Assembly: GCA_963662155.1 (NCBI GenBank)
Contig: OY759265.1
Span: forward strand, 37,301,548-37,365,547
From: Lamellibrachia columna
Lineage: Eukaryota > Annelida > Polychaeta > Sabellida > Siboglinidae
DNA length: 64,000 bases
Direction of reading: 5' to 3'
The position numbers and the translations under genes are program-made. This document shows, one piece after another, positions 1 to 64,000 of this stretch (positions are counted from its first letter, which is position 1; each line of letters begins with the position of its first letter). The notes below the pieces were generated by a model that saw only the letters and a list, made by a program, of their open reading frames with translations, was not told the DNA's origin and searched no databases.

Positions 1-588
1 GAATGATATACTGAAGTGGGAAAGGGGAGCTGGGAGATATGTAGGGCAGTTGGGTTGAGTATGGAGAGGTAGAGATGACAGACGGGATGCTTGGAGGGAA
101 GGAGAGGGACACAAGGGGTGACTGCTTGGAAGATGAAAGTAGAAATCATGAGGGAAGTGTTCCCATTATGAGAAGAGGGAGGAAGGCATGATATTGAGGA
201 GAAGAAATGGTTATCTTAATTTACACATTTGGATTTAACTGAACCCAGAATATTACTAACAATATTAATTAACCTCAACCATCCAGAGGTGCAGCTTGTG
301 TCAAGGTTGTTTGTTAGCAACTGAATGACTTGTTAACTTCATAAAAGATGCCTCACTTCATTACACTCATGCCTGAAAATATTTAATGCAATAATGTCTA
401 TGACACTTGGAAACAAACACAAGCAAATGCTAAAATTCCATATTTCTGAACCCAAAATTAATGTATTCCTCTCCGTAGCTTATCCTTAGGTTAAGCCTAA
501 GCTGTTTGTCAAACTGAAATATCCTTTCTTGACTAGGTTAAGCCTAGCACTAATTTGGGGGTTGGAGACAACTTAAAACACACTGGCT
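1..588. other. No gene seen
   Basis: No open frame with recognisable protein similarity and no RNA gene is visible here. The stretch is AT-rich. A short motif reading AGGTTAAGCCTA occurs twice, near 488 and 536. Confidence 0.5.
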
Positions 589-611
589 ATTTGCAGAGCT
601 GCTCTGCAAAT
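589..611. repeat. Palindrome GCAGAGCTGCTCTGC
   Basis: A perfect palindromic core, GCAGAGCTGCTCTGC, stands just upstream of the reverse-transcriptase remnant. The same core is the heart of the 42-bp array at 1926-2545 on the other side of that remnant. Its function is unknown. Confidence 0.7.
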
Positions 612-699
612 TATGGCAAAGGTTATCCTTATTTGCCACGCAGGAATTGACCAATTACTGTGCACCATTTTCAGTGCTGCCTTCTATTCATTCATATTT

Positions 700-1735
700 A
701 TAGCTTATATATATATATATATGAAGGATAGAAAGCAACGCGTGTCATGTGAAGGTATGTATTCGGACTGGGCTCCGGTTATCAGTGGAGTCCCACAAGG
801 TTCAGTGATTGCCCCCATCCTCTTTCTTATCTATATAAATGACCTACCTAAAAACATCAAATCAACTGTCCGACTCTTTGCTGATAACACTATTATCTAC
901 ATGACAATATCCAATGGTACTGACGCGACAGCCCTTCAACAAGATCTAGACAAATTGGCCAAGTGGGAAGAAACATGGCAAATGGAGTTCCATCCCCAGA
1001 AATGTAGTATACTCCACATAACCAGATCCTGTAACCCGAAATACAAATAATACAGTCTTCATGGCCACGTACTCGTAAAGGAGGACAACGCGAAATATCT
1101 TGGTGTGGTCATAAATAAAACACTATCCTGGAATAACCACATAAATGAGGTCACAAAAAAAGCAAATGCATCCTTAGGTTTCCTACGAAGAAATCTCAAA
1201 ATTGGCCAGGAAAATTTAAAAACCAGTGCTTATTTCACTTATTTCACCCAGTTAGAATATTCCACTGCCATATTGGACCCCTACACACAAACGTACAAAA
1301 ACAAAATAGAGATGGTCCAAAGATGGGCAGCATGGTATATCTGTAACAACTACAACCGTGAAGCAAGTGTCACCACTATGATCAAACACTTGCACTGGCG
1401 CAGCGTCCAACAAAGGAGAACCGACATCCGCCTTGTCATGTTATATAAGACATTACATGGCATAGTCGCCCTGGACCTCTTCCCCCAACTTATACCCGTG
1501 GTGAGACCCTCCCGACAATTGCATTCTGAAGCTTTTCAACTCCCCCCTAATCACTAAGCAATTAATCCAGTATAGATTTTTACCCCACACAATAGCCAAT
1601 TGAAATAACCTGCCAGCCAGCCACAGCACCAAGTTTGGAGATTTTCAGACAGAAGATCTCCAGCTTGCAACATTAACCGATATTGCATTTTTCACGCTAT
1701 CAACTTTTCCTCTCCTCAAATTACAGTTCTACACG
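700..1735 (+). pseudogene. Broken non-LTR reverse transcriptase (jockey/CR1-like)
   Basis: The translation runs in one frame across a stop at about 1048. It shows the RT motifs SGVPQGSVIAPILFLIYINDL and FADN, where an active enzyme has FADD, then LGVVINKTLSWNNHI and the usual C-terminal region. The element is 5'-truncated: the endonuclease and the first RT motifs are missing. The loss of the second catalytic aspartate, the in-frame stop and a further frame change after 1557 mean it is dead. It is not closely related to the 57 kb element. Confidence 0.85.
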
Positions 1736-1925
1736 CACACTATCATCTTTTCTCTTTCTTCCAAATATTTGATTACTTTCTCTTACAGCACTTTAAGCAC
1801 GTGTGCACACACACGGAGTCCATAAGCCTTGAAGAGAGGGATTACTCATACCCGGAAGAATATAATATATATTATATAACACACATCGCCTACTATAGTG
1901 AGGGTGTGGCAGGGGTCCCATCCTC

Positions 1926-2545
1926 CAGGGGTAAAGCTGCTTTGCGGATAAGAATAACTGTTTCCGTAATCAATCCTCATATAATTCGCAGAATAACTTT
2001 TGCTGTAATTCGCAGAGCTGCTCTGCGAATAAGATTACAATTTACTGTAATTAACAGATCTGCTCTGCGAATAAGATTACAATTTACTGTAATTAACAGA
2101 GCTGCTCTGCGAATAAGATTACAATTTACTGTAATTAACAGAGCTGCTATGCGAATAAAATTACAATTTACTATAATTAACAGAGCTGCTCTGCAAATAA
2201 GATCACAATTTACTGTAATTAACAGAGCTGCTCTGCGAATAAGATTACAATTTACTGTAATTAACAGAGCTGCTCTGCGAATAAAATAACTTTTGGCTTT
2301 GCTGCAATTCGCAGAGGCTAGAGCTGCTCTGCCTCTGGCCTCTGCAGATAAGATTACAATTTGACATAATTCGCAGAGTTGCTCTGTGAATTAAAATAAC
2401 TTTTGCCGTAATTCGTAGAGGTGCCCTGCGAATAAGAACCCATTTTACCGTTATTCGCAGAGCTGCTCTGCCTCTGGAAATGAGAACAATCATTACAATG
2501 CCTATTCGCAAACCTGTTCTGGCTCTGCAAATAGCCCCGTTCAAC
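1926..2545. repeat. 42-bp minisatellite with palindromic core
   Basis: Roughly 14 imperfect units of about 42 bp. Each has CAGAGCTGCTCTG followed by a segment containing AAGATTACAATTTACTGT. Central units are almost identical, and those after 2300 are more diverged and irregular. Because 42 is a multiple of three, the array reads open as a 14-residue repeat; I treat that reading as an artefact. Confidence 0.85.
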
Positions 2546-2639
2546 TTAAAAAACCCTGTCAGTCCTGACTTAAGATAGGTTAATCGTCCTTATCTCAAGT
2601 CTCAAGTAGTTATACTCCAAACAGCCCAATCTTGAGCTA

Positions 2640-2800
2640 ACGCAGGAGTTTGGACCAACGGCTTTTAGTGTCTCTTCCGAAAGACACGGGCAAAGTGGGG
2701 TGAACGAAATTGCCCAAGCTTCGAAACGGCGGAGGTGGAATCGAACCACCGTCCTCTCGATCGACAGGCGGGTGCTCTAACCATTAGACCACCGCTCCCC
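2640..2800 (-). mobile_element. tRNA-derived SINE with tRNA-like head at 2728-2800
   Basis: On the minus strand there is a Pol III A box TGGTCTAATGG (2781-2791) and a perfect B box GGTTCGATTCC (2737-2747), about 34 bp apart. The anticodon stem cannot pair well, so this is not a working tRNA. The body downstream (GCTTGGGCAATTTCGTTCACC) matches the body of the SINE at 5066-5465, which places both in one SINE superfamily. Confidence 0.75.
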
Positions 2801-3309
2801 ACATGGCTTATATAGCTCACCCAATTTTAAATGAAAAGCACATTTCTCGTCATCATGCCAACCAACATATTGCTCCGTATTTAGCTTGTTTGTTGTCATT
2901 AAAATTAAACGCTGTGATTTCAAAAGACTGCGATGTTTCCAAATGTTACTAAACAACTGTCTAACGGTCCACATCGTAACGCCGCCCATAAGGGATCATT
3001 CATTATTGCGACCGTGCATGAAATCATGCATGCGTTTATCTTCTTCTGTGATGTGCTGATCTCGTCCTTATAACAATGGTATTTTGTAGAAACAATTCAA
3101 CGGTCAATACCTATTAATATCTTATTTTCTCTGTGCCATCGGTTGGATACCATTTACTGCTGAGTATTGTATGAGGCCTTGACCTCGGAGTCGGAAGTCT
3201 TAATTTTATGTAAACAACGGGAATCCCTGCGCAACCACCGTCGGATGAGCCCATCGTCTTCCACTTTACGCATCGTTGACGGGATTATACTGATTGTCGC
3301 ATTGTCTGG

Positions 3310-3376
3310 ATGGCGCTCTGTGCAGACATGCTGCGTTTGACAGCAGCAGTAATACTGTCGTTGTTTTTGTTGTCCG
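3310..3376 (+). CDS. Gene 1 exon 1: signal peptide
   Basis: The ATG at 3310 opens MALCADMLRL followed by a hydrophobic run (TAAVILSLFLLS). It ends at donor G|GTATGT in phase 1, which matches the phase-1 start of exon 2. I saw no TATA box upstream; the 5' UTR boundary is unknown. Confidence 0.75.
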
Positions 3377-6300
3377 GTATGTCTACATTGAGAAGTCGTG
3401 CTGCATGTTAACGTTGTTATAACTTACTCTTGACTTTGCATTAGGCCTTTTCGGGTCGAAGCGACACACAAGTTACATGGTTTTTATTTTGGTAGCATTT
3501 AGAAATATATTCGTATATATTTTAAATCACCGATATTACCGGTACAGTTAATGACCGTACACCACAGGAGATATGAAAGGAGGTGGAACATTTAGTAATT
3601 TATATCAATGTGACAATGTCAATGATATAATAATCATAGATGAGGGAGTGTGTAACAATCTTCTCAAATTTGCTGATGACACAACATTTTTCAGTCATAT
3701 AGCATCAAGCAAAGATACTGTAATACTATGCATAGCCATAGGTGGAGTGTAGAATGGCTAATGCTATGCAATGCAGAGAAATGCAAGTGTGTGCATTATC
3801 ATTATGGCCATAAATAACAGGCATTATGACTATTTTATGGGCGAAGACCCCATTCAATTCAAGCATCACATGAAGAAAAAGACTTAGGTGTCGTTATAAC
3901 AGACAAACTTGAAGTAACCAAGCAGTGTGCTAAAGCGTCCAAGAAGGCAAATGCTATGCTAGGACTAGGTATAATTAACAGAGCCATCAAATACAAGACT
4001 AAAGGGGTAGTGCTACAGTTATACAAGTCCGTAGTTAGATAGTATCTGGACTACTGCATTCAGGCATGGCGTCCATTCAAACAAAAAGACACAAACTTAT
4101 TAGAGAGTGTACAATGAAGGGCAAACAGGATGATACCGGACTTGAGGCATATGGACTACTCTAATAGGCTGCAAGTTTTAAACATCACTACTCTTGAGAC
4201 TAGGCGATTGAGAGCCGGACTACTAGAGGTGTTCAAAATATTCAACGGATTAGAAAGTATTCGGCCTACTGACGTCTTTGACACGGGTAAGGCATGGTAT
4301 GCAACACAAGGGCATCCATTTAAAATCACGAAAATGCACTCTAGACTAGATGTAAGAAAGTATTCATTTACTCAAAGAATAGTAAATGACTGGAACCAAC
4401 TTCCAGAGGCAGCGGTTATGTCTAAGGATATTAACATGTTTAAAGGTCACATTGACAAATATTTAAAGAATAGGATGGAGGATTATGCGAGTCAGCGCCT
4501 GACTCCCTTCCTCGTCATCTCGACTCCAGCAATTGTGTAGAAGAGGAGGATCAAGGTAAAGGTAAAACATTGCTGTATGTACTATGTACACAGCTCATTT
4601 AAATTTACACCATCTGATAAATCTGAATTTACCGATAAATCTACAGCAGCTCAACAATAATGATGCAGAGGATTGTGTTTGGGCAACACTCGAACTGTGT
4701 GATAATGGCAAATTGCTGCTTGAAGTGTATCGAAGTATGAATTCTGAACAAGATAATAATAGGACAATGACAGAGTTGATTCTTAGTGCAGTGGGAAGAC
4801 ATCGGTATGATACATGTTCTACTTATGGGCGATTTCAGCTATGGCAAAATCAGATGGGAGGACCATATCTGGTGACTGCAGCAGCTGGTTTCAACACTAA
4901 TTTTCTATGATATAATACAAGAATCAACAAGATTTATACCTGGTGCAAAATGTTAAGAAAAGTACTATAGGCACAAATGTACCATCGATGCTGGATCTGG
5001 TGTTTATACAAATGTGCAACACTGACGAGATGGTAGTTACTGTCTCGTCGGGGAGTGACATTGTGGTCAGCCGTGGCCTAGTGGTTAAGGTGTTGAACTC
5101 AAAATTCAAAGGTTGTGAGTTCAAGACCCACACTGGGCACGGTTCGTTTTCGAAGCTTAGGCAATTTCATTTACCCTAATTTGGTTAAGGTGTTGGACTC
5201 GAAATTCAAGGGTTGTGAGTTCAAGACCCACACTGGGCACGGTTCGTTTTCGAAGCTTAGGCAATTTCGTTTACCATACTTTGCCTCTGTCTACTCAGCT
5301 GCAAATGAGTACAAACACTGTTTGGAAGGTACCTGCGATGGACTAGTGTGTCCCGTCCAGGAGAGTCAGTATAACTGCACTATAAGAAACCAGGTTTAAG
5401 CACTGGCCATATAAGCCTTCATGGCTTCCTAAGGCGTAATGCTTGGGGGATGACTTTACCTACCTACTGTCTCGTCAGAAACGTGACAACCCTGCCAATG
5501 CATGATTTGTGCACATATCGCTGCTGGATAAGAGTGACCATTGGTCTTGCTTTATTTCTGAGCACAATTACAGCTGGGGTAAAATGACAAGTTCCAGTAA
5601 AGATATCAGGTACAAGCCATGAAACAAACCTATTTGTGGAGGCGAAAAATAGACAAGTAGATCATGAAACCTAACAAACTGCTTGGGATATTGCAAAAAC
5701 TGGTAGCAAGGTGGGAAAAAAAACAGAGAAATGTTGTGTCTAGCAAAGACATTGTATTACATCAGCAGTGAACTGTTTGTTGGAAATAAATGGTTGGTTG
5801 GTTTGGTTTGGTTTGGTTGGGTTGGGTTTGGTTTGGGTTGGTTGGTTGGTTGGATGGTTGGTTGGATGGTTGGTTGGATGGTTGGTTGTCTGTCATGCTC
5901 TCTCTACAGGAGTCACACCACTGCCAAGAACACTGTGTTATTTTGTCCTACTTTACATTTTTGTCTGCAGGTACTGAAGGAATGACAACCCGTCCACACG
6001 AATACAGGCGGGAATGCGTTGTCTGGGATCATATATCAAGCATGTTGGAGAAGAAACCTAACATGGAGGTGTATTGTCAGAAAAATACACAGTGCACTGG
6101 TTTTGACTGTGTAGGCAACTACACATTTCGGGTAATAATTTACTCTGTGCTTAAATATTTGTATTCTAGCTTTTGTAGACCACACTGTTTTATTATGTAG
6201 AATAAAACAGTGTTGTACATGATGTCATCATGGAGCATACATGTGCTTGGGTGCCAGTCAATGGACACTTCAAGTTGTTCCAAAAGCTAGTGTTGTTGAC

Positions 6301-9300
6301 TAGAATTTGTTGTATCAGTATGTTTTTGTGCCATTGTTTTTTATCAATTAATGACCATGGTTATGTGGGATAGACAAGTCTTAATCAGTTTAATGGACAA
6401 GATGCCCAAATAGCTAATTGTTATGAGAGTGGACAGCTTTAGGGTGACTGCTGTTTCAGTGGGTATACAGACAGGGAAGAGAGAGTGGTGCAGTTGCCTG
6501 TTTGAAATACGCAAAGAAGTCAGGTTAACTACAGCAGTGGACACGCATACATGTTGCAGGGTCTGGCGACACTATATCAAAAGTTTGTACAAGAGATGTG
6601 TTTTGGAGTGACTATTCACCCTTGCCATCAACCGGTGGACATGCAGCTCTATGTTGAGTGGCCTGACAAGCACACTACCTTCCGGCACACTTCAGTCACT
6701 AGTGAAATAGTACCAGTGCAAGGTAGTGTAAGCATTCATACTTCAGTCACTAGTGAAAGAGTACCAGTGCAAGGTAGTGTAAGCATTCATACTTCAGTCA
6801 CTAGTGAAATAGAACCAGTGCAAGGTAGTGTAAGCATTCATACTTCAGTCACTAGTGAAATAGTACCAGTGCAAGGTAGTGTAAGCATTCATACTTAGTT
6901 CAGTATACTGGACTCCCCAGCTATTATTACATGTAGCTCCAGTTTTTAAGGCATTTAAAATATATATTATAAAATATATAAAATCATGCTCCACACGAGA
7001 TGCCAATATGAGATATATGTAATACTTACTGACTAAGAAAATTTAAAAACATAACATTGAACACAGTTAAAAAAAATTTTTAACAGCGAGCGCTGTGCCA
7101 GCAAAGATGGCAGAGTGAGCATGTCAACTAACGTGGGTGTATATGTCAAACAAATTGGACGACAAATACCCAAGGAATTGAGTTTGTGCCTCATTATCCC
7201 GGTTATCCCAACTGTATAGTGTAGGAGAAGGTGGGGCATGTCCTGCCTGGGACCATTATGTACTGACAGATAGGCAACAATTACAGGGGATGGTTTTGCC
7301 CATTTTTATTCCCCCGGGCCCAGGGATCTGAACGTTGTCTTGCACCGGGAAAATAAACACTCACCCTTTGATTGGTCAATGCCGTAACTCGTATATAAAA
7401 GTAATAAAACGTATAAGCAATATAAAGCGCATATGCAATATAAGATGTAATAAAATTACAATTTTATTTTCTAACCCTTTTAGGGTTTTCTAGGTGATGC
7501 ATCGATTCTAGGACATAATCCCATGGACAAAATCCCCCCCCCCAGCAATATCCCCACCAGACAATATCCCTATAGGACAATATATTCCTGACAATAATAA
7601 ACATTTTAGAATTTTTTTAGGCCCTAGACTATATCCCCTGTTTGCAAGCAACAGTAAAATAATATTCATATTTAGTACACATTCCAAAATCTACATAGTG
7701 GTCCGGTCTACTTAGAGTCCAATATTGAATGCAAGACCAGGGAGATAGTGCATGTTGTTTCGCTCAGCATACTTCTATATATTGATATTGTTACTATGTT
7801 AGAGAAAGAAAATAAAATAAAGCTGAGTAGATTGTAAAACTTCATTAGGCAGTAACATTTATGTAGATAATTACAATCATATTAATAACCATCATCTGCA
7901 ACTGGATTGGGGATTTTGCCTATGGGGATTTTGACCAGGTGGATATTGGCGGGGGATTTTGTCCGGGGCGATTATGTCCGGATACCATGTGATGATGTGA
8001 CTTATGTAATTAGATAATCATAACACACGTGATATGATTATCTAATTACGTAAAAGTCATGTCATCGCCTCATGTAAAATGTAATAATAATTCATGCCAT
8101 GTTGTCAATAAACGTTTAACCAGGACTAATACAAGTTATTCACCTGGTACATGTTGTTTTTGTAGGAGCTACGTATGACATCACCACTGGCAAGGCTGAC
8201 GCATTTATCCTTATTGACATGGCACATATCAATGTTGGCGGACACCCGTACTTGAAGATAGGGGTGAGGTTTTATAGTATGCGTAATAAAATAAACATGG
8301 TCTAGAATATATCTGGAACGTAATATGTAAGGTAATATGTGTGTGTGTGTTTGTGTGTGGGGGGGTGGGGGGGTGGGTGGGGGGTGGAGGTGGGTGGGTG
8401 GGTGTGTAAATGTACATTATGGATACAGTGGACATCAGACAGTGACCCAGTTGGATTGACAATTTGTTTCCTTATTCCCATGAACTGGGTTTTGCATATT
8501 GTTTCTGTGAAACACATTAGTTTTATTTTGCTAGAGGCAGTTTTTATGTACAATGTACATTATTAGTTGTTCATTGGTCAAAGGACATCAGATTCTGTTC
8601 TCCAGATTTGTGCAGTGAACTGTAGATTGATTTGTTCATTTTGTGAACACATTTATTGTCTTCCTATTGCTGTGAACTGCTTAAGTTTGCACATGTTATA
8701 ATTTCTGTGAAATATGGTGGTTTATATTGGTGCCATATGATAGAGGACAGTTTGAATTACATATATACAAAGTTTTATCCATCTGGATGTGTTTTTACAA
8801 GTTGAACTGTGTTGCCCAATGTATATAAACTTTGAATGCAATTTTCTCAAAAAAACGTGTTTTTTACTTTGCTTGTTATCTTCAACTGAGCCCCATTTTG
8901 TTATTTCTCAACAGAATAGCTTGACACTTTTCACACTTCACCATGATAGTTTCCTTTTCAACAGCTATAGAATACTTTTTGGGAATTTGATCTGTTGTCA
9001 CAAAATGAGCCATGAATGTAAACCAACACCTCCATTACCTATAACGAAATTTTACCAAATATTGAAAAAACATTCTATAACTACACATTATTGTTGTGTA
9101 AAGTAAATGCATGCCAATTTTTGGGCATATATGACAAGTAGTTTCCAAATGGGGCTTATGTCATTTAAAATTCAGAATGGCCACTGTGCCACGGAAAACC
9201 CCGATGAAATTCTCTAAATTAAAAATATATATGAGGTAATTTCCCGAGTAACATCTCACTTTAATAAAAAAGTTTGTTCTTTTGTTACAATCATCAAAAG

Positions 9301-12300
9301 AACTTACTTTGATGATTAGATCATTAGATCAGGTAACTTGGAAAGGTGTTAATAGCCATATGTTATTGTATATACAACCATAGAGCTGGACCAGACTTTT
9401 CCAATGATTTCATTAAAATTAAATAACATCTGCACGAATGAGCTAGCATATTGTAGTGGATACTAGATGAGTTTACAGTAATTAGAATATAAATGTATAC
9501 TTGAATTGGAATTATGCATTGGTTTTGTGATTTCATGATGCAAATGCTCCAACCATTTTTCTGTGGTGTACTGTTCAGTCTATCGAACTTCACCTTTATT
9601 TTTACCCATTCATGCACAAATCTTCTGCTAAGATGTCCTGTGACAGTAGGGGAAGATGGGGCATGTCTGTACCCCTAAGACATAATGTATCCTCGCTAGT
9701 ATGCCAGTATCTATGTCAAAAGGGTATAAGTCAACCTTAATAACTACTGTATTAGTAGTAGTGTAGTAGTTGACAACTGCCAGTTACCAGAATACAACTT
9801 CAACAAGAAAAAAGTATAGTTAACAAAATGTATTGATCACCAGTGTGGCTAAGGGCAAACCAAGGTAAATTGTATTGATCACCAGTGTGTGGCTAAGGGC
9901 AAACCAAGGTAAATTGTATTGATCACCAGTGTGTGGCTAAGGGCAAACCAAGGTAAATTGTATTGATCACCAGTGTGTGGCTAAGGGCAAACCAAGGTAA
10001 ATTGTATTGATCACCAGTGTGTGGCTAAGGGCAAACCTAGGTAAAATGTATTGATCACCAGTGTGTGGCTAAGGGCAAACCAAGGTAAATTGTATTGATC
10101 ACCAGTGTGTGGCTAAGGGCAAACCAAGGTAAATTGTATTGATCACCAGTGTGTGGCTAAGGGCAAACCTAGGTAAAATGTATTGATCACCAGTGTGTGG
10201 CTAAGGGCAAACCAAGGTAAATTGTATTGATCACCAGTGTGTGGCTAAGGGCAAACCTAGGTAAAATGTATTGATCACCAGTGTGTGGCTAAGGGCAAAC
10301 CAAGGTAAATTGTATTGATCACCAGTGTGTGGCTAAGGGCAAACCAAGGTAAATTGTATTGATCACCAGTGTGTGGCTAAGGGCAAACCTAGGTAAATTG
10401 TATTGATCACCAGTGTGTGGCTAAGGGCAAACCAAGGTAAATTGTATTGATCACCAGTGTGTGGCTAAGGGCAAACCAAGGTAAATTGTATTGATCACCA
10501 GTGTGTGGCTAAGGGCAAACCTAGGTAAAATGTATTGATCACCAGTGTGTGGCTAAGGGCAAACCAAGGTAAATTGTATTGATCACCAGTGTGTGGCTAA
10601 GGGCAAACCTAGGTAAATTGTATTGATCACCAGTGTGTGGCTAAGGGCAAACCAAGGTAAATTGTATTGATCACCAGTGTGTGGCTAAGGGCAAACCAAG
10701 GTAAATTGTATTGATCACCAGTGTGTGGCTAAGGGCAAACCTAGGTAAAATGTATTGATCACCAGTGTGTGGCTAAGGGCAAACCAAGGTAAATTGTATT
10801 GATCACCAGTGTGTGGCTAAGGGCAAACCTAGGTAAAATGTATTGATCACCAGTGTGTGGCTAAGGGCAAACCAAGGTAAATTGTATTGATCACCAGTGT
10901 GTGGCTAAGGGCAAACCAAGGTAAATTGTATTGATCACCAGTGTGTGGCTAAGGGCAAACCTAGGTAAATTGTATTGATCACCAGTGTGTGGCTAAGGGC
11001 AAACCAAGGTAAATTGTATTGATCACCAGTGTGTGGCTAAGGGCAAACCAAGGTAAATTGTATTGATCACCAGTGTGTGGCTAAGGGCAAACCAAGGTAA
11101 ATTGTATTGATCACCAGTGTGTGGCTAAGGGCAAACCAAGGTAAATTGTATTGATCACCAGTGTGTGGCTAAGGGCAAACCTAGGTAAAATGTATTGATC
11201 ACCAGTGTGTGGCTAAGGGCAAACCAAGATAAATTGTATTGATCACCAGTGTGTGGCTAAGGGCAAACCAAGGTAAATTGTATTGATCACCAGTGTGTGG
11301 CTAAGGGCAAACCTAGGTAAATTGTATTGATCACCAGTGTGTGGCTAAGGGCAAACCAAGGTAAATTGTATTGATCACCAGTGTGTGGCTAAGGGCAAAC
11401 CAAGGTAAATTGTATTGATCACCAGTGTGTGGCTAAGGGCAAACCAAGGTAAATTGTATTGATCACCAGTGTGTGGCTAATGGCAAACCAAGGTAAATTG
11501 TATTGATCACCAGTGTGTGGCTAAGGGCAAACCAAGGTAAATTGTATTGATCACCAGTGTGTGGCTAAGGGCAAACCTAGGTAAAATGTATTGATCACCA
11601 GTGTGTGGCTAAGGGCAAACCAAGGTAAAAATGTGTTGATCACCAGTGTGTGGCTAAGGGCAAACCTAGTTAAATGTGTTGATTACCAGTGTGTGGCTAA
11701 GGGGCAAACCTAGGTAAAATGTATTGATTACCAGTGTGTGGCTAAGGTCAAACCTAGGTAAAATGTGTTGATTACTAGTGTGTGGCTAAGGGCAAACCTA
11801 TGTAAAATGTATTGATTACCAGTGTGTGGCTAAGGTCAAACCTAGGTAAAATGTGTTGATTACTAGTGTGTGGCTAAGGGCAAACCTATGTAAAATGTAT
11901 TGATTAGTAGTGTGTGGCTAAGGGGCAAACCTATGTAAAATGTATTGATTACCAGTGTGTGGCTAAGGGCAAACCTATGTAAAATATATTGATTACCAGT
12001 GTGTGGCTAAGGGGCAAACCTAGGTAAAATGTGTTGATTACCAGTGTGTGGCTAAGGGCAAACCTATGAAAAATGTGTTGATTACTAGTGTGTGGCTAAG
12101 GGCAAACCTAGGTAAAATGTATTGATTACCAGTGTGTGGCTAAGGGCAAACCAAGGTAAAATGTGTTGATCACCAGTGTGTGGCTAATGGCAAACCTAGG
12201 TAAAATGTATTGATTACCAGTGTGTGGCTAAGGGCAAACCTAGGTAAAATGTATTGATTACCAGTGTGTGGCTAATGGCAAACCTATGTAAAATGTATTG

Positions 12301-15300
12301 ATTACCAGTGTGTGGCTAAGGTCAAACCTAGGTAAAATGTGTTGATTACTAGTGTGTGGCTAAGGGCAAACCTATGTAAAATGTATTGATTACCAGTGTG
12401 TGGCTAAGGTCAAACCTAGGTCAAATGTGTTGATTACTAGTGTGTGGCTAAGGGCAAACCTATGTAAAATGTATTGATTACCAGTGTGTGGCTAATGGCA
12501 AACCAAGGTAAAATGTGTTGATCACCAGTGTGTGGCTAATGGCAAACCTAGGTAAAATATATTGATCACCAGTGTGTGGCTAATGGCAAACCTAGGTAAA
12601 ATGTATTGATTACCAGTGGGTGGCTAAGGGGCAAACCTATGTAAAATGTATTGATTACCAGTGTGTGGCTAATGGCAAACCTAGGTAAAATGTATTGATT
12701 ACCAGTGTGTGGCTAATGGCAAACCTAGGTAAAATGTATTGATTACCAGTGTGTGGCTAAGGGCAAACCTATGTAAAATATATTGATTACCAGTGTGTGG
12801 CTAAGGGGCAAACCTAGGTAAAATGTGTTGATTACCAGTGTGTGGCTAAGGGCAAACCTATGTAAAATGTGTTGATTACTAGTGTGTGGCTAAGGGCAAA
12901 CCTAGGTAAAATGTATTGATTACCAGTGTGTGGCTAAGGGCAAACCAAGGTAAAATGTGTTGATCACCAGTGTGTGGCTAATGGCAAACCTAGGTAAAAT
13001 GTATTGATTACCAGTGTGTGGCTAAGGGCAAACCTAGGTAAAATGTATTGATTACCAGTGTGTGGCTAATGGCAAACCTATGTAAAATGTATTGATTACC
13101 AGTGTGTGGCTAAGGTCAAACCTAGGTAAAATGTGTTGATTACTAGTGTGTGGCTAAGGGCAAACCTATGTAAAATGTATTGATTACCAGTGTGTAGCTA
13201 AGGTCAAACCTAGGTCAAATGTGTTGATTACTAGTGTGTGGCTAAGGGCAAACCTATGTAAAATGTATTGATTACCAGTGTGTGGCTAATGGCAAACCAA
13301 GGTAAAATGTGTTGATCACCAGTGTGTGGCTAATGGCAAACCAAGGTAAAATGTATTGATCACCAGTGTGTGGCTAATGGCAAACCTAGGTAAAATGTAT
13401 TGATTACCAGTGTGTGGCTAATGGCAAACCTAGGTAAAATGTATTGATCACCAGTGTGTGGCTAATGGCAAACCTAGGTAAAATGTATTGATTACCAGTG
13501 TGTGGCTAATGGCAAACCTAGGTAAAATGTATTGATTACCAGTGTGTGGCTAAGGGCAAACCAAGGTAAAATGTATTGATTACCAGTGTGTGGCTAATGG
13601 CAAACCTAGGTAAAATGTATTGATTACCAGTGTGTGGCTAATGGCAAACCTAGGTAAAATGTATTGATTATCAGTGTGTGGCTAATGGCAAACCTAGGTA
13701 AAATGTATTGATCACCAGTGTGTGGCTAATGGCAAATCTAGGTAAAATGTATTGATTACCAGTGTGTGGCTAATGGCAAACTTAGGTAAAATGTATTGAT
13801 TACCAGTGTGTGGCTAATGGCAAACCAAGGTAAAATGTATTGATTACCAGTGTGTGGCTAAGGGCAAACCTAGGTAAAATGTATTGATTACCAGTGTGTG
13901 GCTAATGGCAAACCTAGGTAAAATGTATTGATTACCAGTGTGTGGCTAATGGCAAACCTAGGTAAAATGTATTGATTACCAGTGTGTGGCTAATGGCAAA
14001 CCTAGGTAAAATGTATTGATTATCAGTGTGTGGCTAATGGCAAACCTAGGTAAAATGTATTGATCACCAGTGTGTGGCTAATGGCAAACCTAGGTAAAAT
14101 GTATTGATTACCAGTGTGTGGCTAATGGCAAACCTAGGTAAAATGTATTGATTATCAGTGTGTGGCTAAGGGCATACCAAGGTAAAATGGCATAACCGTG
14201 CAGGTGTGTGTGAATATGCCTTGCATATTTTAGGCTGTGGCAACAAGTAGAATAGAATGCAAACTGTGCTGGTATTTGTCCTTCCCTGTGAGGTGTATAT
14301 ATATATATATATTACTATTACCCAACACCTTGAGGGTATGTTGTTCCTATGCAAATGTCACAAGAATGTTGTCATCCCGTGTCATTGTTGCATGTCTGTT
14401 GCTACACAATGGTCCCAGACAGGACGTGCCCCACCTTCTCCTACATAATTGGGGGTAACGAAGCACAAACTCACCAGATGTTGTTCAGTATTGCCCTCTC
14501 ATTATATGTGTCATTTCTGTTGCTAGATGAAACTAAAGGTACGGCTGACAATGCTTGGACATGAGATTTGGCCAGAGTCGTTAGCAGTGCAGCTAATACC
14601 CGACACAGAGATCCCTGTGCCACGGTGTGATAAGTCTGTGATCACCCCTCCACACAAAGCTGGCACCTGCAACATCGGCTCCAGAGTTCCCTCTGTTGCT
14701 CCTGTTGATGTCGTACCAGAAGGTACAGAACCAACCGTGCAAAATTGATGCATATTTGTGTGTGTTTGTTTTCTGTAACTCACCATATGTGTTCTGTTAG
14801 CAATAACATTCGTCAAAACTGAACTGATTTTTTTTACATTTAATCAGGTTTAACAAGATTTAGCAATACATTCCCGCACAACGACACTCTCCAGATGGTA
14901 GATGGACAAAACATGCAGCCATTGGGTAAACAAGTTTAGAACAATTGTTCATCTGCATGTGGTCTGCTGTTAACAAATATCTGTCAGTTTTGTTCTTAAA
15001 CTTGCTTACATGTGGCAGCGTATACAATGTCATTTATTCTATTCATTTACGAGTACTTTGTTTTTTTCAATAATTTTACTAATGCAACTTCATACCGTCT
15101 TTCTCAACCTTCCTTAAGTTTCAGAAATATATTTTACATGCATTTCTGTACACAAGGGAATGCTGCTTTTGTACACAAGTTATTAATAAGATAGCACAGC
15201 AAATCTTTGGTAGGACAACTTTCTTATAAAAATATGTTCAAATGAATGTACTCGCCAGCATAAATTGGTTATCACTTTTAGATTCAAGACCTCTATATAG

Positions 15301-18300
15301 AGCACAGTGCAGCACCTCTCGGTGGAATCATCTGTCAGTTGCTACAAACACGAGTGCAATTGTTATATTCACAACGTAGTTTTGCTTGATTTGATTAATT
15401 GATATTGAAGCACCAGGTAGCTTCATATAATTAAAATGCCACATTATGTTTGGATCTCATCTAAATTAACAATGTAATTCTTCATGTTTTAATCTTTATT
15501 ATTGCTGTGGTATATTTATTATCAAAAAGTGTATAAAATGGAAACTTGACAGATTAATGAATGATCGTTATATTTATTGGTCTGTTTTTAATTGTGGTGG
15601 AGCAATCTCTATATATGTTGTAAAACTGCGGTCTCTATATATGTTGTAAAACTGTGGTCTCTGTATATGTTGTAAAAATGTGGTCTCTATATATGTTGTA
15701 AAACCGCAGTCTCTATATGAGTTGTAAAACTGCGGTCTCTATACATGTTGTAAAACTGTGGTCTCTATATATGTTGTAAAACTGCAGTCTCTATATATGT
15801 TGCAAAAATGCAATCTCTATATATGTTGTAAAACTGAGGTCTCTATATGCTGTAAAACTGCAGTCTCTGTATATGTTGTAAAACTGTGGTCTCTATATAT
15901 GTTGTAAAACTGTGGTCTCTGTATATGTTGTAAAACTGTGCAGTGCGGTCTCTATATATGTTGTAAAATATGGTCTCTATATATGTTGTAAAACTGTGGT
16001 CTCTGTATATGTTGTAAAACTGTGCAGTGCGGTCTCTATATATGTTGTAAAATATGGTCTCTATATATGTTGTAAAACTGTGGTCTCTGTATATGTTGTA
16101 AAACTGTGCAGTGCGGTCTCTATATCTGTTGTAAAACTGCGGTCTCTATATATGTTATAAAACTGCAGTCTCTATATATGTTGTAAAACTGTGGTCTCTA
16201 TATATGTTGTAAAACTGCAGTCCCTATATATGTTGTAAAACTGCAGTATCTATGTATGTTGTAAAACTGTGGTGTCTATATATGTTGTAAAACTGCAGTA
16301 TCTATATATGTTGTAAAAACTATATATTATAATTAACTAATTCAGTGTCACAATATCCCATAAAAAAGTCATTCAGCTAATCAATGAAAATGTTTGTACA
16401 TCCCTTTAAAGGGAAACAAATGTTGTGCTTTTGGGCCTAATAAGAATTAATAAAGCATAGCCATTTACAACTACAATCAAGAATATCACGCCAGTGATTT
16501 ACTAGGAAAACCTTGCTGAACACACTGCATCTTTATTTCATAGGCCGCGCCATATTGTTAGATAACCATACGTCACAAGTGCTTGTATTCTGGCAATATT
16601 CGCTCACCAAATGAAAATCTATTTGTAAGCGCCTAGTTTTATACTTGCCAATAGGATATGGCCGTGCTGTTTGTGTCTAAACTCAATTTATGCAACATAT
16701 TTTGGCCTTCGTCAGCTGCCTGGAAAACCGAGATTTGACCAGAATTTCCCATGTTTAGAACACATTCTGAGAAAACCACTAGCGTGATACTCTTGATTGC
16801 AAATGTTTAGTTTTTGTTAATTATTTTATGTGTATTGCCCCAAAACCATGACTTCTGTTTTGCTTTAAAGCTGTGCTGAGGCAGCTAATGTTGTGTGATC
16901 TCTAGTAGCATGGAACCTCAGTTGGTGGTTGAAATCTGACTTTCAGAGCAAGGCAAGCCCTGCATCAGCAACAGCATGCACGCGTGCATCTCCGGAGAGA
17001 TGTGTTTCGCACATAACAACAGTGGCAATGGTTACTGTGTTTGCCTGAATGGTTACACCCGAGACCATGATTCTGGTGACTGTAAGCTGGTGTCATCAAC
17101 TGCGGTTCCTGTCATCAAGCCTGGTAAGTGCAGGAGCTTCTGTCTTGTGTAATGACACACAGTGGCGTATTCTTCTTTGAACGTGTGTGGTGGTGATGTG
17201 TGCATGCATGTCCATGGGTAGGTGGTGGGTGCATGCATGCATGTCCATGGGTAGGTGGTGGGTGCATGCATGCATGTCCATGGGTAGGTGGTGTGTGCAT
17301 GCATGCATGTCCATGGGTAGGTGGTGGGTGCATGCATGCATGCATGTCCATGGGTAGGTGGTGGGTGCATGCATACATGTCCATGGGTAGGTGGTGTGTG
17401 CATGCATGCATTCATGTCCATGGGTAGGTGGTGTGTGCATGCATGCATGTCCATGGGTAGGTGGTGTGTGCATGCATGCATGTCCATGGGTAGGTGGTGG
17501 GTGCATGTGATTAATGAAAATCCCCTATTGATTGGGATTTATGTAAAGACTAAGACAGTTAAAATTATAGCTGTACCTATGAACAGAAATAATTAATAAA
17601 AACATTATGTATACTCTTTACTGATAGACAAAGCTTGAACAAATACATGAGATTCTGGTTCTAATACGTGATTTGGCAGATGTTGAACAGAGGTGAGAAG
17701 GGAATATTTTAAAGAATTGCGAAAAATGCTCTCTAACTAAAGCTGAATATTTCCCATCAATTCAGTTCCCTAGTGAAGATGAAAGGAGTTTCTGAGAAGG
17801 TCATGACGAGCCCAGTGACTTCAGAATAACACACAATTTGCCACGTTGTTTTCTGCTGTAAAAATATAACTTGTGTACTTTTCCCATAGAACAACACCAG
17901 TTGTTTGGCAGTGTGAGTGAACTACTGAGACACATTTTCTGTTAAATATTGTTGAGGGTTGCCCAGTACAATACCAATGATATGACAATCACAGTTGTCT
18001 TTTATGTATTTTAAAGGTGCGGCTAATCAACCAACTGGATCTGGCTCAAAAGGTAAATTTTATTATAATTACCTTATTGGTTATGCAGAAGCATTTTCTG
18101 TTATAATCTAAGCAAATGTAATATATCCACATTACCGTTTTATGTGACAAGATTTTGTTTCCTCTGAAATATGATATTAATTTTATATTAACATAGTATC
18201 AGTAGTTTTATGAATAGGTGAATTGCAGAGATTCATCTAACAGCATTCTTTTCCTTATGTCAATCAACTACCTGGGCTTTGCATATTGAAAATGGTGAAA

Positions 18301-21300
18301 TGTTTGATTAAGGGGACACACTATGTCTTTGAGGTTTTCTATAGCATAGTTAGTGAATGAATAAAAGTGCTTTAGATGTATGTAATTGTTATAAAAGTGA
18401 ACATGATTGATAGTAAAAATATATAAAGGAATACACATTTTGAGTAATTTTCTTTAAAAAAAATTATTTGTGGTGTGGTGTCTCTCCTGTCTCTCCCCCT
18501 TTTTCAAAACCATCTGGATAGGCCAGGAGAATACTGTTGTTTGTCTCCATGGTGAAGTAGGATCATTGTTTGTTTGGTCTGTCCACAGAACTCATCGTTC
18601 TTTGTTTGGTCTGTCCACAGAACTCATCGTTGTTTGTTTGGTCTGTCCACAGAACTCCCCCCCTTTTCAAAACCATCTGGATAGGCCAGGAGAATACTGT
18701 TGTTTGTCTCCATGGTGAAGTAGGATCATTGTTTGTTTGGTCTGTCCACAGAACTCATCATTGTTTGTTTCATCTCTCCACAGAACTCGTCGTTTGTTTG
18801 GTATGTCCACCCACAGAACTAATCGTTGTTTGTTTGGTCTCTCCACAGAACTCATCGTTGTTTGTTTGGTCTGTCCACAGAACTCATCATTGTTTGTTTG
18901 GTCTCCACAGAACTCATCGTTGTTTGTTTGGTCTCCACAGAACTCATCATTGTTTGTTTGGTCTCCACAGAACTCATCGTTGTTTGTTTGGTCTCCACAG
19001 AACTCATCATTGTTTGTTTGGTCTGTCCACAGAACTCATCATTGTTTGTTTGGTCTGTCTGCAGAACTCATCGTTGTTTGTTTGGTCTGTCCACCAAACT
19101 CATCGTTGTTTGTTTGGTCTGTCAACAGAACTCATCATTGTTTGTTTGGTCTCCACAGAACTCATCATTGTTTGTTTGGTCTGTCCACAGAACTCATCGT
19201 TGTTTGTTTGGTCTGTCTGCAGAACTCATCGTTGTTTGTTTGGTCTGACCACCAAACTCATCGTTGTTTGTTTGGTCTCTCCACAGAACTCATCATTGTT
19301 TGTTTGGTCTGTCCACAGAACTCATCATTGTTTGTTTGGTCTGTCCACAGAACTCATCATTGTTTGTTTGGTCTGTCTGCAGAACTCATCGTTGTTTGTT
19401 TGGTCTGTCCACAGAACTCATCATTGTTTGTTTGGTCTGTCTGCAGAACTCATTGTTGTTTGTTTGGTCTCTCCACAGAACTCATCGTTGTTTGTTTGGT
19501 CTGTCCACAGAACTCATCATTGTTTGTTTGGTCTGTCCACAGAACTCATCATTGTTTGTTTGGTCTGTCTGCAGAACTCATCGTTGTTTGTTTGGTCTGT
19601 CCACAGAACTCATCATTGTTTGTTTGGTCTGTCTGCAGAACTCATCGTTGTTTGTTTGGTCTGTCCACAGAACTCATCGTTGTTTGTTTGGTCTGTCAAC
19701 AGAACTCATCATTGTTTGTTTGGTCTGTCCACAGAACTCATCATTGTTTGTTTGGTCTGTCAACAGAACTCATCGTTGTTTGTTTGGTCTGTCCACAGAA
19801 CTCATCATTGTTTGTTTGGTCTGTCAACAGAACTCATCGTTGTTTGTTTGGTCTGTCAACAGAACTCATCATTGTTTGTTTGGTCTGTCCACAGAACTCA
19901 TCATTGTTTGTTTGGTCTGTCAACAGAACTCATCGTTGTTTGTTTGGTCTGTCAACAGAACTCATCGTTGTTTGTTTGGTCTGTCAACAGAACTCATCAT
20001 TGTTTGTTTGGTCTGTCCACAGAACTCATCATTGTTTGTTTGGTCTGTCAACAGAACTCATCCTTGTTTGTTTGGTCTGTCCACAGAACTCATCATTGTT
20101 TGTTTGGTCTGTCAACAGAACTCATCATTGTTTGTTTGGTCTGTCCACAGAACTCATCGTTGTTTGTTTGGTCTGTCAACAGAACTCATCATTGTTTGTT
20201 TGGTCTGGCAACAGAACTCATCATTGTTTGTTTGGTCTGTCCACAGAACTCATCGTTGTTTGTTTGGTCTGTCCACAGAACTCATCGTTGTTTGTTTGGT
20301 CTGTCCACAGAACTCATCATTGTTTGTTTGGTCTGTCAACAGAACTCATCATTGTTTGTTTGGTCTGTCCACAGAACTCATCGTTGTTTGTTTGGTCTGT
20401 CCACAGAACTCATCGTTGTTTGTTTGGTCTGTCCACAGAACTCATCATTGTTTGTTTGGTCTGTCAACAGAACTCATCGTTGTTTGTTTGGTCTGTCAAC
20501 AGAACTCATCATTGTTTGTTTGGTCTGTCCACAGAACTCATCGTTGTTTGTTTGGTCTGTCAACAGAACTCATCATTGTTTGTTTGGTCTGTCCACAGAA
20601 CTCATCATTGTTTGTTTGGTCTGTCAACAGAACTCATCATTGTTTGTTTGGTCTGTCTGCAGAACTCATCGTTGTTTGTTTGGTCTGTCCACAGAACTCA
20701 TCATTGTTTGTTTGGTCTGTCAACAGAACTCATCATTGTTTGTTTGGTCTGTCTACAGAACTCATCGTTGTTTGTTTGGTCTGTCCACAGAACTCATCGT
20801 TGTTTGTTTGGTCTGTCAACAGAACTCATCATTGTTTGTTTGGTCTGTCCACAGAACTCATCATTGTTTGTTTGGTCTGTCAACAGAACTCATCGTTGTT
20901 TGTTTGGTCTGTCCACAGAACTCATCATTGTTTGTTTGGTCTGTCAACAGAACTCATCGTTGTTTGTTTGGTCTGTCAACAGAACTCATCATTGTTTGTT
21001 TGGTCTGTCCACAGAACTCATCATTGTTTGTTTGGTCTGTCAACAGAACTCATCGTTGTTTGTTTGGTCTGTCAACAGAACTCATCATTGTTTGTTTGGT
21101 CTGTCAACAGAACTCATCATTGTTTGTTTGGTCTGTCCACAGAACTCATCATTGTTTGTTTGGTCTGTCAACAGAACTCATCCTTGTTTGTTTGGTCTGT
21201 CCACAGAACTCATCATTGTTTGTTTGGTCTGTCAACAGAACTCATCATTGTTTGTTTGGTCTGTCCACAGAACTCATCGTTGTTTGTTTGGTCTGTCAAC

Positions 21301-22164
21301 AGAACTCATCATTGTTTGTTTGGTCTGGCAACAGAACTCATCATTGTTTGTTTGGTCTGTCCACAGAACTCATCGTTGTTTGTTTGGTCTGTCCACAGAA
21401 CTCATCGTTGTTTGTTTGGTCTGTCCACAGAACTCATCGTTGTTTGTTTGGTCTGTCCACAGAACTCATCATTGTTTGTTTGGTCTGTCAACAGAACTCA
21501 TCATTGTTTGTTTGGTCTGTCCACAGAACTCATCGTTGTTTGTTTGGTCTGTCCACAGAACTCATCGTTGTTTGTTTGGTCTGTCCACAGAACTCATCAT
21601 TGTTTGTTTGGTCTGTCAACAGAACTCATCGTTGTTTGTTTGGTCTGTCAACAGAACTCATCATTGTTTGTTTGGTCTGTCCACAGAACTCATCGTTGTT
21701 TGTTTGGTCTGTCAACAGAACTCATCATTGTTTGTTTGGTCTGTCCACAGAACTCATCATTGTTTGTTTGGTCTGTCAACAGAACTCATCATTGTTTGTT
21801 TGGTCTGTCCACAGAACTCATCGTTGTTTGTTTGGTCTGTCAACAGAACTCATCATTGTTTGTTTGGTCTGTCCACAGAACTCATCATTGTTTGTTTGGT
21901 CTGTCAACAGAACTCATCGTTGTTTGTTTGGTCTGTCCACAGAACTCATCATTGTTTGTTTGGTCTGTCAACAGAACTCATCGTTGTTTGTTTGGTCTGT
22001 CAACAGAACTCATCATTGTGCTGTGCAGCTGCATGGCTGGAGTCGCCATTATCGGCATTGCTGTGCTTCTTGTTGTTCTTCGACTGCGCAAACATAGAGC
22101 ACGCTACGCCCAACACGAACAGCTACTCAACAATGAAGATGACCCCCTAGAGGTGTTGACATAG
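3310..22164 (+). CDS. Type I membrane protein with EGF-like domain, 9 exons, function unknown
   Basis: Assembled exons: 3310-3376, 5971-6131, 6560-6722, 8166-8263, 14527-14722, 14848-14925, 16947-17123, 18017-18052, 22007-22164. All junctions are GT-AG and all phases agree, giving 1134 nt or 377 residues. The order is signal peptide (1-22), an ectodomain with eight cysteines (about 23-254), an EGF-like domain (about 260-300), a short Ser/Pro/Gly linker, a transmembrane helix (327-350) and a basic-then-acidic tail (351-377). It should act at the cell surface or in endomembranes. I do not recognise the N-terminal ectodomain and give no function. The model rests on phase agreement across nine exons, not on transcript data. 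Tandem arrays overlap the exon 3 donor and the exon 9 acceptor, so the mature message may vary. Confidence 0.8.
3600..4540 (+). pseudogene. Decayed CR1/L2-like RT, 3' part, in intron 1
   Basis: Starts around FADDTTFF and runs with stops and frameshifts to the C-terminal block at 4130-4540 (TTLETRRLRAGLLEVFKIFN, then RLDVRKYSFTQRIVNDWNQL). That block is clearly related to the C-terminus of the 57031-58478 ORF but much more diverged, so it is an old copy of the same broad family. Confidence 0.85.
4600..4910 (+). pseudogene. Fragment of a retroelement endonuclease domain
   Basis: Contains the stretch VWATLELCDNGKLLLEVYRS followed by MNSEQDNN, which matches the middle of an endonuclease/exonuclease/phosphatase (EEP) domain of non-LTR elements. 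It lies downstream of RT sequence instead of upstream, so it is either a separate insertion or a rearranged piece. Confidence 0.6.
5066..5465 (+). mobile_element. tRNA-derived SINE with partly duplicated head
   Basis: An A box TGGCCTAGTGG lies at 5074-5084 and a B-box-like GAGTTCAAGACCC near 5117. About 85-90 bp of the head and body is repeated once in tandem (about 5090-5175 and 5183-5272). A body beginning TTTGCCTCTGTCTACTCAGC follows, then a 3' part GGTTTAAGCACTGGCCATAT and an ACCTACCTAC tail. The 3' part recurs at 39868-39955. Confidence 0.8.
5785..5892. repeat. TTGG-type simple repeat in intron 1
   Basis: A GGTT/GGTTT/GGAT simple-sequence tract. It accounts for the W/G/L-rich reading frames in this spot. 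Confidence 0.9.
5971..6131 (+). CDS. Gene 1 exon 2: first cysteine block
   Basis: The acceptor TCTGCAG precedes it and CGG|GTAATA ends it, phase 1 to phase 0. It encodes the end of the signal peptide region and a four-cysteine block: ECVVWDHISSMLEKK, then VYCQKNTQCTGFDCVG. Confidence 0.8.
6560..6722 (+). CDS. Gene 1 exon 3, with repeated donor
   Basis: The acceptor TTGCAG is followed by GGT CTG in phase 0, and the exon encodes a block with EMCFGVTIHPCHQPVDMQLY. It ends CAA G|GTAGTG, in the phase 1 that exon 4 requires. The exon end lies inside a 51-bp tandem repeat, so equivalent donors also exist after 6773, 6824 and 6875. Each adds 17 in-frame codons; the frame stops only at 6896-6898. A second GTAAGC donor sits 5 nt further in every copy but gives the wrong phase. 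Confidence 0.8.
6688..6896 (+). repeat. 51-bp x4 repeat across the exon 3 donor
   Basis: Four nearly identical units of 51 bp (17 codons), each reading TSVTSEIVPVQGSVSIH with minor changes (SER for SEI, EPV for VPV). Each contains CAAG|GTAGTG. Confidence 0.95.
7165..7280 (+). repeat. Dispersed repeat, copy 1 (intron 3)
   Basis: The core AGGAGAAGGTGGGGCATGTC and about 100 bp around it reappear inverted at 14398-14482. A shorter, diverged copy lies near 9649. All are in introns of gene 1. Confidence 0.65.
7511..7979. mobile_element. 469-bp foldback/MITE-like element, intron 3
   Basis: The left end reads GGACATAATCCCATGGACAA and the right end is its inverted counterpart (…TTTTGTCC…GATTATGTCC). 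Imperfect inverted arms of about 75 bp are built of short ATATCCC/AAATCCC motifs. There is no coding capacity and no clear target-site duplication, so the class is uncertain. Confidence 0.7.
7986..8074. repeat. Hairpin with about 37-bp arms
   Basis: The left arm (7986-8022, containing TAATTAGATAATCATA) pairs with the right arm (8033-8074) across a loop of about 10 nt. It lies directly after the foldback element and 92 bp before exon 4. It may be a small MITE. Confidence 0.75.
8166..8263 (+). CDS. Gene 1 exon 4
   Basis: The acceptor TTTGTAG is followed by GA GCT in phase 1, and the exon ends ATA GGG|GTGAGG in phase 0. It encodes ATYDITTGKADAFILIDMAH and so on, with no cysteine. Only this phase is open. 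Confidence 0.8.
8333..8406 (+). repeat. GT and G-rich tract
   Basis: A GTGTGT tract runs into GGGGGGGTGGGGGGGTGGG-type sequence with more than four G runs. It could form a G-quadruplex in the non-template strand or in the RNA. It begins 70 nt downstream of the exon 4 donor. Confidence 0.85.
8407..9825. other. Intron 4, no gene seen
   Basis: AT-rich intronic sequence. Short open frames here have no recognisable motifs. A diverged copy of the 7165 repeat core lies near 9649. Confidence 0.5.
9826..14190. repeat. 44-bp minisatellite, about 99 copies, in intron 4
   Basis: The unit is TGATCACCAG…GGGCAAACCAAGGTAAAT, 44 bp. Up to about 11640 it is highly uniform (TGATCACCAG, GTAAATTG). After that it is a variant block (TGATTACCAG, GTAAAATG). 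A rare variant, GGTCAAATGTG, occurs near 12418 and again near 13212, about 18 units apart, showing a higher-order duplication. Each unit carries AAG|GTAAAT or TAG|GTAAAA, similar to 5' splice sites. Confidence 0.97.
14398..14482 (-). repeat. Dispersed repeat, copy 2 (inverted relative to 7165)
   Basis: The reverse complement of GGAGAAGGTGGGGCACGTCC, with flanks matching 7165-7280. Confidence 0.65.
14527..14722 (+). CDS. Gene 1 exon 5
   Basis: Begins ATG AAA CTA AAG after TGCTAG in phase 0 and ends GAA G|GTACAG in phase 1. It encodes VRLTMLGHEIWPESLAVQL, then two cysteines (PRC, GTC) and a Pro/Val-rich end. The internal ATG is not the gene start. Confidence 0.8.
14848..14925 (+). CDS. Gene 1 exon 6
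   Basis: 26 codons between AATCAG and TTG G|GTAAAC, phase 1 to phase 1. It encodes LTRFSNTFPHNDTLQMVDG and so on, with no cysteine and one N-glycosylation sequon (NDT). It is supported only by phase and splice sites. Confidence 0.65.
15600..16320. repeat. 26-bp minisatellite, about 27 copies, in intron 6
   Basis: The unit is TCTCTATATATGTTGTAAAA plus CTGCGG or CTGTGG. A composite block containing GTGCAGTGCGG recurs three times (about 15935, 16022 and 16108), a local higher-order repeat. Confidence 0.95.
16403..16871. mobile_element. MITE with about 105-bp inverted arms, TTAA-flanked, in intron 6
   Basis: The left arm (TTTAAAGGGAAAC … AATCAAGAATATCACGCCAG) pairs with the right arm (CTAGCGTGATACTCTTGATT … GCTTTAAAG) over about 105 bp with mismatches. 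TTAA is present at both ends. No coding capacity. Confidence 0.75.
16947..17123 (+). CDS. Gene 1 exon 7: EGF-like domain
   Basis: The acceptor CTTTCAG is followed by AG CAA in phase 1, and the exon ends CCT G|GTAAGT. It encodes six cysteines in EGF order (about residues 260, 268, 274, 285, 287, 300) with the typical YCVCLNGY centre. The exon is a symmetrical 1-1 module, as EGF exons usually are. No calcium-binding DxxE signature precedes the first cysteine. Confidence 0.88.
17190..17510. repeat. 33/37-bp minisatellite, 9 copies, in intron 7
   Basis: The unit is GTCCATGGGTAGGTGG plus a GCATGCATGCAT stretch of variable length. It starts 67 nt after the exon 7 donor. Confidence 0.95.
18017..18052 (+). 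CDS. Gene 1 exon 8: 12-codon linker
   Basis: 36 nt between TTTTAAAG and AAA G|GTAAAT, phase 1 to phase 1. It encodes AANQPTGSGSK, a flexible stalk before the membrane helix. Its small size makes it the least certain exon. Confidence 0.6.
18495..18730 (+). repeat. Direct duplication at the head of the acceptor array
   Basis: About 65 bp (TTTTCAAAACCATCTGGATA … GAAGTAGGATCATTG) occurs at about 18501-18568 and again at about 18664-18731, with three array units between. Amplification therefore included single-copy intron sequence at least once. Confidence 0.9.
18556..22020 (+). repeat. 32-bp array of 3' splice-site units, about 107 copies
   Basis: The unit begins AACTCATCATTG, continues TTTGTTTGGTCTGTC and ends CCACAG or CAACAG. 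Some early units are 30 bp. Each unit holds a CTCAT branchpoint-like site about 26 nt before CAG, a T-rich tract and AG|AA. The final unit is the acceptor of exon 9, and the first 13 nt of that exon are still repeat sequence. The unit has no stop in any + frame, so all three + frames are open for kilobases. Confidence 0.96.
22007..22164 (+). CDS. Gene 1 exon 9: transmembrane helix and tail
   Basis: AA CTC ATC after CAACAG in phase 1. It encodes ELIIVLCSCMAGVAIIGIAV and onward, a 24-residue hydrophobic helix, then RLRKHR as stop-transfer and a tail ending EDDPLEVLT. Stop TAG at 22162. The first residues of the helix come from repeat-derived sequence. Confidence 0.85.
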
Positions 22165-22728
22165 CCTGTCGTGGTCTGAGCCTGTCAAACTGTGGCATTC
22201 CACCTTAATAACTGAAAGCATGGCCATGCCAGTGATATGTAGAAAGTCCAAGGAGAATGCAGTTTGTGTGAATGTGATGGTGAATGTGTTGCACTGGTTT
22301 GGTCTCAGGACTCGTGTTTGAGGCATAGTGAAATAGTTACAATTTGCAAAGGTGTACTTGTACACTAGGATTTGTGATATTAATTTTTTGGGATATTAAT
22401 ATTGAAAATGCATTACTAGCTAACACACATGTAGCTAACAAAAATGTCCCACATCAAGTTAATTTAGCTACCAATGATGTGCATTTGACCTAGTTTTAAT
22501 CAATATTTTTTATTCCAATTAATGTGAAACTATTTGAGTATATTATAGATTTGGCTACATTATATGTTTGATATAATTGGAGAAACTTTACAAGGAGTGC
22601 TGTTATGTTAATGTGAGTGCACGAGTTGTGTTGTGGGACCAATTTAGTTTGCTGATGGTAAATTTCCATTTAGTCTATCTATCCATGATATTATATACAC
22701 TGGAACTTGCTTTATTAATAGTGAACAC

Positions 22729-22734
22729 AATAAA
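22729..22734 (+). terminator. Poly(A) signal of gene 1
   Basis: AATAAA 565 nt after the stop codon, the best candidate in the 3' flank. Confidence 0.55.
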
Positions 22735-22755
22735 GAAAATACTGTGGACTCTGCT

Positions 22756-22988
22756 CTTTATTTCATAAATACTGAATTACTTCATTGTATAGCTACGAAA
22801 TTTCGTAAATTGGTGTTCTCAAATGGAAAATTTTCTAAGATAGTCAAAAGTCACAACTTAGTTACGGAAATTTTGCGAGGGTTTGTCCATGCTGCAATGG
22901 CACAATTCAATAATTTTTCAGTTTATGTAATGTTTTTCCTGCACAGTGTACTTTTTTTTAATCAAAAATACTGACCAATAGTGAAAAA

Positions 22989-23083
<95 letters not shown>

Positions 23084-24021
23084 CACAAACCAATATATTG
23101 ATTGATGAATATTGATTAGGAAAGTAAGTATAAGGTACAATAGCTTCAAATCATGAAACTAATACAATGCAGCATGCCATAGTAGTCAAGTGCTATGCTT
23201 TACTGAGCTTTCATAATTTAATAATACTTTTGAAGTGCTTTTATGCAGATGTTATTTGGACAGTTCCCCACACAGCTCCGCTTTTGTAGGCTGCCATTGT
23301 ACAATGTAATATGTAACACCATGGCACTGTCTGATTCCTAGAGTACCAATGAGTTGGCTGAACAAACAGCTGCACACACACTTTGGTTGAGTTGAGTTGA
23401 GTTGAGTTGAGTAGTAGGTAAATAAGACTATTGTCAGATGATGACTGATTTTGCATTTCAGAGGTAGTAACTGCAGCTCTGTTTGATGTGTTGCCTTCAC
23501 CTCTCTACCATTGTGTGCTTTATGTTATATGTCTTTTTGTTGAACACATATTGTTAACAGGTCAAAATTTAAGATGCCATGGATAATTTGTATGATAAGT
23601 TTAGAAAGCAGTTCAGGCGTAAATGTAGTAGATTCTGCAATGATGCAGTCCAAAACATGTTGACAAAGATGTCGCCCTCTGGATTGTATTGGTTCTGTGA
23701 TAAGGTAATACCTTCTTTGTGCCTTGTAGTGCTGATTCTGGGGGTATAATGTAGCAGCAGTTAAATTTTGTATTGTGCATTTTACCAATTGTGATGTTGT
23801 GCATTGTTGTTGCTAACGACACTATAACATGCTGAGTGCCTTGTTTTGTATGTGTTACTTATATACCGCCATGTTTCTGAAATCATAAAACGTTTATTGC
23901 ACATAATTCATCATATGACTTTGTGTTGCATGTTGACATCATGTCTAATTGTAGCTTACTGATTTTGTGCATGCCACATTTGTGTGCTAGTTGAAGCACC
24001 ATATAGAGTATACACATATAC
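22756..24021. other. Intergenic, no gene seen
   Basis: Apart from the GCAC tract and a short GAGTT repeat near 23385-23412, I see no gene or RNA in this stretch. Confidence 0.5.
22989..23086. repeat. (GCAC)n tract, about 24 copies
   Basis: A pure GCAC tetranucleotide repeat, an alternating purine-pyrimidine tract with Z-DNA potential. Confidence 0.98.
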
Positions 24022-24689
24022 CAGGCATGGGAAAATTAACTTGAAAAGTTAATTAAATTACAATTAACCCAGAAATTATTAAATTAAATTAACCTCACAC
24101 ATTTCTCAGGTCAATTAAATTAAATTAACCTCCCAAATTCTTCAGTTAAATTAACAATTAATATTTTAATTGAATTAACAATTAACTAATAAATGTTTAC
24201 ACATTTAAAACAGTTCTAAAATCACAAGACTTGTAACAGAAATGTGTTTTGTAACTTTGTTGGAAAGAGATTTGTTCATACAATATCTATATGCCAAGAA
24301 ATTTCTTCATGTGGCATTTGATCACATTTTAAAAGTTGTAGATACTTGTTAAAAAAAATTGTATTTTATCTAAAGGGATTGAAAGTTGTGGCTGAAGATT
24401 TGCAGGTGTGGGGTTTCCTCTATTCCTATATTCAAACACCAAATTAATAAAACCGAGCAACTACATAAATAATTTTATGTACCAAGTTGTTATTTATGCA
24501 GTGTTTTATACTAAATCATTAGGTTTCCCCTTTACACACTAGCATTTAAATATGTATACACTATTATTTATGCATCACTCGGACTGGCATACTTTTGATT
24601 TAAGTTGGCACTGTAAAACAATCCCATACTGATGTTATATTACCTTTCTCTACTTCTACTTCTTAACATAAATATTCGCAGTTTACCAA

Positions 24690-25080
24690 AAAAAATCTGA
24701 ACTTGAAGCATTACTTCATGAACAAAACACTAAAAGCAATATAGCGTTTGATGTTATAGCTATACAAGAATCATGGCTAAATGAAAATCTGACACAGTTT
24801 GCAAAATTAAACAACTATCAATTGATGTGCAGACACAAACCCACAATCAAAGAAGGAGCCTGTAGGAGCCTGTGTATATAACTTAAAAAATGGCATAGAT
24901 TTTAAAGAAAGAACTGCCTTCACAAACAATAGCGAAAACCACTATGATTGTCTTTTTATTGAGATTTTGAACAGCTCCCATGATTCCACACACAAGAACA
25001 CAATAATAGAATCAGTATATAGATCACCAGACCTAAGTACAAGGAATGTATTTACCCCTACTCAGGATCTTGATATAAAA
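24690..25080 (+). pseudogene. EEP endonuclease fragment of a non-LTR element
   Basis: The translation FDVIAIQESWLNENLTQFAK, later VYRSPDLST, matches the 5' half of a retroelement endonuclease. Frame breaks are present near 24870. Confidence 0.75.
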
Positions 25081-25249
25081 GCACATTGTGAAAGTGGATT
25101 CACAGGTCAGACAATGATTTCATAATCTGCTTATGACACTGCTCACTACAGAGCACTTTTTATCTAACAAAAATAATTATTAAAAAAATATGCCTGCATT
25201 TGATTGTGCATTTGACAAATGAAATATTTGTGTGCCGCATTCATAGGCA

Positions 25250-25390
25250 AATGTTTAAGGTACGCATTCAAATGCTAATGCATTTACAATTTCACGGAGG
25301 CATTTGAATGCACATTCAAATGCTCAACGTTCAAATGCACATTCAAATGCTCAATGTTTAAATGCACATTCAAATGCATTTGCATTTGTT
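25250..25390. repeat. CATTCAAATG-rich short tandem repeat
   Basis: About five units of ATTCAAATGCNCA type. They lie where the RT palm domain of the retroelement should be. Confidence 0.75.
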
Positions 25391-26027
25391 AATAAAACCT
25401 AAACAGGAAAAAAATACAAATGAAAAATGCAAGAAAATATCACAAATATTAGCGATTTCAAATAAAATCACACCCCTCATGCAATCTAGCACATTAAAGC
25501 AAATCTATAATACCTTAATTCAACCTCACCTGTCATATGGCCTACTTGCATGGTACAATAATATCCATGGAAATGTAGCCAATAATGCTGCACTATTTAA
25601 ACTCCAAAAGAAAGCAGTTCATATGATGCACAAAAGCAAATTCGTTGCACATACAGACCCCATTTTAAAAATGTATGGAATACTTAAATTAGAAGATTTA
25701 TTCGTAATTCAAGGTGTCCAGCAATATGACAGAATAAAACAAAAACAATGCCCACATTATCTCCTCTCACCTGTCACAAGAAATAATGAAATACACAGTT
25801 ATGTTACTAGGCAGATCAATAATATTCACTTAGGTGAAATCAGAAGACAAATAAAAAAATATGGATTATCTTACAAACTGCACAGTCTCATGTTACACAT
25901 ATCAAACGTACTTCATCTACCAATAGCAACAAGGCATAACATAAAACAATTCATTATAAGTACGTATTCAGAGGTGTGTTTAATCAGAAATGGTTACTCT
26001 TGTTTGTTCAACTGTGAACATTCTTAA
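25390..26027 (+). pseudogene. RT C-terminal fragment of a non-LTR element
   Basis: One open frame carries QIYNTLIQPHLSYGLLAWYN and LFKLQKKAVHMM, the conserved region after the RT palm in jockey-like elements. The catalytic FADD region is absent. It is probably the other end of the element whose endonuclease lies at 24690-25080. Confidence 0.8.
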
Positions 26028-26078
26028 ATTCAGTCTAAACTACTTTCCATTCAACATCTGCTCACATCTCCACAATAT

Positions 26079-26108
26079 ATATATATATATTGCTATATAT
26101 ATATATTG

Positions 26109-26172
<64 letters not shown>
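26079..26172. repeat. (TA)n tract
   Basis: A dinucleotide repeat that accounts for the YIYIYI reading frames. Confidence 0.98.
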
Positions 26173-26175
<3 letters not shown>

Positions 26176-26334
26176 TTTATTGTGTTACATTGTACATAAA
26201 TGCATGTATAATATCATATAGCATTTAGGGCATCCAGTTGCTTCAACTAGTTTAGTTATTACTGGCGTCCTGACATGAATTGTTATTATATGTATTTTGT
26301 TATCTGTATTAATTATGCCAAATAAAAGAGAGAT

Positions 26335-26535
26335 TTGCAGAAGCGAAGATTAGCCATCAACTTATCACCCTACCAGAGGACATGCTATTGTCTATGCGTT
26401 CTCTCCAATTCATAGGTGCCTGAATGACCAGCCCACCCCAGTTGGTACAGTGTCTATGTGCTCTGTGATGTTCTCCCTCTCATTCACACATGCCTGAACC
26501 TGATCTCTCTCAGGCTAGTGATTGGAATATTGTAT
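26335..26535. repeat. Core block shared with 62505-62815
   Basis: Segments such as CACCCCAGTTGGTA, CTATTGTCTA and CTCAGGCTAGTGATTG occur in the same order in both hAT-like elements. This implies a common ancestral core. Confidence 0.7.
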
Positions 26536-27010
26536 GTTATACTGTTAGTTATGTGTTAAATTAAGCACTGGGAATTTTTTCAATTAAATTAAATGAACTC
26601 CTTTTAGTAAAGTTAATTAATGAAATGAAATTAACCTTTCTGAAAAAGTTAATTAATTAAATTAACTTAATTGAGTTAAGTCTATTAACAAATTAACTTA
26701 ATTGAGTTAATTATATTAACAAATTAACAATTGAAATGAACCCATGCCCGACATGTATATAGCATGGTTTATATATGTAGACCTACAACCAGTTATGCTT
26801 GTCGGAATCGGGTTACATTAATGTGATATAAAAAAACTTGTGCGACACTTCACAACGAGCGCGTGGGGTATCACTACAATACATTGATTACGACGATTCG
26901 TTGAAAATACGTTTGTTGTATTTTATTGTATACTGCACCTCGTTTTATTTCAGGAATTGTCCGTTTTAAGTACACTAACAATCGGCACAAATACCATCTA
27001 AAAATCCACC

Positions 27011-27270
27011 ATGCAAGGCACCCTTCAGGGCAGGAGAAGACGGGCCGCCAAAAGAATATCAGGTTGGATAACGTGTAGGAATCGACCAAGAATTAGGACT
27101 ACCGGCCTTTCTACGCACGGGCAAAAACATACCAGCAGCTTGTATGGCCGAATGGAGTTGCTAGTCTCCTGCACGTGTAATGTATTCAGTGCTAACTGTC
27201 TCGCGCTTGATGATATCAGCACGTGGATCTTTGCCTTGATTTTTTGGCAAGCTATGATACTCGTGACGTG
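27011..27270 (+). pseudogene. Possible RTE 3'-end remnant
   Basis: QGTLQGRRRRAAKRISGWIT resembles the basic C-terminal motif (ILQGTVRGGRRRGRQKKRW) of the RTE element at 32286-35371. The similarity fades quickly. Weak call. Confidence 0.35.
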
Positions 27271-27689
27271 AGTTGTTTCTTGACCGTTCAGAGTGTTAAA
27301 TATGCATGTCTATGTCGTGGACTACATGTGTAGTGATACATGTTCAATGGCGAACTACCTGAGTAGTAATACATGCGTTTGCAAATAAAGATCAGTTATG
27401 TGCCACCCCTAAGAACCACGTGTATGTTATGTGTAGTCGGGGCGTTTTTTAATGAATTTTCACTGGGGGGGCAATGTCCTAAAAGGGCACTCCAAATGCT
27501 TAAAAAGGGCAGCTTACGCATTATTAATGATTATTTACATAACCCTTAGGAATGTATGAAAGCTTTATATTTATATATAATTATATATATATATATATAT
27601 CAGTATCTTTTTATCCATATGGTTGCACACTGACGACTGCATCTCGGTATAAAATTAATGTTACACATATATCCCAGAAATTTTTTTTA

Positions 27690-27857
27690 TTACAAACTCA
27701 TGCAGTAGTTAGAGAACACGTCTCTAGCAACTTGCAAGTCAGTACGTTTGACCGTCGTCTCAATTTTACTAGACGAGCCCCGTTTCGCGGGTGAATTTCC
27801 TAACGAATTCACGCTGCCCGTAGATGTCCAAATCTGGAGCCCCCATCTTCTGGTCTT
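27690..27857 (-). pseudogene. hAT-like transposase, C-terminal end split off by the Gypsy insertion
   Basis: Reads TRRWGLQIWTSTGSVNSLGN and onward to a stop at 27690. Across the Gypsy insertion, after removing one GTCTT copy, it continues the frame of KFLEK at 35914, so both pieces belonged to one reading frame. Confidence 0.75.
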
Positions 27858-27974
27858 TTTAACGATATCCGTTATCATCATGTGCAAACAACTGCTTTTA
27901 TTTGTCACATTTACAACAATCCATACTTCCTGGTATATGCCATGGCACCAAAACTGATGTTGGCTTTCTTATAG

Positions 27975-28198
27975 GAGTCAGACCACAGTTGAAAATTGCA
28001 TTGGTGGCCATGTTAACGTTTTGTTAGATTATAAGAAAACGTGACCACTAAAAATTCTGAAACGTTTTCACAGCAACTGCCATCATCTCATTGACATACT
28101 GACCAAGTTTTATCAAAAGTTTTATCACATATCGCAATTTAATACGCCCTACATTCGTGTGAAACAATAAACAGGAAGGTCAACTGTGGTCTTACCCC
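27975..28198. mobile_element. 224-bp MITE inside the 3' LTR
   Basis: A comparison of the two LTRs shows this segment as an exact insertion flanked by TATAG (27970-27974 and 28199-28203). It has inverted ends sharing AGACCACAGTTGA. A diverged relative lies at 59700-59880. Confidence 0.88.
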
Positions 28199-28408
28199 TA
28201 TAGCCACTAGCACGTTCTACTGTTACTTTAACGTTCGCCAGGGGGCGATACGTTATATATCACATTTATGTGTGATATCGTCACATCCCCCTCTTTTTAC
28301 TCAATCAAGAATTAGACATCTCATAGTCTTTAAACTTAACTGGTAATTTAACTGTACGTCCTGATCGCGCGACGGTCGCACCTCGTGGACCATGTATAAC
28401 GCTCGGTG

Positions 28409-31400
28409 TCACATTGCTTGTTGGTTGTACGACTGTTGTGGTGACGTGTCGACAGGTGGTATACTGCGTTGTGGAAACGTGCCGTCAGGTGATACACTGC
28501 GTTGTGGAAACGTGTCGTCCTGTCCTCTCTGCTGTGCATTCTGGTTGTCTGAACACTTTTGTCTTTTCGTCGTGTTGTCTGGTTCATTTTGCGGAGCAAC
28601 ATCTTTGTAGTGCTCTGGTGTGTTGCGTAGCTGTCGCCTATTTCTTCTATATGACGATCCACTACTCTCGATGATATAAGACCTGATGCCAGAAGTTTTC
28701 TTAACCCTTGCCAGTGTCCATGTTCGCGAGTCATTTGAGGTGTTTGGCTTCTTAAACCGTACAACATCTCCTGGCTGTAGTGTGCCGAGTTTCTTGCTCG
28801 TACGATTGTAAAGCCACGCTTGCTTCTCCTTTCGACGTTTTAGTTGTTCAGGAGCATCGCGTTGTGCTGCAGGATCGGTCTGCAGTAGCGCTGGCAGCAT
28901 TGGTAAGAGTGTTCTGGTTCGTCGCGCGAACATTCGTTGAGCGGGTGATGTATGCATAGCCTCTGTAGGTGTGTTTCGATAGTCCAGAAACGCCAGATAC
29001 ACATCCGCCTTGTCATCAAGCGCTTTCCGCATGATTTGCTTTGCCGTCTTGACTGCATTTTCCACCTTTCCGTTCGATTGAGGGTAGCGAGGTGATGATG
29101 TGATATGTTCAAATTCCCAACGTTTTGCGAACAACTTGAACTCTTCACACGCAAACTGCGGTCCATTGTCGGAAATCACTTTGTCCGGAACACCGAATCT
29201 TGCAAAGTGAATACGGAGTTTGGTGATCACCTGTGCTGCACTGGTCACTGACAGCTTGTCAACCTCGAAAAAATTCGAGAAGTAATCCACCGTTATGAGA
29301 TAGTTCTGGTCATGAAGGTGGAACAGGTCAACTCCAACCCGTGACCAAGGACGTGACGGAATGTCATGTGACAACAATGGCTCCCTGCATTGATCTGGTT
29401 TGTATGTGTTACATGTACTACAGGCACTGATGACATCTTTCACTTCGTGGTTCATGCCTGGCCAAAACATTACTTCATGTGCTCTTCGGAGACATCCTTC
29501 AACTCCTAAGTGCGAGGAGTGGAGTTTCTTTACGAGCATGGCGCGCATGTCACGAGGTATGACGATTCTTTGACCCTTGAACAGTGCGCCATCCTGTGTG
29601 CTGAGCTCGTCACGGCAACTGAAGTAAGGTCGTGCGAGTGGATCGACTGCTTGACGTCGATCTGGCCATCCCTGCAGTGTGTAGCGAACTACAGTTTTAA
29701 CTTCGCTATCTTCAAGTGACTTGCACATGATTTCTTGTAGTCCGTTGGCCGACAGATGAACATCCTCAGTCATGTCCATTTGTTGCAGTTCAACAGCTAA
29801 CACATGATCTCCTGGGTCATGTGCGTGGCTGTACGGAAGATATGCCCGAGAGAGCGTGTCTGCGATGAGCATGTCTTTGCCTTTCGTGTACACAACGTCT
29901 ATGTTGTATTTCTGCAGACGTAGCAGCATTCTCTGCAGTCTCTTCGGTGCATCGATCATCGATTTCTTTGTGATTATCTCAAGCGGCTTGTGGTCTGATT
30001 GCACGGTGATGTGTCTTCCATACACATACTGGTCAAATCTTTCACATGCAAACACTATTGCTAATAACTCTTTTTCGATCTGTGCATAGTTCTCTTCGGT
30101 ATGTGTTAAAGCTCGAGAGGCATAGCACACTGGCTTTCCCTCTTGCAGAAGCACTGCACCCAAACCACTTTGGGATGCGTCGCACTGGATTGTGATTGCT
30201 TGTGTTACATCATAATATGCGAGCACTGGCGTTGTTGTGATCATTTCTCTGATCTTGTGCAAAACATCTTGATGTTGTTCAAGCCAGCACCACTCTACAT
30301 CTTTCCGATCTAGCTGCCTAAGTGGTTCACATACTTCCGACAGATGTGGTAGGAATTTCGCAAGGTAACCGACCATTCCGAGAATTCGCTTCAGTGCTGT
30401 AATATCCGTTGGAGGAGGCATTTTCATAATGGCCTCTACCTTGGATTCGTCTACCTTGAGTCCCTCGTCGGTGAGTACATGACCAATGAATGGTACAGAT
30501 TTGCTTCGTATTTGAACTTTGTCTGGGTTCAACACAAGGTGGCACGTTCTAGCCCGTTCCAGAAGTGCCCTTAGATTGGCGTCATGGTCACGTGTTGCTT
30601 CTTCGATTGTGTCTCCAAACCCGATGCACAAGAAGTCGTCAGCTACTACTTCTACACCTTTGAGTCCTTCAACTACTTCGTGCGCACGGCGTTGCCACTC
30701 TTCTGGTGCTGAGTTTATCCCAAATGGCATTCGTAGCCAGCGGTAGCGACCGAAAGGCGTATTGAACGTCGTGAGGTAGCTAGAGTCTTTCTCAAGTTTC
30801 ACTTGCCAGAAACCTGACTTGGCGTCTAGTACCGAGAACACTTTGGCATTAGTGAGACGTGTTGCGACATCTTCCAGTGTAGGAAGCGGGTAGTAAGAAC
30901 GCTGAATTGCTTTGTTCAGGTCTCTAGGGTCCAAACAAATCCGCAATTTGTTTGTATTCTTCTTCCTCACTGCAATCATGCTCGACACCCACTGAGTTGG
31001 TTCGGTGACAGGAGCGATAATTCGGTCCCCCACCATGTGTGTTAATTCACCCTTTATGTCTTCTCGTAAAGCACACGGAACTCTGCGGGGTGGATGTACC
31101 ACTGGTCTGACACCTGCATCAATCTGAATTCTATAGTCGCCCGCGAGGCAACCAAGTCCCTCGAATACATCTGGGTATTCTCTGAGTACTGTGTCCTGAA
31201 ACACTTGTGACCTCTTGCTGTTCACTGAAGTGTGCTTTGTATCTGCTTTCAATGGACATGCTATACCAGACTTTGAGATCGTCTGTGTTGTCTCTTTCTT
31301 GTCATGTTGGCTGTCAGTACCTTTGCCACGGTTATGTCTGTTTGTTTGCCTCACAACTGCATTTATTGCATCGCAATCGTTAATCTGAATCAAGTCCAGG

Positions 31401-31666
31401 TCAAGACAAGATTGCAAACTTAGTAGTGGGACAACATTATCTCGCACAACAACGAAACGCATATGTCTCTGTGTTCCCTTGCGGTGCACCCGCAAACGCG
31501 CCAATCCCATCGGTTTTACTACCGATTTGTTGTGCATGACGAGTCTAATGTTCGTATGTTCCACCTTGCTGCATAAATGATCTTCTGTAGCACGCACGTA
31601 ATCCTGATATGGTAGGATGTCTACCGACGACCCTGTATCCATGTGGAATGATACATTTACTTTCAT
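28409..31666 (-). CDS. pol: Gypsy pol polyprotein, 1085 residues, intact
   Basis: Domains in order: aspartic protease (MDTGSSVDILP near the start), reverse transcriptase (SVLDAKSGFWQVKL, MPFGINSAPEEWQRR, VVADDFLC), RNase H (IQCDASQSGLGAVLLQEGKP, ENYAQIEKELLAIVFACERF), integrase zinc-binding HHCC region (HSSHLG … CSTCNTYK) and the catalytic D-D-E core (GVDLFHLHDQN, SDNGPQFACEEF, NGKVENAVK). There is no internal stop. It overlaps the gag frame by about 120 nt in another frame, so it was probably made by frameshifting. The uninterrupted ORF points to recent insertion. Confidence 0.95.
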   Translation of the reverse strand: MKVNVSFHMDTGSSVDILPYQDYVRATEDHLCSKVEHTNIRLVMHNKSVVKPMGLARLRVHRKGTQRHMRFVVVRDNVVPLLSLQSCLDLDLIQINDCDAINAVVRQTNRHNRGKGTDSQHDKKETTQTISKSGIACPLKADTKHTSVNSKRSQVFQDTVLREYPDVFEGLGCLAGDYRIQIDAGVRPVVHPPRRVPCALREDIKGELTHMVGDRIIAPVTEPTQWVSSMIAVRKKNTNKLRICLDPRDLNKAIQRSYYPLPTLEDVATRLTNAKVFSVLDAKSGFWQVKLEKDSSYLTTFNTPFGRYRWLRMPFGINSAPEEWQRRAHEVVEGLKGVEVVADDFLCIGFGDTIEEATRDHDANLRALLERARTCHLVLNPDKVQIRSKSVPFIGHVLTDEGLKVDESKVEAIMKMPPPTDITALKRILGMVGYLAKFLPHLSEVCEPLRQLDRKDVEWCWLEQHQDVLHKIREMITTTPVLAYYDVTQAITIQCDASQSGLGAVLLQEGKPVCYASRALTHTEENYAQIEKELLAIVFACERFDQYVYGRHITVQSDHKPLEIITKKSMIDAPKRLQRMLLRLQKYNIDVVYTKGKDMLIADTLSRAYLPYSHAHDPGDHVLAVELQQMDMTEDVHLSANGLQEIMCKSLEDSEVKTVVRYTLQGWPDRRQAVDPLARPYFSCRDELSTQDGALFKGQRIVIPRDMRAMLVKKLHSSHLGVEGCLRRAHEVMFWPGMNHEVKDVISACSTCNTYKPDQCREPLLSHDIPSRPWSRVGVDLFHLHDQNYLITVDYFSNFFEVDKLSVTSAAQVITKLRIHFARFGVPDKVISDNGPQFACEEFKLFAKRWEFEHITSSPRYPQSNGKVENAVKTAKQIMRKALDDKADVYLAFLDYRNTPTEAMHTSPAQRMFARRTRTLLPMLPALLQTDPAAQRDAPEQLKRRKEKQAWLYNRTSKKLGTLQPGDVVRFKKPNTSNDSRTWTLARVKKTSGIRSYIIESSGSSYRRNRRQLRNTPEHYKDVAPQNEPDNTTKRQKCSDNQNAQQRGQDDTFPQRSVSPDGTFPQRSIPPVDTSPQQSYNQQAM

Positions 31667-32285
31667 TTATTGTCAGCGTTGCGTGAGCTTTCGTTTTGCG
31701 ATCCATGCCTACTGTGTGAATGACTTCAACAATTTGATGTGTGTCTCTACTTCTGCACATCTTGGCGTAGTGTTTGTGTTTCCCGCACGTATGGCAGGTG
31801 GCTCCACGAGCTGGGCATTTGTCCTTCCACTTTGGGTGTGCACCCCCACAACTACTACACACTGATCGTCCCTCACCAGAAGGTAATGCACGCCTGCTAC
31901 TGATGGGTGTGTACTTGCTAGTACTTGTCCTGTTGAACCTTCTTGGAAAATTGCCATAACTTGCATTATGTGGACTGGTTGTGGCTGTTGACTTGTTTGG
32001 CACCGTTTTATACCTGACCGTATGAGTCGTTATTTCTGTGTTCATTTCTTGTGCACGTGTGTGCGTGACCTGTAACGTCTTCAGCATATCGATGCACGTT
32101 TCTAGGTTTAGATTCTCTTTTGCCAGCAATTTTTCCCTTGCTTGTTCATCTCTTACTCCGATCACTAATCTGTCTCTGATTAGTCTCTCTCAAAGATCCA
32201 AAATTGCACGTGGCCGACAGTTTATGAAGCGCCGTTATGTATGCTTCTACCGTCTCACCTGCGTTTTGCGATCTCTTGAAGAATC
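31545..32285 (-). pseudogene. gag: Gypsy gag, C-terminal part with zinc knuckles
   Basis: It reads RSQNAGETVEAYITALHKL, then LIRDRLVIGVRDEQAREKLL, then two knuckles: CSSCGGAHPKWKDKC and the canonical CHTCGKHKHYAKMC. A one-base frame slip lies near 32187. Its N-terminal half is on the other side of the RTE insertion (35376-35675). Confidence 0.85.
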
Positions 32286-32362
32286 ATGACAGTGTTCACG
32301 ATGTCTTTGTGAACAAGGTCAGTTTGAATCACATACCGGATCGGTCGCAGCCCGGGTCAAAA

Positions 32363-33865
32363 ATGACCGCGCCTCCCGCCGTACATCAGGACGGGGGTGT
32401 TAAGTATGCTACTGGTGCCCCTACCAAAAAGATACGTGGAAGAAACGACATCACCATCGGCACATGGAATGTCAGGACATTGAGAGCTGCAGGAAAACTG
32501 AAAGAACTCACACATGAGATGGAGAGATACAGATGGAACCTGCTTGGACTCGCCGAGATGCGATGGAAAAGCTTTGGTGAAACATCGACCGAAGAAGGAC
32601 ACAAGGTCTACTTCAGTGGCAAGAAGGACAAACACGAACAAGGCGTTGGGTTTCTTGTTCACAAAGACATCGTGAACACTGTCATGGGTTGTCGCCCTAT
32701 CTCCAGCAGGCTCATCACCATCCGCCTGAAGGCAACTCCCTTCAACATGACAGTCATACAAGTTTATGCCCCAACGTCTGATTATGACGACAGTGAGGTG
32801 GAAGATTTCTATGGCCAGCTGCAAGAAGTCATAGAGGAAACGCCAAAGAAAGACAATCTTATTGTACTAGGAGACTGGAATGCAAAAGTGGGAAAGGATG
32901 CGCAGAACAACTGGCAAGACACTTGCGGACCTTTCTGCAACACGGAAACAAATGAGAGAGGTCACAGGCTCCTCGAATTTGCAATGTACAATGAGCTGAT
33001 GCTGGCTAACACATTTGGCCCACACAAAACATCTAGAAGATGGACCTGGCACAGCCCAGATGGAAAACATCACAATCAGATCGACTACATCTTGGTGAAA
33101 CGGCGCTTTCACACAGGAGTGAACATTGCCAGGACACGAAGCTTTCCAGGAGCAGATATCGGAAGTGATCACGACTTGCTGATGACATCCTTCCACATTC
33201 GCCTGAAGAGGATCAGCAAACCAAAGCCAACAAGAATCAAATTTGACATCGAGAAACTTAAGGATCCTGATGTAGCAGAAGCATTCAAAGCAATGATAGG
33301 TGGGAAATTTGCACCACTTATCATACTGGATGACAAATATACCGACGTGAACTTGCTGACCAACACCTTCAACAAAATAGTGACCGACACAGCCCACGAG
33401 ATCCTTGGAAAACACCGTCGGACAAAGAAACCATGGGTCACAACAGACATCCTAGATCTTTGTGACGAAAGAAGGGAACTGAAAAGGAGAAAATGTGATC
33501 CTGAAGGTGCAGCAAAATACAGAGAAGTCAACAAGAAGATTAAACAAGATATGAGAAGAGCAAAAGATAACTGGATAGCAGAACAATGCTGTGAAATTGA
33601 AGACAGCTTGAGCAAGAACAACAGCAAGAAGGCTTATCAAATAGTGAAAGACCTGACATCAGTGAAGAAAGGGATAACTACCACTATCCAAGACAAATCA
33701 GGGAAATGCCTGACAGAAGAACAGCAGATCCTCAATCGATGGACAGAATACTGCTCAGAATTGTACAGCCACAACACCAACGGAGACCCAGCAGTACTAA
33801 ATTGTCCACAGACTACTGAAGAGGACGACTTCCCCTTCTTCGTGAGGAAGTGGAGGCTGCAATAA
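32363..33865 (+). CDS. RTE ORF, endonuclease half (frameshifted)
   Basis: Starts at MTAPPAVHQDGG. An apurinic-type EEP endonuclease follows: ITIGTWNVRTLRAAGK, LLGLAEMRWKSFGE, LVHKDIVNTVMG, IVLGDWNAKVGKDAQN, GADIGSDHDLLMTSFH. These carry the N, E, D, N and SDH catalytic positions. The frame ends early at 33865, where it should run on into the RT. A one-base indel near 33838 (in the CCCCTTCTTCGTGAGGAAG stretch) explains this, because the downstream frame continues LREEVEAAIKSL. The 32237 start belongs to flanking gag sequence. Confidence 0.9.
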   Translation: MTAPPAVHQDGGVKYATGAPTKKIRGRNDITIGTWNVRTLRAAGKLKELTHEMERYRWNLLGLAEMRWKSFGETSTEEGHKVYFSGKKDKHEQGVGFLVHKDIVNTVMGCRPISSRLITIRLKATPFNMTVIQVYAPTSDYDDSEVEDFYGQLQEVIEETPKKDNLIVLGDWNAKVGKDAQNNWQDTCGPFCNTETNERGHRLLEFAMYNELMLANTFGPHKTSRRWTWHSPDGKHHNQIDYILVKRRFHTGVNIARTRSFPGADIGSDHDLLMTSFHIRLKRISKPKPTRIKFDIEKLKDPDVAEAFKAMIGGKFAPLIILDDKYTDVNLLTNTFNKIVTDTAHEILGKHRRTKKPWVTTDILDLCDERRELKRRKCDPEGAAKYREVNKKIKQDMRRAKDNWIAEQCCEIEDSLSKNNSKKAYQIVKDLTSVKKGITTTIQDKSGKCLTEEQQILNRWTEYCSELYSHNTNGDPAVLNCPQTTEEDDFPFFVRKWRLQ

Positions 33866-35364
33866 AGTCTCTGAAAAAAGGAAAGTCAGCTGGAATTGAT
33901 AACATACCAGCAGAACTGGTTCAAGCTGGGGGAGAAGCCTTGATTACCACACTTACAACAATCTGCAACAAGATCTGGCAGACAGGAGAATGGCCCACCC
34001 CATGGACTCAGTCACTGATCATAACACTTCCCAAGAAAGGCAACCTACAGATGTACCAACATTACAGAACAATCAGCCTCATCAGCCACCCGAGCAAAGT
34101 CATGTTGAAGATACTACTCAACAGACTCAAACCCCAGGCAGAAGAGATTATCGCTGAAGAACAAGCGGGTTTTCGAGCAGGACGGAGCACCAGTGAACAG
34201 ATCTTCAACCTTAGAATCCTTTGCGAGAAACACCTTCAACATCAGCAAAGCCTGTATCATGTCTTTATAAATTTCAAGAAGGCCTTTGATAAGGTATGGC
34301 ATGCGGCCCTATGGGCAACCATGAGGAAGTACAACATTGGCTCCAAGCTTGTCCGAACCATTGAACACCTATATGACAATGCCACCAGTGCAGTAACCTT
34401 CAACAGCAGCATAGGAGACTGGTTTCGAACAACAGTCGGAGTTCGACAAGGATGCCTACTATCACCAACGCTCTTCAACATTTTTCTGGAAAGGATCATG
34501 ACTGATGCTTTAGAAAACCATCAAGGCACTGTCAGCATTGGAGGCAGGACAATCACCAACCTTCGTTTTGCTGACGACATCGACGGCTTAGCAGGAGATG
34601 AACAAGAACTAGTCAATTTAGTGGAGCGCCTTGAAAAAACATCTACATCATACGGCATGGAGATCAGTGCCGAAAAGACCAAACTGATGACGAACAACAC
34701 ACAAGGCATCAGCACAGAGGTCAAAGTTAATGGACAGAAACTTCAGACAGTAACAAGCTTCAGGTACTTGGGATCAATTATCACAGATGAGGGTTCCAAA
34801 CCGGAGATACTTGCCAGGATTGCACAGACAACAGCAGCACTAACAAGGTTGAAACCCTTATGGAACGACAGAAACATCACGGTCAGTTCGAAGATAAGGC
34901 TGATGCGCTCCCTTGTCATGTCCATCTTTCTGTACGCTTGTGAAACATGGACCCTCTCAGCAGATCTACAGAAGAGGATACAAGCCATGGAAATGAGATG
35001 CTTTCGGAAGATCTTGCGCATATCATACAAAGACCATGTTACTAACGAAGCTGTCCGCAACAAGATCAAAGAAGCCATCGGACCATATGATGACCTTCTT
35101 ACAACAGTTAAGAAGCGTAAACTGAAGTGGTACGGTCATGTATCACGATCATCTGGCCTTGCAAAGACTATCTTGCAAGGTACCGTAAGAGGGGGGAGAC
35201 GAAGAGGTAGACAGAAGAAGAGGTGGGAAGACAACATCAAAGAGTGGACAGGAATGGAGTTCGCTGACTCCCAGAGGGCTGTCGAGAACAGGGAAACGTG
35301 GAGAGAGCTGGTTAGAAAGTCATCAATGGTGCCCCAACGATCCTTACGGGTTATGGGAAAGTGA
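33850..35364 (+). CDS. RTE ORF, reverse transcriptase half
   Basis: RT motifs in order: KSLKKGKSAGIDNIPAELV, LITLPKKGNLQMYQHYRTIS, EEQAGFRAGRSTSEQIF, GVRQGCLLSPTLFNIFLERI, LRFADDIDGLAGDEQEL and FRYLGSIITDEG. The C-terminal basic motif is GGRRRGRQKKRWEDNI. The FADD catalytic box is present. With the upstream ORF it would make one protein of about 1000 residues, the usual RTE layout. The ATG at 33850 is not a real start. Confidence 0.92.
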   Translation: MEAAIKSLKKGKSAGIDNIPAELVQAGGEALITTLTTICNKIWQTGEWPTPWTQSLIITLPKKGNLQMYQHYRTISLISHPSKVMLKILLNRLKPQAEEIIAEEQAGFRAGRSTSEQIFNLRILCEKHLQHQQSLYHVFINFKKAFDKVWHAALWATMRKYNIGSKLVRTIEHLYDNATSAVTFNSSIGDWFRTTVGVRQGCLLSPTLFNIFLERIMTDALENHQGTVSIGGRTITNLRFADDIDGLAGDEQELVNLVERLEKTSTSYGMEISAEKTKLMTNNTQGISTEVKVNGQKLQTVTSFRYLGSIITDEGSKPEILARIAQTTAALTRLKPLWNDRNITVSSKIRLMRSLVMSIFLYACETWTLSADLQKRIQAMEMRCFRKILRISYKDHVTNEAVRNKIKEAIGPYDDLLTTVKKRKLKWYGHVSRSSGLAKTILQGTVRGGRRRGRQKKRWEDNIKEWTGMEFADSQRAVENRETWRELVRKSSMVPQRSLRVMGK

Positions 35365-35375
35365 AGTGAAGTGAA

Positions 35376-35675
35376 GAATCTGTACGACTCGTACGTTTCA
35401 TTGGTTCTCGGTATGCAGTTTTCATCAAACTTGCGTACTACGTTTTCAATTTTGGTTTTGTCTTCGTCTGCTTGCCACTGGAATGTTTCATACAAGTCCA
35501 CACCTTCACGGCCTATCACGTTTAACAGCGCCGCGATTCGCACCTCATCTTCTTCTTTTGATATTTTGGTTGCTATCTCGTAGAACGACCATTCTCGCTT
35601 GACATGTTTCCAGGATTCACTTCTTTTCTCGAGCGACAACGGCTCTGGCACTTTTGCAGTTAGTCCAACACTCAT
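35376..35675 (-). pseudogene. gag: Gypsy gag, N-terminal part
   Basis: Begins MSVGLTAKVPEPLSLEKRSE and continues WKHVKREWSFYEIATKI, LLNVIGREGVDLYETFQW, to NETYESYRFF, where the RTE begins. The ATG lies 19 nt inside the primer-binding site. Confidence 0.85.
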
Positions 35676-35913
35676 CTTGGATGATTTGTGAATCCCGTTT
35701 CTGACACCATTTAACGATATCCGTTATCATCATGTGCAAACAACTGCTTTTATATGTCACATTTACAACAATCCATACTTCCTGGTATATGCCATGGCAC
35801 CAAAACTGATGTTGGCTTTCTTATAGCCACTGGCACGTTCTACTGTTACTTTAACGTTCGCCAGGGGGCGATACGTTATATATCACATTTATGTGTGATA
35901 TCGTCACAGTCTT

Positions 35914-37822
35914 CTCCAGGAATTTGACGACAGCGGGTCGAGGGTCAAAATAGGCGGTGCCCACAACATTCAGTGCCACAATGAGGCGGGCGTTTGTCGT
36001 GTCCTCACCCATGCTGGTGCGGTGATTGTCGACCACGAGGTTGTGGTGGCTCACGATCCTTTCGGTCTGCATAGAGTGTGGACTCATGCAAGCCAGAGAT
36101 GCCAACACCTTCTGAACTGAACATGTTGTGACTGGCAGAAGTTGCCGCAATCTGACAGTCATCTTACAACCGAGATCACAGCTATCAGGCAGGAACGGCA
36201 CATTCATCATGTTCTCACATTGCTCGGCTGCCCCGTCCGCAAAGTCAGAAGCTTCGTCTGGAAAAAGACGCCTGACGACACGCACGCCATGTTCAACGAA
36301 TGATCCCAGGTTGCGTGGTATCACCAACCCCTTCATGTCTTTGATGACGTCCTCCTGCTCCGGGTGGATGCGTTCAGACAAGTATTCGTGGGATGCTTGC
36401 ACGACCTCCAGCCTGATTGCTCGTGCATTACGGCGGTTCGTACAAACGAACTGGTGGTTGGACTTTCGCTGTGTTAGGTCCTCACTGGTGCTATCGGTTG
36501 GGCAACTCTCTTTCTCCTCTCTTCTTCCCGGGAATAGTCCATCCCTCATCAATCTCAACTTCTTGACGGCAGCGCTAGTCACAGTGAGAAGATCGCTGAT
36601 GAACAAATCACTCCTTTGCAACTTCTTCTGGAGTGTTTCAAATATCTCCAGGATGTCGCCCATCAGTGAGGTGATCCACTTCTGTTGGTGGTTCCAGATT
36701 TTCAGAAACCCTTTGGCTTCAGCCTTCTCCTTTCTATCGCTGGTACTTTCTGGTGCCTGCATCTGTTCCCACACATTAATGCAGGCTGGTAGGTTATTCA
36801 GCACAGCATCCACCAGCTGCAGCTCGTGCTGGGCAAACCTGACATCGTGGTGCCAGGGGAATGTCTGCCAGTGTTTGCCGATTCGCCGTCAGTGGTGACA
36901 CCGACGAGCTTCGTGTCTTTACCTCCGGTCAGATCCAAAGTTTTGTTCACCGCTTCCAGTAGTCCAGGGGCGCCGTTCTTCTCTGGCGAATGCATGACGA
37001 CGAACACACTCGTTACGCTACTATCACTATTAGCCATCCGTCCACTTACAAACTTGTGGTCCAACATTTGCCTGTCACAGCTGCCATCAATCTGCACACG
37101 TGCATCGGTTGAACATTTGAGACAGACGCACTTTCTCTAGTTCGTATATGACATCCAGCATCTGCTTGTAGTAGTTCGGATCCCTGTAGTGTAGATCGCT
37201 AGACGCGGGCGTGAATGGAACAAATTCCACATTTGCGCCATATTGTCGCATAGTGGCCAACAGATGGTCCGATGCCAAACAAGCCAGAGATCGCATCGGC
37301 CACGATCGGGCGGAGACCGTTTCGATTAGACAGTCGTTGTATACGTCGACGCCCATTCGCAGTCTTATTGTAAGCAGTGAGTGCGCGTAGCCATGGATGC
37401 GACGTTGTGCACTCTTCACAGGCTTCGTCCATCTTCTTCTTGCTTGTAGCTGCCATGTGCGGTTCAGAGGTCATATGGTCAATGACCCTTTCCAGCTTAT
37501 CACTACAGTCCGTCCTGACGCCTCTTGCGATTGGCATAGTGCCATTTTTAGAACTTTTCTTTGCCATCTTTTCATACGCCTGACATGTTGTGCATAGAAT
37601 GTGAGCCCTTGTTCGGCCACATTTCTTTGCCGAATATGAGCGAAGCTCGGGGAATTTGTTGACAACATCTGCAATAGTTAAAGGAATTCCTGTGTACGTC
37701 GGTGTGCGGGAACTTGACGGCCTCTGGTGTGAAGTTGCGTTGTCGGTTTCCAAGTGTCTGGGTAAGGTGGTGATCTTTGTCGCCAGGAGTGTGGTCAGGT
37801 GTGATGGCAGTGGACGGATCAT
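35914..37822 (-). pseudogene. hAT-like / ZNF862-like transposase, frameshifted
   Basis: From the N-terminus (37822): a C2H2/BED-like finger (HILCTTCQAY … HMTSEPHMAA), then, after frame changes near 37200 and 37090, VQIDGSCDRQMLDHKFVSGR and KLVGVTTDGESANTGRHS, then, after another near 36810, a long block to 35914 ending SHHNLVVDNHRTSMGEDTTN and VVKFLEK. The layout resembles the hAT-derived ZNF862/KIAA1586 group; this assignment is from motif memory. At least three frameshifts and the Gypsy insertion make it a pseudogene. Confidence 0.7.
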
Positions 37823-39060
37823 GGATGCTTGATGAACTGGTTATCGGGCGAGAACACGACGAAGGCAGTACCTCTATGACTGGTGGTACACTTTATCTTT
37901 GGGAGTGTCATCAGATGTGATGGCAGCGGACGGATCATAGTTCCCTGGCGGCATTGTGGGTATTTCTGGCAATGAGTCATTGAGGCTGCGTCGAAAAATT
38001 GTGTCTAGGAGTTGACATTTTGCGGCAGATTTCTGTAGCTCTTCTTGTCTTCATTTTGCATTTCTGTCTCTCTTAGGCATGACTGGCAGGATATCGACGT
38101 GGACAAATTAAATGGTTAAATGTAATAACTAACTCATGTCTATTTGAAACACTTGTATAGTGGAATTACAATCCGAGCGGCGACATGCTCTAGACTCTAG
38201 ACATAAATATACTGAATATATAGGCTTAAGGCAGAAAAGAGAGTAATACAAAACATGTATACCACGTCTATCAATGAAATGGTTGGCTAAGTACATAACA
38301 AATCAAAATATAGAAAATACGTACTTCCAAAACTGACATGTGCAAATGTTGATTACATTTTATGTTAATTTGTGCACCACCAACTTTTGAGTAACAATTT
38401 TCCAAAGTTGATGTCCCTGCTGACCGCCAACTTTCCATCTCACATGTAGAACACTATCAACTACTCATACATTTAAAAGTTTATTTGTTTAGTATGTATA
38501 CAATATGCTTATTTGAGTTACCATGCTTAAAATTTCGATTTCTCAAAGATGTGGTGAATGTAATGTAAAGAACTGGATTGCACGCGGCTCAATCGTGTAA
38601 AATGTGATGGCACGTCTTGTTGAATTATATACAATTGAAACAAACAGTAACATGCAGGTACACATGTTTACATATACATAATCATTAACTATTCTAGAAC
38701 AGGAACACTGACGTCATAAGTAAACACTTCTATGGCTAGGGTATAGCTATGCCAAAGCACGTTTTCAGTTCTTCGCATGAACTGTATGAAGAAGCCATTC
38801 GGCAATACGTCACTGTTATTGCTATGATGCTATTACATTCCCATATCAATAAACTGATCTTTTGTAGACATAATGCCCTTCTTTAACTTTGGAATTTTTT
38901 GCTTTTGCCACCAATGAAAATTAACTAAAACACACTAACAAAAAGAATACAAATTAAGACCTACATTAATACAAGGGGCTGGTTAAGGAGAATGGGGGCA
39001 CGCATTGGGGGGTCAAGTTGGTTTGACTGGGGGGAAATTGAAAGGGCTGGGGGGGGGCAT
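37823..39060. other. 5' region of the hAT-like element, no gene seen
   Basis: No further open frame with motifs. A GTGATGGCAGYGGACGGATC segment occurs twice (near 37800 and 37918). Runs of G near the right end (38990-39060) are subterminal. Confidence 0.5.
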
Positions 39061-39094
39061 TGCCCCCCCCACTTTGTATGTTAAAAAACGCCCT

Positions 39095-39780
39095 GGTCCA
39101 CACTCGGCTCGAGCCTTCTCTGTCCACAGAACAGAGCATTTGGTCCACACTCAGCTCGAACCTTCTCCACCCACAGAACACACTACCTGGTACACCATCA
39201 ACTCAAACCTTTTCTGTCCACAGAACACACCACCTGTTCCACACTCGACTTGAACCTTCTCTGTCCACAGAACACACCACCTGGTCCACACTCGACTCGA
39301 ACCTTCTCTGTCCACAGAACACACCACCTGATCCACACTCGACTCGAACCTCCTCTGTCTACAGAACACACCACCTGGTCCACACTCGACTCGAACCTCC
39401 TCTGTCCACAGAACACACCACATGGTCCACACTCGACTCGAACCTTCTCTGTCCACAGAACACACTACCTGATCCACACTCGACTCGAACCTTCTCAGTC
39501 CACAGAACACACCACCTGGTCCACACTCGACTCGAACCTTCTCAGTCCACAGAACACACCACCTGGTCCACATTCGACTCGAAGCTCCTCCGTACACAGA
39601 ATACATCACCTGGTCCACACTCGACTCGAACCTTCTCAGTCCACAGAACACACCACCTGGTCCACATTCGACTCGAAGCTCCTCCGTACACAGAATACAT
39701 CACCTGGTCCACACTCGACTCGAACCTTCTCTGTCCACAGAACACACCACCTGGTCCACACTCGACTCGAACTTCCCTGG
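39095..39780. repeat. 47-bp minisatellite, about 14 copies
   Basis: The unit is CTGGTCCACACTCGACTCGA, then ACCTTCTCTGTCCACAG, then AACACACCAC. It contains the 14-mer TCTGTCCACAGAAC that is also in the 32-bp array of gene 1. Long frames on both strands are artefacts of the repeat. Confidence 0.95.
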
Positions 39781-39867
39781 AAGACTACGGTTGATTCGTT
39801 ACATACCGATCATACAGTTAATGTTTCATGGCGATCCCCAGCTTTTCTTTAAGGGGTTTCTAATTGG

Positions 39868-39955
39868 TACCAGGTTTAAGCACTGGCCATATAAGCCTTC
39901 ATGGCTTCCTAAGGCGTAATGCCTGGGGAATGACTTTACCTACCTACCTACCTAT
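39868..39955 (+). mobile_element. SINE 3' end, truncated copy
   Basis: ACCAGGTTTAAGCACTGGCC … GGCGTAATGCCTGGGGAATG … ACCTACCTACC. Nearly identical to 5390-5465; the tRNA-like head is missing. Confidence 0.9.
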
Positions 39956-40590
39956 TTGGTATGAGCCTACGGTTAAGCGAAATTATATGGAAAGACATTT
40001 GCCACCCGTATCTGATGATGTACACATTTGGACAGACAGTCATCCGTTTCAACACACGGATTACTATCTACAACGTTAGTTGTTTGGGTGATAAGGTGAA
40101 CTGGCGTTTCCGTTAAGATAAAGGTCACCAGTACTTACTTTTATCATGATGTCTCTACGCACAAATAAAACACCCACAGAAAGGTCCTCACTTAATTTCG
40201 CCAAAACAGGCATTATATAAATAAGACCTTTACAAAAACCATTAACCTTATGTGCGAACTTGTACAGTTTAAAAATGCAGTTATCTTGATAGGATTAAGA
40301 TAACAGGTGAGTTGGCATATGCACTCCGCCCTTCCAACGTTGCACATTCTGTGTATTATCTTGGAATGAATGCGTCGACCGGTCACTCTTTACCTATGTA
40401 GATGAGACGTATGAGATACTATCCATTCTTGATGCGATTATCTCTTCATATCAGTGACGTGTGTCTTCTTATCATTTATCTTACACCAACCACCTTCTTT
40501 CGGTTCTTATCGCTATATTTAATCCCGTGCTTCTGATAAAATCTAGAACGCCTAATCCAATAACACTGAGGTGACGTATGTGTCGAGCCA
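39956..40590. other. Upstream of the EF-hand gene, no gene seen
   Basis: No coding or RNA signal seen. Regulatory sequence for the EF-hand gene may lie here, but I can name no site. Confidence 0.4.
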
Positions 40591-40595
40591 TGTGA

Positions 40596-40649
40596 TATAA
40601 AGGTTGACGGTTGCCAGCTCTGTTATCAGTTCTCTGACAACTTCGACAG
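40596..40649 (+). promoter_or_regulatory. Core promoter and non-coding exon 1 of the EF-hand gene
   Basis: TATAAA at 40596-40601 is followed 30 bp later by an initiator-like TCAGTT (40626-40631). Exon 1 then ends CTTCGACAG|GTAAGA at 40649. The spacing fits a TATA promoter with a short 5' UTR exon. Inferred from signals only. Confidence 0.6.
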
Positions 40650-41329
40650 GTAAGATATGTTGAACAATCGGACTAAACATAATGAAACTCGTGTGAGACG
40701 GCGTTGTTACCATTAGGATTACAAAAGGTACAATATTATGTACTATACCTACTTCTAGAATCGCGGATAACGGAATCAGCCATTTAGTAGAATCCAATGT
40801 ATTGGCTGGGACGAAATAATTCCCTATTTCCAATGTATTAAAATGCGCCACTTAAATGATTCAGCCGCATAATTAGTACAATAAAATTGCTCAAACGGAG
40901 TCCACAGTATTTGCAATACTCACAGTTAATATCTCCGTCTACATTTACTTAGATGGAACGTTTCAGGCGCTTTTATACAATTTAGACGGAAGGGTTTGCG
41001 TGAACTCTATTGCATATCTGATGCATTTGCAAATAAGCGAAAAAGGACATAATTAGTAAAATTTGTCAAATTGGAAATAGTTGTTTATACAAAATAGCGG
41101 AATCGTACGTTAATTACTATTGTTCGCCTCATGAAAATTTCGTTAGAGTAACACCGCTCATCGTATTGAAAAATGGTAGTAGCCTATCCACGTAACCACC
41201 CCCAAGTCGGCTACAAAACGGTTACACAGTAGGCCTATAAGCATAATAATTACTATTGCTAAATATTTATTTGGGGCGATCGATTGATATGTTCTTCTCG
41301 TGTTCTTGCAGACGCCCAGAACCACCAAT

Positions 41330-43207
<1,878 letters not shown>

Positions 43208-43528
43208 CTATGGGTATATCGGCTGCTCTTGTGGTGTCCTGCTGAAAGCACGTCTTTCGATTATATTGCGGGATGATGGTTGGATTGTGTGGAGAAGAAT
43301 AGTGATCAGTGGACGATGATCATCGAGCGGCGTTTGACAACATTGTGTGGCTTGTCTCACAGGTGTAATCCTTCTGACAGCTGAAATCCAACTGAATCGA
43401 TCCGTCTGGTGACGCACAACACAAGGTCCAAGCAGAATCACTTAACATGCTCGAACACAGACTCTAGGCAATGTCAGCAAGCAGGTGTCTAAGATACTAT
43501 GTGTGTCTCTTCAGCCGAATTGTTGGTT

Positions 43529-43534
43529 AATAAA
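43529..43534 (+). terminator. Poly(A) signal of the EF-hand gene
   Basis: AATAAA, first in the 3' flank. Confidence 0.5.
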
Positions 43535-43539
43535 TTCTC

Positions 43540-44850
43540 TGTCCGTCATTTAGTGGTTATCTACGTCACAGATATACAGGTAGTTGTACTTACTTGTTCT
43601 TTTCATTCTCACTCTCAGATCTCACTGAACTCTACAAACTGTACGGTACTCGTTTTGCAACCTTTTCTTATAGTAAAATTCTAAGCGCCAAAACGTTCTC
43701 AAGACCTGCTTCAAAATAAATAATTCCAGCAATTAACAATGTTAAATTTGTATCATTATAACATTTCCATCCCCATGAGTGGGTACTCTACTTTTAGCAG
43801 AGAAAACATTCACCACGACCCGCTTTACTCGGATTGTTTACAAAAATGTTGGTGAAAAAAATTACTATGTTCGTCAACGGCAAAACACTGCGGAGTATCA
43901 AGTTCTTGTGAGACAGTTGAACATAGATATGAAGCGAACGTCAACGCACCCAACCTATCCGCCAAACTACGCTCAATCAACCATAGATACTATACTACTA
44001 TCATCTATACCTATGGGTCGAGGTAATCTGGCCTTGTGCTACATCATGGATCGATTTCCCCGTGCGTCTTTCATATTTTTTCTCTTCTGTTGACGAATAC
44101 ATGAACTGAAAAACAGCTTATTTGTTTGGGGTAGTAATGACTACAAGGCAAAACTGATCCATAACTGGAAAGGGATACAGTGCAGAACAGTTTGTAGTCA
44201 CTTGCTCCAATATGGCCACCTCATTGCTCTCGTCTTTAGGAATAAACACACGTTACTCTTGTCTCTTTCATCATTACTGCTGTAACAATACTGTAATAAC
44301 TAAGGTGAAATAATTTTATATCACAAATGGATTAATGTTGCAACCTTTAAATTTACAAGGATATTCCAAACAATGACAATAAATAAAGATCCATTCATCC
44401 AATAATGTTAAAAAGCAACATAGGCCAATGTTTGGGAACACAGTTACACACACTGGTTGAGCCCGCCCCAATGTAATCAAGGCAAAGGTATATGATATAT
44501 GGACAAGTACACAACACTGCACCTCACAAGTCATGGAGACACAATCTAAGGAGTGAAATCTCAACAATGTTTAAACATCACTGAGTGCGGGCAGTGAACT
44601 GTAGTGAGTAATGCACAGATAAAATACCACAATTTCTAGATAATACTTTGATAAGGCTTTCGTGTAAAGGTTTTTAAATGTTTGCTTATAGCCAACTCGA
44701 TACTTTCAGATTAAAAGGCATGAAAGCTAAATTATGGCATACATTGAGAGTGTTTCTTCACAGTTGCAGATATACATTAAACCAAGATATTCATGCATGT
44801 GCAAACTCTCATAGACAGACAGAACATAAATAAACAACATAATTTTGTAT
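43540..44850. other. Intergenic, no gene seen
   Basis: Sequence between the convergent EF-hand gene and MTFMT. Short frames have no motifs. Confidence 0.5.
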
Positions 44851-44854
44851 AGAT

Positions 44855-44860
44855 TTTATT
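44855..44860 (-). terminator. Candidate poly(A) signal of MTFMT
   Basis: AATAAA on the minus strand, about 540 nt after the stop. Confidence 0.4.
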
Positions 44861-45401
44861 AAAACAATATAATACGTCCTGATTTATGTGTAAACAACTC
44901 ATATTACGGCATGTGTATTCTTAGGTAAGTGTACCCCAGGTATGTCCCATTGCTGAAATTGCTTGATATTTCTTTTTCTCTTTTGTTGACATGAAAACAA
45001 CCATGACAAAAGAATGCAAGACAACACTCTGTGCAGAATAAATATAACATCAACATTATTGGCCAAATACAGAGATAATGACAAAAGGTGTATGGGTAAT
45101 CATAGGTAACATCATCAAGCGACAATGGCAGTGAAGTCTCGCTTATTACCCATACAGTACTATTTCACCAAGGTCTTAAATGAGGTTATCATGGCAACAC
45201 AACACAATGCTTTCTTCCAGAAATATATCCTTTAACATAAATAAAACAAAGCAATAAATACATACTAATGCCTCTTCAAACCCGTTCGTTACATGGTAAG
45301 TGAAGTGTGATAGAAAAGTTGGTGTTTGGCCTTACTTGGAAACAGTACAATGGCTTAATCATTGACTGAAATCAATGTTGGCAGCATTGCCTGCCATAGT
45401 T

Positions 45402-45605
45402 CTATGCAAAGGCTATTGGTGCATGGTCTATGTCTAACAGTTTCACTTGGGCAGCTGTTGTTCTGAATGTGTACTTGTCGAGTTCGTTTGAACAACTCTC
45501 AAAGACGATGCCACAATAATGTGGTTTGCTTAAGTAGCCATTGTAGAAGGCCTTTGCTGACATTGGCTTCTTCAGAACTATTTGTCGGAATCCAACCCAG
45601 CCATC
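45402..45605 (-). CDS. MTFMT: MTFMT exon 10 (last)
   Basis: After [28 protein letters not shown] and YNGYL are strongly conserved, followed by a divergent 44-residue end and a stop at 45402. Confidence 0.93.
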   Translation of the reverse strand, partial: DGWVGFRQIVLKKPMSAKAFYNGYLSKPHYCGIVFESCSNELDKYTFRTTAAQVKLLDIDHAPIAFA

Positions 45606-48600
45606 CTGAAAGTGACAGCTCAAGATTAAACACCCTGATCATGCTAGAACTACATATACATTTTTTTATTCATCTCAAGAGTTTCTTTGTTTAATAAACT
45701 ATACAACTGCCTTATAAAATAGCTAATTCTATCTATCTGTGATCAAGCACATTTTGGTATACTGTTCTCAATGCCTGAGTTAGGACAATCACTGAAACAG
45801 GATTTTATACAGTTAAAAGGGTATGAATCACAAATACACTTATAAGAATCCTGCACAAAAACTACATAATACTAATGTAACACGTACATGACATTTGATG
45901 CAGAGAACCTCTGCTCTCCGGTGGTAGAAAGGAATCCCTGGCAGCACACAGACCAAGTCCTGGGGAAACTCTTCTTCCAAATAATCATCAATGCCTAATC
46001 CTGAAAACAATTGAATGTCACCAGTAAGATTTTACTCCACGTGGCACAACATATCCATGTCATCAGAATGTTGAACACTTCCTATCTTGCATGGGTGAAA
46101 AAAATGTAGCAATTTCTCTGATGCAAAATGCAAAAAAAAATGAGTACTTGATTTATGCTAAACTTTGAAGCATACTGTGCTTCCTATTCATATTTGATGG
46201 ATTCTTTTATATGGGCAGATCTGGAAGAGAAGGAATTAAGTTTAAGGTCTGGATGAAATGCAGTCAATTTAAGTGATTGACATTATCAACCGAAGCAACT
46301 ATACCACAATCGTATGTTGGATACCTTCTCTTTCTACTTTTAGAATGGATGTATGCATATTTTGTAGCCAGATCACACGTGCTTAAAAATAGACCACTAC
46401 TCATAGTGGAACACATGATTGAAGACTCAACCAATGGTCCATCAATCTATAATTCTTTTCTCTTGCACAGCTCACAAAATAACACAAATACTTGTTGATT
46501 GGCAGGAAAAAATAAAATGACAAAGTCAAGAAATACTTACTGGTCATGTCACTGATAGGAACCATGTCGAGTAACTTAATTGGTTTCCCATTCCACTTAC
46601 TTCGCAGTTTCAGCTACAACAGACATTATCTCCAATAACTAACTGACTCTACGTGTAATTTTGTCAAGGGCCAACATATGTCTAATCCTACATTTTAATG
46701 ATGTACAAGATTATTCTGTATAAAATAAACTTTTGGTCAGCTACATATCTGGGACATGAGATATTTAGAAACTACAGGTATGATTTCATAAGATATTTGC
46801 ATCAATAGTTAATTCATAAGGACCTAGAAATTTACAAATAATTTTTATTTAAATATACTTTTACTGAGTCACATCATTAGCTGTGCTAGTTTTGTATCCA
46901 TGTTGCACATCAGAGACTGAGTTAATATGTTGTAATTATCTGGTTATGGTGACTGCAACTATTCTAGAATGTTTACCTCTCAGGTTCACATGAGAAGGGC
47001 CAAAATAAACCAGACAAAAATCAACATCAATATTGACAGTGAACTCTGAATTGTGTAAAAATTTTACTACAATCTGTAATTGTATTAAAATTTGATGATG
47101 TTTGGTGGCATTATTAGTTGGGTGTTTGAGTTCATAATGTTCTACATTTTGAAATGCACCATGTACAAGTCATACAATTTCTGTAACTAAAAACCCGAAA
47201 TTTTATTTGGAACTAGTGTAATATGAATGAAGGTTAGTTATTTAAATAAACTGAAGACAATTTTAGTATATGTGCAAAGAGAACATACAGTTTCTCCAAG
47301 GGCTCTGAATTGGGCATCAATTTCTTCTGCAGTCTCATTCTCCCAATCAACATGTGCATTCATTGCTGTCAATTTGTGCGCTGAAATTGAAATATTTCTT
47401 AGTGTAGGAGAGGTCTATGTAACTGTAATTGTTACAGGGAACATGTACAAGCAGGTATTGTGCACATTCAATTAAACATTCAATTAATATGCATAATGAC
47501 TTATGCACCCAGATAGTATATTTTACCTAGAAATGGATCTACATTTTACAATATACCATATCAGTTTAAGGGGAGACATGGCAGCTGTTTTTTGAAAAAT
47601 TTACTCAAAATGTGTTTCCTCCATATTCCAATAGCTTTGTATGTTTGCTATGAATAAAGTTCACTGTTATAACAATGACATAGCTCTAAATTAGTTTTAT
47701 TCATTGATAAAGCTTGCATTTACCATGTAATCAATGCGGCCATTCAATCTTTGATGGCCATTTACAAGAAATGACATTTTGACAACGAGAAAGAACACTC
47801 TGGAATTTAAAATGATATGGTCATATGGTTTGGATTGTTGTTCTCACCTGTATATTCTAAAAAAACTATCTAAATTTTGTTTTTGTTTTGTATAATATCT
47901 TGGGGGGTAGTGAATAAAAACGTGTCGACAAATGTTAAATTTAGAATATCATAATTTTGAAAATGCAGAAGAAAAAAATATATTAATAATGTGGGGCTAT
48001 AATTCCTTCATATGATGGCCATTTTGTTTGTCGCCATGGAAACAGGGGGTCTGGCATAAAAATTTCCAGTAGATGTTTTACTCAGAAAAACACACTCTAC
48101 AGTTTAGGCATAAAAATTACACTAATTATGCAAATAAAAAAATCCTATGCAGCTGCTATAACTTCCCTTAAATGCTCAGCATATTAGTTGCATTTAAGAT
48201 AGCTGGTGTGGCTAGCATGTCAGATGAATTTTTTCTTCATGACATGCTAGGAAATGTTGAACTGAATGTCGGCACCACAAATAATCACCTGGCAGTAACG
48301 TCATATTTCGCCAATCCATCCTTTAAAAAAACAGTCCTTTTGGAATTCCCCTATTTCTTAGAAACACTGCCGATGTTTCCAAAGTATGCTACGATGTTCG
48401 AACCAGCTATATTTGTTCGCCGTGAAAGCAGAACATATCGTCTGGTTACTGTGATTCCAGTACACATCAGTATTATATCTACCTAACTAAAATGTCCTTA
48501 AACCAGCAAATATCTAACGTAGTTAGTGACTGGTGACTGTGCTGGATAACAGGCCAATCAAAATGATTATAAACATGCCCTGCCATGTGTTTGTCAGATG

Positions 48601-51600
48601 GCTGGCATAATCTGATATCATAGACGACAACATGTTACAAATACAGATTCAAGGCCCATTGTGGCATCAAATTAAGGGGACATGTCAATATTACAAATGG
48701 CCATTATGTTTTGTCAACAATATGTAAAACACCAGTGAAAATCGTCTTTTGCTTAATTCATTCACCGTGGTGTAGCAGACATAATTTGTTTATGTTAACC
48801 AAAATCTACCTTAAAGTTATCAGTGATACTGTCATACTTATATGTATGTCATACATGTTACAAAACTCATATGTATGCAGACATGATGATTGGAACTTTA
48901 TTAGCTGTCAAACAGTAGTTGACATTTTGGAAATTTGGAGCACGGCACAAATAAATATGCTGATGTGGTGAAAAACACATACCATATGTAACACCAATGT
49001 GTTCCTGTTCATGTTCTCGTCTTTCAAGGCTTAGCAAGTTTTGAAATGCGTACATAAGCTGAAAAACAGAGATGATCAACATAATGTTAATCAATAATGT
49101 CATCAATCTGACATTCTGTTTTTTGACTTTTGGTTTAAAGAAACACTGTTCACCATCATTACTTGACATAAGTGTTCTCCATATACAAGCAAATAACAGC
49201 TCTAACAATCTGAAAGAAGGTGCATCTATTGGATGGCAATTACAACGTTTTGATTGAGTTCAACCATCTATACATATGAATTTATTATTTTCAAAATACA
49301 TACATCTTACCATCTTAGAAGCAGGTACATTTATGTAATGCCATTAGATGATGAAAAGTTGGGGATTTAACAAGAAATACGAGTTACAGAACTAGTGTTA
49401 CACTACCTATTGCTAGTCTGTTTAGTCATCCCCAAGTTGGGGATTAAAAAAACAAAAACAATCTATACCATGTGTGAGCCTTGTCCAGCAAGGAACTGTT
49501 CCAGTTGCTTTGTGGTACAGTTCTCTGGCACGGGATATCTCGACTGCATCAGCAGTGGACCAATGTCAAAGCTGAACAGAAAACAGGTTTTATTATTTGA
49601 TACAGAATGTCTTTTGTTCCCATTAACAGTAAAACCCCCATTCACAAAGAACAATCACTCTCAAATCTAAATCCCACCTCCATTGTGCACACAAGTTCAG
49701 TAGTTAATTCAGAACCACTCAATTGTGTCCAGTTATTTTATATAATAGTAACCTATGAGATATTAAAAATCAACCACATGTTCTGCTTTGACACAGAACT
49801 GCATGGCATTTAATTTCTGGTAGCTGATGCCAATTATTATCACAAGTCATAAAACCAATATGCAGAACAACTGCAAGACTACTAAATCAGGCACTATGCA
49901 AACACACTATATACTTACTGATGTGGTCTGATTTCTATGATTGAGATGCCTGTTACCTCGTCTCCACTGAGTATGGTATGCATGATGGGCGAAGCACCCC
50001 TCCACCGTGGTAGCACACTGGCATGTACATTCAGGATGCCACTGCAGAAAGCCAAACACATTTTTATAATACTATACACTTTTCATCAAACCCCACAACA
50101 TATGGAAACAATTCAATGGATTTTGAATGCCAAATACTAGTGCAGCTATTTAGTCTGGTAATATGAACATCTGATTAGTTTTGTGAATAATTAAAAACAT
50201 TTATGTCAAGTTCAACATTAATTCGCCAGATGTGGTAATAATCAATGAAGAATATGTTGTTGTGTCCATATAACTTGCAGACTACAAATCATTTATTTAT
50301 AATTGTGAAAAATAAACAACCACTAATTATTATAAAACACCTGATGTTAGTCAGTACAATTCGATAGCACACAAGCATAAAAAACACCTATCAATATCAC
50401 TCTGTGCATTTCACCCTGTATAGTGTGTGTCACATTTTGTTAGAATGCAAATGTGTTACTTACTAAGGAAACATTGAGATAGTTCTTTTGGGAATTAAAT
50501 GTCCGAAAGACACAACTGCACCAATATCATATTCTCCTGGCAATTCCTGCAGTGGCCATTTGTACATTGACAATCCATTCTGTTGACAGTACTGTCCTAC
50601 AGGACACTGCAAAACAAAACACTAAGTTAATTTATAACAATTATGAAACATCATTAATGAAATACTGTTTTAATTCACAACAGATATTTCATGCAATCTG
50701 AAACACCGAAACAAGCCAATGCAAATGAAAGCTGAGCAAACAAATACTTGTGTAGCATTGGTTGTCCCAGTTATACACGACAACAGCAGCAGACCAGTAC
50801 CAACCGTTGCACTTTATAAATTAGTTGCCTACCACAGACGCTACCTGAAATTGATATTGAGCATTTGCTGGCTGAACGGGATCATCTCTGTGTGCACTGT
50901 GGTGCAGGAACGCTGCCACAACAAGTATGGATAATGTGTAGATCCATGTTCAGCCATGTCTTGCGCATGCCTGAGGATACACCTTTACAACTGGTCTTGT
51001 AGTTTTCAGTTGTTTGTAACATTAAAGTTGAGTCGGCTTGATGTGCTGCACTCAGACCGCAACAAGATGGGCATCAAGTTACAGTTGGGCAGAAACCCCC
51101 TACTGCTTAGACACATGGCAACTGACCCAATGAGATAGCATGAAGCCATAGACTATGGGGGGACTGACTGCCACATTAACATGTCTGGACTATTTATGTT
51201 GCAGGAACAGTACTTGTCATCAACCTCATCATCATCATCAAGCAAGCCAGCTACTGAACACAACTTGCGCAGATGTATCCAACAAAATGTTTAGCAATGC
51301 ATCTCACTGGTTAATGACCAATGTAACAAAGTTCAAATCCATGTTTTTTCCCACATGAATCTACAATATCAGAACTGGCTAACTCAGGGTGTGAGTGACC
51401 AATTATGTTCCATTACAAACTACTCAACGAAGAATCTTAGCAAAGCTGACAAGCAAACATGTATTTTTACAAGCAAATACCTTCTCTGACGGCACAACTA
51501 CATCCAGAGACCCCACAACTTTTGGATCACCTTTTAATCTGGAAGGAAATAAACAATATTAAATATTTCCATACTTTGATTGCTGATAAGAACTATAGTA

Positions 51601-52118
51601 TTTATAACAGTGGACCCTTACTGTGTGTTCATATTAGAAGCAATGTTCAATTTACTTAATTACTTCAGTTGACACTTTAGTGTGTGGCACAATGTTTTAT
51701 TACAAGTGACATTAGAAAATCGAATGACATTATGAATACATAAAATTTCTGTATGTAAGTTTGCTCATTTATAATTTGTTAGTAGTTTTTTTTTTCTTCC
51801 CAAGGTGCAATCTTTTCCCACCAATTTATAGTCTCTTAGGCACATAATAAATTGATAATACTTAGCTGGGATATATTTTTCAACAAACAGTAATACTGCA
51901 GAAGTAAAATTAGACTAATCTACTAGCCTGTTGAGGTTCAACATCTTCAGATGCTGCATTGAAAACCAGTCAGTGCCAAAGAAGAGTGTTCTCCATGGTG
52001 GCACTGTCCTTGCAGTCAGTGGCAGGTCACCAGATGTGTACTGACTGAAGTACCTCCTGCCAACTGTAGACAATTTTGAGCTCCAAGTTGAGTGCATATG
52101 TCTAAAACTAGGACCCAT
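45402..52118 (-). CDS. MTFMT: Mitochondrial methionyl-tRNA formyltransferase
   Basis: Formylates Met-tRNA in mitochondria with 10-formyl-THF, for translation initiation. Exons, 5' to 3': 52118-51928, 51538-51481, 50606-50464, 50041-49919, 49571-49469, 49058-48983, 47380-47289, 46613-46541, 46000-45888, 45605-45402. All phases agree, giving 391 residues (human MTFMT is close to this length). The N-terminus [20 protein letters not shown] plus RRYFS is an amphipathic presequence. [13 protein letters not shown] opens the Rossmann-like fold. [18 protein letters not shown] carries the catalytic Asn and His (about N135, H137), and HFDIGP the Asp (about D174). The C-terminal domain ends with [20 protein letters not shown]. 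An upstream in-frame ATG at 52391 would add 91 residues. Confidence 0.93.
45888..46000 (-). CDS. MTFMT: MTFMT exon 9
   Basis: [20 protein letters not shown] and [17 protein letters not shown]. Phase 1 to phase 0. Confidence 0.85.
46541..46613 (-). CDS. MTFMT: MTFMT exon 8
   Basis: [20 protein letters not shown] and SDMT. Phase 0 to phase 1, donor ACCA|GTAAGT. Confidence 0.85.
47289..47380 (-). CDS. MTFMT: MTFMT exon 7
   Basis: [20 protein letters not shown] and [11 protein letters not shown], the start of the C-terminal tRNA-binding domain. Phase 1 to phase 0. Confidence 0.88.
47566..48171. mobile_element. 606-bp MITE with TTAA ends, MTFMT intron 6
   Basis: The outer 22 bp, TTAAGGGGAGACATGGCAGC on the left and TTAAGGGAAGTTATAGCAGC read inward from the right, match except at four positions. 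TTAA at both borders suggests a piggyBac-type target. No coding capacity. Confidence 0.7.
48190..48880 (+). repeat. Dispersed repeat, copy A (MTFMT intron 6)
   Basis: Shares ACGTCATATTTCGCCAATCC and many other segments in the same order with 52635-53575. The 104-codon frame here falls in the repeat and is not supported as a gene. Confidence 0.85.
48983..49058 (-). CDS. MTFMT: MTFMT exon 6
   Basis: [20 protein letters not shown] and IGVTY, the end of the catalytic domain. Phase 0 to phase 1. Confidence 0.88.
49469..49571 (-). CDS. MTFMT: MTFMT exon 5
   Basis: [20 protein letters not shown] and [14 protein letters not shown]. Contains the catalytic Asp. Donor ATG|GTATAG. Confidence 0.93.
49919..50041 (-). 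CDS. MTFMT: MTFMT exon 4, catalytic signature
   Basis: After TTTCTGCAG. It encodes [20 protein letters not shown] and [13 protein letters not shown], and ends CA|GTAAGT in phase 2. It contains the catalytic Asn and His. Confidence 0.95.
50464..50606 (-). CDS. MTFMT: MTFMT exon 3
   Basis: After TTTTGCAG. It encodes [19 protein letters not shown] and [16 protein letters not shown], matching the family's substrate-fold strands, and ends TTA|GTAAGT in phase 2. Confidence 0.92.
51481..51538 (-). CDS. MTFMT: MTFMT exon 2
   Basis: 58 nt after TTCCTTCCAG, encoding [19 protein letters not shown] and ending AAG|GTATTT in phase 0. It corresponds to the LEVVT strand region of the family. Confidence 0.8.
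51928..52118 (-). CDS. MTFMT: MTFMT exon 1, presequence and start of fold; GC donor
   Basis: The start at 52118 is chosen because it gives the family length and a good presequence. The open frame continues upstream to an ATG at 52391. The exon ends CTC AAC AG|GCTAGT. Only this GC donor supplies the phase 2 needed for exon 2 (A TTA AAA GGT). The nearby GT (GTAGAT) leads to a stop. Confidence 0.7.
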
Positions 52119-52634
52119 CTTGCGGAGACTTCTGCTTGAAGCAGATCTACAGGTACATATGGCAGTGTCACTGTAACACCTAGAAGCTTGCAGTTTGTTG
52201 CTTATGTAGGTGGCATTCTGCTTATCTCTGCAGGACGTGCTGTCAGACTTGTGTGAAGTGTTGGCGGTCAAGACACAACCAGACACGTGGCTGTAACACC
52301 TGCCAAGGATACGACACAAGCAGACTGTGTGACATGTCTGTCCTACTGTCTTTTCAAGTACTGTTGACACAGGCAGACACACACCTGACATCTTCTTCAG
52401 GTGGTACTACACCTATAACATAATAGTAACAGTTTACTGGGCAGACAACATAGTCGATTTGGTCACAGTAAACCCTGCTGAGGGCTAACGATTTTAAGAT
52501 GGTCACCAATTGTGCTTTATGTTGCACGTTGCTTGTAGATATCTCAACAATCGATGCACAAAATTAATTACATTTGCAAATTCAAGTTACACATTAAGAT
52601 AGATTCATTGTTTAGATTTATTCTAAAAACCCAT

Positions 52635-53575
52635 AAGGTGGCTGGGGCGGCTAGCGTATTGGTTGATTTTTTTAAATTTTCATCTTCATAACATATACTG
52701 AACTAAATGTCAACACCACAAAAAATAACCTGGCACTAACGTCATATTTCGCCAATCCATCCTTTAAATAAAAATGCAGTCCTTTTGGAAATCCCCATGA
52801 GTTCCCGGAAAAGCGACAATGTTTCCATAGTAATGACTGCATGCGCTATTCAGGCAGCGCTACGATGTTCGAACTAGCTATATTCTTTCGCCGTGAAAGC
52901 GGACCACACCGTCTGCTAACTGTAGTGCTAGTACACATCAGTATTATATCTACCTAACTAAATCATGTACTTAAACCAGCAAATATCAGCGTTCAGTGAG
53001 TGTTGATGTCGTTTATCGTGCCTTTGACATGAATGGAAATGCAGACGTGTATGTGACCTGGTGACCCCGCAATATAACGGGCTGCGATATAAATGACCGT
53101 ACACACACGTTTGCTAGATCTAGGCTGGTGTAACCTGATACCATAGACGACAATACGTTACAAGTATAGATTCAAGGGCTATTGTAGTAGCAAATTAAGG
53201 GGACATGTTTTGTCAACAATACATAAAACACCAGTGAAAAACAGTAAATGTCAACACAAAAACAAGAATTTGTTGAGATTGTGTTTTCATTAATAACCAG
53301 GAAATGATGTTTAAAATATTGTTTGAAAAAAACTACAACACTCACGACATTGCAATTTTGCATATGAATGCATCTTACATGCACGCAATGTAATATAGCA
53401 GTAAATTACGATTGGTGAAGGGTTTGTGAAAAAAATACACTGTCACTTTATGCTGTCATTCAACTTTTGCTTAACTCATTCACGGTGGTGCAGCAGACAT
53501 AATTGGTGTATGTTAACCAAAATCTACCGTAAAGTTATCAGTTACACTGTCATGCTTATATGTCTGTCTCAAAAC
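52635..53575 (+). repeat. Dispersed repeat, copy B (upstream of MTFMT)
   Basis: The same order of blocks as copy A, but with about 225 bp extra at about 53240-53462, which may be a later insertion or a deletion in copy A. Confidence 0.85.
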
Positions 53576-53670
53576 GATTAAACTTCGTTTTTAGTGGCTA
53601 TTTTTTCACATTTACAAAAATGTTTTAAAAACCTTGTAACATAACCAAATAAATGAAAAACTCCAAATTT

Positions 53671-53738
<68 letters not shown>

Positions 53739-56050
53739 TTTCAACTACAATCTGTGAAGAAATGGTTAATTTATCTTTAAAACTTCTACTGAAACTAATC
53801 AATTCAAGACAACCATATAATAGCCACCCCAGCTACCACAACAACAGATATTTTGCATGTGTTTGCATGGGTATTCACCCACGTAATGCGTCAGCAGCCA
53901 GCATTTTGAAAGAAACATTCCCCTTCATCTACAGCCACCTGAATGCCGTGTTTGTGGGGAATTTTGTTTAATGTTACCCTACAGTGAACAATTCACATGC
54001 TGGTTCATTTCACGCTTGTTTGCATGGTGCCAGTATAGGTCACTGATCTCTCTACATCAAAGGCATGCCAACATAATTCTTAGATTTGCTTTGTTTTGGT
54101 TGCTACCCCCTAGCCTAAGCCTGCTCTCTTGAATCGACAATACACCCTCCTTCCCCTCTTAGCATGAAGTTCATATAATGAAAGACCACCCCTCCAACAG
54201 TAATAAGCATGGTTGTTTAGTATTGGCTAAGCATGCTACAAAATGGGGAGAAAGATTTGTTGAGAAGAAATGCCCAAGCCAAGGGCAAAGGTTATGTTAC
54301 GACACTAAAATTATACATTGGCTTGGGATCGTCACTTCGGCAAGTCATACAGCTACTCAGTCCTCTGCCAGCGTTAAACACTGTTTGTGGACTGACATTC
54401 TTTGTTATTTAATGTTTGTGACTTATGGTGATAATGTGACTTAAAGAAATATATAACTGCTTCTGAAGTTCTCTGAAGTTCTGACAATGACATATTGTCA
54501 CTCAAAGGTAATTGTTGATTGACAATCGTTGTTATTGTTTTCTCAGTTGTATTCTTGGACGTTTTGTGGTTGATAATTATTCTAGGCTTTCGACAGTTTC
54601 ATAGTTATTATTTCACTTGTAATACTCTCGAGCGTCAAATAAACGTATAGGCCAAATAACAGTATAGGGTGGCAAAACAGTCAAATTTAATAATAGTGTA
54701 GTGCTGAATAACAGTATAGGGTGGCAAATTGTTCAAAACAAATAATAGTATAGTGCAAAAAAGACATTAGTAGAATTGTCTTTTTTAGTGGCAAGGACAT
54801 CTTTCACCATTTTTACTTGACGTAAAGTCAAGGTGTCCCTAGAAACTATGCGGATTGCAGAGTATTTAGAGTTTTTCTGCCGTATATGCATAAACTTCGT
54901 GCATATTCGTGTCACCACAGATACAGTAGCCGCATTTTATATCTGAGAAAAACTGGTTCGTATGTTTTGCGTGGCTTATTGAAGTTATTCACAATGGCAA
55001 AAGCCACGTCTTTCGCTGCAAAGTTTGTGTGCATGCGAAAGCAAAGAATGTATTTGTCACCAGGAAGCTTACTATTTAGTAATTTTTTCTATTAGTTTCG
55101 AAGATGGCCGCTATGTCTTAGATGCTCATATACTGTGGTTGATTAAAAGACAAGCTGTAGTTTTTTCGGTGCAATATGGAACATGCCATAGATGTATATT
55201 ACTATATAGCCTGCCATTCCATTATCAGATACATTAATTTTTAGCGGGACTGGCAGATGAATAGAAACATTCACGTAAATGTAACATGGCACAATATACC
55301 TGTTACACTGGATAAAAACTGACTAGAAACAAACAAGAAGCAAACGCAATGTTGAATGTATTTGTGAATGTCGTGTAGGTTTGGCCATGGTTTCATTAGT
55401 TTGTATCACAGGCAACTGAATGGCATTTAATAAATGCCATTTATACTGATTGAGACTGGAATTATATAACTGAGTCTGTGTAAAGACTAATGCAAGGCAT
55501 CATCAGTTGAATCTTATTTTAGACTCTGTAGAATGCACATATACATCCCTACACCTTGTGTGACGAATAACGAGTGAACTGAAAGAGTGAGTATAACAGT
55601 ACTTCGTACAGCAAGTTTTGGACAAAGATTTCTTCACAGAACCAAAAAAACTTCTTAAAATAATTTTTCAATAGTAAATAAAAAAGGAGGCGTAGACAAA
55701 AAAGGAAGTGGGCGGGGATGAGAAACTAGTTTCTTTTTTTACTAGGCTTTATCACATTATTATGTCATGTTTTGCATTTTGACGTTTTGCCATCTTAGTG
55801 TCTGCTAAAAAGAATGGCTAAACAAAATCTGATTTGGCTAAAGAAAATTTGAACCTTTAGCCAAATTGGCTAAACAGATTTTAGGCCCAGTGCTAGCATA
55901 GAGAACGGTTGCTCTCCAAAAAAATTATAGGGATGCTTATTTGGCACTCAAGAGTATTGTTGCAAACATTTTTGAACTTTACGGCTAATTTTCAGTGGGA
56001 AATTGAAAATGAAAATTTTTATTTTCATCTCTGCTCTGGTTGTTCATGTG
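53576..56050. other. Intergenic, no gene seen
   Basis: Holds a (TA)n tract (about 53672-53735) and a local duplication around AACAGTATAGGGTGGCAAA (near 54659 and 54711). No coding or RNA feature recognised. Confidence 0.5.
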
Positions 56051-56059
56051 GGTGTTGGA

Positions 56060-56426
56060 TGTTTCGGCCCATAACGGGTTCGGTCCATGGGCCGAACCAT
56101 CCAACGGCACGACCGGTGAACCGTGAAGTGTTTTCGCTCGCATGGGCCGAACCATCCGTGTATGCAACCAGTTCCAGCAGGCTCCATGGACTGAAACGAC
56201 TAACGAATTGTAACTGTTAGTGAATCAAGTGTTGTAATTGCGAAATGTTATACGTTATTATGTTCGCTAGTTTCAAAGGTTTGCGTGTCTTAGCGAAATG
56301 TTGCTTATTCAGTTGAGTGTTGGAATTGCGAAATGTTTAAGTGGGTTAACGAAATGTCATATGCTACATTTCTGTCTTTATTAATAACTATCAATACATC
56401 ATTTTCCAACGCTACTACAACACGAC

Positions 56427-56459
<33 letters not shown>

Positions 56460-56975
56460 TAATAAAATAATGATCTAAACTGAAGTACGCTTTCTGTTAT
56501 TTTATTTATATTGAGCTACAATTATATAAATAGTTATAGATCATTATTATATTAGCGTGTGAACGTGTGCATAATGTTTTTGTGCGCAATCATAATAAGT
56601 ATTTTTTCCGAATCACGCTGTGGGCCGAAACTACTATTGTTAGAAATCAAATATTATGTCAACTGCTTTCTATTATTTTATTTATATTGCTATATTTCTA
56701 TAAATAGCTCTAGATTATTATATTGCGTATGTTTCTGTGCACAATCATAATTTCCGCCGCTTTGCCTTTCTTATTGATTCAGGCCGTGGGCCGAAACGAC
56801 TATTCTTAGATTTCCGCCGCTTAGATGTCCGCTACTAGAGTGGGCCGAATCGACCGTCGCTGAATTCAATAGCGACAGTGAAGTGGGCCGAACCGTCCGT
56901 GCGTGTGGGCCGAATCGACTAGGCCGAACCATCCGTCGGCGTGAGCCGAACCCGTCATGGGCCGAACCATCCGGA
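56060..56975. repeat. Irregular cluster of GGGCCGAA(C/T/A)C motifs
   Basis: About 11 copies of GGGCCGAAYCRWCCG-like words, e.g. GGGCCGAACCATCCG at about 56088, 56142 and 56958, spaced unevenly, some a few bases apart, others hundreds. A few are inverted (TTCGGCCCA at about 56063). They contrast with the AT-rich surroundings. Not a regular tandem array. Confidence 0.7.
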
Positions 56976-57029
56976 TGTCCACGAGATTACCAAAATAGTT
57001 TTTAATGTTAATGTTATTAGTTATAATAA

Positions 57030-58478
57030 GTGGATGGGATTCCTCCAAAATTACTAATGGAAACAGTAGAACAAATCAGTATACCACTTGCAAGAGTATT
57101 CAACTTGTCATTAAAAGAGGGAGTTGTTCCGTTTGAATGGAAAGAAGCAAACATCATACCATTATTTAAAAAGGGTTCGAGAAATAAGTCAGAGAATTAC
57201 AGACCAGTGAGTTTAACGTCAGTGATTTGTAAATTATTAGAAAGGTTAATTAAAGACCATATGGTGGAATTCCTCGTTAAGCATAAATTATTAAATTCAT
57301 CTCAACATGGATTCCTTAAAGCGAGGTCATGCTTAACAAATATGTTATGTTTTTTGGAAGAAATCACTAAGTGGATAGACGTGGGATCGCCAGTAGATAT
57401 TATCTACTTAGATTTTCAGAAAGCTTTTGACAAAGTGCCACATCAAAGATTACTACTTAAATTAAAAGCCCATGGTATCGGGGACAGCATAACTGACTGG
57501 ATAGAACAATGGCTGACTGACAGAAGACAACGAGTTGTAGTAGATGGAGAAGTTTCAAATTGGAAATCGGTTTTGAGTGGGGTACCTCAAGGATCAGTAT
57601 TAGGACCTATATTATTCTTAATTTATATCAATGACTTGGACGACAGTATAACAAGTAACGTACTGAAATTTGCGGATGACACAAAACTGTTTAGAAAGGT
57701 TAATACTGATGGTGATAAACAACATTTACAAAACGATCTAGACAGATTAGTGAAATGGTCTGAGAAATGGCAGATGTTGTTCAATTTTGGGAAATGTAAA
57801 TGCCTACATACAGGACATAGGAACTTGAATGTAAACTATAAAATGGGAGATACTGTTCTGGGTACTACTGTAAAAGAAAAGGACTTAGGAGTTACAATAA
57901 GCGCTGATATGAAAGTTTCAGAGCAGTGTGGTATTGCAGCTTCAAAGGGTAATCAAATTCTTGGATTGATTAGAAGAAACATAACATACAAGGGAAAAAA
58001 GTTAATTATACCTCTTTATAAAGCAATAGTTAGACCTCATTTAGAATACTGTATACAAGCATGGAGACCATATCGTAAGAAAGATATAGATACGCTTGAA
58101 CGCATACAAAGGAGAGCAACTAAAATTATTCCAGAACTGAGAGACCTTAGTTATGAAGAACGCCTGAAAGAATGTGGTTTAACAACTCTAGAGACAAGGA
58201 GGTTAAGAGGAGATCAGATTGAAGTTTTTAAGATATTGAATGGGTATGAAAATATTGATAGAAATATGTTTTTCTCACTCAAGAAGGATAGCAGAACTAG
58301 AGGACATGAGGTAAAATTAGTAAAGGATCAATGTAGATTGGACATCAGGAAGCACTCGTTCTCACAGAGGACAATAAATGAATGGAACAAATTGTCTACA
58401 GATTGTGTAACTGCTAGCAGCGTGAATATGTTTAAAAACAAGGTTGACACATATCTCAGGAGGGCGGGTTATAAGTAG
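57030..58478 (+). CDS. Reverse transcriptase, 482 codons, 5'-truncated
   Basis: Motifs: IIPLFKKGSRNKSENYRPVS, SQHGFLKARSCLTNML, IYLDFQKAFDKVPHQRL, SGVPQGSVLGPILFLIYIND and LKFADDTKLF (catalytic FADD intact). Then LGVTISADMKVSEQC and the C-terminal block TTLETRRLRGDQIEVFKILN. No stop interrupts it. The ATG at 57030 sits at the truncation point and is not a native start. Without an endonuclease it is not autonomous, but its condition implies recent insertion. Confidence 0.93.
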   Translation: MDGIPPKLLMETVEQISIPLARVFNLSLKEGVVPFEWKEANIIPLFKKGSRNKSENYRPVSLTSVICKLLERLIKDHMVEFLVKHKLLNSSQHGFLKARSCLTNMLCFLEEITKWIDVGSPVDIIYLDFQKAFDKVPHQRLLLKLKAHGIGDSITDWIEQWLTDRRQRVVVDGEVSNWKSVLSGVPQGSVLGPILFLIYINDLDDSITSNVLKFADDTKLFRKVNTDGDKQHLQNDLDRLVKWSEKWQMLFNFGKCKCLHTGHRNLNVNYKMGDTVLGTTVKEKDLGVTISADMKVSEQCGIAASKGNQILGLIRRNITYKGKKLIIPLYKAIVRPHLEYCIQAWRPYRKKDIDTLERIQRRATKIIPELRDLSYEERLKECGLTTLETRRLRGDQIEVFKILNGYENIDRNMFFSLKKDSRTRGHEVKLVKDQCRLDIRKHSFSQRTINEWNKLSTDCVTASSVNMFKNKVDTYLRRAGYK

Positions 58479-58567
58479 ATGAACATTGTTGGACTCTCGA
58501 TAAGCCAATGGCTTCCTTGTCCACTTGCCATCTGGGCCTTTGGCTTGGATGGCAAATCTTGTTAAAT
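57031..58567 (+). mobile_element. CR1/L2-like non-LTR element, 5'-truncated, RT intact
   Basis: Contains a 482-codon RT frame (57030-58478) and a 3' UTR ending in TTTGGCTTGGATGGCAAATC and TTGTTAAATC, a short terminal repeat typical of this group. The endonuclease half is missing. Confidence 0.93.
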
Positions 58568-59198
58568 CTATTTGATCAAGGCTATCATTTTAAATGGCTA
58601 ATACTGTTGAACTATTGAGACAACAAAAAATATACAAGTCAATACAATTTATATTATGTATATAATATTATGAATGTATAATGTAAAATTGAAATATTAA
58701 TGAAACTGTAATTACAAACTGACTCCGGCAATCGCGAACGATAATAGGGAACAACAAACGAAACATCAAATTGCGATGTGACTCTATTTGTGTATTAAAT
58801 GCTAAATAATTGAAATATTGTTTAACAAACTGAACTCATAATGTGATAAGCTATACTTACGCGTATGTTAGACATACTGCACAAAATCTTATCAGCTGGC
58901 AACCAGCAAGGTCGTCTGCTACCGATGCTTTAGAACGATTGGGGTATGCCGGAACGCGGCTCATTTAACGGACTAACGACACTCTGCGCTTCTGTGACTG
59001 CAGGGTAACAACAAAGATTGACAGTGAAATTATTGTTTTCATTATAAAACGTTTTTAGTTTAAAAAAAATTTAACGCACGAAATGTTTAATTGCATTGTA
59101 TATAATATTATATAAATAACTGAATGTTATATTTTCTAATATAGACGTAGTGCATAGCATTGAATAATTGATTATATGTATTCAACATAAATTTAGCA
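58568..59198. other. Spacer between two CR1-like copies
   Basis: AT-rich, no feature recognised. Confidence 0.5.
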
Positions 59199-59660
59199 AC
59201 TAAAATGATTCCAGAACTTAGAGACCTTAGTTATGAAGAACGCCTGAAAGAATGTGGTTTAACAACTCTAGAGACAAGGAGGTTAAGAGGAGATCAGATT
59301 GAAGTTTTTAAGATATTGAATGGGTATGAAAATATTGATAGAAATATGTTTTTCTCACTCAAGAAGGATAGCAGAACTAGAGGACATGAGGTAAAATTAG
59401 TAAAGGATCAATTTAGATTGGACATCAGGAAGCACTCGTTCTCACAGAGGACAATAAATGAATGGAACAAACTGTCTACAGATTGTGTAACTGCTAGCAG
59501 CGTGAATATGTTTAAAAACAAGGTTGACACATATATCAGGAGGGCGGGTTATAAGTAGGTGAACATTGTTGGACTCTCGATAAGCCAATGGCTTCCTTGT
59601 CCACTTGCCATCTGGGCCTTTGGCTTGGATGGCAAATCTTGTTAAATCTTGTTAAACTGA
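59199..59660 (+). mobile_element. Second copy of the CR1-like 3' end
   Basis: Repeats 58120-58567 with only a handful of substitutions over about 440 bp, including a 117-codon open frame. It ends with two TCTTGTTAAA units. A severe 5' truncation. Confidence 0.95.
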
Positions 59661-59699
59661 ATTGCATAAATCATACCAACACACATGGCTAGGGTTCAG

Positions 59700-59880
59700 C
59701 CTCCTGTTACGTTTCCCATTGGCGACCATGTTAATGTTTTGCACGATTAAAAGAAAACGGGACCATCAAAAATTCTGAAACTTCTTACCTGCCGTTGCCA
59801 TCATCTCACTGACAGCAAACTTGCCAATGTGCCTGGCTCAAATGCAGTTATGTAACACACCAGGAAATCTAACTGAGGCA
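59700..59880. mobile_element. Relative of the 27975 MITE
   Basis: The middle part (GGCGACCATGTTAATGTTTT … CAAAAATTCTGAAAC … GCCATCATCTCACTGACA) matches 28005-28110. The ends are diverged. Confidence 0.65.
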
Positions 59881-60295
59881 TGATCAAGCTAGCTTATAAG
59901 ATTACGATGTCGCAAATAAAAAATGGGTCCGTAAATGATCAGTCATCAGTGAAATACACATATGTTGCAATAAAAATTGCTCCTTTATTGTGGATCCTCG
60001 ATCCTTCTATGACCTTGTTCCAAGAGAACGTGACGTTACAAGACGCAGAATTCATGATTCTTGACAACAGTCCAAAATGAACACAAATAATTCCAAGAGG
60101 AAGTAAAATATATTAAATATAACATTTGCAAAATGTAACAATAGCTAGGCTACGTACTGCTTTACTGCTTACCTACACGTTCCTGACATGACATATTATT
60201 GATGCTTTTACGAATCCCTGATTATAATTTCTAATAATATATAAATGTTTATTTCTGAAGAAAAAAACCACATCCAATATATATGCATAAAAGAC

Positions 60296-60430
<135 letters not shown>

Positions 60431-60839
60431 ACACACACACACGCACGCACACAATGTTTTGCATTAAAAGTACGTCTGTGCGCCTCTGAAAATGTCCAAG
60501 ATATAACGACGGTATGTATGCCTACATAAGGTCACACATAGACTAGCTAGTAGAATTTGTTAGAATGGATCAACCATAACTTGTTAAATTAATCTACAAC
60601 TGAACAAATGTACTATATACTGTAGGAGGCTGTTTCACAGCCATGCATGGATAGAATACCAAGTCGACAAGGGCATAACATCACAGCCATACATAGATGT
60701 GAAAACATGCATGGTCAGCTGTATAATGCAACTTATATAATTAACCTAATCATAGTGTCATATGCCTTGTGATTGCTTACACTATTACAAGCCTACTAGC
60801 TGTTACTTAATTTTCATATAAATTGGTAAAAATAACGTT

Positions 60840-61573
60840 GGAGAAATCGAATATTCCACGACACCAAATTTCACCATACATCCGATCGACAAAATTTAAA
60901 AACAAAAGGATTTAGGGGTCATTGTAGACATAAAGCTGTCCTTTGAAGATCACATTAACCAAGTTGTAAATAAAGCAACAAAGATGACAAAAATAGTTCG
61001 TACAACTTGCCATTGTATAAAACAATGGTAAGAACGCATGTTTCCTACGCCATATCAGTATGGTACCCTTACAAAAACACACACATTATTGCAATAGAAA
61101 ATGTCCAAAAGAAGAGCTACCAAAGAATTACCAGGGATGAGCAACCTAACCTACAAAGAAAGACTAAATAAACTGAAACTACCCTCACTGGCTTAGAAAT
61201 TTTTACGAGGTGATATATGATTGAACTTTTTTAAATTATCCACAATATACATGACAACGAATCTGCACCTAAACTTTTAAAATGGTACAAAGCATCTTTC
61301 AGGACAGGGAACAGAGGCCACACACTAAAATTTTTCACTCAAAGAGCAAACACAAATATAAGGAAAAATGCTTTCCCACTCAGAGTGATGGAGCCTTGGA
61401 ACTCCATCCACGAAACAGTCATACAGGCAAAATCCATAAATTTATTTAAACACCGCCTAGATAAATTCTTGTCAAATCAGGCAATGTCATACAACTTTGA
61501 AGCACGTGTAAAAATTAGAACCGGAACTCTCAAACTATTTCTGCAGAATGACGAAGATCTGATCAATGAGGAG
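60840..61573 (+). pseudogene. Decayed jockey-like RT C-terminus
   Basis: KGFRGH… is followed, after frame changes, by VDIKLSFEDHINQVVNKATK, then HVSYAISVWYPYKN, then NTNIRKNAFPLRVMEPWNSI and SINLFKHRLDKFL. Several stops and frameshifts. Confidence 0.8.
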
Positions 61574-62111
61574 CAAAGCCCTGCATGGACTGGGCTTTGG
61601 GTCCAAGCCCGACCCGCAGGCCAGGCCTCTACATAATTTTGCAGGCCGGGTCGGGCCTGGGCCTACACATTGTGGGCCCGGGCCAGGCCTGAAAAAAATA
61701 AACACATCAGGCTTGGGCCGGGCCTGGGCCTAGTGTGAGCGGGCTGGGCCAGGCTTGGGCTGGGCTTGGACATAATAAAAATATTCATACAAAACCCAGA
61801 TTATAAATTTTTTTATTTATAAAAACTTATTATAAATTGTAATTCCGGTTAATGAATGCTTAAAATTATTTCTATAGTATTATATAGTTGCAAATTGAGA
61901 CCTTGCATGGAATTATAAATGACACTAGTGCTTTATACATTGGAATGCAGTTGAACCTCTTTTCAACAATGGGACTTCCTATGGTATCATTTTAATAATG
62001 TGCATGTTTTTACTAGAGACATTTCATATAAAATATATGCATAGTTGCATGCCCATATCTTTGTATTGTAATTCTTTAAACATGTACTGGCTTTCCAAGA
62101 CACTGTGATTG

Positions 62112-62281
62112 GAGTAGATTTAACAAGATTTAACAAGAGTTGCCATCCAAGCCAAAGGCCCAGATGGCAACAATGTTCATCTACTTATAACCCGCCCTCC
62201 TGAGATATGTGTCTATCTTGTTTTTAAACATATTCATGCTGCTAGCAGTTACACAATCTGTAGACAATTAAATTTGTTCCA
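62112..62281 (-). mobile_element. Third CR1-like 3'-end copy, inverted
   Basis: The reverse complement of the 3' end of the 57031 element (GATTTAACAAGATTTAACAA … CCAAGCCAAAGGCCCAGATG … ACCCGCCCTCCTGAGATATG). A small deletion removes the CTCGATAAGCC part. Confidence 0.92.
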
Positions 62282-62504
62282 TAGTGGCACTTGTTTCACT
62301 GGCTTCATCACAGTTAATGCATGTTTCCCATCATTCTTCTTCAGCTCAAACTTAACTTCCTATCCCTTAATCCGTGATGTCTAGACTCTGTAAACCGCAT
62401 ATTTTTGGCATGAATGTACCCTTTTGCATATAATGACCCCATACCAGGCCACTTAAGTTCACCTGGCTGGAAGCAGCCAGCCCCAAATATTTTCTTTAGA
62501 CATA

Positions 62505-62815
62505 TTCGCAGAGGCAATTAAGCCATGACTAACCATCAACTTAATGACCCTTTCACCAAACCAGTGGACATTCTATTGTCTAGGTCTTCCCTCCAAACAT
62601 TGCCCGCCTAAATGACCACGCTGCATGACCACTTCCCACTGCCCAGTAGTGCCAGTACCCATTACCCACCCCAGTTGGTAATTGGTATTTTTCAACTGTG
62701 TGAACTAGTGACTACTATTTAGTATCTACAATTTCCCCAGTACTGATTCATTCACACTTGTACTAATTCACACATGTCTCAACCTGATCTGTCTCAGGCT
62801 AGTGATTGCAGGCCT
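62505..62815. repeat. Core block shared with 26335-26535
   Basis: Contains CACCCCAGTTGGTA, TTCTATTGTCTAGGTC and CTCAGGCTAGTGATTG in the same order as in the 24-26.7 kb element. Confidence 0.7.
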
Positions 62816-63208
62816 GCTGGAAATATCACTGGGTGTCAGTGCCAGTGGGTGACATATAGTAGTAGCTATAGTACTAGCTACTAGCTAGACACGACTAAAC
62901 AACAACTGACATTAGTATTTCAGTAGTAAACATTATACAATGTTCATATATTATTATTTTTATTTATTAAAACAATAGGGCTTACCCGTCTTTGGCCCGC
63001 GGGTATGGGCCTGAAACTAGCGGGCCGGGCCGGGCCGGGCCTGGGCCAAACATTCACGGTCTGAGTCGGGCCTGGGCCTAAATTCTAGTATGCGGGCCTG
63101 GGCCGAGCCGGGCTTGAAAAATTGCTGCGGGCTTGGGCCGGGCCTGGACTCTAACTGCTAATTGCGGGCCGGGATTGGGCTCAAATCATAGGCCCGCGCA
63201 GGGCACTA

Positions 63209-64000
63209 ATACATACCAAAGCGATATTCGATCGCATGTTTGTAAAAAACATAGATCATTTATGCCATAGTGCGAATCACAGAGACAGCACAACGGGCAA
63301 CTTCACATTGCAGCCCGAGGCTGTCAATGGCTAATGTTTATTTTCTGTCAGTGTGATCCCAAACCAAAAACATGATTTTAATTTGTATCCCGTTGACATC
63401 AGCGAAGATATTTGCTGGTATGCAATAGTTCAACGAGGCACAATTGTAATTCTCATCAGTCGAAAATGCGTGTGATCACTGCGCGCCGTTGATTAGCAAA
63501 GAACTGCAGGTAAAGCCAACTGCTGCTTCGCCTTCGGGTGGCTGCTGCTGTAATTTGACGGCTAACCGTCATAGACCTCATATGTCAGTGTCACTACAGG
63601 GTAAATGCTGAGAGAAATGTTGTAAACTGACCTAAATTATTATGGCTTTTTGCCGACGGTTTTTCCAGCAGTTTGTACCTGAATGTGTTCCTTACATCAT
63701 TCTGCATAATATGTTCCAGTAAAAAGTTGATATATTCTTAAAAAAACATTGTGTTTTAGGCCACTTTTAATCAGTTTTACACATCAAAACAGCAGAACCG
63801 ATTACTTGATAAACATGGCGTGTGTACGATTTGCCCATTAGTCAAGCCTCGGTGCCATCAGAACCGCGAAGGCGGTGTTTGTGTGTATTGGGCATACAAT
63901 TACGCAACGTAAAAAATGAAGAGAAACATTTTTGAAAATAGGCTCCAAAAACGTTTCAAACAAAGAAATTCTAGAAAAAAAATGAAAACGTTCTCCACAG
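63209..64000. other. No gene seen
   Basis: Nothing recognised on either strand; a gene could begin beyond the window edge. Confidence 0.4.

Follow-up and report, generated by a model that had tools for sequence, protein, structure and literature searches.

The 3′ splice site in front of the last exon of a predicted membrane-protein gene of Lamellibrachia columna lies in a 32-bp minisatellite that holds 104 intact copies of this acceptor. The minisatellite, delimited with Tandem Repeats Finder and motif counts, occupies positions 18562..22019 (forward strand) of the window, the whole 64,000-nucleotide stretch that was analysed (contig C5, 37301548–37365547, of an 880-Mb genome in 30 contigs), and crosses the boundary between intron 8 and exon 9. 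It is probably a boundary-spanning minisatellite of the type called a “mirage”, amplified in place and tolerated as a by-product, with splicing mostly at the exon-side copy and some leakage to the others.

Structure of the acceptor array

Tandem Repeats Finder described the array with a period of 32, 108.2 copies and 92% matches, and with the consensus unit ATCATTGTTTGTTTGGTCTGTCCACAGAACTC. A full unit comprises a branch-site-like CTCAT, a T-rich tract and CAG|AAC. The hexamer CAGAAC occurs in the array 104 times, with starts that span 18586 to 22004. Of the 103 intervals between them, 94 measure 32 bp, five measure 30 bp and the others 33, 64, 64 and 99 bp. When the units were anchored by their T-rich core, and so independently of the CAG, 106 were obtained; the acceptor is intact in 104 and lost in two, which read CCACCAAAC. 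The earlier note had described an acceptor amplified about 107-fold; the amplification is confirmed, with 104 rather than 107 acceptors intact. It had also stated that each unit has its CTCAT some 26 nt ahead of CAG, which is accurate for 95 of the 103 CTCAT motifs in the array (measured from the A of CTCAT to the G of the next CAG), the other eight being at 24 nt (five motifs), at 58 nt (two, where the AG is lost) or at 16 nt (one, which reaches into the exon).

All AGs within 18562–22006 are part of the 104 acceptors, except five (18683–18722) in a 99-bp interruption near the left end of the array. This left end (18495..18810, forward strand) is the most degenerate part and consists of two copies of a 163-bp block that combines intron sequence with the first units. 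Variation along the array is found mainly at two unit positions. The last CAG ends at 22006 and the exon starts at 22007, so that with the array end at 22019 the first 13 nucleotides of exon 9 are repeat, as had been proposed. A small hairpin, UCUG-N4-CAGA, in which the acceptor AG is base-paired, is also possible in full-length units (18578–18589 and the corresponding bases of most units).

Host gene and the last exon

The gene model comprises nine exons on the forward strand. Exon 1 (3310..3376) is probable; it was picked among four ATG candidates that passed a simple hydrophobicity and donor filter, encodes the signal-peptide-like MALCADMLRLTAAVILSLFLLS and ends in phase 1 at the donor CCG|gtatgt. 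Exons 2–6 (5971–6131, 6560–6722, 8166–8263, 14527–14722 and 14848–14925) keep a single open frame across all junctions. Exon 7 (16947..17123) has an EGF-like cysteine pattern, which against Pfam EGF_4 reached E = 0.013 and 16 bits, below the cut-off of 27. The 36-nt exon 8 (18017..18052) ends in phase 1 at the donor CAAAAG|gtaaat. On the basis of frame, phase and hydropathy, the coding part of exon 9 (22007..22164) encodes a transmembrane segment (best 19-residue stretch with a hydropathy of 2.8) and a cytoplasmic tail ending in ...EDDPLEVLT; AATAAA is present after the exon at 22729. Joining exon 8 to the last array unit (22007) brings together agreeing phases (1|1) and gives an unbroken nine-exon frame of 377 aa with no repeat added, which fits the claim of the earlier note that the final unit is the acceptor of exon 9, a boundary that we infer from frame and phase. 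We read the 377-aa product as a putative membrane protein with a signal-peptide-like start, a cysteine-containing ectodomain, an EGF-like module, a transmembrane segment, basic stop-transfer residues and a short tail. A competing acceptor outside the repeat, GTGCAG|CTGC (22023..22032, forward strand), would end the intron at 22028 and lead to a frame other than that of the transmembrane segment, with a different tail. Local RNA structure was also considered as a selector between 22006 and 22028; it is neither supported nor excluded, as the outcome of folding around the two sites shifts with the folding window.

Two protein pieces (without exons 1 and 6) matched no Pfam family above its cut-off, and the eight-exon protein (exons 2–9, 354 aa) had no homologue at E ≤ 1 among 1,297 candidates. 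All seven matches of the gene in its own genome at E ≤ 1 are its own exons, and the gene is single copy at the sensitivity of the genome search. The exon 9 tail gave 167 pattern stretches in viral_contigs, none confirmed as a relative, and the array unit gave no match in viral_contigs and genome_contigs, where records of the own genome were possibly left out. As no homologue, paralogue or unit match was found elsewhere, the ancestral single-copy state is absent for comparison.

Equivalent acceptors and reading frames

The 23 bases from −20 to +3 of the acceptor at 22006/22007 occur 36 times, and its −32 to +13 sequence occurs 15 times (last unit included), in line with the earlier description of a spliceosome facing near-identical acceptors. 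Because the 23-mer is present 36 times, the local sequence is unable to mark the right site and local scoring models tie. The earlier note expected the choice of an upstream acceptor to add repeat to the last exon. This is the case for part of the 104 possible joins only: 29 (last included) retain the transmembrane frame, at a cost of 32 additional residues per three full units upstream, 66 switch to one of two alternative C-termini (34 and 32 joins) and nine stop early. From the first acceptor (exon start 18589) the frame is open for 1,169 residues, but it bypasses the transmembrane segment and has another C-terminal tail; with acceptors 2–4, translation would stop early. All three frames are open over most of the array, which is unremarkable given that 14% of shuffled units are without a stop in any frame.

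Origin and growth of the array

A genome-wide search (880 Mb) with the 25-base unit core, allowing two mismatches at most, placed 97 of 97 matches inside the array, indicating that the array most probably arose in situ from this acceptor; a dispersed or mobile minisatellite would have its unit at other loci. The same string of 12 unit types is found twice, 36 units apart. The mean number of differences per 32-bp unit, calculated without the two commonly variable positions and without units that deviate in length, which account for 8 of the first 17, is from left to right 0.89, 0.38, 0.06, 0.06, 0.06 and, on the exon side, 0.0. In a mirage, concerted evolution would act on the inner units and bypass those at the boundary; the left-end units are divergent, as this predicts, and the exon-side units are homogenised. 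ATCATTGT is present at both edges of the array, in the intron on the left and within the exon on the right, the two lying 32 bp apart within a unit; this pair would fit birth by slippage, an appearance shared by any array with a partial last unit.

The window contains a second array (39092..39779, forward strand; 47-bp unit, 14.7 copies) that shares the 14-mer TCTGTCCACAGAAC with the acceptor array, and no coding exon was recognised beside it. Of the 59 genome-wide matches of the 14-mer, 55 lie in the window (mean of 0.00 in 100 shuffles), with 48 of them in the acceptor array and seven in the second array, and only four lie elsewhere; a control pattern with the letters of TCTGTCCACAGAAC reversed had 6 forward and 29 reverse matches genome-wide. 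Its presence in two arrays 17 kb apart, and otherwise no more commonly than by chance, is indicative of local re-seeding, in which a short segment of one array possibly seeded the other.

Minisatellite background and a second acceptor array

The genomic context was sampled with twenty 10-kb stretches (L003–L022) at round positions picked blind on 15 contigs. Minisatellites with a period of at least 7 make up 51,380 of the 200,000 sampled bases, which include 8,724 N, or ~27%, with 18.8 kb contributed by the arrays in L003 (68-bp unit over 8.8 kb) and L008 (28-bp unit over the whole stretch). In the window, minisatellites account for 11,296 of 64,000 bases. Acceptor-likeness was evaluated in the 36 arrays (72 strands) of the sampled stretches with units of 15–100 bp and at least five copies. 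An acceptor-like consensus was present on 2 of the 72 strands, one strand in each of two arrays (shuffle mean 1.32; two or more in 112 of 300 shuffles), and looser definitions of the tract gave 3 vs 2.6 and 5 vs 3.7 (observed vs shuffle), so that an excess of acceptor-like arrays was rejected as no more than shuffled units give. No exon is evident after the acceptor-like array at L017 8116–8625. Donor-like units were found in 3 of 49 sampled arrays, those of L005, L014 and L021, and L005 and L021 on examination showed no clear exon boundary. Long open frames at two TCP1-family exons, among 48 matches, were rejected as a sign of arrays; the corresponding stretches (L050 and L051, 1.6 kb) hold no array touching the exon or its acceptor side.

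One case in the 20 sampled stretches is a further exon-abutting acceptor array. This array of a 43-bp unit (C2:31004526–31006438, or L006 4526–6438) abuts an internal exon and contains 45 YAG acceptor sites among 70 AGs, with a YTNAY motif 25 nt upstream in 34 of the 45, 23 nt upstream in two and none at 18–40 nt in nine. Its last unit would be the acceptor of the exon at 6423–6529, in frame with the preceding exon (3930–4013) and with the next one; these exons are putative, being drawn from frame and splice signals. The joined protein presumably resembles USP34, and its peptides returned nothing usable from Pfam and PDB. From 44 of the 45 acceptors a stop is met before the next exon; the last one alone reads through. 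As none of the other sites can give this protein, the organism would have to be able to use the exon-side copy, provided that the gene works and the exons are right.

Arrays are also frequent within the gene that carries the 32-bp minisatellite. At the exon 3/intron 3 boundary, Tandem Repeats Finder and the reading frame identify a 51-bp unit in 4.1 copies (6689..6896, forward strand), in which the donor CAAG|gtagtg occurs four times (after 6722, 6773, 6824 and 6875), all in frame and each adding 17 residues. The introns contain minisatellites at 9825–14189 (44-bp unit, 99 copies), 15606–16318 and 17187–17507. Two of the 16 junctions of the gene are located inside six larger arrays covering 49% of the gene span, which is fewer than under random placement, and nothing therefore suggests a targeting of splice sites: the arrays avoid exons and occasionally catch an edge.

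Several other features were observed in the window. Two tandem tRNA-like matches (Rfam RF00005) at 5070–5239 are probably a tRNA-derived SINE. The open frames at 28409–31666, 32228–35364 and 57030–58478 are ones that we take to be retroelement-like; the last has at least 120 database matches, which carry a reverse transcriptase Pfam domain, and as those listed are 98–100% identical the element was probably recently active. Downstream, a probable first coding exon (MADAELLGKLFDKADKDGDG...) lies at 41330–41441, the product of which is presumably EF-hand-like.

Comparison with known splice-site repeats

NAGNAG tandem acceptors are adjacent competing 3′ splice sites, 3 nt apart, that share one branch site. 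The array likewise presents competing 3′ splice sites, but these are 32 bp apart in 94 of 103 intervals, and each full unit has its own branch-like motif and tract. Closer counterparts are the mirages of amphioxus, minisatellite-like tandem copies of intron–exon boundaries, which affect the globin genes BflGb6/BflGb9, Adh3, troponin C and PGBD5 (PMC3087553, PMC3902484; the PGBD5 mirage is described in the latter, which cites those of Adh and troponin C) and reportedly leave regular splicing undisturbed (PMC3087553). As in these mirages, the units are in tandem across an intron–exon boundary and many contain AG/GT signals: the array ends 13 nt inside exon 9 (with the boundary placed by frame and phase), CAG|AA is found in 104 of 106 units and CTCAT at 26 nt in 95 of 103 motifs. 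The 32-bp unit is within the 10–72 bp range given there for the units of the Adh3 mirage. The acceptor-side mirage of BflGb6 is described in the same text with 3 or 6 units of 150–160 bp (PMC3087553), against 104 acceptors in 32-bp units here and 45 in 43-bp units in L006. Tandem duplication of AG/GT is also at the centre of the Rogers model of intron gain as presented there (PMC3087553), with which the array has duplicated boundary signals in common; unlike in that model, no new intron is seen and the duplicates remain in the old intron.

The donor-side equivalent is the 25-bp VNTR in intron 18 of human ABCA7, which has 12 to about 427 units and includes the exon 18 donor (PMC5954066). A one-unit retention product is reported there at about 2% and a cryptic-acceptor product at about 14%; with VNTR length, exon 19 skipping increases and expression falls (PMC5954066). 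Both repeats are flush with an exon and include its splice site, and ABCA7 illustrates that large splice-site arrays occur. In contrast to ABCA7, it is the acceptor that is copied next to exon 9, the array at 6689–6896 of the same gene being the one that carries a donor, and splicing was measured in ABCA7, whereas for exon 9 it is deduced from the DNA. Tandem repeats in human duplicated genes have also been reported to activate cryptic splice sites (PMC2812944). No acceptor array of comparable copy number was found in the titles and abstract openings retrieved from the open-licence literature on minisatellites, VNTRs or mirages and splicing. With mirages already published and ~27% of the sampled genome consisting of minisatellite, a reading of the amplified acceptor as a singularity is not supported. 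As far as these sources go, the kind is already known, from mirages and from the ABCA7 donor equivalent, and the scale and context are new.

Choice among the acceptors

The proximity and first-AG rules would favour upstream units. We nevertheless favour an exon-side choice, in the following form. The seed may have arisen when the intronic and exonic copies of ATCATTGT, which lie 32 bp apart, slipped against each other, and the array would have been amplified in place, grown by block duplication and homogenised. In most transcripts exon 8 would be spliced to the last unit (22007), as the reading frame suggests. As the same local signal is present in dozens of units, the exon-side choice must come from beyond the repeat, most likely through exon definition by the unique part of exon 9 and the nearby polyadenylation signal. 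A minority of transcripts would probably leak to upstream units at a low level, with C-termini that lengthen in a 32-nt ladder as the result. The array would most likely be a bystander of minisatellite turnover that caught a splice site, and not an adaptation. The unbroken 377-aa frame, the local origin, the left-to-right polarity, the tolerance indicated by L006, the amphioxus precedent and the minisatellite background support this account. Against it, upstream units are transcribed first, and upstream use would be weakly punished here as the frames are mostly open. With 104 copies, leakage could exceed the level seen in ABCA7.

A stochastic choice, in which many of the 104 units are used and a graded family of isoforms with a ladder of C-termini results (either the transmembrane frame extended by repeat inserts of 32 residues, or one of the two alternative tails), is rather unlikely. 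In its favour are the 36-fold presence of the −20 to +3 sequence and the 95 of 104 acceptors from which a frame is open into exon 9, that of the transmembrane segment in 29 cases, and altered frames in a last exon should escape exon-junction-dependent decay. These open frames are weak evidence, however, with 14% of shuffled units free of stops, and in L006 such a choice would lead to a stop from 44 of 45 sites; published mirages are said to splice normally (PMC3087553, PMC3902484). That the 5′-most acceptors (exon start 18589) win under a first-AG rule, giving a last exon that opens with more than 3.4 kb of repeat, is highly improbable: these sites are transcribed first and the first frame is open for 1,169 residues, but that frame lacks the transmembrane segment and has another tail, acceptors 2–4 give early stops, and the leftmost units are the most degenerate.

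It also appears very unlikely that the array is a selected device, with a field of decoys or spare acceptors tuning the removal of intron 8 and array length setting expression. The AG is kept in 104 of 106 units, and array length in ABCA7 correlates with lower expression and exon 19 skipping (PMC5954066); homogenisation alone could preserve motifs, however, acceptor-like units are not in excess (2 of 72 strands, shuffle mean 1.3) and junctions in arrays are rarer than random (2 of 16 at 49% coverage). We would hardly expect the gene model to be wrong, through another terminal exon or an array length that is an assembly artefact. Such an error would be compatible with the want of a homologue against which to check the tail and with the 12-unit string recurring 36 units on, which could be a misassembly; it is opposed by the agreement of phase, transmembrane hydropathy, basic stop-transfer residues, stop codon and AATAAA, and by a mixed unit order that long reads can resolve.

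Implications

Acceptor choice among equals is usually studied with few engineered copies, and to our knowledge no designed construct has tested it at such copy number. The two genes described here, one with 104 acceptor copies and the other with 45, provide a natural test. As dozens of acceptors in the 104-copy gene are locally identical, a preference among them must come from distance, transcription order or the exon. We tentatively suggest, as a generalisation that may well prove too broad, that splice-site arrays are widespread in this genome, that many introns end in tens to a hundred almost identical acceptors and that the spliceosome routinely takes the one touching the exon. If so, 3′ splice-site choice here would follow an exon-side rule rather than first-AG or proximity, and array turnover would keep renewing acceptors and supply raw material for exon extension. 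These observations suggest that minisatellites can make up about a quarter of a genome, with arrays that extend over the splice sites of coding genes.
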